Source of the DNA: Siphonodentalium dalli
Lineage: Eukaryota > Mollusca > Scaphopoda > Gadilida > Siphonodentaliidae
Assembly (NCBI GenBank): GCA_032622095.1
Contig: CP136063.1
Location: forward strand, 26,414,987-26,478,986
Direction of reading: 5' to 3'
Length of the DNA: 64,000 nucleotides
In this document: piece by piece, positions 1 through 64,000 of the stretch
Layout: each line of letters begins with the position of its first letter
How positions within the stretch are numbered: position 1 is the first letter of the stretch
Program-made: the position numbers and the translations under genes
Notes under the pieces: model-generated
Told to the model about the DNA's origin: nothing
Seen by the model: only the letters and a program-made list of their open reading frames with translations
The model's database searches: none

Positions 1-1862
1 ACTCCCACATTTCTCTCTCGCTCTATTACAATGTGAAAAGTATATTTTGGGGTATAAAACATGATGGGTACGATTAAAATATTGCTCTTTTGCATAACAT
101 AACCGGGTACTAACCGCAACGTAACTAACCAGCCTCAAAGGCATAGCTTCCAGCAATGTCAGTTCCGATCACTTCCTGTTTCAATTTAACAACGCGTTTA
201 GAGCGTGTACACTCGCAAGATATAAAATAAATTCACCTTTTAAAATTCCTTAGTACTATTCCAACAAAATTCAGAAGTTTTAAACATCTTTATACCTTTA
301 TAGACATGCAGTATGTCCTGGGGTATGGCAGGAGGGGGAAACCTGACGAGGGGAATGGGGGCGGTATCGCGGAAACCCTGATTATGAACATACAATAGAT
401 TCATCAATACCACCCCCATCCATCCACCATTTTGCATTCACTAGGAATTTGCACATGAATATTTTTTTGGCTTATTATACGAGGCCAGGAAGCCACACCT
501 TCGCTTACCTCAAATTAACTGTTGATCTACTAGTACCTTCTACCGGTATATCCGAAAATAAGGTATAAAATTGAGATAATGCAATGAACAAAATAGAATA
601 ACATTAAAGAATTCATCAATATATTAAGACCACATACATCAGCTTCCAAAACATCATAACTGTGATTAGAACAATACAGAACTAATTGAGCAAATTGAGA
701 GGCACGATTTATAAAAATTAAACCAAATGGAAAATCTCCTGATATATTAAATTTTTCTTGGATTTAAATTAATATACATGTATATTGTTTTGGATTTTTA
801 TGCTCATATCCCCAAAATGTTATGTAGACAATGTCAACCCCCCCCCCTCTTCTTATTTTTTTTTGGTGACTATTACTCAATTTACTGTCCCCATATTTTT
901 TATCTTTCTCTTATGTATTCCATGGCACACTGTTGTCATTATGTAATATATGATATATAACTTGGATTATCAAATAAAATCAATTGAGTTCGTGTTTAAA
1001 AGAACGTTACTATCACAAAATTAAGAGACTTCACATACCGCACCACGTGGCCCGGTTCTGCGTTTTTGCAAGCCATTGTTGTATGCATATGTTGCATAGT
1101 TGTGCCATATATTTTGGAAAATGGTGGGCTATTTGTGTCATTGTCAAGATGGCTATATATTTCTAAATTACAGCTCGACAATTTAAATATTTATCGGCCT
1201 TATAAAAAACAAGGAAGGGGAACTATCCTGTTACGGAACATATAGTCAAAGCTCTGAATGTTGATGACATTAGGCACAATAATATTGTTGTTAGCTGCTT
1301 CCAATACCTGTACGGTTCGGATAGTTAACGATATGACACAACTTTTACACGCCAATGAGGGGGGTGCACGGTTCTGTATATTCTCAATAATCAAGGAATT
1401 TATTCATTTCTGTGCGAACCATGTTGTTACTATGGGGTTAACCCCCACAAGAGCTAAAACAACCCACAATGCAGCACTGGACAGACAAATACTTTCACAA
1501 TGTACCTCCCGTAAGAACAGACAGACTTACATACGGGTCTCTTAGTGTCAAGCTTTATGTGACTGTTATGTCCATATTTAGGGCAAATTGTGTGACGTTC
1601 AGAAAGAAACTGAAAAATAAGCCTTCCTTATGGGAAATAACTCTTCATATCCGGTGCTTGAATAGATCCGTACCTTAGGTATTTCGCTCCATTTTTATAC
1701 CTAAGGATATAGAGCACATTCATGGGGAAAAAATTTGTGTATAGTTTTTCGCTTAAACTGTTCTACGAAGTAAAGTAAGAAGGGATATAAACATTAAGTT
1801 CAGTGTCCAAGATACCTCATCTAGAAGATACATATTTTGGGTAAGAAAATATTATTTCTAAA
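1..1862. other. AT-rich non-coding stretch, no gene seen
   Basis: Only short open frames without recognisable domains occur here, on both strands. There is a short run of C near 838 but no terminal repeats, tandem arrays or RNA genes that I can support. Confidence 0.6.
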
Positions 1863-2046
1863 TGGTCCTGCCCCAATCGAGCACTCCCGCTCCGATTTGG
1901 GTGTTTTTAGTTGTATATAATCTATTTCGTTTAAGTTTAATTCACTGTCATTTCTATTCAGTTGCTTCACTCGATTTTGATAATCTGTTTCTTCTTGTCG
2001 TGATATGGCTTTATTCCTAAAACGACGTTAAACATCAATCAATCAA
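1863..2046 (+). repeat. SINE-like repeat, copy 1
   Basis: A segment beginning with GCCCCAATCGAGCACTC-type sequence and ending in a (CAAT)n tail, CATCAATCAATCAAT, at about 2032-2046. The whole segment recurs at 2633-2800 with high similarity. Tails of this form are very common in dispersed short elements of molluscan genomes (established knowledge). I see no clear tRNA-derived head, so the SINE label is provisional; it could also be the 3' end of a LINE. Confidence 0.55.
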
Positions 2047-2101
2047 TTTCTCAAGTCACATACTCGGCTGCCGTTTCTAAGAAAAAGTTCAGGAGAATGA
2101 T

Positions 2102-2192
2102 ATTTCTCTTGTTCCTGAACCTGTCTCACAGGCAATGGATACTGTAGTAGCTGTATCCATTGCCTGTAAGACGGGTTCAGGAACAGAGAAAT
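2102..2192. repeat. 40-bp-arm palindrome
   Basis: The arm at 2102-2142 is matched in reverse complement by 2153-2192, with about three mismatches and a ~10-nt loop. It lies just after the first SINE-like copy. It could be the remains of a fold-back MITE. No target duplication is evident. Confidence 0.8.
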
Positions 2193-2632
2193 ACTACAGT
2201 TTTGACATTTACTCCGAAACCAACAAAGGATGTTGACCCTGCAGTTGTTCCAAAACAAAAATCTCCAAGGTCTGTCAGAGGTTGAACAATGAATTGTTTA
2301 CAGTTTGATGCGATGCTCAGAGAGGGGGACACTATTGAATTGTGGAATCACGCTGGCTGTTGGGCAAGGGATCATCTACCGGTGATCCAGCCACCCGATC
2401 GTCAATTTGATGAAATAAGACTCATGCCAGATTCAACAGATATCAATATCTTCTCAATTATCCTGCAATGTTGTGTGTCAAATACTGTGAATATTTTGAG
2501 CAAAAAGAGTATTAATACATTATTTATATTTGAAGAAATCTTTTCATGTAGGTTTTCTGTCTGCTGTTTTCAAAACAGTATTTCTATTTGGTCTGTTTTA
2601 TATGTGTTTGCACAGTGGTCAGTATCGTTAAT
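2193..2632. other. non-coding spacer between SINE-like copies
   Basis: This stretch contains no recognisable gene. An open frame at 2289-2711 on the plus strand runs into the second SINE-like copy and has no domain signal, so I do not call it. Confidence 0.5.
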
Positions 2633-2800
2633 GGTTCTGGCCCCAATCGAGCACTCACACTCTGATTTTGGGTGTTTTTATTTGTATATATTTTGTTTCA
2701 TTTTAGTCTAATTCACTGTCATTTCTATTCACAGTTGCTTCACTCGATTTTGATAATCTGTTTCTTCTCGTCGTGATGTGGCTTTGTTGCTAAAAATAAG
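2633..2800 (+). repeat. SINE-like repeat, copy 2
   Basis: It parallels 1863-2046 over nearly its full length in the same orientation, with scattered substitutions and small indels. It lacks the terminal (CAAT)n tail and stops in AAAAATAAG. Two closely spaced copies in the same direction suggest either independent insertion into a hotspot or a local duplication. Confidence 0.55.
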
Positions 2801-2927
2801 CTGCTGTGTTTAGAGGTTTATGAAGGTTACAAAATTTCATAAAGAATGCTCATATAATACCTCGATAATTATGTACATGAACAAATTTGATTAAAGATGG
2901 ATTTTCTCTTTAAATAATAAATTTTAA

Positions 2928-3370
2928 ATAGTTGCGTGGATATAAAATAATAGATATGAACTGAAGACCCCTGTCCGGAAAAGCTTCTATCAATTAATAT
3001 TGATTTTATTTCGAATAAATCGGGACCGTTCATGTTACTATTTTTAGAACAGACCATTCGGATGATACCATATTGCGATATAGAGCATTGGTGTTCCTAC
3101 GGCTATGCAACGGAAGTCAAATGTCACAGATTGGTTGTTTGTATTGTTTTGTTCCACAGATATAAGCGCTGATAAGTATAATTAACGTTTATTTGTGACA
3201 AAATTGCACAATATAATTTCTGGTCTCTGTAACCACTATCGTTCGTTAGCTGAACAAGCACACCTTTTTAGACCAGAAAATATTTGAAATAAAATTAATA
3301 TTAATCGATAGAAGCATTTCCGGACAGGAGTCTTCGATTCAAATCTAATATTTTATACCCTGGTAACTAT
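2928..3370. repeat. fold-back element with 100-bp inverted arms
   Basis: The arm at 2928-3027 is the inverted match of 3271-3370, in register without net indels: position pairs sum to 6298, for example GTCCGG at 2973 against CCGGAC at 3320. The ~240-bp core (3040-3240) resembles a stretch at about 39230-39390 and its inverted copy near 46850-46990, so it belongs to a dispersed family. No coding capacity; probably non-autonomous. Confidence 0.8.
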
Positions 3371-4144
3371 ATAATACGTACATGTTTACAAAGAGATAGT
3401 CCACCTTTAACTTTAATATAATTTTCATTATTAATAACTATCTAATTATGAGACTTTGCATATCGAAACAAGTCTTACTTTCATTCTGTAATTATTAATA
3501 CAAGTTTAATTAGACCACAATATACCAAAGTTTAATCAACAGTGACAATAAGTTTTAAAGCATTAAAAATATTAGGAACATCATATTGACACTACTATAT
3601 ATTTTTGAACTTACTACAACATTATTTTGGTTTGTTGACAAACCACTATAATAATTATGTTGTGCCAATGTGCTTTAATGTGTTTTTAACAGACTCTTAG
3701 ATTAATTACAATGTTGCCTTTTGATCCCTTTAAATAGTTCAATTGGTTACAATGGGTTGTTGTAATGTAGTTTGAGTTGTGGGAAAGGTTAAAGGTTAAT
3801 GCGTAATTTATAGTTATATATTATCGTATTTTCTTGAAAAGAGTTGTTTTCCATTTTGAAAACGAGTGGCTTCTCTTAAGGTTGTTTCGAATGTAATCAG
3901 ACATTCGTTTTCCTCTTGCAAATGTCCGTTGTCGTGGAGCCTGGCCCTTATAATTTCTCCCCGGATTCTTTACCCCTCCACTCCCCTTGAAATTGTACAA
4001 TGTTGGTTCATCTCGAAATCTTGTTTCGTCAGATTCATGCGACGAGTCTGAGTCAGAAGACTAAAAAAGTCTGGTCTCTTGCAAGCGTTTGTGTAGATAT
4101 ATATCAAATTGAATAATTTTTATCTAGAAGTAAAGCATGTTATT
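3371..4144. other. AT-rich non-coding stretch
   Basis: No gene, tandem repeat or terminal repeat could be supported. Short frames such as 3866-4051 lack any domain signal. Confidence 0.5.
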
Positions 4145-4613
4145 TTAACCCTTTACCCAACAGAACGGCCCTGTGCCAATGCATTCTCTTATATATGCGA
4201 GTCGACCATATGTCGCTTCGCATATATAAGAGAATGCATTGGCTTAACACATATTAAAAATGATAAAATTGTCAAAGAATGTAGAAAAATATTATAAAAA
4301 TTGTTAAAAAAATGTAAGAAAAAATTATAAAATTGTTAAAGAATGTAAGAAAAAATGGTAAAAAGTGTTAAAAAATGAATTTTATTTTTAGGCCAATGCA
4401 TTATCTTATATATGCGAGGCGACCTATGGTTGACTCGCATATATAAGAGAATGCTTTGGCACAGGGCATAACTGTAACCATCACAATGTGGTCAATGAAC
4501 CGGTTCCAATGATATCCACATTGGTATGGTGTTATTGAGACAGACCGAAGATATTTTAGGCTGTTGAAGCTTTATTTGGCCGTTTTTGGCCGTTTTGTTG
4601 GGTAAAGGGTTAA
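4145..4613. mobile_element. TTAA-flanked MITE, piggyBac-like
   Basis: The element at 4149-4609 is bounded on both sides by TTAA (4145-4148 and 4610-4613). Its terminal inverted repeats begin CCCTTTACCCAACAGAACGG and match the other end with one difference over 22 bp. TTAA target duplication with CCC...GGG termini is the signature of the piggyBac superfamily. Inside are two further hairpins, at about 4173-4245 and 4391-4461, each with ~30-bp arms sharing a core around ATTCTCTTATATATGCGA. No transposase is present, so it is non-autonomous. The superfamily assignment rests on ends only. Confidence 0.8.
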
Positions 4614-4633
4614 CCTATTTCGCAGTAAAATAA

Positions 4634-4742
4634 TGTTAACACTAATAACATATAGACAGTTGTTAACACTAATAACATATAGACAGTTGTTAACACTAAT
4701 AACATGTAGACAGTTGTTAACACTAATAACATGTAGACAGTT
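4634..4742. repeat. 27-bp tandem repeat, four units
   Basis: Four consecutive 27-bp units with core GTTAACACTAATAACAT differ only at one position (TATAG versus TGTAG). The array starts about 20 bp beyond the right TTAA of the preceding MITE. It has no spacers and is a minisatellite, not a CRISPR array. Confidence 0.95.
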
Positions 4743-5356
4743 GAGTTTATGTGTTAAGATGTACATCTTGAAAAACTGAAATGGAGTGTCTCGTTATCCA
4801 TGTTTCAGTGAATGTAGAATACATAAAAATTATTCCAGTAAATTACGATCCGCCAGTTCAGGTGTGACAACTCGGATCAGTCACACTTACTAGTAATTTC
4901 GATGAATTAAACGAATTAAAAACCTAAAGCTATTATGGTTTTAGATTGCAACAAGGGAACTTAGTGTTATTTTAATTATAATATATGTTAGATCAACTAA
5001 TTTAAGTCCGTATGTTTCTTTTATTTCAGAAGAGAATAACGGAGAATTGATGGATTAACCGATAGAGTTAACAGGTAGCTGCTAGTGTTGCATGACAGCT
5101 TGGCTAAGTCATTTTATATTGTTAGTATCACTTTAAGAAATGTTAATAGTCTATATCTCAAGAGAACTTGATGTATGGGCCATTGTGGAGAGTAATATTG
5201 TTCTGATGCCTATAACAGTTATCGACGTTCTCTGGTCGTGTATAATCTTGATGCATAATTAATTACATACCATTTCAGCAACCTCTGTGTTTCTCTATCT
5301 TGTTTGGAGATATCAAAACAACACCAACAAAGACGAATATTGTCGGTTACTTGGAG
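4743..5356. other. non-coding stretch
   Basis: AT-rich sequence without a supportable gene or repeat structure. Confidence 0.5.
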
Positions 5357-5445
5357 TGCGTTTCTGTGGGTTATTCTGGAATAGCATAGAATAGTCAAGC
5401 ATGCGCAGTGCGGTTATAGAATATCTCTAGCACGGAAACGCATTT
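5357..5445 (+). repeat. left end of a Harbinger-like transposon
   Basis: The stretch starting AGTGCGTTTCTGTGGG, followed by a TTCTGGAAT-type motif, is matched in inverted orientation at 24500-24592 (AGTGCGTTTCCGTGGG on the minus strand). This fits the two terminal inverted repeats of one DNA transposon now separated by the Polinton block. No clear target duplication was found, so the exact border is uncertain. Confidence 0.45.
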
Positions 5446-5542
5446 TAATGTATTCTGCTATTGTTGAATGATCCGCTCTTTTCAGTTATTAGTATGGCAG
5501 CCATATAGCCATAACCAAAGCTGTAAGTTATTTGGTAAGGAA

Positions 5543-5800
5543 ATGAATGACGATAGCACAGAAACAGAAAACAGTAAAATATTTGGTTATGCAGAGAGCA
5601 CAATACCGTCTTATTGAGATTCAGATTTTCAGAGCCATTTTCATTTTAAAAAAGAAGCATTTGATATACTTTGGTCGGAACTTGGGGGATATCTAACAGG
5701 AGAATCGCAACATGGGGGGAAATACTCCAGTCGAACCCGAAAAACAGTTGTTGTTTGTAGATTGGACACTATCAAACCACAGGAGCCTGGAATTTGGCAA
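5543..5800 (+). pseudogene. PIF/Harbinger nuclease, N-terminal remnant
   Basis: An open frame from the ATG at 5543 is interrupted by an in-frame TGA at 5615-5617. It continues with a helical segment containing FQSHFHF, FDILWSELGGYL and TRKTVVVCRL, spaced as in the N-terminal part of PIF/Harbinger (DDE_Tnp_4) nucleases. The catalytic DDE region is absent; similarity fades after about 5800. It sits just inside the left inverted end at 5357, as expected for the transposon's own nuclease gene. The family call is from pattern memory. Confidence 0.5.
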
Positions 5801-6724
5801 AAAAAACCTCATTTTATTGGCGGAACCACCACCCGGGACCACAGGTCACGGAAGGAACGAAACAAAAAATTGTTGCCACCCATTTTGAACTCAACTGTAT
5901 TCCTGCAAAAATATATTTTCACTAAAATTGTTGATCTACAACATTCCATATATAGGTATATTTTTCCAGTTCTTCGAAAATCTCACTGTATTTCGGTAAT
6001 TCACCAACGAACACCATCACCTGGTGAAATCGAAAGTAGCGGAAATAGTACCAAAATATGCGGAAACTTGACTTGTGAATAAACTGGTTGAATGACTCAC
6101 CGATTCATCATATTTGTTGATTACTAATACTTGGTGTCATCTTATAAAGTTTGCCTCCCTATACAGCTATATACAGCTATTTCGTTCATTGTGCCTTATA
6201 ATATGGATGAAATCTCTTTTATGTATGCGGGGGTCCCCACGGAAGACTCGCATATATATTAGAATACAATAGCTGACATAAGATCTTCAATACTGTACGA
6301 GCTCATCTCCCGTCAGGAAAGTGTTAAAGCGATAGAGTATATATATATATATATATATACCCGAGCCAAAGGTCCGACAAATGGGGGTCGTCCGGTTACG
6401 TACATGTATAATATATATATATATACATTTATTCTATACTCCAACACAAGTTGTTTAATATGTATACTGTATCACCCACAAGATATGAACTAGATGTTTC
6501 CCAAATATATAGCCTACCGTTTGTATTTATTGACTTAATCTGAAATCATAATAAAGGCAAAATAAAAAGGCAAGTTGATCTGCAACTTAATTCATATTTC
6601 ATCTGAAATAATAGACCTAACACGAACACTAATTATGGCAAAAACTAGTGCAAGTTAGTCTCCAACTTAATTGACGTAGGCTGTATTTAATAAGTACAGT
6701 ATTTGGTATAATAATGTCAATGTT
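5801..6724. other. non-coding stretch with AT microsatellites
   Basis: It holds short (AT)n runs at about 6339-6359 and 6408-6425. A frame at 5762-6082 is a decayed continuation of the preceding remnant without recognisable residues. Nothing else is supportable. Confidence 0.5.
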
Positions 6725-7799
6725 TGCTTTGTTTCAACACGTCAATCAGTTCCCCGAACTTCTCCATCCTCTCTTTGTGCATTTTCAGCATATCTTCTCC
6801 ATTTGCAGCTTTTGATTGCTCTCAATCAAATTAACGAGAGTGTCCTTAGTGCTAGTCCGTTTTCTCTTCCTCTTTTCTGAGGTTTGCGTGGTTGCAGTGT
6901 CTGTGGGAGGTACATGTACGTCTCTATTGTCATCAGATTCATTGGGAAGAGCCTTGGGAGTTTTGTTTCTGACGTTCCCACAGTCGCGTTATCATCTGTG
7001 CTCATCGAAGCCATTAACTTTTTTGGGCGAACGTTCGCTTTAAGTTTATATCCGGCTCAGTTTGTCGTAAAAAGGACATGTTTTGTGCGGATTGCCAAAC
7101 AACTTATTGTGATCTTCAACCTTTCGGTAAGCCAAGGTTGATTTCCACTTATTTTTACACTGGGTTCCCATTATGGGCATGGTGTGTTCGGGCATTTGGT
7201 TTGATATCATTCGCCACGCGTTCTTCTTTTTCATTTTCCCACTGGTGAAATTATCCTGTTGGCTCTCGTACAAAAGAAATCAACGCCCGGGTCAAGTTGT
7301 CATTCCACACCATGGGCTGAGTTTCACTTGCAGTAGTCTGTGTATTAATATTGCCATCGATGTATGCGCTACTGATACTCTGTGATGTGGATGCTTGAAG
7401 TTGCGACTGTACGGTAGGAGTAGTAATGGCTGGCACTATGGCCCAGTACCCCCCAGAGGCTGGCACTATGGCCCAGTACCCCCCAGAGGCTGGCACTATG
7501 GCCCAGTACCCCCCAGATGCTGGCACTATGGCCCAGTACCCCCCAGATGCTGGCACTATGGCCCAGTACCCCCCAGATGCTGGCACTATGGCCCAGTACC
7601 CCCCAGATGCTGGCACTATGGCCCAGTGCCAGCATCTGGGGGGGGGGGGTACTGGGCCATAGTGCCAGCCTCTGGGGGGTACTGGGCCATAGTGCCAGCC
7701 TCTGTGGGGTACTGGGCCATAGTTCCAGCCCTGAGGATAGATGTTCCTGTCATTGATGTGACATTTCTGATCGAAAAAAATGAAAATGGACTTAGACAT
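6725..7799 (-). pseudogene. Myb/SANT-like DNA-binding protein, frameshifted
   Basis: Reading leftward from the ATG at 7799, a short leader enters a 10-residue repeat region, then a Ser/Thr/Gln-rich linker, then a Myb/SANT trihelix-type domain. That domain includes VWNDNLTRALI, a W after KMKKKNA, GTQCKNKWKS and CPFYDKL. The frame shifts by one base near 7255-7275 inside helix 1 and again after about 7046. A C-terminal tail with MLKMHKERMEKF persists to about 6725. This architecture is known for the Myb-like partner of Harbinger nucleases, consistent with the nuclease remnant at 5543. Several frame breaks mark it as decayed. A host Myb/SANT gene is the alternative. Confidence 0.6.
7429..7730. 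repeat. 30-bp minisatellite that reverses orientation
   Basis: About six direct copies of a 30-bp unit (core TGGCACTATGGCCCAGTACC) run from 7431 to about 7627. Three copies of the same unit follow in inverted orientation to about 7730. The unit length keeps the reading frame, so both strands encode 10-residue repeats: GWHYGPVPPR type on one, ASGGYWAIVP type on the other. The two halves could fold into a long hairpin. A run of about ten G marks the turn near 7637-7650. Confidence 0.95.
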
Positions 7800-8181
7800 T
7801 TTTTCATTACTAATTTAAAAGTTTGTATAATTCTGACCAGAGATGACACATCGACACGAACAGAATCAATTGGTGGGGATCCTACAGTGAAAACGATTTT
7901 GTTGAAATTTATCATTTATTTTTCAAAAACAAGAACAAGAACAATGAACAATAATATATTATTATACATCAATAATATTAACAAAGAACAATAATTTATG
8001 TACAAAACAAGGTCTCAGATTTGAAGAAACTTAATTGAACATCCTACAACATCCTACAACATCCTACGCTGAATCAATAACAAAAGAGTCTATTTTGTGG
8101 AGTTGTTGACACATTCGTTGTTATCTGGTCGTCGTCTTCTTTGCGTTGTATGTATATCAGCCGTCGATGTCCCGGTGAAGT
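7800..8181. other. AT-rich stretch at presumed Polinton left border
   Basis: Non-coding, with three copies of a 12-bp unit AACATCCTACAA at about 8038-8070. A Polinton terminal inverted repeat was expected here, but I found no match to sequence near 20.0 or 24.0 kb, so the left border is undefined. Confidence 0.5.
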
Positions 8182-8664
8182 TTAATTCAACAGCAAATTT
8201 GCTTTTCTGTATAATCGACCATAGTGCTTTCCAAACCATCGAACTATTGTTCTGTCATTCTTGAAGAAATCCCGAGAATTGAATAATCTTTTCATCATCT
8301 TTCCTTTCATCATGTGGTGGAGTGCGAATATACAATATAATCCACACACATTTGTCGCACGATGTTGATATCGTGTTGTATTCATAGTCCATGCTGATGA
8401 GTTCCTTTTTATGAATGGTAATATATATCGTCTCGGTGGTGGTAGTCCAAATGAGTCGAAGTATACAGCTGATCTTCCCTTGAATAACATCAAGGTCCAG
8501 TGTTCTCCTGGCTGATCCGATGAGTGCGTGTTCACAATATATGCTTGAATATGTTGTGGTTTCTTCTCTGGTAACAGATCTCTAGCACAAACATATGTGT
8601 TAAGTTTACACAACCAGGAATTGTCCAGAATATATTGAAGTTCAGCTGTCTGTATCGTTGTAAT
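8182..8664 (-). CDS. PRO: Adenain-like cysteine protease (Polinton PRO)
   Basis: An adenovirus-type maturation protease expected to cleave capsid precursor proteins. The catalytic His is in PGEHW, the acidic residue in FDSFG, and the Cys in NVCGLYC, in the family order and spacing. The frame is open from about 8664, but no ATG occurs; the codon where related proteins would begin is ATT at 8662-8664, overlapping the end of the upstream gene. Either the start codon has mutated, a non-ATG start is used, or a later alternative start (TTG at 8613) serves. Catalytic residues look intact. Family assignment is strong; translatability is uncertain. Confidence 0.88.
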   Translation of the reverse strand: MTTIQTAELQYILDNSWLCKLNTYVCARDLLPEKKPQHIQAYIVNTHSSDQPGEHWTLMLFKGRSAVYFDSFGLPPPRRYILPFIKRNSSAWTMNTTRYQHRATNVCGLYCIFALHHMMKGKMMKRLFNSRDFFKNDRTIVRWFGKHYGRLYRKANLLLN

Positions 8665-9100
8665 TCTCTTTGACTCGCTGTGACCACATCAGAGTCCACT
8701 CTGCGTCGATTTTTTTGCGGTTAAGCTCCAAACTGTTTCTCAGATGATCCCACATAAGGTATGCTTCGAACTTCTCCTTGCAGTGTGGGTTTAACTCCAT
8801 CAGCTTCGGGAACCATCTTTCCATAACATTGTATATGTCAAGTTTAATCAGTGCTAAGTCGATAAACTGGTTTGTCCAATCATCATTTGTAGAGAACAAA
8901 CACAGAACATGTTCACGTTGACTAGGATGTTCTATTTTACATCCTTCACAGTTTGCTGACACTTCCTTGCGAATAATTTCTTGTAGTTCTTCAATCGTAG
9001 CGTTGTTGAGTGTCTCCAAGATCAGTTTTAATCTCGGAGCAACGTGTTGTGAACGTCGGTATTCTTCATAGTAGTTCCATAGCTGTGTTGTGAACTCCAT
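8642..9100 (-). CDS. Polinton-linked protein with Cys/His cluster
   Basis: An intact 152-residue frame starting with ATG one base after the capsid gene's stop and overlapping the protease frame at its 3' end. It is mostly helical. Residues 51-67 hold a CxxC-x3-H-P-S-Q-x2-H-x2-C cluster that could bind zinc. I do not recognise the family with confidence. Position between capsid and protease genes suggests a virion or assembly role, which is inference only. Confidence 0.7.
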   Translation of the reverse strand: MEFTTQLWNYYEEYRRSQHVAPRLKLILETLNNATIEELQEIIRKEVSANCEGCKIEHPSQREHVLCLFSTNDDWTNQFIDLALIKLDIYNVMERWFPKLMELNPHCKEKFEAYLMWDHLRNSLELNRKKIDAEWTLMWSQRVKENYNDTDS

Positions 9101-9101
9101 C

Positions 9102-10406
9102 CTAATAGTCAGTAAGCACTTCTCTCAAAGCTGTGATCTCTATTTCACTGTCGAATTCAGCATACACCAAAACGTTGACGGCTGTAGTGAGAGCTGTCAA
9201 GAACTGAAGCTCCAAACGCAGGTTCCCTGTCTTTATAGGATGTAGATGTCCCTCGTCGCTTCCTTGGTCCGGTGTCAAGTCGAAACCCCACAAACAATAA
9301 CCATTCATATATTCTTTTAAATTAATGCCAATTGATTTGTTAACACCAAACATTCCTAAAGATTGATACAAAGATAAATATGATCTGAGACATTGTTTTG
9401 TTGCGAAGTTTGGTTCAAATGGACGGTTATGTATTGTATGACCGTCTTGACTAACTTCCAATTTATTCAAACTGAAATGTTTGAAGTGGAATGGATTGGT
9501 ACCCAAATCTCCATTCATATCTTTATTTTCGACCAACGCAATAAAAAGTCTCTTTGGTAATTGTCCTTGAAATAAGTGGTCTTCAATTTTTGATCTAAGT
9601 CACGTACTAATTGTGAAAGTTTTTATTTCTACTCGTCTGATAGGTAGTTTCATTTTTGACTGGACAATTTCTTGATTTAATTTATTTGAGACCGCTGGAA
9701 AGAGACTAACTGTTCTGACATGGAACACTGCTGATTCGGAAACAATTTGTCCATCCTCGGAGCCAATGAGGCAAAATTTTTATGGTGATCTGTTTAATCT
9801 GATACGAATTTCAATTCCATTTGGTAAATATTTTTCTTGAAGAAACAGATCGGTGTGTAAGCGTCCGCATAGTTCAACAAATTTACTACCAGTGATCAAA
9901 CTTTCTCTAGAAGTTAATCCAGCATTAGCACCACCTTTGGTGCTCTCTTCAAATTGTTCTGCTGTATCGCCATACCACATTTCTAAATTTGCTAATTGAT
10001 TATCTTTATATTCTTGAGAGTATCCCAACAGATTTTCGAAATATGCTCGGTATGGGTAAGTGTCAGAATTTGAAGTTATCAATTTGTTGTTCAAGTAAAC
10101 ATTGATACTGCTGAACATGCTATGAAAGAAATTGTTAACAGGTGCTAATTCCGTAGCAGCTATCAAATTAGTTCCATCTTTTTTTGTAATTTTGAATTTC
10201 ACATAAAGATAAGATTGATTAATATCTGTCCACTTTTCGGTTTGAGATGGTATGACAAACTCTATCGGAGCAGAATTATTCAGCGGTGCAATAGGATGAT
10301 TTTCGATCCACTGCGATTCTGACATTGTAGCCACCGTTGGTGGAACATGTGTTATATCAAGTTCCGATTTATTGCATTCGCATGATCCATTTACCATTTG
10401 TGCCAT
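9102..10406 (-). pseudogene. Polinton major capsid protein, two breaks
   Basis: The N-terminal 208 residues (10406 to about 9780) carry the Polinton capsid hallmark region around IEFVIPSQTEKWTDINQSYL. The C-terminal half (to 9102) continues with residues typical of the second jelly roll, such as NPFHFKHF and YLSLYQSLG. Between them the frame shifts by one base near 9780, at a TAA followed by a run of A, and there is an in-frame TGA at 9600-9602. Total span of ~435 codons fits the family. It should form hexons of the predicted virus-like particle, but this copy cannot make a full product unless the breaks are sequencing errors. Confidence 0.88.
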
Positions 10407-10408
10407 GA

Positions 10409-10783
10409 TTAATCAAAAATATCAAGAGCTCGACTGCTAGGATGTTTTTTCGACTGACTTTTTCGGCGTTTGACAGCTGAATGATTCATTTTTGAAGTCG
10501 CTACTCTTTTTCTAGGTTTTTGTCTCGAGTTCAAAATTTTATTTTTAGCTTGTGTGCCAAAAGATTTTAAAGCTTTTTTACCTTCAGACATCAACGCTTC
10601 TTTCGGACTTTTACCTTGATTAATAATTTCATCTGCAACACCAAAAGTGTGTTTTTTCGCAAGTTGTAAAGCTGTCCGACCAAGCGGTTTTAGAAATGGT
10701 ACAGCAGATCTCATAACTGATTTGAAAATTGAACCAATACCGTTACCATATTGCCGTGGTACGCCTCTATACACGGGGAACAT
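10409..10783 (-). CDS. small basic Polinton protein, core/penton-linked
   Basis: An intact 124-residue frame starting with ATG and ending three bases before the capsid start. It has a glycine-rich N terminus (YGNGIGSIF), a hydrophobic/basic helix, and a strongly basic Lys/Arg-rich C-terminal third. Small basic proteins at this position are common in Polintons and adintoviruses and have been compared to adenovirus core or membrane-active proteins (established for the group, not shown for this sequence). A DNA-condensing or capsid-cement role is inference. Confidence 0.7.
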   Translation of the reverse strand: MFPVYRGVPRQYGNGIGSIFKSVMRSAVPFLKPLGRTALQLAKKHTFGVADEIINQGKSPKEALMSEGKKALKSFGTQAKNKILNSRQKPRKRVATSKMNHSAVKRRKSQSKKHPSSRALDIFD

Positions 10784-10788
10784 TGTTT

Positions 10789-11639
10789 TTAGAACTCCTC
10801 TCGTTTTCTGAAATGTAGGTTCACCAAAGACTTACCACCAATAAACTGAATTGATTTTCCTGTGTCGCCACTTATATTTACACTAATTTTGTCAAAGTAT
10901 GACTTTGAAACTGGAACATAATGTAAATTTAAAAATTCATGTTTTACATGTAATCCGTCGATATCTCTTTTACTTCTGAAAGAAACAACTCGTAAAATTT
11001 GTACTTCAACATTTCCAACAAATGTGAATTCGCAATATCAGAATAAACAAACATTAGATTATGACCAACATTCAAATCTACACCAAACGGAAATCTATTA
11101 TTTGAAAAAAAATCTTCAGAAGCGTTTTCAGTTTTGTAACCCAACTTGTGCAAAAGACATTGTGGTAATTCAATTCCTAGTTTTGTGTTACTTAAACTCT
11201 TGCGAATAATTATCACACGTTTTGTAGCTTTTGAGTACCCGATGTGAAATCCGTATTCGTTTTGCATTGCTTCTCCAAGTGTTTCATCAATTACATCTTG
11301 CATTGTATCAAGTAAATCTGACGCAGAGGTATACGAACCTTTTTGTATCTGTATTTCAAGTGCATGAACGCCATCAGGTCTCCTAAATATCTTTTCTTCA
11401 AAACGATTTTGAAGAACAGTCAGTAATATTGCATCAGTTGTAATCAAATTGAAATTACACGAATCCCCTGTAACATTGTATGTTTCTGAAGGTGTTACCA
11501 GTTCGACTAATGCAACTTCCCATTTTTCTTTATCAATTTGAACTGGTTTTGGTAATTGTACAGTAAAACAACATTGAGTATTGTTTGGATACATTACCAT
11601 CGAACTGTCGCTCGGAATTGTAATGTAGAAAGGATTCAT
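10789..11639 (-). pseudogene. penton-like minor capsid protein, frameshifted
   Basis: The frame starts with ATG at 11639 and shows the N-terminal signature of Polinton minor capsid proteins: an early PNNT..FTVQLPKP segment followed by WEVALVELVTPSETYNV. The main frame shifts by one base near 11011-11020. The remaining ~75 codons, ending at 10789, complete the family's C-terminal strands, with YVPVS, FDKISVNI and LHFRKR. It overlaps the membrane-protein gene by 4 bp (ATGA) and precedes the basic-protein gene. The single-base break could be a real mutation or a sequencing error. Confidence 0.85.
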
Positions 11640-11899
11640 ACTTTCAAAATTTCTGCCGACTGATTTTTCAAATATTTCAAACGCGGTGTTGGTAAAATGT
11701 ACCCCAAAGAACTACTGAGTAAAATTAACCACAGTTCGTTATTTTCACTTTGTAAACTTAAATGAACAATTGCTGTAGCGATTATACCAACAATTATAAT
11801 AATTTGTGTAAAATATGTTACTTGATTTTTTGCAATTTTTTCTCCACAGATTTGAAATTGTGATGGAGCATCCAGACCAACTGAACCATTTTGAGACAT
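11636..11899 (-). CDS. small single-pass membrane protein of Polinton
   Basis: 87 residues from the ATG at 11899. A hydrophobic segment around residues 28-50 (QIIIIVGIIATAIVHLSL) is followed by a second hydrophobic stretch LLSSSLGYILPTPRLK. Small proteins with this layout sit next to the penton gene in other Polintons. The stop overlaps the next start by 4 bp, suggesting coupled expression. The function is unknown; an envelope or membrane-interaction role is only a guess. Confidence 0.75.
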   Translation of the reverse strand: MSQNGSVGLDAPSQFQICGEKIAKNQVTYFTQIIIIVGIIATAIVHLSLQSENNELWLILLSSSLGYILPTPRLKYLKNQSAEILKV

Positions 11900-11909
11900 G
11901 TTGAAAGTT

Positions 11910-13004
11910 TTATACCAAATTTGTGGCAGGTATCCAACTGTCAAATTTTTTAGGATAACCAGCCCAATGAACTTTAATTTCTCTAACTGATTTACCAGCA
12001 ACTTTTCTTGAACGTTTACCAACAACTGATTCAATTTCGTAAACTTTATTATCTTTTATATGTTGAATTTCTTTACCATAAAATGATCCTGCGATGTTTT
12101 CACCATCTAAATCTACTAATTTGTAAGTTAATGGTGTACTTTTACAAACTCTACTAATTTTGAAAAAAAATTTTGTCCAATTTGGAAGATATCCTTTATC
12201 AAAAGTTCTCTTTGTTTTATTTATTCTAACAAAATCTCCAACTTTCAAGATCTTATCTTTTTTCGTTTTTAACTTTCCATAAAGATTTCTGGAAACTTCA
12301 ATTTCATTTTATCGAGTTACTAAAACTGGTGCCATCTTAATACTTCTATGAAAACTTTTGTTGTAAGAATTCACAAAATCGTGCAAAACATCAACGTATT
12401 TCAAAGTTTGATTATGTGTAAAATATTTCCACATCTTTGTTTTCAATGTCCGTTGAAAACGTTCAACTATACTTGCTTTTGTCTCTGGATTCTCTGTTGT
12501 GAAAAAATGAATTTTCTTAGATTTCAAAAATTGTAAAAATAATTTATTTTTGAATTCTGAACCTTTGTCAGATTGAAATGAAACTGGTTTTCGTTTTGAT
12601 GATTTGAGAATTTTCTGAAATGTTTTAACTAAAGTTTTACCAGTTTTATCTTTAATTTTTTCAACCCATGCAAATTTTGAGAACACATCAATAACACAAA
12701 GTAAATATCTGTATTTGTCATTGTGCTTTTGCAAAGTTTGCAAATCTGCCAAATCAACTTGCCACTGAATATCAATTCCTGCAACAATAGTTTTACGTCT
12801 GCGAAATTTCCGAACAATTGGTTTGTGCAAAGTATATGTTTTTTGCCATTGTAACCATTTTTTAACATCTGAAAGTTTAATTTTGTTATTTGTTTCTTTC
12901 GCATTTTTAAAAAGTTGATTTGCTCCGCTGAAACCACCAACTTCTTTTGGATTGTAGTAAATTTCAGTTAGAAGTTTGTCAAATTTTATGTAAGTGGGGA
13001 CCAT
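11910..13004 (-). pseudogene. INT: Polinton integrase with chromodomain, one stop
   Basis: A retrovirus-like DDE integrase. The catalytic acids are near residue 84 (QVDLADL), 146 (QSDKGSEF) and 181 (IVERFQRT), with 34 residues between the last two. The C terminus is a chromodomain ending in WAGYPKKFDSWI, which in this family binds modified histone tails and guides insertion. A single in-frame TAA at 12309-12311 separates the catalytic core from the SH3-like/chromodomain part, with the same frame open on both sides. The start at 13004 overlaps the upstream gene by 19 bp. The catalytic residues are intact, so the stop is the only visible lesion. Confidence 0.92.
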
Positions 13005-13693
13005 CCTTTCAAAATAGATTTTCTGGTTTCTGGTGTGAAAATATCAACTGAACGTTTTCTTGACTTGCCACTACTAGGAGTTGCATGAGGTGTATGAAAC
13101 TCATCACCAGTGTGACCTTTTAAATGTCTTTGTATCCACAACCATCGATCCCTGTTACCTACATAATCTTGTGGTATATTAAGTTCCCCCAATCCACGTA
13201 GGAATGTTTCATAACCAACTGGGTCAAACCCTTTTCGGTGACGAACAACATCGTTTATCAAATCAATTATATTTGATCCAGTAACTGTTTCTGTTCCATA
13301 AATTAATTGTCCACGATCATCCCATCTAAGTTTAGGATTAGTTGACAACAATGATAAAATTTGTTGTGCTTTACCACGAAATTTAGATGGCACACTTTCC
13401 AATATATGGTCACTCATTTTCCCAAAGTTTTCAGATAACTTTTGTTCAGGTAAACTGAATTTTGAATTTAAAGATTTTTGTGAAGTTTTCAATTTGTACA
13501 AATTTTCTCCAAATAACTGTGACTTTTCTGATTCAGAAATATTTTTATCATAAACTGATTTCAATTCTTTGTAAGAATCTGAAACATTTGAAATTGCAGG
13601 ATCAGGAGGTAATTGAGATTTATTCATTTCTGACATTTTCCATTGTTTGAAATCTTCCAACGTTCTGAATGGTACAATAACCATTTTCTTCAT
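12986..13693 (-). CDS. conserved Polinton protein upstream of integrase
   Basis: About 235 residues from the ATG at 13693, with a second in-frame ATG three codons later. The C-terminal half contains the recurring Polinton pattern LRWDDRGQLIYG, then GSNIIDLINDVVR and DPVGYETFLRGLGELNIP. The N terminus is polar and helical. I recognise the pattern as a common Polinton gene but know no proven function. The frame is intact, and overlap with the integrase at both coding ends supports translation as part of a compact late gene block. Confidence 0.75.
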   Translation of the reverse strand: MKKMVIVPFRTLEDFKQWKMSEMNKSQLPPDPAISNVSDSYKELKSVYDKNISESEKSQLFGENLYKLKTSQKSLNSKFSLPEQKLSENFGKMSDHILESVPSKFRGKAQQILSLLSTNPKLRWDDRGQLIYGTETVTGSNIIDLINDVVRHRKGFDPVGYETFLRGLGELNIPQDYVGNRDRWLWIQRHLKGHTGDEFHTPHATPSSGKSRKRSVDIFTPETRKSILKGWSPLT

Positions 13694-13715
13694 ATTTATT
13701 TTGAGATTTAGTTTT

Positions 13716-14078
13716 TCAAAATATTTTGTTAACAACTGAACCTAATGTTTTGCTAATCAATGGAGCAAGAAATAATAATGGTAAAAAGCCACCTTTTTGA
13801 TTCAAAATTTTCTTCTTTTGTTGCAAAGGTTTGTTCTTGTCTGCAAGATATCTGATATGTTTACGCTTCGAATGTAACTTGCGGTTCTGAGCTTCATTCA
13901 GTTTTACATTACCTTTTAAAAGATTTTGACAACATTCTGAAATGCAATCCATCACTTGTTTCGGAGCATCTTTGATCATTTTCTTTTTATATGCAGATGG
14001 AACTTTACTCATTGCAACAATCAACTCACCATATTTTTTTATCAGCGGTGGTTTCCGGCTCTTAGTTTTTGAAGGCAT
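13716..14078 (-). CDS. conserved Polinton protein with C-terminal GGFL
   Basis: 120 residues from the ATG at 14078. It is Lys-rich and helical, with a conserved core (CISECCQNLLKGNVKL...IRYLADK) and a C-terminal motif KKKILNQKGGFLPLLFLAP followed by a hydrophobic helix. The same ending style recurs in the next gene upstream (KRKLILQRGG). Proteins with this motif occur in many animal Polintons and have been compared to adenovirus core or membrane-lytic proteins; I treat that as unproven. The frame is intact. Confidence 0.75.
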   Translation of the reverse strand: MPSKTKSRKPPLIKKYGELIVAMSKVPSAYKKKMIKDAPKQVMDCISECCQNLLKGNVKLNEAQNRKLHSKRKHIRYLADKNKPLQQKKKILNQKGGFLPLLFLAPLISKTLGSVVNKIF

Positions 14079-14134
14079 CTTCACAGTCTAAGTAGTTGTC
14101 TCAAAATGAGCAGAAAAAGTATATGTTTCATCTT

Positions 14135-14722
14135 TTATCTTTTCTGATTGAACCATTCTAAAGCTTCGAATGCAGATTTCGATGCATCAGACAACGGCAT
14201 AAATTTTGAAAATTCAAGATCAATAACTGGTTTTTTTTGTAACGGTTGATGTTGAGGGTTCTGCTGAGAAGGTATAGGTGTAAATTTAGAATGTTGATTT
14301 TGTTGAGTTTGCATCGGTGTAAACTTTGAATGATTTAGAGAAAGCTTTGTTTTACGTTTAGATTCTTTTTGATTACCTCTTTGTTGTGTTTGCTTCCGAG
14401 TAATCTTTGAACGTTTTGGAGAAACCTTTGATTTACTTTTAGATTGTCTACCAGTTTGTTCAAATGAATTTTTCAAAAGACTTCTAATTAAAACTCCTCC
14501 AAGAAACCCACTACCACCTCGTTGTAAAATTAATTTGCGTTTTGTTTCCATATCAGTTGATCGATCAGAGATTTGTTTAAGAACATTTTTATTTCTCTGA
14601 AAAAACTTTTTTGTCTGTGATGGTAATTTCCAATCATTTTCAAGAAATAATTCAGCTGCAAAAGTGAAGAAATTTATAATTTGTGACAGTTCATCATGAC
14701 TAAACATCTCGGTGGACGACAT
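14135..14722 (-). CDS. Polinton protein with RGG motif and Gln/Lys tail
   Basis: About 195 residues from the ATG at 14722, chosen because the open frame upstream (to 14791) runs into the ATPase gene. The N-terminal part is helical, with ELFLENDWKLPSQTKKFF. The motif KRKLILQRGGSGFLGGVLI lies mid-protein. A long low-complexity tail rich in Gln, Ser and Lys has three copies of a HSKFTP-type hexamer. The RGG/GGFL element echoes the neighbouring gene at 13716-14078, so the two may be ancient paralogues. Function unknown. Confidence 0.65.
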   Translation of the reverse strand: MSSTEMFSHDELSQIINFFTFAAELFLENDWKLPSQTKKFFQRNKNVLKQISDRSTDMETKRKLILQRGGSGFLGGVLIRSLLKNSFEQTGRQSKSKSKVSPKRSKITRKQTQQRGNQKESKRKTKLSLNHSKFTPMQTQQNQHSKFTPIPSQQNPQHQPLQKKPVIDLEFSKFMPLSDASKSAFEALEWFNQKR

Positions 14723-14756
14723 GGTTCTAAAATGAAAAAAGTAACAACAGCTGAAT

Positions 14757-15407
14757 TTATACTTTTGAATAAATGACAGGCCCTCGGTCATTAGCTGTCA
14801 ACCATTTATGAAAAATATCAGTTCTAATTCGCAAATAATTTTCTGTTCTAGGATGAAAATCTACTAAAATATATCCATGATTTATTGAAGTTGCATCTTC
14901 GTATGCTTGTTTCAAATGATTGGTTTGCATTTGATGAGCCAAAACTTTTATTTGATTTTTATCTCGAACGCTTTGAAATAAAACCATGTAGTGTGCATTC
15001 AAACTTATAGTTCTGCTACTTTTTGATTTTTGGAACATGTTTTGAGTAATGTAAATTATTGAAGCATTTCGATGGTGCCCTTTTCTAGTAAACCAAAGCA
15101 TTATTTTGTCTTCATCTTGTTCCCCCATCATGTCATCGAAAACAACAAGATGAGGAAATGATTTATCTGATACAATTTCCTCATCATCGTCTGGAATACC
15201 ATCGATAAACTTAACGTTATCAATTTCTTTTATACGATTGTATGTGTCTTGCCACTCTTTGTAACACCAAACTATTTTCTTTGCTGGTGTTTGGAATAAA
15301 TCGTGTTTAAATTCAATAACTTTTTTAACAAATTCTGTTTTACCTGATCCACTAGGTCCGCTGATAAAGAAATTACACGGATGTTGGAAACGTAAAGATT
15401 CTTCCAT
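14757..15407 (-). CDS. ATP: Genome-packaging ATPase (FtsK/HerA type)
   Basis: 216 residues from the ATG at 15407. The Walker A motif is GPSGSGKTEF near residues 17-26. Walker B is HLVVFDDMM near 86-94, followed by a sensor-like YITQNMFQ. Length and motif order match the A32-like packaging ATPases of Polintons and adintoviruses, which drive DNA into preformed capsids. The frame is intact, and this is the best-preserved enzyme of the element. It lies directly downstream of an unknown frameshifted gene. Confidence 0.93.
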   Translation of the reverse strand: MEESLRFQHPCNFFISGPSGSGKTEFVKKVIEFKHDLFQTPAKKIVWCYKEWQDTYNRIKEIDNVKFIDGIPDDDEEIVSDKSFPHLVVFDDMMGEQDEDKIMLWFTRKGHHRNASIIYITQNMFQKSKSSRTISLNAHYMVLFQSVRDKNQIKVLAHQMQTNHLKQAYEDATSINHGYILVDFHPRTENYLRIRTDIFHKWLTANDRGPVIYSKV

Positions 15408-15440
15408 GTTGTCACTTTGATGTCTAATCAGAGAGTGAAC

Positions 15441-16089
15441 TTAACGACGTGTGAATTTAGTTCTTAAACAGAAATCTCCAAAGCTGTAAATATCTCCAAA
15501 CATTTCAATAATCCAAGTATTATAGTCTTCTATTCTTCTGTTTGTTCTGTAAACAAAAAAATCATCCCCTATAATGTTTTTAATTTTTGCATATGTTGAC
15601 ATTTTTTTTGTTAACAAATACCCATAGATCCTAGAAACTGATTTAAAGTTCCCCCCCATCAAGAGGATAATTATCTTCATACTTTGTATAATGAATATAG
15701 TCATGTTCATCAAAAGTTCCTAAATCTAAATCTAAATGGTGTTGATCACCACCAAATATCCAAAAATCAGATATTCTTTCAATGAGAAAAAATGTTTTGA
15801 ATTTAATAAATGATTCAATATATTTTTGAGAGAAATGAGAAGATATACTTGACTCAAGATAGGCCAATCTCTGTAAACATTCGCCGACATCACAGCATCG
15901 TAGTATTGCTTTCTTTTCTCTTTCAAACCAGACTTCTTGTAATTCCTTCTTTATCTCTGGAATAAGCGTTGACTGTGCCACCAAATATCCATAAATCTTC
16001 TCAGCAATATCTGGAGGTACTACTCCTGCCAACATCTTGACATGAAATGACTCAACATCTCCATCCGTATGGATATGTATGAATACCAT
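15441..16089 (-). pseudogene. unknown Polinton protein, broken in a C7 run
   Basis: The frame opens in the 3' end of PolB. The likely start is the ATG at 16089, 38 bp inside PolB. It runs to a run of seven C on the plus strand (15651-15657), where the frame must shift by one base to continue to 15441. The combined product would be about 215 residues. Two segments share an IYGYL motif (near 15985 and 15625), hinting at an internal duplication. I do not recognise it. Homopolymer location makes a sequencing or slippage error plausible. Confidence 0.55.
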
Positions 16090-19000
16090 TGACGAGTTTT
16101 CGTTTTGTGTACACCGATCTGAAAGTTTTGGTTTGACACTCACTAATCAGTTGATGGTTCTTTTGTCTTTTAATTCTGGAAGGATACTCAACAACAGTTT
16201 TGAAATTTTCACGATCATTAACACATTGTACCATTGTTTCAAAATTAACTTTTTGACTTGTGCTGTAATCAAGAGTGATACCTTTTACCTTACATTTGGT
16301 GTATCTTATCCCATCTTTGATGTATTCATATCCGTAGTTCTTTGGCCCAAGTCCAACAAATTTGACAATCTTTGCATCTGGATGTTCGTCGCTCCATTTC
16401 CCCAATCTTCCTTCGATAGTTTTGATGTTCTTCTTTGATGGATCACTGACATACATACAGCTGTCTGTATCAAAATACAGCACTCTATCTCCAAGTTTTT
16501 TAAAAACTTTATACAATTGTAATCTTGCATACGCTGTAACAAAAGAAGTAACAACAACATTTGCTGAATGATGAGGTTCAATATTATCTAAGATATCAAC
16601 ATAATTTACCAGAATGAATTTGTCACCATCAAGAAGTGTAACATTTTGAACAATTATATTGTTACTAGTAAGCAATTCAAAATAACGTGATGGTTTATCC
16701 ACATACTCTGTTTTTGACATAAGATTTCTTTGTGCATTCTTACCCCATATACAATTAATCATAATTTTAGATATTTGACGTTTTCCTGGATTCTTCTCGA
16801 TGTTCTCCAATTTATACCCTCAGCTGCATAATAATCCTGTACAAACTTTTGTTTCTGTTCTTCTGTCTCAACACCAAATGGATAACCACTACATTCCTGT
16901 TTGATCTTTAGATGTTTGTCGATTAGGATTTGTATATTTCATCTGTCCAATCTGTCCAATGCCAAATTTGGTACACATCAAGTATTTTGTAGCCAACATC
17001 CATTGCTTTGAATAATTCTGGCGTGGTCCACACTCCGGTTATAGCTCGATCTTCTTCTGAATGGTTACATGTCTCGTCCTCATTGATGGCACAAGTGTTG
17101 CACAAAGTAAAAACCATTTTCTTGTTACAATGAATCGGTAGAACTGGAATATACAATTTCGATGGTGGTAACATTGTACATTTAATAAGCCCCGCATAGT
17201 CTCTAATGTGTTCTTGATCGATCTGCTCTTGGCTCAAAATTTCTGGATGTCCAACAGGGTAGAATTTATATTTGTTGCAATATGGATACAACGAACACAC
17301 ACCGATGAACTTGATTTCTTTTGTGGAATCTTGATCAATTTCCTCGTACAATTTGATGGCATTTGTACGTCCACCAAACAACGCTTCTCTTGGCAAAATA
17401 GGGTCTCGATGTTTGTAGAAAGATTCCATTTGTTGTTTGAATTTCACATCCGATTTCATTCTTTCGTCGATCTGATGCTCCCAAATTGATTCAACTCTGT
17501 AACCAAGACTTTCCAGTTCATCTTTCTTCTGTTGAGTTCTTGTATATAATTCTTCCATGGTGAGCATCGTATAGGGATTCTTGTATTGTCTGTTGTTGTA
17601 ACATTTTGGACATCCATGAAACAGACATCCATTCATCTCAAAAACTGTTCTTGTGGCTTCCTCATACCCATCGACGTAGTGTCCACCAATCTTGATTTCT
17701 CCTCCATTCAAAGCATGTTTGATTGTTATCAAACGTGACAATGATAGGTGTTGAAGCCAACGTATCGCTTTCATGGAATAGTTTTTAGCACATGGGTATC
17801 CACCATCTGGAATGATTCCAATTGTTTTCTCTGGCATTGAATTCTTCCTCCATGCCAAATTGCAAACTTGCGCCAATGTTATTGACTCAATAAACGGGTC
17901 AATCTGTTCTGTTTCCAATATGTATTTCCTGAATTTTCCACATCCACGGCGAAGAATATCCACGTCTGATTTGCAGTACTTCTCCATTTCTTCTTGGAAG
18001 TTGAATATCACATAATTTTCTATTTTCTCATTGTACCATTCAAAGAATTTCTCTCTATTTTCCACGCTCATCATGTCTGTTTTGTAGTAATCAGAAGCCA
18101 AGTAAGGTCCAATGTAATTTTGAAACTTTGCTGAATTCGCCCAATGTGGAAAGTGTCCTTTCGCCATCTCATTCAGCTGAAAAGTTTGTGGAAACTTTGA
18201 AAGCGGCATCATCAGAAAACTCAGAGAATCAATAACTTTCACGCTGTTGCATTTTAAACTGAGAATCTTGTTTTCATTCATTATCAGTTCTGGTTTATGA
18301 ATTCCACTTTGTATGAGTGCTTGAAGTAGAAACTGTGCATCGTATCCCTGAGCATTATGTGCTATTGCAACACATCCTTTGTGATCTTGATGGAATAACC
18401 AGTTTGTGAAGTCTGTTAAAACGTTGTCACCCTTGAATACAAATTCTCTGGAATCCGGTCCGCATGTTTCACATTTGTCTTCGATTGGTTTGCACATGCA
18501 ATCTCCACAAGCGGTATGTGCAACACAGAAGTTTGGAATATGAACACCTGTGTCTTGTCTGCATTTGTGAAATTACACTGTGTCAATGACCAGCATGCAC
18601 AAACAAATCTGCATCGATGATCGCCACGCCTACTGAATCCAATGTCACAGAATTCGCAGTAGTAGCTGGTGCCTAGAAATCCTTTGATTGATGTTATGGT
18701 GTCGAAGTGATTGTTGTTGTAGTAGATGTGTACACATTTGCTCTCCGAACACATTTCTGCAGGTTCAAATAGAAATCCAGCGCCAGCAAATTCATTGTGA
18801 ATTTTCACAACATATTCTGGATACAATATTTCTTGAATCTTGTGGAACTCATTGATACTGCAAACTGTATCGTGTGGAATCCCCGCACGGTTGAGTAGAT
18901 TTTTTGCTGCATCTGTTTGTGCTGTGTATATTGATTGTCTTATTTTTTTCCATTTCTTTGACCAGCACGCAGATCCGTCACTATCTGCCTTACACATTCC

Positions 19001-19867
19001 GACGACAATAGATCTTGCCATACACATAACATCATCAGCATTTTCAATCCGGACAATACTTCTTTTTACTTTTGTCAACTTGTTCTTGTCTGCAAATGGT
19101 CCATAATGTAGTGAGTGTCGTGTACCACCTTCCGGAATATCTGTAATGAAGATTTCGAAATTGAGTGCACCGTCATGAATTGTAAAGTCTGCATTTGATT
19201 GAACCAGATTTTGAATATTATCCATGAGTGTCTCACCATTCAATTCACTGGCTTTTGTGAATGGAATGAAAATGTTCATATCAAGTCCTGGATGATTTAT
19301 CGTAACTCTGATTCTTGTCTTCTCATTTGCTGAACATTTCTGTTTCAATTCTTCTGTCAACTTCTCAAATATCTCTGGAATGTTTTCGATTGGATCTGTA
19401 AATTTCTCGAATTTCACACCAAATTGTCGTGATGCTGATTAAAATTTTCTGGAAAATTTCTCCGAGTTCAGCTCCAATTTGAAATATTTTGTTGGATTGA
19501 ACACAACACGCTCTCTAGCCAGACTTCTCTTTCTCTTCCCACCAATTTCTCTATTCTGTCTTCGACCGCGTCCAATCTGACCATCACTAGAACTTTCTTC
19601 ACTTTCTCCTCCATCAGTTTCCATATCGCTCTCTTCACTTTCTGCCCTATCAGTTTCCATATTGCTCTCTTCACTTTCTGCCCTATCAGTTTCCATATCG
19701 CTCTCTTCACTTTCTGCCCTATCAGTTTCCATATCGCTCTCTTCACTTTCTGCCCTATCAGTTTCCATTTCGCTCTCTTCAATAACTGCAGGCCTTGGTC
19801 TTTTTCTAACAATATCTTCTTCGCTGGCGGAGTCGTCTGAAACAGGTCTTTTGATTCTCTTAAACAT
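16052..19867 (-). pseudogene. POLB: Protein-primed DNA polymerase B, multiply broken
   Basis: This gene would replicate the element from its termini. From the ATG at 19867 it encodes a nuclear-type basic start, a 12-residue acidic repeat, a conserved N-terminal domain with a Cys-rich YYCEFCD zinc region, an exonuclease-like domain (AHNAQGYD and YCKSDVD retained), and the polymerase palm ending in YFDTDSC and a terminal PYGW. Breaks are an in-frame TAA at 19439-19441 and frameshifts near 18555, 16920 and 16810. Palm motif A reads GVCSLYP where the family has an Asp in place of Gly, and the exonuclease-I acidic motif cannot be found near 18560-18590. The copy is therefore catalytically dead as well as frame-broken. 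Total length of ~1270 codons fits the family. Confidence 0.93.
19601..19785 (-). repeat. 36-bp tandem repeat coding an acidic 12-mer
   Basis: Five in-frame units of 36 bp encode variants of SDMETDRAESEE near the PolB N terminus. Units differ by one or two codons (E/D/N and RA/GG). The acidic array lies between two basic segments. It is absent from the divergent gene at 20089, which shares the preceding 32 codons. Confidence 0.95.
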
Positions 19868-20184
19868 TTTTGTCTTGAGTTTTTTGTCAGCAAAAAATAT
19901 TGCGACTGGCTTCTTCGGAGTTGAAGTGTAAAGTGTATAATTACACAATTTTACACTTGCTTTTATAGCATTTTTCATCGCGACTGCTATAAAAAGCAGG
20001 TGTAAAATTGTGTAATTATACACTTTACACTTCAACTCCGAAGAAGCCAGTCGCAATATTTTTTGCTGACAAAAAACTCAAGACAAAAATGTTTAAGAGA
20101 ATCAAAAGACCTGTTTCAGACGACTCCGCCAGCGAAGAAGATATTGTTAGAAAAAGACCAAGGCCTGCAGTTATTGAAGAGAGC
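19772..20184. promoter_or_regulatory. 200-bp-arm palindrome with divergent TATA boxes
   Basis: The arms 19772-19970 and 19985-20184 are inverted copies, identical apart from a mismatch and a 1-bp indel near the centre (pairs sum to 39956). Each arm contains a TATAAAA-type box, a TGTAAAATTGTGTAATTATA-like segment and the first 32 codons of a gene: PolB on the minus strand (ATG 19867) and the zinc-knuckle gene on the plus strand (ATG 20089). It therefore acts, by inference, as a bidirectional promoter. It may equally be a junction of two Polinton terminal repeats or a template-switch inverted duplication; assembly error must be excluded. Confidence 0.85.
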
Positions 20185-20673
20185 TATATTGAGCTGCATA
20201 AAGAAGATTCAAAAAAATCTACACAACTACAGACTAGAAAAATTCAAGATAATCTTGTCGAATTGAGACAGATCTCTACTGATTTGTTTAAATTTTGTAA
20301 CAAAATGCAATGGCAAGAGAAACAAGAGAAAAACAAAGCTGATAAAAATTGGAAACCGCCATATGGTTACTGTTACAAATGCGGACAAGACTCCCATTGG
20401 TCCTTCCAATGTAAAACAGATTTCGGCGACAAAAAAAATGTGAAAACTATACAAAAAAGTCTACAAGCAGTAACAATACAAGAACAAAATGCAGATATCA
20501 AAACTGAAGAGATGTCTACAACATCAGATGTTTTCAAACAACCCCGACCTGTTGATCCTACGAATGATTCACAGAACAAATCTGAAGATAAACATCCAGC
20601 TTTTGAAAATTCCAAGAAAACTTCCAAGAAAAAGAAGCTGAGACAATTCTACATTCCAAAAACAGATAAATAA
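20089..20673 (+). CDS. zinc-knuckle protein sharing PolB's N terminus
   Basis: 194 residues. The first 32 are identical to the PolB start through the palindrome. Then follow a helical Gln/Lys-rich segment, a CCHC zinc knuckle at C95-C98-H103-C108 (CYKCGQDSHW), a polar linker and a Lys-rich C terminus. The knuckle predicts single-stranded nucleic-acid binding. A TATA-type box lies ~100 bp upstream, and AATAAA at 20707-20712 follows the stop by ~35 bp. The frame is intact, unlike PolB. It could be a genuine element gene or a chimera made by the inverted duplication. I know no homologue. Confidence 0.65.
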   Translation: MFKRIKRPVSDDSASEEDIVRKRPRPAVIEESYIELHKEDSKKSTQLQTRKIQDNLVELRQISTDLFKFCNKMQWQEKQEKNKADKNWKPPYGYCYKCGQDSHWSFQCKTDFGDKKNVKTIQKSLQAVTIQEQNADIKTEEMSTTSDVFKQPRPVDPTNDSQNKSEDKHPAFENSKKTSKKKKLRQFYIPKTDK

Positions 20674-20773
20674 ATCGATACAAACATTTGAAAATTATGT
20701 TGTGTGAATAAATTATGAATTGAACAATCGTGTTTTTTTTTCACCTATGAAAGAGTAACCTTTTGGGGAAATG

Positions 20774-20800
20774 TGGGTGGCCCTGAAAAGGGCCGTTTTT
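20774..20800 (-). terminator. histone-type 3' stem-loop 1
   Basis: On the minus strand the sequence is AACGGCCCTTTTCAGGGCCA followed by CCCA: a 6-bp GGCCCT/AGGGCC stem at 20779-20794 with a TTTC loop, A-rich 5' flank and ACCCA 3' flank. This matches the metazoan replication-dependent histone mRNA 3' end in every element. It sits about 20 bp after the stop of the minus-strand frame ending at 20814. Read on the plus strand the loop would be GAAA, which does not fit, so the direction is clear. Confidence 0.85.
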
Positions 20801-20813
20801 TCTTTTCCAGAAT

Positions 20814-21041
20814 TCATAAAAATTCTGCCAAATCAGGATATATCCCGTTGGGATTAATTGTCACAGACCAAGTAGACTTTGATCTGTGCGCCGCAGCAGC
20901 CTGAGCAAAGCTGCCAATCGCTACATTGCACAGATCTTTCTTCTTGATCTGTGACAAGATCTCCACGAGATCAAGATTGCTTGATTCTTTATCACATACT
21001 TCAGGCGATGGTCGTCGCCGAGCCAGAAAATCTCTTAGCAT
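20814..21041 (-). CDS. cassette A minus-strand protein, uncertain 5' end
   Basis: An open frame ending 20 bp before histone-type stem-loop 1. The first ATG is at 21041 (75 residues), but the same frame stays open without ATG to about 21180, close to the TATA-like box of the shared promoter. The first ATG after that box (near 21132) is in another frame and stops after 15 codons. The 5' end has therefore probably lost its start or suffered a frameshift. The protein has a basic start and a segment DLVEILSQIKKKDLC; no domain is recognised. Compared with cassette B, only position and 3' stem-loop are shared. Confidence 0.4.
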   Translation of the reverse strand: MLRDFLARRRPSPEVCDKESSNLDLVEILSQIKKKDLCNVAIGSFAQAAAAHRSKSTWSVTINPNGIYPDLAEFL

Positions 21042-21179
21042 CTGCTTCTGTACCACCTTTTGTTCAGGAGAATCCTGCCATTTCCTATATGTTCTTATTT
21101 CCGTCTCCTCTGACGAATCTCTCTTCCTCCATAACTTCTTGAAAAATTTCTTTAAAGACGGTATAATGAATGAAGTTCA

Positions 21180-21781
21180 CTGAAAAAGTGAAAATATTTT
21201 TATACATTTGACACGGGCGTCAATGAAATCACATGTCGCGTTGGCGTTAAAATTGACAAATATTTCCTCAAGTTGTGTTTTTTCAGAGACGGATCAGCAT
21301 GCATATTTTTCTTGATCATTATTGTATAGCGATCAAACAAATGTTTTTTATTTCGTTAGATCATTATCTATTATTTGGTAAACATGATTTGATATATTTG
21401 TTATCTCGTTAGGAAAATATGGATTGTTTTTCTAGTTTTTGTTTTTGGAAATGTACATATTTTATACATAAAACTGAACACAAGAAACATACTGAACATT
21501 TTTCTTCATCATTACAATTGATAACTTTACTTGGTCATCGTTTATGAACGAAGATGAATTCATATGTTAAAACATCTTAATTAATTGTATATACTATCAT
21601 GAATTTAATCTATAACATATCGAAATAGTAAAACTAACAGATAATGCACTGTAAAGAAACACAACGCCAGGAAACATTTGTCATTTTTAACGTCAAAGTA
21701 TTATGTGGTTTCTCTACCGCCCGCGCAATCGTGATATATGTTTAAGCACGGCCGTGAACAATTTTTATTCTGCATTCAAAG
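21180..21781. promoter_or_regulatory. cassette A bidirectional control region
   Basis: About 590 bp, nearly identical to 22800-23380, lying between divergent frames. It is AT-rich, with TATA-like boxes facing outward (minus side TGTATAAAAATATT near 21195-21210; plus side GATATATG near 21735). A 44-bp segment at 21225-21268 recurs in inverted orientation at 21669-21713, partly diverged, so each side has the same proximal block. Promoter function is inferred from layout. Confidence 0.65.
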
Positions 21782-21955
21782 ATGACCGCAATCCCCGAAC
21801 CGTTGATGTCTATACTAAGAGGAACGATAGGTCTAACACCCCAGATAATGTGGGACAGACACGCAAAAGAAGTAACCGCCAGTTCAAAACTGGTTATGCA
21901 AAAAAGAACAGCGGTGGAACAAAAGCAAAAGTCTCAAAAGAAAATCGTGGCGTGA
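21782..21955 (+). CDS. cassette A plus-strand 57-residue protein
   Basis: The start ATG (21782) lies at the exact equivalent of the cassette B start within the duplicated leader (CATTCAAAGATGAC). The frame ends at a TGA 20 bp before a histone-type stem-loop. The sequence is basic and Gln/Lys-rich at the C terminus; no domain is recognised. A longer frame on the same strand (21703-22050) runs through both stem-loops and is rejected for that reason. Small size and lack of similarity to the cassette B protein make coding status uncertain. Confidence 0.4.
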   Translation: MTAIPEPLMSILRGTIGLTPQIMWDRHAKEVTASSKLVMQKRTAVEQKQKSQKKIVA

Positions 21956-21970
21956 ACTTTGATGCCGTAC

Positions 21971-22045
21971 AAAACGGCCCTTTTCAGGGCCAAAAACAAA
22001 AACGGTCCTTTTCAGGACCAACCAATTTTTTCAAAAAGAAAAACT
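21971..22045 (+). terminator. histone-type 3' stem-loops 2 and 3 in tandem
   Basis: Two plus-strand stem-loops follow the cassette A plus gene. GGCCCTTTTCAGGGCC lies at 21976-21991 with AAAAC before it, and GGTCCTTTTCAGGACC at 22004-22019 with AAAAAC before and AACCA after. The second has a compensating change (C to T against G to A) that keeps the stem paired, which argues for selection on structure. A purine-rich CAAAAAGAAAAAC at about 22032-22044 is placed like a histone downstream element for U7 pairing. Confidence 0.82.
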
Positions 22046-22155
22046 TTTAGCATTGCTTAAGAACTAATAATGTTCCTTGTACCCTATGTTTCGTTTTGAA
22101 AAAATCACGCCACGAATAATTTAAAACAAAATATACTTGCAAATATTTGTTGTTG

Positions 22156-22161
22156 AATAAA
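22156..22161 (+). other. poly(A) signal AATAAA, cassette boundary
   Basis: AATAAA lies in a segment (22150-22215) that repeats the end of the preceding unit (20697-20770, AATAAA at 20707). Thus each unit carries both a poly(A) signal for plus-strand transcripts and, further on, a stem-loop for the convergent minus-strand gene. Confidence 0.5.
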
Positions 22162-22223
22162 ATATGAATTGAACAATCGTGTTTTGATTTTTCAGCAATG
22201 AAAGAGTAACCTTTTGGGAAATG

Positions 22224-22250
22224 TGTGTGGCCCTGAAAAGGGCCGTTTTA
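22224..22250 (-). terminator. histone-type 3' stem-loop 4
   Basis: On the minus strand: AACGGCCCTTTTCAGGGCCA followed by CACACA, with the stem at 22229-22244. It begins about 17 bp after the stop of the frame ending at 22267. Downstream sequence (TTCCCAAAAGGTTACTCTTTC) is conserved with stem-loop 1. It lacks the exact ACCCA flank seen in stem-loop 1. Confidence 0.82.
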
Positions 22251-22266
22251 AAATTATCATCTGACT

Positions 22267-22755
22267 TTAACATCGTTTTGTGTTTTTCTTATATCTTGAC
22301 ATATCTTTCCCATGAGAACCGATAGCTTTTGCGAATTCATCACTTTTCTCTGTATCTTTAGATTCTTTACAAGGAAGACGAAATCTGACTTTTGTCTCAG
22401 TAGAAGGCTTCATGATACTTTTAGGTTGTGTTTCTTTCGCCGCCAATATATTTTCTTTTTTGATCTGTTTCTGTTCTTTCGATCTCTGAACATCATGAAC
22501 CCTGATTGGTATATCTATCTCTTCTGCAACGAAACGAAGATTCACTTTCACTTCTTGATGCGTTACTTGTGTTTTCACGTCAATATCCCTGCGAAGACAT
22601 CTCAGTTCATCTAAAATCGCTTTTAAAATGAGTGTATCATCACCTATAGTCATTGTCGTATTAGCTTGGCCTGTTGACTGTGGTGCCGCATATGTATTCT
22701 GTGCAACAGGATTACTGTGTATCTCACTCTGAAGAAATTCTGTTAACGGATCCAT
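22267..22755 (-). CDS. cassette B minus-strand coiled protein
   Basis: 162 residues from the ATG at 22755; an upstream in-frame extension to 22809 is disfavoured because it enters the TATA box. The N terminus is polar. A helical segment around AILDELRCLRRDID is followed by a Lys/Glu-rich region and a basic C terminus ending KKNTKRC. No recognised domain and no resemblance to histones. The frame is intact and ends 17 bp before a histone-type stem-loop. It is divergent from the OTU-like gene across the shared control region. Function unknown. Confidence 0.6.
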   Translation of the reverse strand: MDPLTEFLQSEIHSNPVAQNTYAAPQSTGQANTTMTIGDDTLILKAILDELRCLRRDIDVKTQVTHQEVKVNLRFVAEEIDIPIRVHDVQRSKEQKQIKKENILAAKETQPKSIMKPSTETKVRFRLPCKESKDTEKSDEFAKAIGSHGKDMSRYKKNTKRC

Positions 22756-22789
22756 CTTTGATAGCAATGCAATGTAACGTTGATCAAAT

Positions 22790-23380
22790 TCGAAAATATT
22801 TATATACATTTGACACGGGTGTCAATGAAATCACATGTCGCGTTGGCGTTAAAATTGACAAATATTTCCTCAAGTTGTGTTTTTTCAGAGACGGATCGGT
22901 ATGCATATTTTTCTTGATCATTATTGTATAGCGATGAAACAAATGTTTTTAATTTCGTTAGATCATTATCTATTATTTGGTAAACATGATTTGATATATT
23001 TGTTATCTCGTTAGGAAAATATGGAATGTTTTTCTAGTTTTTGTTTTTGGAAATGTACATATTTTATACATAAAACTGAACACAAGAAACATACTGACAT
23101 TTTTCTTCATCATTACAACTGATAACTTTACTTGGTCATCGTTTATGAACGAAGATGAATTCATATGTTAAAACATCTTAATTAATTGCATATACTATCA
23201 TGAATTTAATCTATAACATATCGAAATAGTGAAACTAACAGATAATGCACTGTAAAGAAACACAACGCCAGGAAACATTTGTCATTTTTAACGTCAACGC
23301 GACATGTGATTTCTCTACCGCCCGCGCAATCGTGATATATGTTCAAACACGGCCGTGAACAAATTATTCTGCATTCAAAG
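22790..23380. promoter_or_regulatory. cassette B bidirectional control region
   Basis: Nearly identical to 21180-21781. A 44-bp block at 22827-22870 (TCACATGTCGCGTTGGCGTT within it) is repeated in inverted orientation at 23270-23313, retaining the same core (AACGTCAACGCGACATGTGA). Each block sits next to an outward-facing TATA-like box: TATATAAATA near 22800 for the minus gene, GATATATG near 23333 for the plus gene. The mirror arrangement suggests one factor drives both genes. Confidence 0.68.
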
Positions 23381-23845
23381 ATGACTGCTGTAAACATAAC
23401 ATATCTTAACGAGATGATGGTCCAGGGAGTATACTGTAAAGCAGTGTACGACGAAGAAATATCTCTATTTTGGAGAGCACTCAGCGTTGCGGTTTACGGG
23501 ACGACCGATAGATGGATGTTTCTGAGAGATGCGGTGGTTGACCTGTACTACACAGAGAGTGACGAACTTGGGGCGTCGGCGCAAGACTTACGGCACACAC
23601 CACTTTTGGCCGAATCAAGATTGATGGTTGAATTAGCTGCGACTGTTATACAGCGACCTATCGTCATGTTTGATGCTACCAAAGGCGGCTACAAATCAAC
23701 ACCAAGATTCAAGACATCAATACCTCTAGTGTGGATCCCCCACGTTTGCCACGAGCATTATTGTGAATGCGAAATATGGATGAGGAGAGGAGACAAATCA
23801 ATTGAAGTTTTGTCGAACAAAGAAGTTCAATGTGGCGGATTCTAA
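23381..23845 (+). CDS. OTU-like protein with altered catalytic motif
   Basis: 154 residues from the ATG at 23381. The layout resembles an OTU cysteine protease: D24 followed by a SLFWRALSVAVYG helix start (residues 28-40), an LRDAVVDLY helix, ES..MVELAAT (residues 78-87), then a C-terminal strand with several His (HVCHEHYC). Canonical OTU enzymes have DGNCLFRAL; here the Cys position reads Ser or Ile and a Trp is inserted, so it may be inactive or mis-assigned. The stop is 20 bp before a stem-loop whose second half is cut by the palindrome centre. The last ~45 codons are duplicated in inverted orientation at 23893-24061. Confidence 0.5.
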   Translation: MTAVNITYLNEMMVQGVYCKAVYDEEISLFWRALSVAVYGTTDRWMFLRDAVVDLYYTESDELGASAQDLRHTPLLAESRLMVELAATVIQRPIVMFDATKGGYKSTPRFKTSIPLVWIPHVCHEHYCECEIWMRRGDKSIEVLSNKEVQCGGF

Positions 23846-24061
23846 ACTATAACAAAAATAAAAACGGCCCTTTTCGAATATTTGGTGGCCCTGAAAAGGG
23901 CCGTTTTTATTTTTGTTATAGTTTAGAATCCGCCACATTGAACTTCTTTGTTCGACAAAACTTCAATTGATTTGTCTCCTCTCCTCATCCATATTTCGCA
24001 TTCACAATAATGCTCGTGGCAAACGTGGGGGATCCACACTAGAGGTATTGATGTCTTGAAT
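23707..24061. repeat. palindrome with 169-bp arms centred on a stem-loop
   Basis: The arm 23707-23875 is reverse-complementary to 23893-24061 with no indel (pairs sum to 47768) and no mismatch that I found. The 17-nt spacer lies inside the left histone-type stem-loop, which therefore has only its 5' half (23866-23875), while the right arm has the full loop at 23887-23902 on the minus strand. The palindrome thus fuses two tail-to-tail copies of the 3' end of the OTU-like gene. Confidence 0.9.
23885..23907 (-). terminator. histone-type 3' stem-loop 5
   Basis: On the minus strand: AACGGCCCTTTTCAGGGCCA followed by CCAAA, with the stem at 23887-23902. It belongs to the right palindrome arm and shows what the complete 3' end of the plus-strand gene presumably was. 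Confidence 0.8.
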
Positions 24062-24380
24062 ATGGTTCACATATAATTTGATCAAATCCACAGAAGTCAA
24101 TTAGAAAATTCAAAAGCCATGGGTTAAAGGAGTTGACTGCCTCTCTGCCAACCTCGTTTATTTTATCTTGAACAGCAGGGTAGACGGTATCGTACTGTTC
24201 CTCATATATAAATATGGTATTTGTGTCAACCTTATCTTCTTTCAAAAAATCACACTGCGGATTTCTGCGTCAAAATATTTGTGGAACCTCTCAGGTATAC
24301 ATTCTATCATTGGGCCCAAAAGCTCAGGTTCTGATGCACCCTCCAAGTGAAAACTATTTGATTTAGCAGTTCCCATTGTG
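24062..24380 (-). pseudogene. unrecognised protein fragment, frameshifted
   Basis: From an ATG at about 24378 an open frame of 44 codons ends near 24245; with a one-base shift it continues to the palindrome border at 24061 (segments EEQYDTVYPAV and NPWLLNFLIDFCGFDQI). It lies just inside the Harbinger-like right end at 24592, with upstream sequence suitable for a promoter. It may be the first exon of the second Harbinger gene, cut off by the Polinton block. I do not recognise the protein. Confidence 0.35.
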
Positions 24381-24499
24381 TAATTTTAATTTCTAAATTT
24401 CATGTTAAAACAACTTTCTACGAATTGCGCATGTCAAGAATGGCACCATTCCTCATTGGTAGGTGGAATACGCAGAATCATTCGGAATAGTATTCCGTA

Positions 24500-24592
24500 A
24501 TCAGTTATGCCACTTTAAATTAGCAGAATACTATTCTGTCTATTCTGTGCATATCTACCATTCCGGAATGGCCCACGGAAACGCACTGTTGT
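24500..24592 (-). repeat. right end of the Harbinger-like transposon
   Basis: Read on the minus strand it starts AGTGCGTTTCCGTGGGCC and continues with ATTCCGGAAT, ACAGAATAG and related motifs, mirroring 5357-5445. If both are ends of one element, the Polinton and its cassette (about 8-24 kb) are nested within it. Confidence 0.45.
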
Positions 24593-24655
24593 ATTTATAC
24601 CCTCAACAGTAAACAAAATACATTCCATTTCTCGTGCAATTGCCGATGCGTTATT

Positions 24656-25730
24656 GTTAGTTCAACTTTACTTTGTAAAGTTTGAGCTATTACCATGGCT
24701 TTGTCGTCCGTCGTCCGTGTGTGCGCTAGGCGTCAACAATAGAGGCTACAGGTCGTACCTTTGATCGCATCATTATGAAATTTGTCATAGCTGTTGACAT
24801 CAACTTTTGTACCGGAATGATTCATTTTGGGTCATACAGAAAAAAAACATGGCCGCCAGTGGCCATCTTAGATTTCAAAATTCAATCCATTAGCACGGGC
24901 TACAGGCTGTACTGATCGTCATGAAATGGGAACGAGTAATTTTGGGGTCATTCGGCCAAAAAACATGGCCACCAGCAGCCATCTTCGATTTTACTCTTTG
25001 CATGACTAAATCCTTTAGCACGGGCTACATGTCGTACCTTTAGTCAGATCATCATAAAATTTGTCATGAATGTTAACAATGACATGTAGATGGGAACGAG
25101 TCATTTTTAGCTCAACTTTACTTTGTAAAGTTTGAGCTATTGCCATGGCTTTGTCGTCCGTGTGTGCGTGTGTACGTAAGGCGTCAACAATGCAGGCTAC
25201 AGGTCTTACCTTTGGTCGGATCATTATGAAATTTGTCATAGCTGTTGACATCAACATTTAGACCAGAATGATTAATTTTGGTCATTCGGAAACAAAACAT
25301 GGCCGCCAGTGGCCATATTGGATTTAAAATTCAATTCATTAGCACGGGCTACAGGCCGTACTGTTTGTCTGATCATCATGAAATTTGTCATGGATGTTAA
25401 TATTGACATGTAGATGGGAACGAATAATTTTGGGGTCATTCGGACAAAAAAACATGGCCACCAGCGGCCATCTTGGATTTCAAAATTTAATCCATTAGCA
25501 CGGGCCACAGGTCGTACTGTTCGTCTGATCATCATCATGAAATTTGTCACGGATGATAATATTGACATGTAGATGGGAACGAGTAATTTGGGGTCATTCG
25601 GCCAAAAAACATAGCCGCCAGCAGCCATATTGGATTTTACTTTTTGTATGACTAAAACCTTTACTGCTCATTTTTGTTTACACTCCTAAAAAATTACCTT
25701 CTTTACAAAGTTGAGCTACAGTGTCATTGA
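24656..25730. mobile_element. TIR element filled with ~155-bp tandem repeats
   Basis: The left end TAGTTCAACTTTACTTTGTAAAG and right end CTTTACAAAGTTGAGCTA are inverted copies. The interior contains an additional internal left end at about 25110 and at least four copies of a ~125-155-bp unit beginning TTAGCACGGGCTACAG (near 24890, 25016, 25340, 25496). No coding sequence. It looks like a non-autonomous DNA element whose core has been amplified in tandem, possibly two elements nested end to end. Confidence 0.6.
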
Positions 25731-25739
25731 CACTTTCAT

Positions 25740-26345
25740 TGTTATATCTAGTTATTAGTGCAGTGTCAGATCTTCAAGAGCCTATTTTCGATCAGAAACT
25801 CCAGCAACTGTTGTGGAACCAGAATAAAGTTTAATTCTTTTTTAAATCATTGTAGTGTTACAGTCTAATTGGGAATCAAATCATGTTATTTCATAACATT
25901 ATGTTGCTTTATTCAATGTACGTCTGAAGCATTCACCATCGATTCCTATTACCATACGTTAACGACTGGTCTAATCAAATCGTTCCACAATTTTCTGTGA
26001 TACAATCAGAATCTACAATGCGTGTGTAAGTCACAACAATAAAGAGCGTTCCGTTGGGTTTTGAGGAATTTATCCATACCGCTAATGCCTTACACGTACA
26101 TTGAATACAATATATGGAATAATACGATCTAATTCCCGATTAGAGTGGTGTTGTTATTGATTTGTGATGTCTATTTTATGTATTTAGTTTTTAAAAGAAA
26201 TACCGTATGATATATTGTTTGTGTTTGTTTTTGTTTTTTTTACAAATTGTTACCCAGCTGGACGTATTTATAATTATTTTAAAGTTAATTTGATAACCTG
26301 CCTGCACATATGTCATTTTTATACATTCCTGATGTGGAATTTAAT
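25740..26345. other. AT-rich non-coding stretch
   Basis: No gene or organised repeat detected. Confidence 0.5.
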
Positions 26346-26463
26346 AACGTAGAACTAACGTGCAAATTTGCTAACATACAGCACATGTGCAATTTTATAT
26401 CTCTTAAGAGCTATGAAATTGCACATATGCTTTGTTAGCAAATTTGCACGTTAGTTCTACGTT
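26346..26463. repeat. 50-bp-arm palindrome
   Basis: The arm 26346-26395 (AACGTAGAACTAACGTGCAA at its start) is matched in inversion by 26414-26463 with few mismatches and an ~18-nt loop. A partial third copy of the arm follows near 26481-26520. It resembles a fold-back MITE. Confidence 0.8.
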
Positions 26464-27350
26464 AGAAATTTGATTGGGAATTTTCCAACATAGAATTACG
26501 TGCATATGTGCAAAATGTTAGTTTTTAAGCTCCGCCCATCTCACTTTTGACAGTTATATTACGACATATTACGACCGGGTATATTCTACGTTGGCGATCA
26601 GATTAGAAATCTGCTTAGATCTAATGTGGTTTTAGGTTAGCAGTTTTTGGTAAGGCTATATATTCGATAGTACAGAAGATAGTATATTTATTGTGGGGGG
26701 GGGGGGGGCTATATAAATGGGGTTCGTCGAGCTGTCCATCCATCCGTCCATCACACTTTTGAGTACATTCATGGTGTAATCAACTCCTCCTACAGTTTTC
26801 ATCCTACAGATTTGAAACTTCAGAATATTGTAGCCCATATATTGAAGATGTGCAACATGTATATAAATATAATTTTTTGACAAAGTTATTAACCGTTTTC
26901 GACTTTGATCGTAGATAATTTGAAACTTCAGAGTGATGTTACCCACATATTGGTGATGTGCAACATGTATATAGATGACGGAAATTTTTAAGGAGTTTTC
27001 AAAATTTTCTCACACCAGGCGGAACAACCATGGTCAGCCCGGTGTGTACTGGTCTCTTGTCCGGAGCCGTGTGCATTTGTCTGGAGTTAAGACACCACTA
27101 GATGTTAGGATTTATTCAATTTTTCAGGTTAAAATATCTGAATGTTTCCATAATGGGAATTTAGAACCATGGTTTATGACTATATAGGATATTAGGCCTG
27201 AGAGCACTGAGGTGCAATGGGGGGGGGGGGTGCAACTGGAATTATGCAAGACTTGTGTTTGGTCCGAATCTGATTCAAGGGGAGGGGTGCAGTTGGAATT
27301 TCCCAAGGTGGACCCCCCAACGGAAACCCTCTAGCCACGTCCCTGCCTGT
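26464..27350. repeat. degenerate hAT-like repeat copy with G-runs
   Basis: Contains a run of 13 G near 26695 and another near 27220. The right portion (about 26970-27350) parallels 28880-29403 and ends CTCTAGCCACGTCCCTG, close to the terminus of the hAT-type element at 28576-29403. The left end could not be found, so this copy is truncated or rearranged. No genes. Confidence 0.55.
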
Positions 27351-27745
27351 GATGACCCAGAATATAAGATTTCGAACTGCCTGGGTCGTGATTATTGTAG
27401 AGTGGGTACATCTTAATGAGTGTGCGAAATTTCAGTCCAGTGCGCACATGCTCTTAAGGTTGGGTCATTAGTGTCTTATTGAGTAAAACGAGGTTTCCTT
27501 GACTCGTGGTGACCCAGAATATAGGAGTTCGAACTGCGTGGCTCGTGGTTATTGTAGAGTCGGTACATGCCGATGACCGTGCCAAAGTTCAGTTACCATA
27601 GTTGAGTTGAAAGTTCGCACGGGTTCATAATGTGGTGTCAGATTGTCATATTGCGTAACACTAGGTATCCGTGACCAGTGGTATGGGGGTGATTATTGTA
27701 GATTTGGTATCTGTCGATGAACATGCCAAATTTCAAGACCCAGTG
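27350..27745. repeat. ~160-bp tandem repeat, about 2.5 units
   Basis: Units begin GTGATGACCCAGAATATA (near 27350 and 27508), with a shorter third near 27670. Each contains GATTATTGTAGA and a CATGCCGATGA-type segment. They are diverged, with no coding capacity. Confidence 0.65.
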
Positions 27746-27960
27746 TGGTCGGGAAAATGCACACAATGCACATCGGGATAATATATTGGTAATAAACGCT
27801 CTTTATTGCTAGTAGTTAGTGCCTCTTCGTGTCATTAGACGTCAACATCACCCTGTCGTGAAATTCCCAGCGTAATTTTCCTTTTGTGTACCACGTTGCA
27901 TGCATATGTTCTGGGCTGAATAATAAACGCTCCTTGCGCATCATACTATAAAGTTATTAT

Positions 27961-28112
27961 ACAATGTTGTGTATAGTATGTGTTTTTCTTGTACTCGTCC
28001 AGGTTGTGGTGAAAAGTCATATTGGACGAGACACACCAGTGTCGAGTCCACTATGACTTTTCACCACCACCTGGACGAGTACAAGAAAAACTCATACTGT
28101 ACACAACATTGT
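27961..28112. repeat. 66-bp-arm fold-back element
   Basis: The arm starting at 27961 (ACAATGTTGTGTATAGTATG) is matched in inversion up to 28112, with a short loop near 28036. Related AAAGTCATATTGGA-type segments recur at 28380-28445, so this belongs to a local family. Confidence 0.8.
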
Positions 28113-28567
28113 GTAATGAAATTTTTATTATCAATCTATGTTTATCCAAATTTTGGAAATAAAACTTTTGTGGTTATTTTTGGTATTTGTCGGCACTTAA
28201 TTCTCTATAAAAACCTGTACGTATATTGATAAAAGCATCATTTGGAAAAGTAAACACGGAAGTGAGAAAAAAACTCAATGTGGAAGTGAAATGTCTGCTA
28301 AAATCCATCAATGTTGCGCGCGCATCACAATTTCACCGATTCATTTCGCAATAGAGTTAATTCGTGACGTCACGGAGTCCAATATGAAAAGTCATATTGT
28401 ACCGTCGGGAGTCCAATATGACTTTCGGGAGTCCATATGACTTTTTCAGGACTATCACTTGGCGGCTTTTGCCCAATCGGAAATGGTGTTAGTCAAGGGA
28501 TGGATAATATACACCAGTACGTTTTAACAGAACATTAATTTGAAAAATATTCAAAACGTCCTCAATG
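28113..28567. other. non-coding stretch
   Basis: Includes scattered fragments of the preceding fold-back family near 28380-28445. No gene. Confidence 0.5.
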
Positions 28568-29411
28568 ATTGTATGCAGGGATGTGGCTAGAGGGGGGGGG
28601 TGGGGGGGGGGTGTCTCACCCCCCCCCCAGCAGAGAGCTATATTTTCAATAGTTGGAAATTTCATACCTGCCACAACGAAATTTCACACCAACAATAGGT
28701 TGAAAATGTTCTTGTAGTTTGATTATTGGGGGAATTTATTGTTTTTCTACCAATATTTGCATATGTTCCTATTTTTGTCCTTGTCCCTCCCCCGTGGCCA
28801 GTCAAAAACTTCTAGTTAATTTAAGAAAACAATATTGTCATACAATTGGTCAACATTGTCATTGGAATTGTCATCAGTTGGAAATTTTCCAACCTAAGTG
28901 GGGGTGTAGGGTTTGAAATTTCCAACAGTAGGAAGGCTTGAGGTTAGTCTAGATGTTAGGATTTTGCGATTTTCTTGTTCCGGTGTGTCATTGCCCCATC
29001 CACATGGCCAATACAAAACTGCTAATTAGTTTAGCAAAACAATATTTTACTACATTTGGTCAAACTTGTAGACATAAATGGTCATCAGTTGAAGAATTTT
29101 CCAACCTGAGGGGGAGCATGAGGTTTGAAATTTCCAACACTAGGAAAGCTTCAGTTGAGGCCAGTCTAGATGCTAGGATTTGCGATTTTCTTGTATATAG
29201 TTTTCAAAATTTTCCTGGTCTGTTGTCGGTAGCTGTGTGCATTTGTCTGGAATTAGATCACTAGTTTTTTTTTTGGGGCAATTTTCAGGTTAATGCAAAA
29301 AGTTGTGTTGGTGTGATTCCAAATCAAGGGGGGGAAAGGGTGCAGTTGGAAATTCCCAATGTGGACACCCCCCCGCAGCGGAGACACTCTAGCCACATCC
29401 CTGATTGTATG
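28568..29411. mobile_element. hAT-type MITE with perfect 8-bp duplication
   Basis: The element at 28576-29403 (828 bp) begins CAGGGATGTGGCTAGAG and ends CTCTAGCCACATCCCTG, a perfect 17-bp terminal inverted repeat. It is flanked by ATTGTATG on both sides (28568-28575 and 29404-29411). An 8-bp duplication with CAGGG-type ends is diagnostic of the hAT superfamily. No transposase frame, so it is non-autonomous. The intact duplication implies fairly recent movement. Confidence 0.92.
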
Positions 29412-30844
29412 TAACATATAATGTTCAAATTCTAAGTCTCTAACAAGAAAACCATAATCATAAATGGTAACGTCCTCAAGATCATATTATTAGCCATAAA
29501 TATAAATTACTAGGTGGATATAACGAACCATTGTTCAAATAACAATAATTTCTATTAGATATTTCAAACTAGAGTACATTTAATCAAATAAACTCCAATT
29601 CTTACTGGAGCATAGCACAATGGTTCATTTACTGATTTACAATTATGATTGTTTTAATTAAGCCTGCTTCTATAGTACAAAGCTGATTAAAGACCACTTA
29701 TGTTATCTGATAAAAGATAAACAAAGAAAGGCTTACCTAACACAAGTCAATTAATTATATGGTAACTGAGATAATTACCACCTTGCCCCTGGCAGGTGAC
29801 AATCAGCACCTAATCTAATCAAATGTCACCATCACTGGGCTTTGACATAATTGACAAATATTACACCTATTGTAAAAACATGTAACAATGAAAGAATTAT
29901 CCGACAGTATAAATAAGTCTTAATTTTGATCAAGAAGGTAGTCTGTTTTTGGAGATGTGGGATGCAGTTGATATGCTGAGGATGGATTCATGGAAATACA
30001 AGCCAAAGTTAAGTTATGTATATGTTCTCTATTTATTATGTTTATGACTTTAGCTCTAGGGTCATGATTTAATTCCTATATGGCAAAGTTTATGTTAGTG
30101 CTAATTTCAGGGTTATACATTGAAATATAATTATACATATCTTATAACCAATAGGAGAATTTTTATGTCATCAAGTTTTCAATTCAATTGAGTTAATCCT
30201 ACTCTAATATTTATGAATTAGTTATCCATCCAGATTATGTATGACTCAACAAGTATGGTTAAGCAAATATTCATACCTAAAGGATAATTAGGGAAACAAG
30301 TTCATGGTCTAATTCCTAATAATATTCTATTCAGATGGTTCACGAGGTGTCACTCTGAGGGCCATGTCTCCAGCCTTTTAGGCGATGTCAAGTATCAGTT
30401 CCAAGTAACTAATTATAGCCATCTATGGCGGTGTCAAATAATGATTCAATTCAATATTCTTAGCCTGGTAGGCGGTGTCAAATATTAGTTCTAAGAAACT
30501 AATAATAGCCACACATGGCGGTGTACAATAGTAACCCATTTCTTTATTCCTATTCTTAATGATGGTGTTATTAATTTACTCAAGTCCAGTATATACGTTA
30601 TCAAAGCTGGTGTTAGATATATTCATCTATGTGATACTCAGTTTCAGTTGACATATATAACATAATCTGGTGACTTCTCGACAAATTCATGACTATCAGA
30701 ATATTCACATTTCATATATAATGCCTACAAGGTAGAATGCATAACTGTTCTATAACTTCTATTACCTACATATATTATTCATATTCTATTGATTACTCAT
30801 TCAAACATGTTCATCATATTCATAACATTTATTCTCTCGCATCA
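29412..30844. other. AT-rich non-coding stretch with a short repeat
   Basis: A ~115-bp unit containing GGCGGTGTCAAATA and ACTAATTATAGCCA is present about twice at 30350-30535. The TAAATGGTAACG...AATATCATATTA segment near 29460-29500 recurs near 41305-41340. No gene. Confidence 0.5.
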
Positions 30845-31570
30845 GGGTATGACCCGTCCAAAAGTATCTGTCGAAATCCATCCTGTTTTACCCGATTTGA
30901 CCTTGAATTGATAATTGTGAAGGTCAATGTGAGGTCGGGGTCACGATTTGACCCATCCAAAACACTCAGTGGACAAAAGTAACCCTACGTATCAAATTTC
31001 GTGGAAATCCCATCGATTTGACCTTGAATTGACCCGATGTTAAGGTCAAGGTCAGGTCGCACGGGCAAATGAATAGGCTTATGAGACTCCCCATACAAAA
31101 GTATCCCTAGACACTAATTTTCATCGAAATCCCGTAATATTCGGGGGTTTGACCTTGAAATGACCCGATGTCAAGGTCACGTCGCACGGGCAAATTAATA
31201 GGCCTATGCCACTCCCCAGCCGAAAGTACCCCCACATACCAAGTTTCATCGAAATCCCGTGATATGCGGGCATTTGACCTTGAAATGACCCGATGTCAAG
31301 GTCACATCGAACGGGCAAATTAATAGGCCTATACCACTCACAGCCGAAGGTACCCCCACATACAAAGTCTATCGAAATCCCGTGATATTCGGGCGTTTGA
31401 CCTTTAAATTACCTGATTTCACGGTCAAGGTCACGTCGCACGGGCAAATTAATAGGCTTATGTCACTTCCGGTCGAAAATACCCCCCACATACCAAGTTT
31501 AATCGAAATCGGCCGTTTTCGAGTTCATCACACGCACGCATACGTACGCACAAACACACTATATATAATA
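30845..31570 (-). mobile_element. truncated Helitron, second subfamily, reversed
   Basis: Its sequence is the inverted counterpart of 33897-34741, rich in GACCTTGACCTTGAAATCGG-type segments repeated several times. Its 5' side abuts the first unit of the Helitron array at 31570/31571 (reverse strand begins TATTATATAT). The 3' hairpin end is missing. It sits head to head with the array. Confidence 0.6.
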
Positions 31571-32242
31571 TCTCATATATATTTTGAAGACCTCTGTCTG
31601 TCTGTCTGTTTGTCTGTTTGTCTGTCTGTCCTTAATACAAATCTACGATTCTCGACCGATCGGGACGAAACTTGGTACGTGTGTGTAGTTTGACCAGGCG
31701 GTGGTCGTTGTCGTACTGGCGAGCCCGTGCGGCGACCGTGCAGCGCATGCGCAGACGAGATCTCGGAAAAGGGTGGAGCTATCGACTTGAAATTTGTTAT
31801 GTGAATGTATCTTGCCACGAGTATGAATTTTATCGGGTCGGAGAGCCCGTGCGACGCCAGCTTCGCGCATGCGCAGACGAGATCTCGGAAACGGGTGGAG
31901 CTATCGACTTGAAATTTGGTATGTGAATGTATCTTGCCCCGGATACGAATGTTATCCGGTCACCGAGTCCTTGCGACGCCAGCTTCGCGCATGCGCAGAC
32001 GAGATCTCGGAAACGGGTGAAGCTATCGACTTGAAATTTGGTATGTGAATGTATCTTGCCCCGGATACGAATTTTATCGGGTCGCCGATTCCCGTGCGAC
32101 TCCAGCTTCGCGCATGCGCATACCAGATCTCGGAAACGGGTAGAGCTATCGCATGCGCAGACCAGATCTCGAAAACGGGTGGAGCTATCGACTTGAAATT
32201 TGGTTTTTGAATAGCCCGGACAACGTCGGGCTCATCGGCTAG
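31571..32242 (+). mobile_element. non-autonomous Helitron 1 of end-to-end array
   Basis: Starts TCTCATATATATTTTGAAGA and ends with the hairpin AGCCCGGACAACGTCGGGCT, six bases, then CTAG (32239-32242). 5'-TC, a subterminal hairpin and 3'-CTRR with no duplication are the Helitron end signature. Its interior carries about three ~122-bp tandem units containing CATGCGCAGACGAGATCTCGG. No Rep/helicase. Confidence 0.78.
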
Positions 32243-32641
32243 TCCTATATATTTTGAAGACCTATGTATGTATGTATGTATGTCTTTTATACAAATCTAC
32301 GATTCTCGACCGATCGGGACGAAACTTGGTACGTGTGTGTAGTTTGACCAGGCGGTCGATGTTGTCGTATTGGCGAGCCCGCTTCGCGCATGCGCAGACG
32401 AGATCTCGGAAACGGGTGGAGCTATCGACTTGAAATTTTCTACCCAGCCCGACGTTGTCCGGGCTATTCCGGGTATCTTGCCCCGGATACGAATTTTATC
32501 GGGTCGCAGAGCCCGTGCGGCGCCAGCTTCGCACATGCGCAGACCAGATCTGGAAACGGGTGGAGCTATCGACTTGAAATTTGCTACGTGAATGTATCTT
32601 GGTTTTTGAATAGCCCGGACAACGTCGGGCTCATCGGCTAG
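32243..32641 (+). mobile_element. non-autonomous Helitron 2
   Basis: Starts TCCTATATATTTTGAAGACC directly after the CTAG of copy 1 and ends AACGTCGGGCTCATCGGCTAG at 32641. It holds one to two internal 122-bp units and an extra internal copy of the ACGTTGTCCGGGC hairpin arm near 32450. Confidence 0.75.
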
Positions 32642-33537
32642 TCTCATATATATTTTTGAAGACCTCTGGCTGTCTCTGTGTATGTTTGTTTGTCTGTCAT
32701 TTATACAAATCTACGATTCTCGACCGATGGGGACGAAACTTGGTACGTGTGTGTAGTTTTGACCAGGTGGTCGTATCGGTGAGCCCGTGCGACGCCCGTG
32801 CAGCGCATGCGCAGACGAGATCTCGGAAACGGGTGGAGCTATCGACTTGAAATTTGGTATGTGAATGTATCTTGCCCCGGATACGAATTTTATCGGTCGC
32901 CGAGCCCGTGCGACGCCAGCTTCGCGCATGCGCAGACGAGATCTCGGAAACGGGTGGAGCTATCGACTTGAAATTTGGTATGTGAATGTATCTTGCCCCG
33001 GATACGAATTTTATCGGGTCGCCGAGCCCGTGCGACGCCAGCTTCGCGCATGCACAGACGAGATCTCGGAAACGGGTGGAGCTATCGACTTGAAATTTGG
33101 TATGTGAATGTATCTTGCCCCGGATACGAATTTTATCGGATCGCCGAGCTCGTGCGACGCCAGCTTCGCGGGTCACACAGCCCGTGCGACGCCAACTTCG
33201 CGCATGCGCAGACGAGATCTCGGAAACGGGTGGAGTATCGACATGAAATTTGGTATGTGAATGTATCTTGCCCCGGATACGAATTTTATCGGGTCGCCAC
33301 ATTCGCGCATGTGCAGACCAGATCTCAGAAACGGGTAGAGCTATCGACTTGAAATTTGGTAAGTAGAGCTATCGACTTGAAATTTGATTTATGAATGGCC
33401 GGACAACGTCGGGCTGGGTAGAGCTATCGACTTGAAATTTGTTTTTTTAATAGCCCGGATAACGTCGGGCTGGGTAGAGCTATCGACTTGAAATTTGGTT
33501 TTTGAATAGCCCGGACAACGTCGGGCTCATCGGCTAG
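32642..33537 (+). mobile_element. non-autonomous Helitron 3
   Basis: Starts TCTCATATATATTTTTGAAG immediately after copy 2 and ends in the hairpin plus CTAG at 33534-33537. It is the longest of the first four, with about five internal ~122-bp units and three tandem short copies of the terminal hairpin region (33380-33520). Confidence 0.75.
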
Positions 33538-33896
33538 TCTCCTATATATTTTGAAGACCTCTGTCTGTCTGTATGACTGTCTGTATGTATGTCATTTATA
33601 CAAATCTACGATTCTCAACCGATCGGGACGAAACTTGGTACGTGTGTGTTGTTTGACCAGGCGGTCGTCGTTGTCGTATTGGTAAGCCCGTGCGGTGCCC
33701 GCTTCACGCATGCGCAGACGAGATCTCGGAAACGGGTGGAGCTATCGACTTGAAATGTGCTACGTGAATGTATCTTGCCCCGGATACGAATTTTATCGGG
33801 TCGCGCATGCGCAGACCAGATCTCGGAAACGGGTGGAGCTATCGACTTGAAATTTGGTTTTTAAATAGCCCGGACAACGTTGGGCTCATCGGCTAG
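33538..33896 (+). mobile_element. non-autonomous Helitron 4
   Basis: Starts TCTCCTATATATTTTGAAGA and ends CTAG at 33893-33896 after a hairpin with one mismatch (ACGTTGGGCT). Two internal units. No bases separate it from its neighbours. Confidence 0.75.
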
Positions 33897-34741
33897 TCTA
33901 TTATATATTTTGGAAGATTTGTATGTGTTTGCGATGGACTCGAACACGGCTGAACCGATTTCGACCAAACTTGGTACGGACACGTAATTCGACCCGGGAA
34001 CGAACATGGGCCCGTCCATTTGTCCGTGCGGCGTGACCTTTACCTTCAAACCGGTGACCTTCAACCTGTATATCGGGTCATGCTGCGCCCATTTGGACCA
34101 CATTTGGTATGTGGGGGGGGGGGGCAGTGTGAGGCGCCGAGCCATTTCGACGCATCCGGATGCCCGTGCGGCGTGACATTGACATTTCAAATGACCGATT
34201 TCTCCCATTTTTTGGAGTGTTGGTGTAGGTTGACCCCAGGAGTAATACGGGCATGTATGTCGTGCAACGTGACCTTCACCTTGAAATCGGGTCATTTCAA
34301 GGTCAAACGCCCGAATATCACGGGATTTCGATAAAAATTAGTGTCTATGGATACTTTCATATTGGGGAGTCTCATAAGCCTATTCATTTGCCCGTGAGTC
34401 GTGACATTGACCTTGAAATCGGGTCAATTCACGGTCAAATCGCGAATTTTGATGGGATTTCCACGAAATTTGATACATAGGGTTATTTTTGTCCACTGCG
34501 TGTTTTGGACGGGTCAAATCGTGACCCCGACCTGGCCTTGATCTACAAAATGATTCAAGGTCAAATCTGGTAAAACCGGATGGATTTCGACGGGTACTTT
34601 TGTCCGGGCAGTGTTTTGGACGGGTCAAATCGTGACCCCACCTGACATTGACCTTCAAAATGGACAGTTCAAGGTAAAATCGCGCAATTCGCCGAAAAGC
34701 AGAGGGGAAACAGCCCGGACAAAGTCAGGTCCACCTGCTAG
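33897..34741 (+). mobile_element. non-autonomous Helitron 5, second subfamily
   Basis: Starts TCTATTATATATTTTGGAAG and ends with AGCCCGGACAAAGTCAGGT, then CTAG at 34738-34741. Its ends match copies 1-4, but the interior differs: it is built of repeated GACCTTGACCTTGAAATCGG-type segments and GGACGGGTCAAATCGTGACC. A G-run lies near 34116. Confidence 0.7.
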
Positions 34742-35336
34742 TAGATTATATATTTTGGGAAATATGTGAGTGTGTCTGTCTGTCTGTGTGTTCGCGATGG
34801 ACTCGAAAACGGCCCAGCCGATTTCGATGAAACTTGGTATGTGGATGTACTTTCGGTCGGGGACTGGCATGGGCCTTTTAAATTGCCCCTGCGACGTGAC
34901 CTTGACCTTGAAATCGGGTCATTTCAAGGTCGAACGCCCGAGTATCATGGGATTTCGATGAAAATTAGTGCCTGGGGATACTTTCGTATGGGGAGTGTCG
35001 TAAGCCTATTCATTTGCCCGTGTGATGTGACCTTGACCTTGAAATCGGGTCAAATCGCGAATTTTGATGGGATTTCGACGAAATTTGATACGTAGGATTA
35101 CTTTTATCCACTGAGTGTTTTGGACGGGTCGAGTTGTGACCCCGACCTTACCTTGACCTTCAAAATGATCAATTCGAGGTCAAATCGGGTAAAACCGGAT
35201 GGATTTCAACGGTTACTTTTGTCGGGTACTTTTGTCCGGGCTTGTTTTGGACGGGTCAAATCGTGACACCACCTGATCTGAACCTTCAGATTGGACAATT
35301 CAAGGTCAAATCGCACAATTCGCCGAAAAGCAGACT
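34742..35336 (+). mobile_element. Helitron 6, second subfamily, 3' truncated
   Basis: Begins TAGATTATATATTTTGGGAA directly after copy 5 and follows its interior, but breaks off at about 35336 before the hairpin. Beyond this, 35340-35410 has two copies of GAACGTTTCATGTGCGTTTA-like sequence. Confidence 0.65.
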
Positions 35337-35553
35337 TATTGAACGTTTCATGTGCGTTTAGTGTGTTGAACTTCTTAGACGTTTCGTGTGCGTTTAGTGT
35401 GTCCAATCGGTTGTGAGATAAGACAGACATTGAAAATATATCACATGTATCTGGTCAGTATATGCTATATGATGCTGGCGTTGTATATAGATGCTATACA
35501 CACACGATGTTTATGTATTCTGATCTAAAGTTGAATGCGTTATTGCTGCAGAT

Positions 35554-36403
35554 GACACCACCCCATGCATCCGGATATGCTCGTAGCGGAAGACATGCTC
35601 GTAGCGGAATAACCACATGGCCCGCGATTTGCACACCGTTCACGGTTAGACAAATGTTGCACCGAAACCAACACATACCAGTGGTTGATGGTGGTGGTAT
35701 TATTTGTGGCTATAATATAACCAACTGGACATCAAACTTCTTTAAACATGGACGCAGTTTAATCCTATTTTATCGGGAAGTTAGGCCAAAAATTGTGGCA
35801 AAATTTGCATTTCTTACATAAAATTACGATTTCTGTGGTAACAGCCTAGACAATCTAGTCTTTGCATACATTGCTATTTCCGCGGATATTCCCTTAATGT
35901 AATAGACAACATTTCCAGTCATGTATCTACATTTGCCATAGTAAAAAAATAACCATATATGCAGGTCATAGCAAGTAAATATGGCATGTCTATAGCAGTG
36001 ATATGATGTTTACTGTAGACATACCCCAAAATCGAGTGAGTGCCTCCATGGAAACTAATTTTTCGGGCACTAATATGATTGCCATCGCAAACATGTCCAG
36101 TTCATTTTGAAGATAAGATATCATACTTTGAGAGACTGTATGTTATATAATGTGTCAATACAAAGATTCATTAAATTTCGATAAAACTTATATTGAGTAA
36201 GTATTTTAGGTCATAATTTTCGTATAAAACCCGATTATCGAAAAGTAATATGCAAATTGCGGAAACCACAACTGCTCATTTCTGTAGACCGATTATCGCT
36301 GTTAACGTTAAAAAAAATCAAGGTAAAAATCGCGGGCCATTTGGTTATTACGCTACGAGCATGTCTTCCGCTACGAGCATATCCGGATGCATGGGGTGGA
36401 CAC
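35554..36403. mobile_element. TIR element with 5-bp duplication
   Basis: The element at 35559-36398 (840 bp) has ~75-bp terminal inverted repeats beginning CACCCCATGCATCCGGATAT, flanked by GACAC on both sides (35554-35558 and 36399-36403). Each repeat contains two copies of GCTCGTAGCGGAA. No transposase. A CAC terminus and 5-bp duplication are compatible with Transib-like elements, but I would leave it unclassified. Confidence 0.75.
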
Positions 36404-37255
36404 GCACGCACGCAGGCACATACGAGGACAGTGTGTACTATCTAGCTGGTATACCATTGTTATTTTCTAGACTTTATGAATGAGATAAACTGTGTTTCTA
36501 TGTAGTTGTACTTGTTCTTGTTTCTTTATTTTAATAAACGCTTAATAAGTTTGGCTGTTTTCACATATGTCTCCTCTACCACCCCCGGAACATCAGGAAC
36601 GGCAAGTTTTTTCATGTCCGATCTGCGACATCCGGCCTCCAACGCAAGTTATTCCAAGGGCAATTGGGACCCACCCCCAAAGTTTTATGAAACCAAAAAA
36701 CCGTGAAAATAGCTATATATAGCAGGATATGACCGACAAAGGGTGTGAAATTTTTAAATAACGAAATGCTAATGACGTAAGCTTACTGAAAAGCAGTAAA
36801 AATATAAGAAAATAACCCTCTGGCCTCCCGGTCTAAGTCCTCCATTCGTCCTGATCAAATCATCGATAAACAAACGAGACTTATTTCGCCAACCAGAGTC
36901 ACTTTACATAAAATATGTGAAACAATGACGGTGCGTTCTGACAATATTGATACAAATATTATTGAAATACATGCGTCGAGAAAGTTTATTCGTTGTGGGC
37001 CGTAGCAGTGTGTTTAAAATCACTTCAATATTCATATCAGTAAACTGTTGTGTACTTCCTAATAGAACTATCTTTTGTCCACACCTTTAGTAATATTTAA
37101 ATCATCTTCATTCAGCTTGTGATGTGTTTTAAGTTTTCAAATGGGGTATAGGACTCCCCAAAAACAGTAAAAATTCGCCTTTCTTATTTCCCAGCCGCTT
37201 GATTTAAAGTGATGTGAAACACTCCGGTGAGCGGCAGAGACCCCAAAAAAAATCG
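36404..37255. other. non-coding stretch
   Basis: No gene or clear repeat structure. Short frames at 36250-36706 have no domain signal. Confidence 0.5.
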
Positions 37256-38151
37256 ATTTAATATACCCACCGTACTTAAGAACAAATTTGGTATCTTTGG
37301 AAAGGTGAGGATTTAGGCTAACTGATATGACATACTATCGGATTTGAAAGTGGTGCGGTTGTCATGGAAACTGGCTCCCAAAAGTATTGTCAAATATCGA
37401 CGGTATTGTCAATAAATGCCATCGATCGAATAATGGAAGGCTGCATTTTTCAACATTCATTTTCATTTTTAAGTCAATTCTGGTTTAATGGTATAAGGAC
37501 GGTATGTGAACTCAGCTGAGCGTTCCTATTGGAGATATTAGTCCGTATGGTGGTTGGAACGCCGTTTTTGGGTAATTTTTGGGTTTTTTAGTGAGAAAAT
37601 TGTGATTTTTGGAATCGCAGTGCTGGTTGAGAACAACACACTATCAAATGGACTGTGATATGTCATTTTGAAGATCTTGATGTTGCCTACCAGACTGGAT
37701 AACTTATATGGTTGGGCGTTGATTTGGTTGTCATGGAAACGACTCTGATATTTCAGAATAAATGTGTGTATATTCCTTGAAATTTCATGAAAAAGTTTAT
37801 CGATACAAACCGACAATCAACTACAACAATAGTATTGACCTTTATAACATTCCCTAGAATGTTCTAGGCTACATCTACTTTCGGAATAAAGGATCATTTT
37901 GATTTTAAAGACCAATGTTGGTATTTGTTTATGTTATTTTGAATAAAAGTTCCATTTTCTGTATAAAATTAGTGAAAGTTTGTGAAATATTAATTCTTCA
38001 GCAAAATTGAACGAGGTGATCAAAATATATTAATATTCTGTTATTTTCAATTTAGTGATGCTAATTGGATTAGAACATTGGTGTTTATAATTGAAATGCC
38101 AATGGCGATATCAGAATTATGTAGCATAAGTTGATGACAAAGATGGACTAC
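37255..38151. repeat. long repeat copy 1, left part
   Basis: Matches the reverse complement of about 63110-64000 over its whole length with minor differences. It continues, after the inserted 9.9-kb element, at 48096. The true left border is unknown because the partner runs off the window end. Confidence 0.88.
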
Positions 38152-38621
38152 CAATGTGTTCATGTACAACAAATACACGGCGGATTAAATGTGGTTATGG
38201 GATTTTGACTGCGAGAAACATTCAACAAAATACAAGAACCCTGAACGAGTTTGCTGGATTTTTATCACGGTCAAAATCCCATGACTACGTTGAATCAAGC
38301 ATTTATTATTTATATTTATATACTTAAATTCATTATGAACTAGGAATGTTTGGCTATCACCCTACTTCAAATTATGTTTTGGAACGGTAAACCCACTCCT
38401 GGTGGGGGCTGTTAATCTCCAGTTATTTTGCTGGTTAAATTGTGGGACTCCGTTGACGGAGAGCGGAATGAAGCTTGTTTATTTTCAGAAAAATGACCAA
38501 CAGAAACCTTACATATACGTAAAATGGCTTTATCTCAGTCATATGCTCAACGCATTTCAATTGTAAATTAAAATCAATAATACTGCAAATTAGTGACACC
38601 ACGGTTCGTGATTGTTATGCA

Positions 38622-39094
38622 TTAAAGGTACTCAATCCGATAAAACTCCTCTCAATTACTATTTCAATGGCTTCGGGGGTCAAAAATATTTGATTCGAGT
38701 CGAGGAAGTCACCCATCAAAGCTCAGATTTGTTAGATATCGATTTTAGAAATCTATTTTTCATTATCGGGAATACTTTCTGGCCCAGATCTCAGTCAAAA
38801 TTGCGTTATTATTACCACTTGATTTTAGAGTTATCCATCCTTGTCTGTTTGAATAGAGTTTTGGTGTACAAATCTCGAGCAGGATACGAAATTGACGGCA
38901 ATTATTAGTACTCATCTCGAGAACATAACAAATTTCAAAAATCAATATCTAATAACTATGAGCTTTGTTTGATGGGTTCCTCGACTCGAATCAAATATGT
39001 TTTACCCCCAAAGCCAAAGAAATAGTAATAATGGACCCTCTGAAGTTGGAATCTGTTGAGATGGGGACCCTCTGTTCGGATTGATTACCTTTAA
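38622..39094. mobile_element. TTAA-flanked fold-back MITE, left arm
   Basis: The element at 38626-39090 has ends AGGTACTCAATCCGA and its complement (one mismatch) and is bordered by TTAA on each side. Inner sequence folds back over ~130 bp (ATTTGATTCGAGTCGAGGAA on both sides). It is present at the equivalent place in the right arm. Confidence 0.7.
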
Positions 39095-39926
39095 GGTTGG
39101 GGTTTATAAAAGGAGAGTTTTCAAGAAATGTCAGGGTATAGATGCACGGTCAGTACTTGATATTTTTTATTTCGAATATTTTTTTATCTAATTGGATGAT
39201 CGAGATGGATATATATACACCGTTCAGGTGATATCAGAATATTAGAGTTCTTCCATTGCTACGATTCAAACGTCAAATGTCCCAGTTTTTGTTTTTGTAT
39301 TGTTTTATTCCATAGCGATACTGAGTCTAATTAACGTTTAGTTATGACAAACGTACACAATATAATTTATGGTACCATGCAGACTTTTCTAAACACCGGA
39401 TCAAGTGAGAGAATGGTGATGCTGATAGAGGTCAAGGCAACATGTTAACTACCGGTAGACACTAACTCTCATATGATTACTTATTAAATCAGAAGTATTT
39501 ACACAGTCAACGATTGAACATATTCCTAGCTAGGCTCTATCATTTATCCAGCATAGTATACATTTGTACATGCACCGTCAGTGTTCGCGCTGTCAGTGGC
39601 TAAATTGGCCAATGGCTAATCTTTTTCAAATTTGGCTAATAAAAATTTCAGTTGGTTAAACTTTTTTTTACCTCAAATGGAGACGGAAAGCTAATTAAAA
39701 AGCGCTGAATAGATCGACATTCAAGACTACTATGGGGGGTTTGGGATTTGACCCGGGAGGATTTGAAAGGGGCGGCACCCCTTTCCTACAACCCACTTTT
39801 GAATTTAATACAATACATGTAATGGTATAACATTAACATGAGATGGTGAAGGTGAATGAAAATGATCTAGACATATTATTTCTTTTTCTTTGCTTTTTTT
39901 TTTCTGTGTTGGAGTTCTGTTTGTTG

Positions 39927-40612
39927 TTATTGGAGTTCTGTTTGTTGTTGTTGTTGTTGTTGAAGTTGTTGACGCGAATATTCTATTACTTCATTCAGTT
40001 CTTTCATTTCTTTACGACGAAATTCTTCCATTTCTTTCTTCAAAGCGATGACTTCTTCAACAGTAGCTGAGCTGGTGTTGTTACTGGTGTTGGTGGAGCT
40101 TGGGGACACCGGGATGTGTTGGTATTCCGGTGTCCGAGGTGTTAAGCTATCCAGTTCCACGTCGAAGCTGGCGGCAGGAACAGCAGGGGTGGTGTCCTGC
40201 TCCCTTTCTCCACAAGCCTCGACGACGACAGCAGGGACCTCCGGCAGATCCACGGAGTCCCTGCTAGCTGGTACAATGTCGTCAGTCTCCATGCAGGTCG
40301 GGTCGTCTGGGCGTCTCTCAGACAACTCCGGCCTGCCGGCTGTGACTCTAGACTGCTGAACCACACGGGGAGGGGCGACTGGCCGATGAACAGTCCCCCC
40401 ATCTTCTTCTTCCATTTCGCCCGTCTGGCAGCGTCTCTTCTTTTCTGTGATGGTGTCTTCCTCTTGGGAGGCCCCTTCTTCGTGTTACAGCGGGTCTTGG
40501 CGTTCCTGTCCGTGGCAGAAGACCTCTGGATGCCAGCATCTTCTGTCCGGAACTCTACGCAGAGAACCAGAGAGCCCCCGTCAGCTTGGAGAGACCAACT
40601 AACAGCGTCCAT
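39927..40612 (-). pseudogene. arm gene, left copy, two overlapping frames
   Basis: From the ATG at 40612 the first frame gives a short N-terminal region (SWSLQADGGSLVLCVEF), then a basic stretch (KKGPPKRKTPSQKRRDAARR). It passes into a second frame by a -1 shift at a run of six G near 40400, continuing with an acidic Pro/Ser-rich region and a Glu/Gln-rich coiled coil ending in poly-Gln at 39927. The style resembles small ORF1-like proteins carried by animal retroelements, but I do not recognise the family. The shift is shared with the other arm, so it is either one old lesion or a programmed slip. Confidence 0.5.
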
Positions 40613-41018
40613 CTAACCGACTTCTCTGCATTGCAGCCAACGCGGCGTCAGGGATTAGCTCCATAATCTGTCCTGAGCCTAATCCAAAACCAGTCTGGCG
40701 GTAACACGAGGGCAGCTACAACCGAAGTCGCGACCACACAACTCACTCGTGTTAACGCTCTAACAGAGAGGAACTAATTAAGTCAAATAAAATCTGACTT
40801 GTTCGCTCCACCCTCTGCTGGAGTCGACATTCAAGACGAAGTTAGGCTACGTGTTTTCGCCGTCGATGACACCTACTATGTAAACAATACTAAACATGTA
40901 TGCTTTGAAGAGAGTTGTTATCAGTGAGCACAATGAATATGTGCACGATTACCTAGTGATACCGCTGTTTTATGGAGTGTTTTTGTAATGTCCAATAAAT
41001 AGGCGGATCGGAATAGTA

Positions 41019-42334
41019 TCCATCATTCACAATTTCTACAATTAGTAACAAACGCAACTTACGAAATGCCATACCAGAACGCCCGGCGAGAATACACCCA
41101 CGGACTGATATAACACTAAAAGTTGGATGTCAGTATGTCTGAAGGTCGGATCTAACATTCAATGTGCAGGGTCGATGTGTTCCATTTAGAATATAGAGTA
41201 CACTTTATTTAGTTTTACTGAAATGCTCCGGATTCTGAACGAGCACACCCCGCTCTGCACGTTAGCTCCAACATGCAGACACAGTTAGACAAGAAAACCA
41301 TAGTCATAAATGGTAACGCCACCAATATCATATTAGTAGCCATAAATGTAAATTATAATATAATTATATATACTATAAACTAGCTTTCAAATTTTTTTGT
41401 GGGAAATTTGCATACTTCCATATTTCAAGTTTTCCCGTTTCTCGTGTTGTACATTACATTCTTCAAACTGTCTTCTTTATTACACAAGCTGATGGGCCCC
41501 GACTTCGTCCGGGCTGTTTCCCATCTGATTTCCGGCAAAAGGCGCGATTTGATCTTGAATTGACTATTTCGAATGTCAAGGTCAGGTCAGGGTCATGATT
41601 TGACCCGTCCAAAACACCCCCATCCGGTGAAAAATACCCCTAGGTATAAAATTTCATCGAAATCCGTTCGTTTTACCCCACTTGACCTTCAATTAACAAT
41701 TTTGAAGGTCAATGTAAGGTCGGAGTCACCATTTGACCCGTCCATCATTTGACCCTTCCACTACCCCGACAAAAGTACCCATAGTTATCAAATTTTGTCG
41801 AAATCCATCCGTTTTACCCGATTTGACCTTTGACCACATTGAATGTCAAGGTTACGCCGAGGTCACGATTTGACCCGTTCAAAACACTCCCCGGACAAAA
41901 GTATCCCTAGGTATCGAATTTCGCCGAAATTCGTTCGTTTTATCCAAATTGACCTTGCATTGACAGTTCAAGGTCAAGATCAGGTCTGGGTCACGATTTG
42001 ACCCGTCAAAAACACTTCTCGGACACAAATACCCCTAAGTATCAAATTACGTTGTTTCAAACTAGGAGATAGAATTATTCTGAGTTTCAAATGGTGAGGA
42101 ATTATAGTATTTTATTCAAATTTTATGGCATAAATTGTTATTAAAACCGTATATACTATAACAAAAATCAATGAGCGGCCGCTAAAGGCGAATTACAACA
42201 GTGGGGCCATAACGCTCAATGAATACTGAAGGCTATAACAAACTGCGCAGCAGAATATCGCTGAATAGACGAGTATAAGATGAGCCTAACTGCATTTGTG
42301 ACTTTGTTTAAAGGCCCACCTAGTTTTCGAGTCA
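41019..42334. other. spacer between inverted arms, with Helitron fragment
   Basis: About 41490-42060 is a reversed fragment of the second Helitron subfamily (reverse strand ends CAGCCCGGACGAAGTCGGGG), with repeated GACCCGTCCAAAACAC segments. The rest is AT-rich and non-coding. Confidence 0.6.
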
Positions 42335-42740
42335 TACTATTCCGATCCGCCTATTTATTGGACATTACAAAAACACTCCATAAAACAGCGGTATCACTAG
42401 GTAATCGTGCACATATTCATTGTGCTCACTGATAAAAACTCTCTTCAAAGCATACATGTTTAGTATTGTTTACATAGTAGGTGTCATCGACGGCGAAAAC
42501 ACGTAGCCTAACTTCGTCTTGAATGTCGACTCCAGCAGAGGGTGGAGCGAACAAGTCAGATTTTATTTGACTTAATTAGTTCCTCTCTGTTAGAGCGTTA
42601 ACACGAGTGAGTTGTGCGGTCGCGACTTCGGTTGTAGCTGCCCTCGTGTTACCACAAGACTGGTTTTGGATTAGGCTCAGGACAGATTATGGAGCTAATC
42701 CCTGACGCCGCGTTGGCTGCAATGCAGAGAAGTCGGTTAG

Positions 42741-43435
42741 ATGGACGCTGTTAGTTGGTCTCTCCAAGCTGACGGGGGCTCTCTGGTTCTCTGCGTAGAG
42801 TTCCGGACAGAAGATGCTGGCATCCAGAGGTCTTCTGCCACGGACAGGAACGCCAAGACCCGCTGTAACATGAAGAAGGGGCCTCCCAAGAGGAAGACAC
42901 CATCACAGAAAAGAAGAGACGCTGCCAGACGGGCGAAATGGAAGAAGAAGATGGGGGGACTGTTGATCGGCCAGTCGCCCCTCCCCGTGTGGTTCAGCCG
43001 TCTAGAGTCACAGCCGGCAGGCCGGAGTTGTCTGAGAGACGCCCAGACGACCCGACCTGCATGGAGACTGACGACATTGTACCAGCTAGCAGGGACTCCG
43101 TGGATCTGCCGGAGGTCCCTGCTGTCGTCGTCGAGGCTTGTGGAGAAAGGGAGCAGGACACCATCCCTGCTGTTCCTGCCGCCAGCTTCGACGTGGAACT
43201 GGATAGCTTAACACCTCGGACACCGGAATACCAACACATCCCGGTGTCCCCAAGCTCCACCAACACCAGTAACAGCACCAGCTCAGCTACTGTTGAAGAA
43301 GTCATCGCTTTGAAGAAAGAAATGGAAGAATTTCGTCGTAAAGAAATGAAAGAACTGAATGAAGTAATAGAATCTTCGCGTCAACAACGTCAACAACTTC
43401 AACAACAACAACAACAACAAACAGAACTCCAATAA
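42741..43435 (+). pseudogene. arm gene, right copy, two overlapping frames
   Basis: The inverted copy of 39927-40612, starting with ATG at 42741 and switching to the -1 frame at the G run near 42955. Only a handful of residue changes separate the two copies, for example Asn/Ser and Thr/Ile. The poly-Gln end is two codons longer. High identity implies recent duplication or gene conversion between arms. Confidence 0.5.
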
Positions 43436-43449
43436 CAACAAACAGAACT

Positions 43450-46313
43450 CAATCAATCAATCAGTTTATTGCGAAAGCTATGATTTAACACAGAACATGC
43501 AAAATATATATATACATATATGTACAATAGCAGGAAACTATTTAGTGGCTATATAATCGTATACTCATGCCACAGCCATAATAACATAATATTTATACAT
43601 CTCAATCCCGCTGGGTGAAGGCACGCCCATTCCCATTTGGTCACCCACATCGAATAATGCAGGGGAACAGTAGTTATAATTACCCCCGGTCTCAACAATT
43701 GGGATGTGTTTTGAAATGGGGAGTTTTTGCCCAGGCGGGTGGGGTCTCCAGTGTCTCAGATTTTGGGCAATTCCTTAAAGGCACACTTAAGATATAATGA
43801 TAATCTCCGCAATATACTAATATTTTCAATCGATAGAAGTCTATAGAACTTTTCTTTGCTCGGATATTTCCAGTAATAGTCCGGGATATATTTGATTCGG
43901 ATATCATTAAGGTGTGAACATTTAATTACAAAGTGGTATTCATCTCCTATTCCGTCATTACATAATGTACAAACTCTGTCATTCTGTTTTGATTTTTTCC
44001 ACCGTCCACTTTCTATTGGTAATCGATGATTTGATGTCCTAATCTTAACAATGCATTCGGCTAAATACCATGGAAGTTGAGTTAGATATCTTCTAATCTC
44101 CGGACGTACAGAAATACCACCATAGAAACCACCCCTTGATGATGTAGCTACATTTCCCAACCATTCCTGGTTAAACTGATCAATAAGTATGGACTTTATT
44201 CGTTTTATATCCGATTGTGTAAGATCCTTTCTGCTCATGAACATGGAGTTCTTTCCAGTATCTTGGAATGTCTGCTCTATAAATCGGAGCCATTTGAGGT
44301 CTCCACTGCGATGCTGATTTTGATAAACGGTCAGTATTAATGTACACATATTTTTGGCGATAATCGAGCCCTCATTCGACATTAGTTTCGACCAATACGT
44401 TAAGATTCTACATTTTATTTCAATTATTAAAGGATGGCGACCTAATTCTCCGTATACCATATAGTTAGGTGTACTTTCTTTCATACCCATGATTATCTTA
44501 CAGAATTTGAGATGTACACTTTCGATTGATTTACAGGGTTCAAACCCCCAAACTTCACTGCCATATAATAATATGGGTGCGACCATCGTATCAAACAAAT
44601 GAAGCATGATATCTACAGGTAGCTCTAATTTCCTTACTTTATTCAACAGTGCATACATCGCCTTCGTGCCAAGTTTGCACGTTTTTTTAATAGATCTACA
44701 AAATCTCCCATTAAAGAAAAAATTTACACCCAGATACACAAATTCCTTTACCGTTTCCAAAGGTTTACCATTGAATATAAATGTCGGTACAATCTTAGGT
44801 AATCTTTTACAGAAAATCACAACTTTCGTTTTTGATGAATTAACTTCTAGACCCCATGCGTCCGCATAATCACTAAATGCCTGAATCGCCCTGTGCATAG
44901 TTGCCTCGTCGTCTGTCATTAGTACGGTATCATCCGCATATAACAAACATAATATACCCACAAAGCATTTCAAATTGTCAAAAAATAGATCATCGAGATA
45001 CTTTAAATTTTCGACCGCACAGTTACTGATAAATTCCTGCAAGTCATTCACAAATAAGGAGAACAAAAAAGGAGACATTAATTCTCCTTGAAAAAGGCCT
45101 ATGTTGCTGGCAAAAAACTCAGAACGTTCTTGTTCTTTTCTCACACATGTTTTTATCTGGCTATACATGTTCCTCACTACCCTGAACAATTTACCATTTA
45201 TTCCATTTTGCAGCATTTTAAGAAATAATCCCTCTCTCCACACACTATCGTATGCCTTTTTAAAATCTACAAATGCACAATAAAGTTTGCGCCCACTTAC
45301 GAGATACATGTTAATGATACTGTGCATAATAAATACATTATCAACAGTTGAGTGTTTTTTCTTGAACCCTGTTTGGTTTGTACCAATGAGACCCGTTTCA
45401 TCAGACAATTTTGAAAGTCTTCTATTCAAGATTGATGTAAACATCTTAGCGAAACAGCTCAATAAAGTTATCCCCCTATACGAATCGGGGCTCCCACGAT
45501 CACCGCTTTTCTTATATATGGGCTGTATCATGCCAATGGCCCAATCTTTCGGGAAGAACCCGGTGTCCAATATCAAATTGAACATACCAATATACACTTC
45601 AATTAGTTCATCGACAGAGAATTTTAGGTACTCATTACATACATTATCTACACCTGTCGCTTTATTATGTTTAAGATTTGAGACAGCTTCCCGTATTTCC
45701 GCTTCGGTGATTTCATGGTTTAATATACTCATGTGTGATTCAGTAAATATTTCATCTATATGTTCACCCAAATCTGCGTTCTCGTCATCGTCCTCGTTTA
45801 ATTTCTTAAAATGTTCGGCAAAACACTTTGTATCGGGACCGGATCTATTATCGCCCTTTTTGCCGTTATCGCTCACTAAAGTATTGAGCTTTTTCCAAAA
45901 GTCTGCGGTAGATCGACCATGGAAATGTCTCAAATTAGAGATTTCAGACACCCTTCTCTCTTTTATTTTCTTGTCCATCGTTTTTCTATAGTCGGTAGCC
46001 GCCTTACGGAACAATGATTTATTTGATTCTGTCTTGTCTGAATTATACCCGCGTTTAGTCTTATTAAAAAACTTTCGCTTTGTTCCACACTCGGTATCAA
46101 ACCATGGCTTCCCTGTCGGTCTCTATTTCGTGCCCCAGTACCAACACTGGTCACACCGCATGTATTGGTCGCGGATTCAATTATGATTGCCGTTATTTCT
46201 CCGCAAATCTCATTTATTGCTTCGCTATTTGTACCGTTGACACTCATGTCTCTAATTGCACATTTGACACCATTTACACGTTGAGTATTTATATTTCCTG
46301 CGTACTTCTGGCA
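43450..46313 (-). mobile_element. 5'-truncated LINE inserted in the right arm
   Basis: The insertion is defined by comparison with the left arm, which lacks it. ACTC flanks both ends (about 43446-43449 and 46314-46317). The 3' end, on the minus strand, terminates in a GATTGATTGATT tail after AATAAACT. The 5' end is truncated inside the region before the reverse transcriptase, so the endonuclease domain is missing, as is typical of target-primed reverse transcription. Confidence 0.88.
43756..46122 (-). pseudogene. LINE ORF2 reverse transcriptase, 5' truncated
   Basis: A 788-codon open frame without an ATG start, preceded by a short in-element stretch in another frame (46125-46313), so a frameshift lies near 46124. 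It carries reverse transcriptase motifs in order: KPWFDTEC linker, YRGITLLSCFAK, AFVDFKKAYDSVWR, the catalytic LLYADDTVLM, and a C-terminal CTLCN...EYHFVIKC zinc-binding motif. The endonuclease domain is absent. The RT core is uninterrupted, implying recent activity of the source element. The exact clade (I-like or related) cannot be fixed from memory. Confidence 0.9.
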
Positions 46314-47128
46314 CTCCAACACAGAAAAAAAAAGCAAAGAAAAAGAAATAATATGTCTAGATCATTTTCATTCACCTTCACCATCTCATGTTAATGTTAT
46401 ACCATTACATGTATTGTATTAAATTCAAAAGTGGGTTGTAGGAAAGGGGTGCCGCCCCTTTCAAATCCTCCCGGGTCAAATCCCAAACCCCCCATAGTAG
46501 TCTTGAATGTCGATTCAGCGCTTTTTAATTAGCTTTCCGTCTCCATTTAAGGTAAAAAAAAGTTTAACCAACTGAAATTTTTATTAGCCAAATTTGAAAA
46601 AGATTAGCCATTGGCCAATTTAGCCACTGACAGCGCGAACACTGACGGTGCATGTACAAATGTATACTATGCTGGATAAATGATAGAGCCTAGCTAGGAA
46701 TATGTTCAATCGTTGACTGTGTAAATACTTCTGATTTAATAAGTAATCATATGAGAGTTAGTGTCTACCGGTAGTTAACATGTTGCCTTGACCTCTATCA
46801 GCATCACCATTCTCTCACTTGATCCGGTGTTTAGAAAAGTCTGCATGGTACCATAAATTATATTGTGTACGTTTGTCATAACTAAACGTTAATTAGACTC
46901 AGTATCGCTATGGAATAAAATAATACAAAAACAAAAACTGGGACATTTGACGTTTGAATCGTAGCAATGGAAGAACTCTAATATTCTGATATCACCTGAA
47001 CGGTGTATATATATCCATCTCGATCATCCAATTAGATAAGAAAATATTCGAAATAAAAAATATCAAGTACTGACCGTGCATCTATACCCTGACAATTCTT
47101 GAAAACTCTCCTTTTATAAACCCCAACC

Positions 47129-47616
47129 TTAAAGGTACTCAATCCGAACAGAGGGTCTCCATCTCAACAGATTCCAACAACTACAATCCGATCAGAGGGT
47201 CCTATATTACTATTTCTTTGGCTTTGGGGGTAAAAAATATTTGATTCGAGTCGAGGAACCCATCAAACAAAGCTCAGAGTTATTAGATATTGATATTTGA
47301 AATTTGTTATGTTCTCGAGATGAGTACTAATAATTGCCGTCAATTTCGTATCCTGCTCGAGATTTATACACCAAAACTCTATTCAAACAGACAAGGATGG
47401 ATAACTCTAAAATCAAGTGGTAATAATAACGCAATTTTGACTGAGATCTGGGCCAGAAAGTATTCCCGATAATGAAAAATAATAGATTGCTAAAATCGAT
47501 ATCTAACAAATCTGAGCTTTGATGGGTGACTTCCTCGACTTGAATCAAATATTTTTGACCCCCGAAGCCATTGAAATAGTAATTGAGAGGAGTTTTATTG
47601 GATTGAGTACCTTTAA
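47129..47616. mobile_element. TTAA-flanked fold-back MITE, right arm
   Basis: The inverted counterpart of 38622-39094, with TTAA at 47129-47132 and 47613-47616 and the same AGGTACTCAATCCGA ends. Slightly longer through small indels, which account for much of the ~20-bp difference between arms. Confidence 0.7.
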
Positions 47617-48095
47617 TGCATAACAATCACGAACCGTGGTGTCACTAATTTGCAGTATTATTGATTTTAATTTACAATTAAAATGCGTTGAGCATAAATG
47701 GTGTTATGACTGAGATAAAACCATTCTACGTATATGTAAGGTTCCTATTGGTCATTTTTCTGAACATAAACAAGCTTCATTCCGCTCTCCATCAACGGAG
47801 TCCCACAATTTAACCAGCAAAATAAGGGAGATTAACAGCCCCCACCAGGAGTGGGTTTACTGTTCCAAAACATAATTTGAAGTAGGGTGATAGCCAAACA
47901 TTCCTAGTTCATAATGAATTTAAGTATATAAATATAAATAATAAATGCTTGATTCAACGTGGTCATGGGATTTTGACCGCGATAAAAATCCAGCAAACTC
48001 GTTCAGGGTTCTTGCAATTTGTTGAATGTTTCTCGCAGTCAAAATCCCATAACCACATGTAATCCGCCGTGTATTTGTTGTACATGAACACATTG

Positions 48096-49820
48096 TAGTA
48101 GAGCGGACGGAACCGATTTCAGAAAGTTTAGTCCATCGGCACCACACACGGGCTTGTGATACATCATTTTGAAGGTTATGACATTCCGCATCGGATAGGA
48201 CCCGGTGTGAAATATACAAATGATGCAAAAGATGATTTTTAGCTGATTAAGTGCCAAAATTCAGCAAAAATCCCTGTTTTTGTAAAATTCGGCAAAATGA
48301 GAAATAAAAGTATAGAAACGCGAACATTTTGCGCTAAAATATTGTAGTCTACATACCTCTAGATATTTACTATGATAGTGGTACGATTTCTCTGATATAA
48401 CAATTTTTTTTTTAAATTTACTGTAAAAATAGACAAAACAGCGCAATTTTTCATTTTTTTTGCCTCACTTAATGGGCGATAGATCAATATTGTTTTGACC
48501 GGGGATACCGTATATAGTCTAGAAAAGTGCGTATATATATACCGCATACGACAATATGCTGAATATGTCATCATATTTAACACGTGATGTGTTATGTAAG
48601 ATTATTTCAACCCTCACCCCACAATTCAGCAAAAAGTCACTGTTTTAGGGAAATTCGGCACAAATGAATACAAAAGAACAGGTATTCGGGATATGTTTGT
48701 GCTAAGATATAGCAAGTTACACACTTATAAATACAAAGTAATAAAATGCCATGATTGTGGTGATAGATGTAAAAATTTCTTAAATTTACGTGGAAAATAA
48801 TTCATTTTCAGTTGTTTCGCCCCTCTTAATAGGCGATTATTCAGTATTGCATTGGATGGAGATCCCGTATATAATATAGAAACTTGTGGAAATATATACT
48901 CCATATGATTGTAGGATAAGAATGTCATTCTTTGCCATAGATGATATGTGGTTGTAGATTGTGTCACCCCCACCCCAAAATTAAGAAGAAACAAAATCAG
49001 TTTTAGAAATTTCGATATGGCAGAATACAAAAGCACAACTTCGATTAGTTTGTGCTATTATGTTGAAATGTACCCACTTCGATATATACATTATGATAAC
49101 GTCGTGGTATAATTTACAGATGGCAACATTTCGGAGTTTTCTGATGAAAGTAGACCGAAAATCGTGAAATATAAACTTGTTTTGCCCCTCTACATGGGTG
49201 ATAATTCAATTCCATTTTGAACAATAATCCAGGACAAACTCTCAAGAGTTGACGAGACACATAATGCATATGAATGTTTTCGGATTGTATCATCTTCTGT
49301 CGCATTTGTTTGGTTACGTTATTGCACCCATCGCTCCAACAATACAATACATTGCAAGATGAGACAAACACGGAATATTCCTATAAACATTTAAGCATTA
49401 TACACATACCTTATCAAGCTGAGGCTTTTGATAGTTACTTGAGTTGAAGAAATTACATCATTGTATATGTTTACTTCGCACAATATAGCTTCACAGTTGT
49501 ATAAGATTATACGTATTGGGAGGTTTAGTGATTGTTAATAACCAGGTTCAGCCACAGTACATGTAACTTGTAACGTGTGTTTCCATTACCAACGGAATCA
49601 CCTGACTCACATGACCATTCCGCTTACACGTACACCATCAAACAACCGTTTAGACGTTTTGTGTCAAATGTGCAGCATTGCAAAATTTGTATCAGAGGGG
49701 TGTCCACTGTCCAATCTTTATATCAATCGACGAACCTGTGCTTAGTGAACTTTTGTTAAATTCTTCAGCAGCGCTGACCACGCCGTTACTTTTCCCAAAT
49801 TGGTTGTTGGTACGACTTCC
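48096..49820. repeat. long repeat copy 1, right part
   Basis: The reverse complement of about 61378-63105. It includes about three units of a ~362-bp tandem repeat (48250-49350) marked by ATTCAGCAAAAA, CGATTATTCAGTATTG-type and CCCCACCCCA segments. No gene. The similarity to the second copy stops near GTACGACTTCC at 49820. Confidence 0.85.
48250..49350. repeat. ~362-bp tandem repeat, three diverged units
   Basis: Unit landmarks recur at 48256, 48617 and 48980, with CCCCAC and AATTCAGC or AATTAAG variants. Divergence between units is considerable, while the same three units are conserved in the second long-repeat copy at 61850-62960, so the array predates the large duplication. Confidence 0.7.
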
Positions 49821-50478
49821 TTTACACCGTAGGTCGTCTGCACCCTGGAACCAATGGAAGCCAAAGTTTGTTTGTATCTGGGTGCAGAAATGTTCTCCAA
49901 TGCGGTCGCATAGCCTACTCTTCTTCGATACACATAGAGGGTTTTTAGCGACCAATGGGCATGAACTACCCACGAGACGGCACAGCCATTAAGGTGAGCT
50001 CGCGATCTCACCACATCTATTCGTGGCTCAATACTGCAAGTTGAGCCAAGAGGTCGTATTTGGAATGAACCTGCAGCCACCCGGGAATTGATGTCCCCCC
50101 CCCCCCCCATGGCTGCCACTTCCATTTAATCATATAATAGAATATTTGTTTACATCAACAGTACTGTACAAACAGTATATACTATGTATTTCTGTGGCTC
50201 TCCTATCTGGGAGTCATCATCCACGACTTTGCCCTATGGGGACCTTCCCATAGTATTTGGGGTTTTAATGCGTCACGATCTTCTTGGTCACAGCCATCAA
50301 ATCGAGCCTTGTGATCAAGCTTTCGTTGTTCTTTAATTCTATATATCGTCCTTGAATCCCCTTTGGGGTACCATGGCGCCGTTTTTGGGTTGGGCCATAT
50401 TTCTTGGAATATGATGAGGAACAGATGCCGTAATATCTCCAAGGCCTTGGTCATTACATGTCAAATTTATCTGACCAT
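49821..50478. other. non-coding stretch before the LTR element
   Basis: Contains a C-run near 50095-50107 and a minus-strand open frame at 50203-50454 (83 codons, PWYPKGDSRTIYRIKEQRKL) of unknown origin that I do not call as a gene. Confidence 0.5.
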
Positions 50479-51013
50479 TGTCCGATAGTACATATGATAG
50501 TTATGTGTTGTTATATGTGTTCCTGGAATCTAGGATAAACTTCCTTTCCCCAGTGATTGTAACTGCTAGGGTTAATTGTATAGATAAGCACAATACATAG
50601 AAGACAGATTATATATAGTGTAGAAACACACACGCATTATTAACAAGATCACATTCTTAAGTGGTTATGACTGGTAGCAACCATTGTATAAGTTAGGGTG
50701 GATAAAGCCAGTATCATTCTATAAGACAGTATATAGTGATACACGTCATATCCAAGTGTATCATGTATCTCGGACCTTATTTAAGAGGCATGATACACCA
50801 GAGGTGGGAATAACTACCCGTGCTCTGAAGCGGGAGCTTCACTTATCCGACAACCTTGCTACTATACCAATACCTCTATTCTTCCGCCTATGTACTGTGC
50901 TTATCGAGAAAGACTTATACATATATATAAAGTATGAAGATCTATGAACCAGTTATTGTTATCAATGTTCCCGACACGGCCAATTCAACATCTAAACCCT
51001 AGACACCGGGACA
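50479..51013 (+). repeat. 5' LTR
   Basis: Starts TGTCCGATAG and ends CACCGGGACA. A TATATATAAAG box lies near 50924. The 87-codon open frame at 50684-50947, repeated in the other LTR, has no domain signal and is not called. Confidence 0.95.
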
Positions 51014-51303
51014 ATGGTGCCGTAGCAGTTAACCAGAACTTGTGTTTCGTCACGGAATGGTGCTCGTGAGCTTGGAACCAGAACTTGTGTTTTCGTTCAT
51101 ACGTGAGTACTTACTATACCAACCAGGACGTTTCTTTTGATCTAATAATTTCAAATTAAATATACACAATACCCGCACTATGTTCTAGAGCAATTCTGTA
51201 ATGTCACAATGTGCATGTGCCAACCCAACTCAAATTATTAATTTCTTATATACCTGCAATTTTGCCTTTTCTATTCCCAATTACTTTAGTAATTAAAATC
51301 AAG

Positions 51304-52505
51304 ATGAATATGACACAAAGTCACCTTTCCTGTCCTTCCTTTTCGGACGACGTTAATTATAGTAGCGCCCAAATTGATGGAGAGATAGAGCGAATGCGAT
51401 CTATTTTGCATGAAACCCACGACAATCACGAGGTACGAAACGCAAATGACGGCGTCGTACTAGATCGCATATCCACACAATTGGATCATTTTAATAGTGC
51501 AATAGACCAACAGTTGGACGCCACGCGCATTTCGTCAGCAATTCAGATGGCAACTGGTGTGACAAATGTTATCACCCCTTTTTCGGGAGACCCTAAATCT
51601 TTTCTTGAATGGACCAACGAATTATATCGTTATGGCCAAGCAATTGCTGCGACTGATCAAACATTAATTAAATTTGCTCTGCAGACCAGCAGAGGTTCAG
51701 TTTTCGAATTTTTAACTCAGTTCACACAAGAACGCATAAATGCCGATGGTGTGATCAGAAGTACATGGGCAGAAATCAAGCAGGAATTAAAAGTTCGATA
51801 TAGCGAAGCAAAAGATAACAGAGATGCGCTCCTTATTTTTCAAGCAGCACAGCAAACACCTGACGAATCTGTACAAGTTTTTTCTGATAGATTACAATCA
51901 TTAGCGATCGATGTGTATGGGCTAGTAAATATTCGACAAAAAGTTGCCCAATTATATATGTGTGAACAATTCATCACAGGATTAAAGAGTAAATTATTGA
52001 GAGATAAACTTTTGCGAGAAGATCCACAGACCTTAAATCAAGCAACTGATCTCGCTTTAAGAGAATATACTATTCAACACCGATTAAGTCTTATTATAGC
52101 CAGAATAATAAGAATACTGATCGTAATTATCGATCATTTCGTGATATTAATTATTCTAGTAGGGAAGGCAATAAATTTCATGGACGGAACACTGGTAATA
52201 AATTTAATGCGCCCGCCACACCAGAAAGACGATGGCCAAGGTATTTACAGGGTAGAAATTCATTTAGCTCATGTTATTCGAATAATAATCAGCGCCCACG
52301 GATTGGATCATATTCTAAACAAAATAGATATGATAACACGCGAAGTTGGCCTAATGTTCAACATATACGACAATCACGAAATTCTGTGTTTAATCCACAG
52401 CCCCAAGCATTACAATTATTATGCCGATATTGTTTGAAATCTGGACATAATATCACATGGTGTCGAAGACGTTTGGATGAAATGAATAAACATTATTTAA
52501 ACTAA
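51304..52505 (+). pseudogene. gag: Gag with one frameshift before the zinc knuckle
   Basis: From the ATG at 51304: an N-terminal polar helix, then a retrotransposon-Gag domain (PFSGDPKSFLEWTNEL...YMCEQFITGLKS). Near 52083-52088 a single missing base shifts the frame; the continuation is an Asn/Arg-rich nucleocapsid region with a CCHC zinc knuckle (CRYCLKSGHNITWC, C-x2-C-x4-H-x4-C), ending at TAA 52503-52505. Gag packages the RNA and forms particles. The final codons TTA AAC are part of the slippery site for Pol expression. The lesion would prevent this copy from making Gag-Pol in cis. Confidence 0.9.
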
Positions 52506-52540
52506 AACATTCCACCCAGAGCGGAGCATCTGAGTGGAAT
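52496..52540 (+). promoter_or_regulatory. -1 ribosomal frameshift signal, gag to pol
   Basis: The heptamer T TTA AAC (52496-52502) is in the Gag frame, immediately followed by the Gag stop TAA. After a 6-nt spacer comes a stem-loop with arms ATTCCACCCAGA (52509-52520) and TCTGAGTGGAAT (52529-52540), one mismatch and an 8-nt loop. A -1 slip moves exactly into the Pol frame, which is open from here through 56800. These are all the parts of a canonical -1 frameshift element. Confidence 0.85.
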
Positions 52541-55500
52541 CGTATAAAAAGAAAGAATAATAAGCAAGCTAACGCTCCATCATGGAATAAATTGCATGTA
52601 CACAGAACAAACGGGAAAGAATTATGTTGGCATAAATCACATAGAGATGGTAAAAATAATGTTCACAGGCCATTTCATCAAAGCTTACCGCATATAAATA
52701 AAAATAAAATATCCGCGCCCGTGAAAACAAGAGCTCCATACACATCGCATAAGCCTTACGATAAGCCTTGCGATCATAAACAAACACCACCGGTGATACA
52801 ACACCAGAAAAATCTTAAATCAAATTTATCAATTCCGGAATATCAAAATAATTCAAAGTTAATGAAAGGCATAAATGCACAAGTGGCATCATCGATATTG
52901 ATTACAATAGGCACACAAAAATATCGAGCCATTCTTGATAGTGGAGCCGATATCAGTTTATGTTCATTAAAGTTTTATAACAATTTAAAATATAAACCGA
53001 AAATGCAAGAAACGCAGTTTCATGCAACATCTGCAAGTGGGGATGCACTAACCATAAATGGTTTCATCATATTAAATTTCCACATTAATAAATTAAAGGT
53101 CTCACATAAATTCTATATTTGCTCAAACATGCATCGATCTTTATTGATCGGCAGAGACTTTCTCAGTGGAAACGGCGCCAGACTATACTTCGACCGCCAA
53201 ATAATGAAGATTCGCGGAACAATCATTCCGCTAATACCAGATATTCACGTTGCAACCTTGGTCAGAATACAATCTGCCCATGTTATTCCACCAAAGACAA
53301 CGATATTAACGAAAGCGCGTATAATTGGAGGTAATAAATTGTTTGCCACGAAATTTCTGCAGGTGGAACCAATAGACGAAGGGTTTATGGGAAATGAACC
53401 TGGGTTGACAGCCGAATATACCGCAAGCAATAACAGCGAAAGTATACCTGTACTCATAAGCAATTACACAGATAAGCATTTTAATTTGCGACGTGGATGT
53501 ATTGTCGGCAGGGTGTCTGCTGTAAGGTGTGTGGAAACACCTCATCCGAATAACAATGAAATAAAAGAACAGATTAATTTGGATGATGTACAAGTTCCCG
53601 ATTCATTTAGGGACGATGTAATACCACTAATTCGTAATAATAGTGATATTTTCGCTACAAAATTAACCGAATTAGGATGTACCACGGCTGTGACCATGAA
53701 GATTCCCACGGGGGACCACCCACCAATAAGGTTAATGCCTTATCGATGCCCATTAAAAAAGCGTGAAATTCTTAGTGAAAAAATTGATGAATTATTACAA
53801 GCAAAAATAATTTCACCAGCCCCAGCAAATGAATGGTCATTTCCGTGTATGGTTCTAAAAAAAAAGGATGATTCATATCGTTTTATAGCCGACCTTCGCA
53901 GACTTAATGCTATCACAAAACCCACATTTTTCCCAATCGATCAAATCGAGGATATCTTGGCCGAAATGAGGGGAGTTAAATATATAACAGTTCTCGATTG
54001 TTTTTCTGCATATAATTGCATTCCAATACATCACGCGGATCGAAGTAAGGCAACTATAACGTGTTTTAGAGGGAATTTTTCGTTTAACCGCGCCTGCTTC
54101 GGTGCCATTGGAAGTTCTAGTGCCTTTCTTCAACTCATGAATCGTGTGTTGGAGGGGATTACAGGATGTCGCGCCTATGTCGACGATTTAATTTTGTACT
54201 CAGTGGATAAGAAGTCCCATTTAAGACTTCTTCAAGAAGTATTTGATCGCCTTAGGAAGTTTAATGTGAAATTAAAGTTAAAGAAATGTTCATTCTTTAA
54301 AACAGAATGCTCATTTTTGGGGCACATCGTTGACCAACATGATGTTAGACCAGATACTCATAAAGTGAAAGCAATTCAAAATTTAGCACCGCCAACAAAT
54401 GTGAAACAAGTGAGAAGTGTTATAGGATCATTCTCGTGGTTCCGGAAATTTATTCCTCAATTTAGTGAAATTTGTGGACCTTTGGTAGAATTAACAAAGA
54501 AAAACACAAAATTTGAATGGACGGATGATTGTGATAAGGCATTTCAAAAATTGAAATCTGATTTAACAGAAGCCACATATCTCGCATATCCAGATAAAAA
54601 TAAACCATTCATCATGTATACTGATGCCAGCGCGCATGCTATTGCAGCAGTAATTACACAGTCACGTGACCCAGGTGACCCGTGTATATCAAGATCGAAT
54701 ACGGAAAATCCTATACATTTTATTTCCGCACGGCTGAATAAATCTCAAATTCGTTCATGGAGTACATTAGAACGGGAATGCTTTGCTATTTATTGGGCAA
54801 TAAAGAAACTTCAATTTTATATCAGCGGGTCTCCGTTAATTATAAAGACTGACCACAAGGTATTAACTCATATGTTATCTGCTCCCATGGACAATAAAAA
54901 TGTCGCACGTTGGGCTGTGTGCATAGCTGCCTATAAACAGCAGATAATCCACATACCCGGCAAAGAGAATATATTTGCAGATTATTTATCACGACCGGAA
55001 AAGTTACAAACTGGTATGTCAGAGGTGCCAGATCAGTCCGACGTAACCGGCCCTGAACGAGAAGTACCAATGGATGTGGAAATAATTGACACATCTAAAT
55101 TAAACACAAAACAATATGCAAATTGTCGCATAGACAAAATTCTACCTGAAAATCAAGAAGCAATTCAGTTAGAGGGGTTTGACATGCAACTTGAACAAGA
55201 ACGCGATATCGAAGCAATAGAGATTGTTCAAAAATTAAATTCCACCAAACCACCCAGACAAATAGCAGATAAATATATAGTAATTAAAGATGTGCTATAT
55301 TTCATCAGTAATCATGATGATGATCCAGATATACGCCTATTTATTCCCGCAAATATTCGACAAGCTGTACTCAAACAATACCATGACTTAGCAGGGCATT
55401 TTTCCACAGTTAAGACTTTTGCAACAGCAAAACTTAAATATTATTGGCCAAATATGTATAGAGATATACATAATTATTGTCAAGCTTGCATGATTTGTAA

Positions 55501-56800
55501 AATGCGGAATTTATCACAACAAAAGGCCCCAATACAAGAGATGGACCGCCCGCCATTTCCGTTTGCGACAATAAGCACTGACATACAAGGACCGTTTGAA
55601 ACAACAATGTCCAATAACAAATATATTTTAACTTTTATTTGTTGTCTGACTAAATATGTCGAGGCATTTGCGATTCCCGACAAACGAGTAGAAACGGTGA
55701 TAATGATATTTTTAGATGAGGTCATTAGCAGACATGCTTGCTGTCTCAATTTAATGACTGATAACGGCTCGGAGTTCAAAAATAAAAAGATGGATCAGGT
55801 GTGCAAAGAACTAAACATCCACCATATATTCTCCAGCCCCTACCATCCAAATTCGCAGGGCTGTGTCGAGAGATCGCACGCCGTACTAAATTCTGTTATA
55901 TCAAAATTGGTATTACAAAACACACACACTTGGGACATGTATTTGTCACAAGCCTTATTTGCAATGCGTGTTCACGTAAATGATACAACAAAATTCAGTC
56001 CATTTTATTTATTATATCATAGGGAACCCACTTTAAGTCTTGATAATATTCTAAAACCCAGATTGAAATATGTAGGGGAAGACTTTACATCTATCGCTTT
56101 ACAGGAACAGCATAGAAACTTTCGTTTAGTTCTATCGCGTTTAAGATCTCAAATCAGAACACAGAGAAAGAATGAAAAAAGGACAGAGGTTTTATTTGAA
56201 ATAGGCGATCCAGTTTATTACAAATCGGGGCGAAAAACGGGTAAACTGAGTTTATCATGGCAAAGTCATTGGAATATAATTGAAAAACGTAGTAATGTCT
56301 CATTCTTAATTAAAGATCAATTAAGTGCTCGAACAGTCCGCTGTCATGCCGACAATATTCGTAAAGCCGACACTGCATGGAAAATTCCTCCCAAAGATAC
56401 AATACGTCAATTGCGAAGACAGCGATTTGTTGTAAATAGTTCTAACGAAGACCCAGAACAACCTGCGTCATCAGAATGGTCGTCTAGTGACGAAATTCCA
56501 CTTGCGCAATTAATGAAACGCAAACAACTAAGAAGGAAAAATTCTTCAAGTGACGATGACATACCGAGATTGGAGTGGGCAGATAGATTGCGCGCAAATG
56601 AGCAAAACAATAATAATTCAGATGCTTTTGCGGCCGAAACTGAAGAAATTGAAAATGTTGCCTCTGATAACATAAACCCATATGTACAAACAACTGTTTC
56701 TGACATGGATATCGATTTAAATTCGCGTTCATATGATGCATCTACACAAGCAGGCGTGAATGATATCATTCGTGTTATAAGCACACGGGAAACAAAATAG
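52502..56800 (+). CDS. pol: Pol polyprotein: protease, RT, RNase H, integrase
   Basis: An uninterrupted frame of ~1430 codons entered by -1 frameshift; there is no suitable ATG at its start. Residue numbers count from 52592. Aspartic protease motif ILDSGADISL near residue 114. Reverse transcriptase with YVDD near 529. RNase H with YTDASAHA near 676. Integrase with an HHCC zinc region near 930-975 and a D-D-35-E core near 997, 1057 and 1093 (STDIQGPF, TDNGSEF, VERSHA). A C-terminal GPY/F-like basic domain is followed by an acidic Ser-rich tail. No chromodomain or envelope is seen. Catalytic residues are all present, so the enzyme set looks functional. Confidence 0.93.
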   Translation, partial: LKHSTQSGASEWNRIKRKNNKQANAPSWNKLHVHRTNGKELCWHKSHRDGKNNVHRPFHQSLPHINKNKISAPVKTRAPYTSHKPYDKPCDHKQTPPVIQHQKNLKSNLSIPEYQNNSKLMKGINAQVASSILITIGTQKYRAILDSGADISLCSLKFYNNLKYKPKMQETQFHATSASGDALTINGFIILNFHINKLKVSHKFYICSNMHRSLLIGRDFLSGNGARLYFDRQIMKIRGTIIPLIPDIHVATLVRIQSAHVIPPKTTILTKARIIGGNKLFATKFLQVEPIDEGFMGNEPGLTAEYTASNNSESIPVLISNYTDKHFNLRRGCIVGRVSAVRCVETPHPNNNEIKEQINLDDVQVPDSFRDDVIPLIRNNSDIFATKLTELGCTTAVTMKIPTGDHPPIRLMPYRCPLKKREILSEKIDELLQAKIISPAPANEWSFPCMVLKKKDDSYRFIADLRRLNAITKPTFFPIDQIEDILAEMRGVKYITVLDCFSAYNCIPIHHADRSKATITCFRGNFSFNRACFGAIGSSSAFLQLMNRVLEGITGCRAYVDDLILYSVDKKSHLRLLQEVFDRLRKFNVKLKLKKCSFFKTECSFLGHIVDQHDVRPDTHKVKAIQNLAPPTNVKQVRSVIGSFSWFRKFIPQFSEICGPLVELTKKNTKFEWTDDCDKAFQKLKSDLTEATYLAYPDKNKPFIMYTDASAHAIAAVITQSRDPGDPCISRSNTENPIHFISARLNKSQIRSWSTLERECFAIYWAIKKLQFYISGSPLIIKTDHKVLTHMLSAPMDNKNVARWAVCIAAYKQQIIHIPGKENIFADYLSRPEKLQTGMSEVPDQSDVTGPEREVPMDVEIIDTSKLNTKQYANCRIDKILPENQEAIQLEGFDMQLEQERDIEAIEIVQKLNSTKPPRQIADKYIVIKDVLYFISNHDDDPDIRLFIPANIRQAVLKQYHDLAGHFSTVKTFATAKLKYYWPNMYRDIHNYCQACMICKMRNLSQQKAPIQEMDRPPFPFATISTDIQGPFETTMSNNKYILTFICCLTKYVEAFAIPDKRVETVIMIFLDEVISRHACCLNLMTDNGSEFKNKKMDQVCKELNIHHIFSSPYHPNSQGCVERSHAVLNSVISKLVLQNTHTWDMYLSQALFAMRVHVNDTTKFSPFYLLYHREPTLSLDNILKPRLKYVGEDFTSIALQEQHRNFRLVLSRLRSQIRTQRKNEKRTEVLFEIGDPVYYKSGRKTGKLSLSWQSHWNIIEKRSNVSFLIKDQLSARTVRCHADNIRKADTAWKIPPKDTIRQLRRQRFVVNSSNEDPEQPASSEWSSSDEIPLAQLMKRKQLRRKNSSSDDDIPRLEWADRLRANEQNNNNSDAFAAETEEIENVASDNINPYVQTTVSDMDIDLNSRSYDASTQAGVNDIIRVISTRETK

Positions 56801-59337
56801 ACAATTTGTCCGACAGAATTAATATCAGGATTCCATTAAAGTCATACTTACCAGTATAAATGTGCAACAGTTATGCATCCGTAAATAATTATATATTGTA
56901 ATCCTGACGGAATAACAAACAATGTATAACAAAATCCTGAATGTTCACTTTCCGTATAACAAAGGAATAGAACTGATAAACAATTGAACTAAATAACACA
57001 AACATGATTTAAATCATAGTCTTAATATTCGTAGTCTACGCGGGTCTAACATAAATATATCCAACATTGTGCCACTGCACGCTTAAATTAGTGCCGACAA
57101 CACATGCAAACCTTTCTGTATACAAAGCATGAGGTTTACTTGATTTCTGTATCTGGACAACGGGTCCAGGAATATCGTGTAAAGCTATTGAGATGATAAA
57201 TTTGCACATACAATTGAACTGACCAGCATGATTATTGCATAGACTCCATAACTCAGCTGACATGCGTGTTATGTAGGTTATTGTATAGGTCAGCACCGCG
57301 ATGAGTTGCCAATTGACCATACATACAATACAACGTTCAATCGTAGCTGTCATCATAATAAAAATAGATTATCATTAATCGTCATTGACCATGCATCCTT
57401 AGCATACAATTTGTGGACGCACGAAGCATTACCCAGATGGATTGAATATAGGTATAGCGGAATTTCGAGTGGTGTGCACAACTCACGGATTCCTGGTTTG
57501 ACTTGAAATACGCAGGGATATTTAACCCTGGTGTTGGTAATGGAATGCTAAGCGTTATTAAATAAGAATGGTCGTTCGATGGATTATACCAAGCACAAGT
57601 ATAATACTATTTTATTCACTCTGTAAACCGCATATTGAGTTTAGTTTACAATGATAAATATGACAATATAATATAATATGATATAGATAGCCGAGAAGTA
57701 CATGTATGTGGTATTTCATTACCACGTGATTGTTCATAAATAGCTGCGAATAGTTTAACGAAATCGCAATCATCTACTGATTGGTTCTAATTCTACTGGA
57801 ATGGTGAACGATAATTCACCCGATTTTAACAATAATTTCACACCAAAATAATTACACGATTGTTGATTATAAATATCGTCGCGGCAGGCATGTTTGGTTA
57901 TCGCACAGCAATTGTATTCAGCGACAATTACATTTTTTATGAAATTTTATGGCGTGATATACATATATCTAGCGGTTCCCTTTAATGTCATGATTCAAGA
58001 CATATTTTTAACTCCTACGATCACATTTTATTGATCATAAACCCAATTCCCTTAATGTCCATATCCCTCATTCATTGCATGACCATTTTTCTTTACATTT
58101 TATGGAAATGCTCTACGAACAGGTTCAAAATTTATGAAAATGCAAATTGCATTGGCGAGTCACTGATTTTGTTTCATGATTCGTACTTTGGACATATTTT
58201 GGTTTCAAGATGCTTATTAGCTATTGTGGGTTTATTGTGTTCTTTTTACAAACACATTATTTAGACTTCGTGTCATTTATGACGAACTAAATGGGTTCGC
58301 CAAACACGATCAATGGTTGGTACTGTAAGTCAGGCTAATGACGTCAGACGCGCTGGACCATCCAATATACACCGTGCTGACATACCAGACACGCAGACCG
58401 GACCAGACATTGGTGTTTCAACCACATCTACCGACACCGCTGAAAATCTTCGACCGTTCATGATACTGTCCTCACAAGATTATCGGACATAGCTATTCCA
58501 CCGACTGTCCAAAATAAACACTCGTTGCTGCATTTCCTCGTTCGGCGTCTTGTATACAGTCGTTGTTTCAACGCTGACGCCGCCACAGCTCCTTAGATGA
58601 TAACTAAATGACGCATATGCTGCCAGATCGTTCATGAACATCGCTGATACGTTTGATATACATTGGCATAAAATAATTGACATTTGATCGCAACTGTACA
58701 CTGCTGTTACATGTACACCGATCATTACACGTTACGTCATTGACTCCACGTCGCTTGCTGACTAAGACCAGAGATGTCACAGACGCTATCCTGTGAAGCT
58801 ACATATACCTTCCCAACTGATGAGTATATCGGTTACTACACATTCTCACGCCGCACGGACAATAACATTTATCATCCTTAATTGTTGCTGTCAATTAACT
58901 GTATCCTGCATGTGTGATTATTCTCTACTTCACACACCAGTGTTCTACATGGTGTTGATTATCCGACCTTGGATACAATCGTTTGCCGATTATCTATTGG
59001 ACACATATCTCATGTATACCCGCCAAGCCAGAACTTCTATAAGACATTCTTGGATAAATAAACTGTTCGCTGATAAACCAGTGCTCCAGTGACTTACTGT
59101 TCGATGCTAATCCAGTAACCTAGTGACATACTGTTAACCAGACTCGCCATGGATAAATAACTCTCGTTTCGTTTGCTGTTGAGTTTTTATGTATGAATAT
59201 CCATGTGTTGATTTTTTTTAGGTTCGCGTTCGCGATTATAGATCCTAGATTCCAACTATCTTCTGTACACTCGGACTTTTACCACACTTTTAATTTGTAA
59301 CTACATGTAGTTACAAATTTATGTAGCGAGGGGAGTC
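56801..59337 (+). other. 2.5-kb untranslated region before the 3' LTR
   Basis: Between the pol stop and the polypurine tract there is no domain-bearing frame on either strand; the longest, 57036-57356 minus, is 106 codons without recognisable features. It is unusually long for a Ty3/gypsy element without env. It may be a decayed third gene, a captured host segment, or regulatory sequence. ACATGTAGTTACAAATTT near 59303 forms a small palindrome with the preceding bases. Confidence 0.6.
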
Positions 59338-59872
59338 TGTCCGATAGTACATATGATAGTTATGTGTTGTTATATGTGTTCCTGGAATCTAGGATAAACT
59401 TCCTTTCCCCAGTGATTGTAACTGCTAGGGTTAATTGTATAGATAAGCACAATACATAGAAGACAGATTATATATAGTGTAGAAACACACACGCATTATT
59501 AACAAGATCACATTCTTAAGTGGTTATGACTGGTAACAACCATTGTATAAGTTAGGGTGGATAAAGCCAGTATCATTCTATAAGACAGTATATAGTGATA
59601 CACGTCATATCCAAGTGTATCATGTATCTCGGACCTTATTTAAGAGGCATGATACACCAGAGGTGGGAATAACTACCCGTGCTCTGAAGCGGGAGCTTCA
59701 CTTATCCGACAACCTTGCTACTATACCAATACCTCTATTCTTCCGCCTATGTACTGTGCTTATCGAGAAAGACTTATACATATATATAAAGTATGAAGAT
59801 CTATGAACCAGTTATTGTTATCAATGTTCCCGACACGGCCAATTCAACATCTAAACCCTAGACACCGGGACA
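59338..59872 (+). repeat. 3' LTR
   Basis: 535 bp, matching the 5' LTR with a single difference that I detected. Preceded by the purine tract GCGAGGGGAGTC and followed by the CCAT duplication. Confidence 0.95.
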
Positions 59873-60079
59873 CCATGTATGTCTGCCAATGTGTCAGGAA
59901 GAATTTATTTCTGCTGTGCATTTGGTTTCACTTCAGGATAGGGTGGTTTTGGTTCAGCTCTTTGAAACACATCCTCATTGCTTATATGGTAGCAGAAACT
60001 ACTCCTGTATTGCCATGTGATCATATAGACCCATAATAGGTTCGTTAAGCTTTCTGAGCATTTGTGAATTCAGACCTTC

Positions 60080-61010
60080 CAGGAGTCACATATGGCATAT
60101 TCTGCCAATATCTGTGTTCTCTACCATAGCTGGTGCCTGATCCGTGCTGCTTGTCGCGGTATAAGTGGGCTCGTGATCATCAGTTTCAATAGTTCCAATT
60201 CCTTCTGGGGAATTTGTGTTGATGTGCTCTGACAAGTGACGAGAAGATACTATATCTGGCAGAGTTTCCGATGAGTTAGATGATACAACTCGGTATGCCT
60301 TATTCGTTTCGTTGGACTCAATGATCAGCAGCTCGTGTGCTACATCATTTATGTAACATATGGTATTTATCTTCCGATAAGTAGTGATACAGTTTCTTGA
60401 GCGCATGGAAACTGTTGCTCCAGTACCAATCAGAAACCTCACTAGCTGCCCATACATATTGCAATCTAAATACAGCCCACCTCGTCAGAAGAGCTGTATC
60501 TAACAAACTCGTTGGAGTTACGATGTCCACTTGTGTTCTGCTGGTCTCCCCTACCACGATATGCATTATGGCACATGTTGCGTGGATTGTGAGAAGTTCT
60601 GCAACTGGTGCGTTCTTTGTATTCGTTTGTGTTATAATCAGGATTATCAATATAATTATGTCTCCATTGTCTATCGTCACGACAGTCCCTCCAGGACTCA
60701 TTTGTGTTATCCCTTTTCTCCTTGTTTTGGTTCTCCAAGTTTGTCATTCTTTGTTAATCTCCCCTTTACACCTCTTCACATCAGTCAGTGTTTGTTTTAT
60801 CTCCTTCATCTCAGAGATGGACTGTGATGTCTCGGACGGTTGTGACGGTTATTTTTGCTTTGCGTTGGGTCTGCTTCATTTACTGCCCTAGCAAAGTGTT
60901 TAGCCCTATGTTTTTCAGACTCGGCAAAAGCCTCTAATTCAACTTATGCTCTTATGTCTTATGCTCTCACCAAGAGAGCCCAGTCGTGCTTGTTGTACAA
61001 TGAGCCGTAT
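60080..61010 (-). pseudogene. decayed gag/protease fragment of an LTR element
   Basis: Reading leftward there is a gag-linker-like stretch (ELEAFAESEKHRAKHFARAV near 60950-60890), an Arg/Asn-rich nucleocapsid-like region and, after frame breaks near 60480, a retropepsin signature FLIGTGATVS in which the catalytic Asp is replaced by Gly. The frame then runs to 60086 with no domain. Several frameshifts and stops are present. It is an old relic distinct from the neighbouring intact element. The protease motif is the main evidence. Confidence 0.55.
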
Positions 61011-61040
61011 ATATATCTGGATCATCCAACCGGTTGCAGG

Positions 61041-61160
61041 ACGTTTCGGCACCTGGACGTTTCGGCACTTGGTTTTCGAGACGTTTCGGCACTTGGTTGT
61101 TTCGGCCCAGGTACTTGGACGTTTCGGCACTTCATCGAAGACGTTTCGGCACTTATTTGA
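61041..61160. repeat. GACGTTTCGGCACTT minisatellite
   Basis: Six copies of GACGTTTCGGCAC(TT), one degenerate (GTTGTTTCGGCCC), spaced irregularly at 16-35 bp, followed by AT-rich sequence. The CG content differs from its surroundings. Confidence 0.85.
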
Positions 61161-61377
61161 TTTACTTTTCATATATAATATTGACTTTGATGTTGCATTT
61201 ATATTTGCCGTTTGTTATAATTCGGTATAGTACATACTGAAGCGTGTTTACACTGTCAAGTAGTTCCAAACCATCCAACGTCGTCAGAAACACCAACCGC
61301 ACGCGACAAGCACAACGACCAGATGACCCTGCCACATGTCATGAATAGGAAATTCTTATATGTATTGTACTACTATA
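61161..61377. other. short non-coding stretch
   Basis: No supportable feature before the second long-repeat copy starts. Confidence 0.5.
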
Positions 61378-64000
61378 ATGGTAGTTCGTACCAACAACCC
61401 ATTTGGGAAAAGTAACGACGTGGTCACCGCTACTGAAGAATTTAACAAAAGTTCACTAAGCACATGTTCGTCGATTGATATAAAGATTGGACACCCCTCT
61501 GATACACATTTCGCAATGCTGCACATTTGACATAAAACGTCTAAACGGTTGTTTGATGGTGTACGTGTAAGCGGAATGGTCATGTGAGTCAGGTGATTTC
61601 GTTGGTAATGGCAACACATGTTACAAGTTACATGCATGTACTGTGGCTGAACCTGGTTATTAACAAACACTAAACCACCCAATATATATAATCTTATACA
61701 ACTGTGAAGCTATATTATGCGAAGTAAACATATACAATGGTGTAATTTCTTCAACTCAAGTAACTATCAAACGCCTCAGCTTGATAATGTATGTGTATAA
61801 TGCATAAATGTGTATAGGAATATTCCGTGTTTGTCTCATCTTGCAATGTATTGTACTGTTGGGGCGATGGGTGCAATAACGTAACCAAACAAATGTGACA
61901 GAAGATGATACAATCCGAAAACATTCATATGCATTATGTGTCTCGTCAACTCTTGAGAGTTTGCCCTGAGTTATTGTTCAAAATGGAATTGAATTATCAC
62001 ACATCTAGAGGGGAAAAACAAGTTTATATTTCACGATTTTCGGTCTACTTTCATCAGAAAACTCCGAAATGTTGCCATCTGTGAATTATACCATGGCGTT
62101 ATCATAATGTATATATCGAAGTGGGTAGACTTCAATATAATAGCACAAAATAATCGGAGTGGTGCTTTTGTATTCTGCCATACCGAAATTTCTAAAACTG
62201 ATTTTGTTTCTTCTTAATTTTGGGGTGGGGGTAACACAATATACCACCACATAGCATCTATGGCAAATAATGACATCCTTATCCTACAATCATGTGCATA
62301 ATATATTTCCACAAGTTTTCTATATTATATACGGGATTTCAATTCAATGCAATACTGAATAATCGCCTATTAAGAGGGGCGAAACAACTGAAAATGAATG
62401 ATTTTTGTCTATTTTCCACGTAAATTTAAGAATTTTTCACATTTATCACCAAAATCATGGCATTTCATTACTTTTATTTATAACTGCTATATCGTACTAC
62501 AAACATATCCCGAATACCTGTGCTTTTGTATTCATTTGTGCCGAATTCCCTAAAACGGTGACTTTTTTATAAATTTTGGGGTGAGGGTTGAAATAATCTT
62601 ACATAACACATCACGTGTTAAATATGATGACATATTCAGCATACTGTCGTATGCGGTATATATATACGCACTTTTCTAGACTATATACGATATCCCCGGT
62701 CAAAACAATATTGATCTATCGCCCATTAAGAGAGGCAAAAAAATGAAAAATTGCGCTGTTTTGTCTATTTTTACAATAAATCTAAAAAAAATCTTCGTAA
62801 TATCAGAGAAATCGTACCACTATCATAGTAAATATTTATAGGTATATAGACTACAATATTTTAGCACAAAATATTCGCGTTTCTATACTTTTATTTCTCA
62901 TTTTGCCGAATTTTACAAAACCAGGGATTTTTGCTGAGTTTTGGCACTTAATCAGCTAAAAATCATCTTTTGCATCATTTGTATATTTCACACCGGGTCC
63001 TATCCGATGCGGAATGTCATAACCTTCAAAATGATGTATCACAAGCCCGTGTGTGGTGCCGATGGACTAAACTCCTACTTCTAGTGAGCTTTTTGAGTTT
63101 GTCCGCTCTACTATTGGTAGTCCATCTTTGTCATCAACTTATGCTACATAATTCTGATATCGCCATTGGCATTTCAATTATAAACACCAATGTTCTAAAC
63201 AAATTAGCATCACTAAATTGAAAATAACAGAATATTAACATATTTTGATCACCTCGTTCAATTTTGCTGAAGAATTAAAATTTCACAAACTCACTAATTT
63301 TATACAGAAAATGGAACTTTTATTCAAAATAACATAAAAAAATACCAACATTGGTCTTTAAAATCAAAATGATCCTTTATTCCGAAAGTAGATGTTCCAG
63401 GGAATGTTATAAAGGTCAATACTATTGTTGTAGTTGATTGTCGGTTTGTATCGATAAACTTTTCATGAAATTTCAAGGAATATACACACATTTATTCTGA
63501 AATATCAGAGTCGTTTCCATGACAACCAAATCAACGCCCAACCATATAAGCCATCCAGTCGGGTAGGCAACATCAAGATCTTCAAAATGACATATCACAG
63601 TCCATTTGATCGTGTGTTGTTCTCAACCAGCACTGCGATTCCAAAAATCACAATTTTCTCACTAAAAAAAACCCAAAATTACCCAAAAACGGCGTTCCAA
63701 CCACCATACTGACTCATATCTCCAATAGGAACGCTCAGCTGAGTTCACATACCGTCCTTATACCATTAAACTAGAATTGACTTAAAATGAAAATGAATGT
63801 TGAAAAATGCAGCCTTCCATTATTCGATCGATGGCATTTATTGACAATACCGTCGATATTTGACAATACTTTTGGGAGCCAGTTTCCACGACAACCGCAC
63901 CACTTTCAAATCCGATAGTAGGTCATATCAGTTAGCCTAAATCCTCACCTTTCCAAAGATACCAAATTTTTTTAAAAGTACGGTGGGTATATTAAATCGA
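61378..64000. repeat. long repeat copy 2, inverted and uninterrupted
   Basis: The reverse complement of 49820-48096 joined directly to that of 38151-37255, with scattered substitutions and small indels. The join at about 63095-63115 is the intact target of the 9.9-kb element found in copy 1. It includes the three-unit 362-bp array. It continues past the window end. No gene. Confidence 0.88.

What the first reader, a model, noticed from the sequence alone, without database searches (positions are those of the whole stretch)
20774..23907. Animal histone-type 3' stem-loops on non-histone genes beside a Polinton
Five complete stem-loops (20779-20794 minus, 21976-21991 plus, 22004-22019 plus, 22229-22244 minus, 23887-23902 minus) have the 6-bp stem, TTTC loop and A-rich 5' flank of replication-dependent histone mRNAs, and two have ACCCA/ACCAA-type 3' flanks. 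Each lies in the sense orientation about 17-20 bp after a stop codon. One carries a compensating stem change. In animals this signal is bound by SLBP and, with U7 snRNP, gives non-polyadenylated, S-phase-limited mRNA. The encoded proteins are not histones. A mobile or virus-derived gene set using this end would tie its expression to host DNA replication. That last step is inference.
Basis: partly seen in the sequence, partly recalled or inferred. Interest (0 to 1): 0.9.

Follow-up and report, generated by a model that had tools for sequence, protein, structure and literature searches.

The report
Polintons with histone-type mRNA endings
A virus-like mobile element, present in at least 150 copies in one animal genome, carries the hairpin that normally ends histone messages at the ends of four of its own non-histone genes, so those messages are likely made without a poly(A) tail and timed to the host's DNA replication.

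Summary
Confirmed and extended. Five loops exist as described; four exceed the Rfam RF00032 threshold, the fifth scores 22.2 of 34 bits. Strict motif: 5 here, 1 in 30 simulated windows. They lie inside, not beside, a Polinton. The host genome (2.2 Gb) is held. Of 79 other gene-D copies examined, 79 carry the loop in sense 19-20 nt after the stop, 76 with a perfect stem, 3 with one mispair. Partner genes A, B, C have it at 3/3, 8/8, 30/30 ends found. A second Polinton family (PolB 62%, gene D about 30%, gene C 26% identical) keeps the loop on its A, C and D counterparts. The zinc-knuckle gene has no loop but AATAAA 31-33 nt after its stop in 6 of 6 relatives. The 22-mer AAACGGCCCTTTTCAGGGCCAC occurs 1851 times genome-wide, reversed control 0. 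Host histone arrays and SLBP exist; U7 was not found. Transcript ends, SLBP binding and S-phase timing are inferred.

The parts
20779..20794 (-). histone-type stem-loop of gene A (Rfam match 20754-20799)
   Evidence: 40.5 bits, gathering 34
20753..20764 (-). HDE-like box after loop A (AAAAGGTTACTC)
   Evidence: sequence and alignment with host histone ends; function inferred; singly not better than shuffles (0.24)
20814..21167 (-). gene A open frame (first in-frame ATG at 21041)
   Evidence: counterpart in relatives
21190..21789 (.). divergent promoter module 1 (96% like module 2; TATA before A)
   Evidence: promoter role inferred
21782..21955 (+). gene B
   Evidence: relatives
21976..21991 (+). 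first stem-loop of gene B
   Evidence: 22.2 bits, below gathering
22004..22019 (+). second stem-loop of gene B, with compensated pair
   Evidence: 37.1 bits
22032..22044 (+). HDE-like box after loop B2 (CAAAAAGAAAAAC), flank 22 of 26 nt like host H2B
22156..22161 (+). AATAAA about 200 nt after gene B stop (possible back-up signal)
   Evidence: 11 of 11 ends found, window copy included
22229..22244 (-). histone-type stem-loop of gene C (Rfam match 22205-22249)
   Evidence: 40.1 bits
22204..22215 (-). HDE-like box after loop C (AAAAGGTTACTC)
   Evidence: singly not better than shuffles (0.15)
22267..22755 (-). gene C, 162 aa
   Evidence: no hit at E <= 0.001 in the protein search
22792..23388 (.). 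divergent promoter module 2
   Evidence: promoter role inferred
23381..23845 (+). gene D, 154 aa
   Evidence: at least 150 copies in host genome, this one included; no hit at E <= 0.001 in the protein search
23866..23875 (+). left half of gene D's own stem-loop, cut by the fold-back
   Evidence: whole in relatives
23887..23902 (-). gene D stem-loop in the inverted arm (Rfam match 23862-23907)
   Evidence: 36.5 bits
23707..24061 (.). fold-back palindrome (arms 169 nt, 100% complementary, 17 nt between)
20089..20673 (+). zinc-knuckle gene, no stem-loop (internal contrast)
   Evidence: PF13917 E 1.1e-4, 22.4 bits, below its cut-off of 27
20707..20712 (+). AATAAA of the zinc-knuckle gene
16923..18497 (-). 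type B DNA polymerase of the Polinton
   Evidence: PF03175 E 5.4e-32
14757..15407 (-). A32-like packaging ATPase
   Evidence: PF04665 E 1.3e-8
12309..13004 (-). retroviral-type integrase
   Evidence: PF00665 E 3.2e-13
8182..8613 (-). adenovirus-type protease, weak match
   Evidence: PF00770 20.4 bits, cut-off 21.3
9780..10406 (-). putative capsid gene (label recalled from Polinton gene order, no Pfam match)
   Evidence: 66-75% identical counterpart in family 2
7418..7908 (.). left terminal repeat region with 30-bp tandem repeats; inverted match (80%) lies right of gene D in L035

Best explanation
The loops are the 3' ends of four short non-histone genes (A, B, C, D) inside a Polinton, and the host's SLBP/U7 histone pathway would likely cut these transcripts just after the loop, giving tail-less mRNAs that are predicted to peak in S phase. 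Shown: loops in sense after the stop codons; kept, with at most one mispair, in all 79 other gene-D copies examined; kept in a second Polinton family whose A, C and D proteins are only about a quarter to a third identical; an HDE-like box at about the histone distance after most loop types; SLBP exons and histone arrays with the same loop in the host; a neighbouring gene of the same element with a poly(A) signal instead. Inferred: SLBP binding, U7-guided cleavage, absence of a poly(A) tail, and replication-coupled timing. The element so has two classes of mRNA ends, and likely uses the histone class to make its A-D proteins only in cells that are replicating DNA.
For: Rfam RF00032 above threshold 4 of 5; 5 strict motifs against 1 in 30 Markov windows; in the genome-wide RF00032 search the 14 control genomes had no match over the cut-off. 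Gene D: first 80 of 150 scored copies examined; excluding the window copy, 79 of 79 have the loop 19-20 nt after the stop (68 at 19, 11 at 20), 76 with all six pairs, 3 with one mispair. Genes A 3/3, B 8/8, C 30/30 ends found, 3 of the 30 with one mispair. Systematic sample of 20 of the first 100 listed loop places: 15 end genes A (10), C (2), D (3) of this family, 4 end second-family genes (A, C, D and one with only the tail of D), 1 unassigned, 0 histones. Second family is a Polinton: PolB 62%, A32 72%, capsid-like 66-75%, protease 47%; D 30% E 3e-6, C 26% E 2e-4, A 26-30% E about 1e-5. Sixteen ends aligned: AAACGG(C/T)CCTTTTCAGG(G/A)CCA kept in all. Loop diversity 0.023 against 0.12-0.15 downstream. 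HDE similarity to host: sum over nine types 76, 0 of 2000 shuffles as high. Host SLBP domain exons; histone H4, H2A, H2B with the same loop. Zinc-knuckle gene: AATAAA 31-33 nt after stop, no loop within 260 nt, 6 of 6 relatives.
Against: No RNA data. U7 snRNA was not found: RF00066 below threshold (26.8 of 34 bits) and two pattern searches near or below control level. Taken singly only B2's HDE beats its shuffles clearly (0.001); the other eight types range from 0.05 to 1.0, and D2 of the second family is worse than chance. In gene D the box (+12 to +28) is three times as variable (0.074) as the loop, and the stretch between stop and loop is as conserved (0.019) as the loop, so the copies' youth explains part of the conservation. 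pN/pS of D is 0.56 and of C 0.77. An AATAAA lies about 200 nt after gene B, and the A-rich 5' flank of D's loop itself holds AATAAA in the window (11 nt after the stop) and in most copies. Covariation of the stem rests on one sequence of 16 (40 of 500 shuffles as high). Proteins A-D have no known family, so why S-phase timing would help is open. Searches for genes C and D found no relative in other species, and eight Polinton-like contigs from elsewhere had no such loop.
Confidence: 0.75

Rival explanations
1. Passive hitch-hiking: an ancestral Polinton captured histone 3' ends and copies them without using them.
For: The B2 flank is 22 of 26 nt like host H2B, so the loops likely came from a histone gene; synonymous divergence among copies is low (pS 0.045 for D), so many copies are young.
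Against: The loop is kept while A, C and D proteins fell to about 26-30% identity between two Polinton families, 13-22 nt after the stop; stretches beyond the loop vary 5-6 times more than the loop; no histone domain is left in A-D.
Confidence: 0.1
2. The loop stabilises or exports the mRNA, or recruits SLBP for translation, but the 3' end is still made by cleavage and polyadenylation.
For: AATAAA about 200 nt after gene B in 11 of 11 ends found; one loop of gene B has no HDE of its own; U7 not found.
Against: Most loop types are followed by an HDE-like box at about the histone distance, which such a role would not need.
Confidence: 0.12
3. The loops act as DNA, as recombination or replication hairpins of the element, not in RNA.
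For: Two fold-back palindromes lie in the element (19764-20192 and 23707-24061), one with its turning point in a loop.
Against: In genes A-D the loops lie in sense 19-22 nt after a stop (plus B's second loop), with A-rich 5' flank, TTTC loop and mostly ACC-type 3' flank that DNA hairpins do not need; the first fold-back has no loop.
Confidence: 0.03

Closest known systems
Replication-dependent histone genes of animals (Rfam RF00032 stem-loop plus HDE, SLBP and U7 snRNP)
   Same: Six-pair stem, TTTC loop, A-rich 5' flank, ACC-type 3' flank, short stop-to-loop distance, HDE-like box; divergent gene pairs (recalled as common in histone clusters; seen for host H2A-H2B)
   Different: Encoded proteins are not histones; carried by a dispersed virus-like element; gene B has two loops in tandem; processing not shown
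Polintons/Mavericks and adintoviruses of animals
   Same: PolB, retroviral integrase, A32 ATPase, weak adenovirus-type protease, terminal repeats; nearest PolB relatives include Mercenaria, Saccostrea and an adintovirus record
   Different: In the listings seen (some capped) no title or abstract start speaks of histone-type ends in them; genes C and D gave no hit in the protein search
Histone-like proteins ('Histoid') of adomaviruses and tailtomaviruses (PMC11071296, passages seen)
   Same: A histone theme in related animal viruses
   Different: There the protein resembles a histone; here only the mRNA end does

Membership tests
Polinton/Maverick | Type B DNA polymerase | tested here: met
   PF03175 E 5.4e-32
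Polinton/Maverick | Retroviral-type integrase | tested here: met
   PF00665 50.2 bits, cut-off 32.6
Polinton/Maverick | A32-like packaging ATPase | tested here: met
   PF04665 35.1 bits, cut-off 22.8
Polinton/Maverick | Adenovirus-type protease | tested here: inconclusive
   PF00770 20.4 bits, cut-off 21.3
Polinton/Maverick | Jelly-roll capsid proteins | tested here: inconclusive
   no Pfam match for 9780-10406 or 10944-11639
Polinton/Maverick | Terminal inverted repeats | tested here: inconclusive
   left region 7418-7908 matches, inverted, the region after gene D in L035; the right one is missing in the window copy
Polinton/Maverick | Target-site duplication | not tested
   right end of the window copy is truncated
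Replication-dependent histone mRNA 3' end | Stem-loop scoring above RF00032 threshold | tested here: met
   4 of 5 in the window
Replication-dependent histone mRNA 3' end | Histone downstream element | tested here: inconclusive
   sum over 9 types: 0 of 2000 shuffles as high, but singly weak except B2, D2 fails
Replication-dependent histone mRNA 3' end | Host has SLBP | tested here: met
   PF15247 60.6 and 31.4 bits, cut-off 27
Replication-dependent histone mRNA 3' end | Host U7 snRNA complementary to the HDE | tested here: inconclusive
   no U7 found
Replication-dependent histone mRNA 3' end | mRNA without poly(A) tail, ending after the loop | not testable with these tools
   no RNA data
Replication-dependent histone genes | Encodes a histone | tested here: not met
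   no histone family listed for A-D at E up to 10

The most novel reading that the evidence does not exclude
An animal Polinton lineage has moved a set of its non-histone genes under the host's histone mRNA pathway, so that a virus-derived element makes tail-less, S-phase-timed mRNAs; its loops (by my estimate most of 1851 exact copies) outnumber those of the host's own histone arrays and could compete with histone mRNAs for SLBP and U7.
Probability: 0.45. Interest if true: 0.93.

Novelty: new variant of a known kind. Interest (0 to 1): 0.86.

Why it matters
Replication-dependent histone genes are described as the only genes known to make mRNAs that end in this hairpin instead of a poly(A) tail (PMC1924863, passage seen; published 2007). 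A mobile, virus-derived gene set with the same end would break that rule, would show a new way for a DNA element to read the host's cell cycle through RNA processing, and would offer natural variants (double loops, changed HDEs) for testing what the machinery needs. It would also raise the question whether, by my estimate, over a thousand extra loops burden histone supply.

Tried and rejected
Chance hairpins: rejected. Nearby histone capture: rejected, no histone family listed, and the host histone ends searched for lie on C5 and C8. The 23887-23902 loop as an independent loop of a minus-strand gene: replaced by a fold-back arm. U7 search: RF00066 (only 65 of 541,557 first-look candidates scored; L037 read as chance) and two patterns (13 matches, reversed control 35; 175 matches, control 145); nine of the 13 were looked at, no U7 recognised. 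Relatives in IMG/VR: none for PolB or for the loop pattern AAMGGYYCTTTTMAGRRCCAC. Polinton-like contigs in prokaryote assemblies: the 8 best of 23 loci were scanned, no Rfam match. Structure of D from one sequence: mean pLDDT 37.9, not used. An OTU-protease idea for D: my impression from the sequence, no Pfam or PDB support, dropped.

Rows dropped before counts; copies with gaps to the query (D 2 of 41, C 14 of 32, A 5 of 7, zinc-knuckle 4 of 6), then identical copies collapsed; the figures for A and the zinc-knuckle gene rest on two sequences each and are not used; the window copy left out, 79 copies collapsed to 44 distinct rows; matches that stop more than 12 nt before a gene's end were not counted, so A, B and C counts are of ends found; most loci were cut around gene D and do not reach A or B; first 80 by score of 150 matches; the other 70 were not read.
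Full report
OBSERVATION. The five loops exist at the stated places. Rfam's RF00032 model scores four at 36.5-40.5 bits (threshold 34) over their full length, the fifth, the first loop of gene B, at 22.2. In 30 Markov windows of the same make-up the strict form appeared once in all, against five in this one.

WHERE IT LIES. On the minus strand from 8.2 to 19.4 kb the window holds a Polinton core: integrase, A32-like ATPase and type B polymerase pass their Pfam cut-offs, an adenovirus-type protease falls just short. To its right follow a zinc-knuckle gene and two divergent gene pairs, A/B and C/D, each around a 600-bp module that is 96% alike in both. In another copy (L035/L036) the region after gene D is an inverted match to the window's left end with its 30-bp tandem repeats, so A-D lie inside the element.

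THE HOST GENOME. The window lies on contig C3 of a 2.23-Gb, nine-contig animal genome of unnamed species. Gene D has at least 150 full-length matches, itself included, at 87-100% identity, 9 of them with a stop inside (only the best 150 of 753 candidates were scored). I looked at the 3' end of the first 80 by score. Leaving out the window copy, 79 of 79 have the loop in sense, 68 at 19 nt and 11 at 20 nt after the stop; 76 have six pairs, L013, L014 and L022 one mispair; of the 78 that the first script recognised, 74 have loop TTTC and 4 a one-base variant. In the 40 longer copies the loop follows gene A at 3 of 3 ends found, B at 8 of 8 (7 with both loops), C at 30 of 30, 3 of these with one mispair. 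Across 44 distinct gene-D ends pairwise diversity is 0.023 in the loop, 0.006 in the A-rich flank, 0.019 between stop and loop, 0.146 just after the loop, 0.074 in the box and 0.119 beyond. The spacer is as constant as the loop and the box less so, so this is support, not proof.

HOW MANY. The exact 22-mer AAACGGCCCTTTTCAGGGCCAC occurs 914 + 937 times, the reversed control never. Host histone arrays likely account for a minority: the H2A/H2B-type end occurs 94 times (71 on C5, 23 on C8), the H4-type end 37 times on C5, so about 60 array units; with four or five genes each this is some 240-300 (my estimate; H3 and single histone genes were not counted). The first 100 listed places all lie on C1, in 45 clusters. 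Every fifth (20 of 100) was read: 10 end gene A, 2 C, 3 D of this family; 3 end the C, A and D counterparts of a second family and 1 (L145) carries only the tail of that D; 1 (L151) is unassigned; none is a histone. Another 20 of the 100, chosen as likely other families, gave 17 with an A, C or D gene of either family before the loop, 1 with a PolB fragment (L167) and 2 (L165, L171) unassigned.

A SECOND FAMILY. At C1:49328194-49346228 two loops of C and A type and, 17 kb on, one of D type flank a Polinton whose PolB is 62%, ATPase 72%, capsid-like protein 66-75% and protease 47% identical to the window's (six pieces were read, not the whole). The second family's D is 30% (E 3e-6; 28-29% in the alignment) and C 26% (E 2e-4) identical, its A 26-30% (E about 1e-5), and D lies at the other end, behind the protease. 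The loop is unchanged; it lies 19 nt (A, C) and 13 nt (D) after the stop. This is the strongest sign of use: proteins and gene order changed, the loop did not. In an alignment of 16 ends, host H4, H2A and H2B included, AAACGG(C/T)CCTTTTCAGG(G/A)CCA is kept in all.

THE DOWNSTREAM BOX. Host histones have CCAAAAAGATAAAC (H2A, H2B) and TTAAAGAGATACT (H4) after the loop; Polinton ends have AAAAGGTTACTC, CAAAAAGAAAAAC, CGAAAAGATACTC, TCAAAAGATACGCTC, CGAAAGATATGCTC. Best 12-nt match to the host boxes, summed over nine types, is 76, reached by 0 of 2000 shuffles, but singly only B2 is clear (0.001), the rest lie between 0.05 and 1.0, and D2 of the second family fails. The motif was chosen after seeing the sequences. 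The host has SLBP exons. U7 was not found, so pairing is untested.

INTERNAL CONTRAST. The zinc-knuckle gene of the same element has no loop within 260 nt and an AATAAA 31-33 nt after its stop in 6 of 6 relatives. Within 200 nt after the other core genes no loop occurs in the window, and in eight longer pieces of other copies no further histone-type loop was found besides those of A-D and two poor look-alikes. So one element carries two classes of 3' ends. Against a clean split, the A-rich flank of D's loop itself holds AATAAA and gene B has one 195-201 nt on.

MECHANISM. Established knowledge: SLBP binds the hairpin and U7 snRNP the HDE, cleavage follows after the hairpin, and these mRNAs lack poly(A) and are made in S phase (PMC1924863, passages read). 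By inference the host does the same to A-D transcripts. A replicating DNA element would gain expression only when nucleotides and replication factors are at hand. What A-D do is unknown: no Pfam family, no PDB relative of D, no relatives of C or D in the protein search. pN/pS of D is 0.56, so it is under modest constraint.

LITERATURE. A search for Polinton with histone stem-loop gave 0 papers; the listings (titles and starts of abstracts seen; those of 17, 68, 71, 80 and 114 were cut to the best 10-20) name none on such ends in mobile elements or viruses. Of PMC11071296 and PMC1924863 only passages were read. The library lacks most subscription papers.

VERDICT. Real, non-random, conserved, and inside a virus-like mobile element; its use by the histone pathway is the best explanation but awaits RNA evidence.

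Noticed in passing
window 19764-20192: A second fold-back (arms 201 nt, 98% complementary, 27 nt apart) makes two divergent genes (19439-19978 minus and 20089-20673 plus) share part of their N-terminal sequence.
   Followed up: partly
L151 (C1:114626957 and 114626989) and C1:114636620/114636652: A tandem double loop, 32 nt apart, after an unassigned frame, like gene B's double loop.
   Followed up: partly
L165, L171, with L178, L179 upstream: Loops with AAAGA-type boxes whose upstream frames match neither Polinton family; L178 has a long minus-strand frame unlike A-D. Possibly a third kind of carrier.
   Followed up: partly
L020 at 900, L166, L076: The part after the loop differs between copies of one gene and is shared between genes (the ACCAAAATAGTTACAATAAG variant follows both C and D; in L020 terminal-repeat-like sequence follows), as if ends were exchanged as modules.
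   Followed up: no
3' flanks in alignment A2: A TTGCT/TGCTA/AGCTAA/AGCTG-like word recurs 28-33 nt after the stem in 7 of 9 Polinton end types; a similar word follows host H4's box.
   Followed up: partly
window 51211-56800 and 43756-46014: A Ty3-type retroelement (gag, protease, RT, integrase) and a reverse transcriptase gene.
   Followed up: no
rows with 183-aa frame, E 2.6e-90: Dozens of gene-D copies with the same score, suggesting a recent burst of the element.
   Followed up: no
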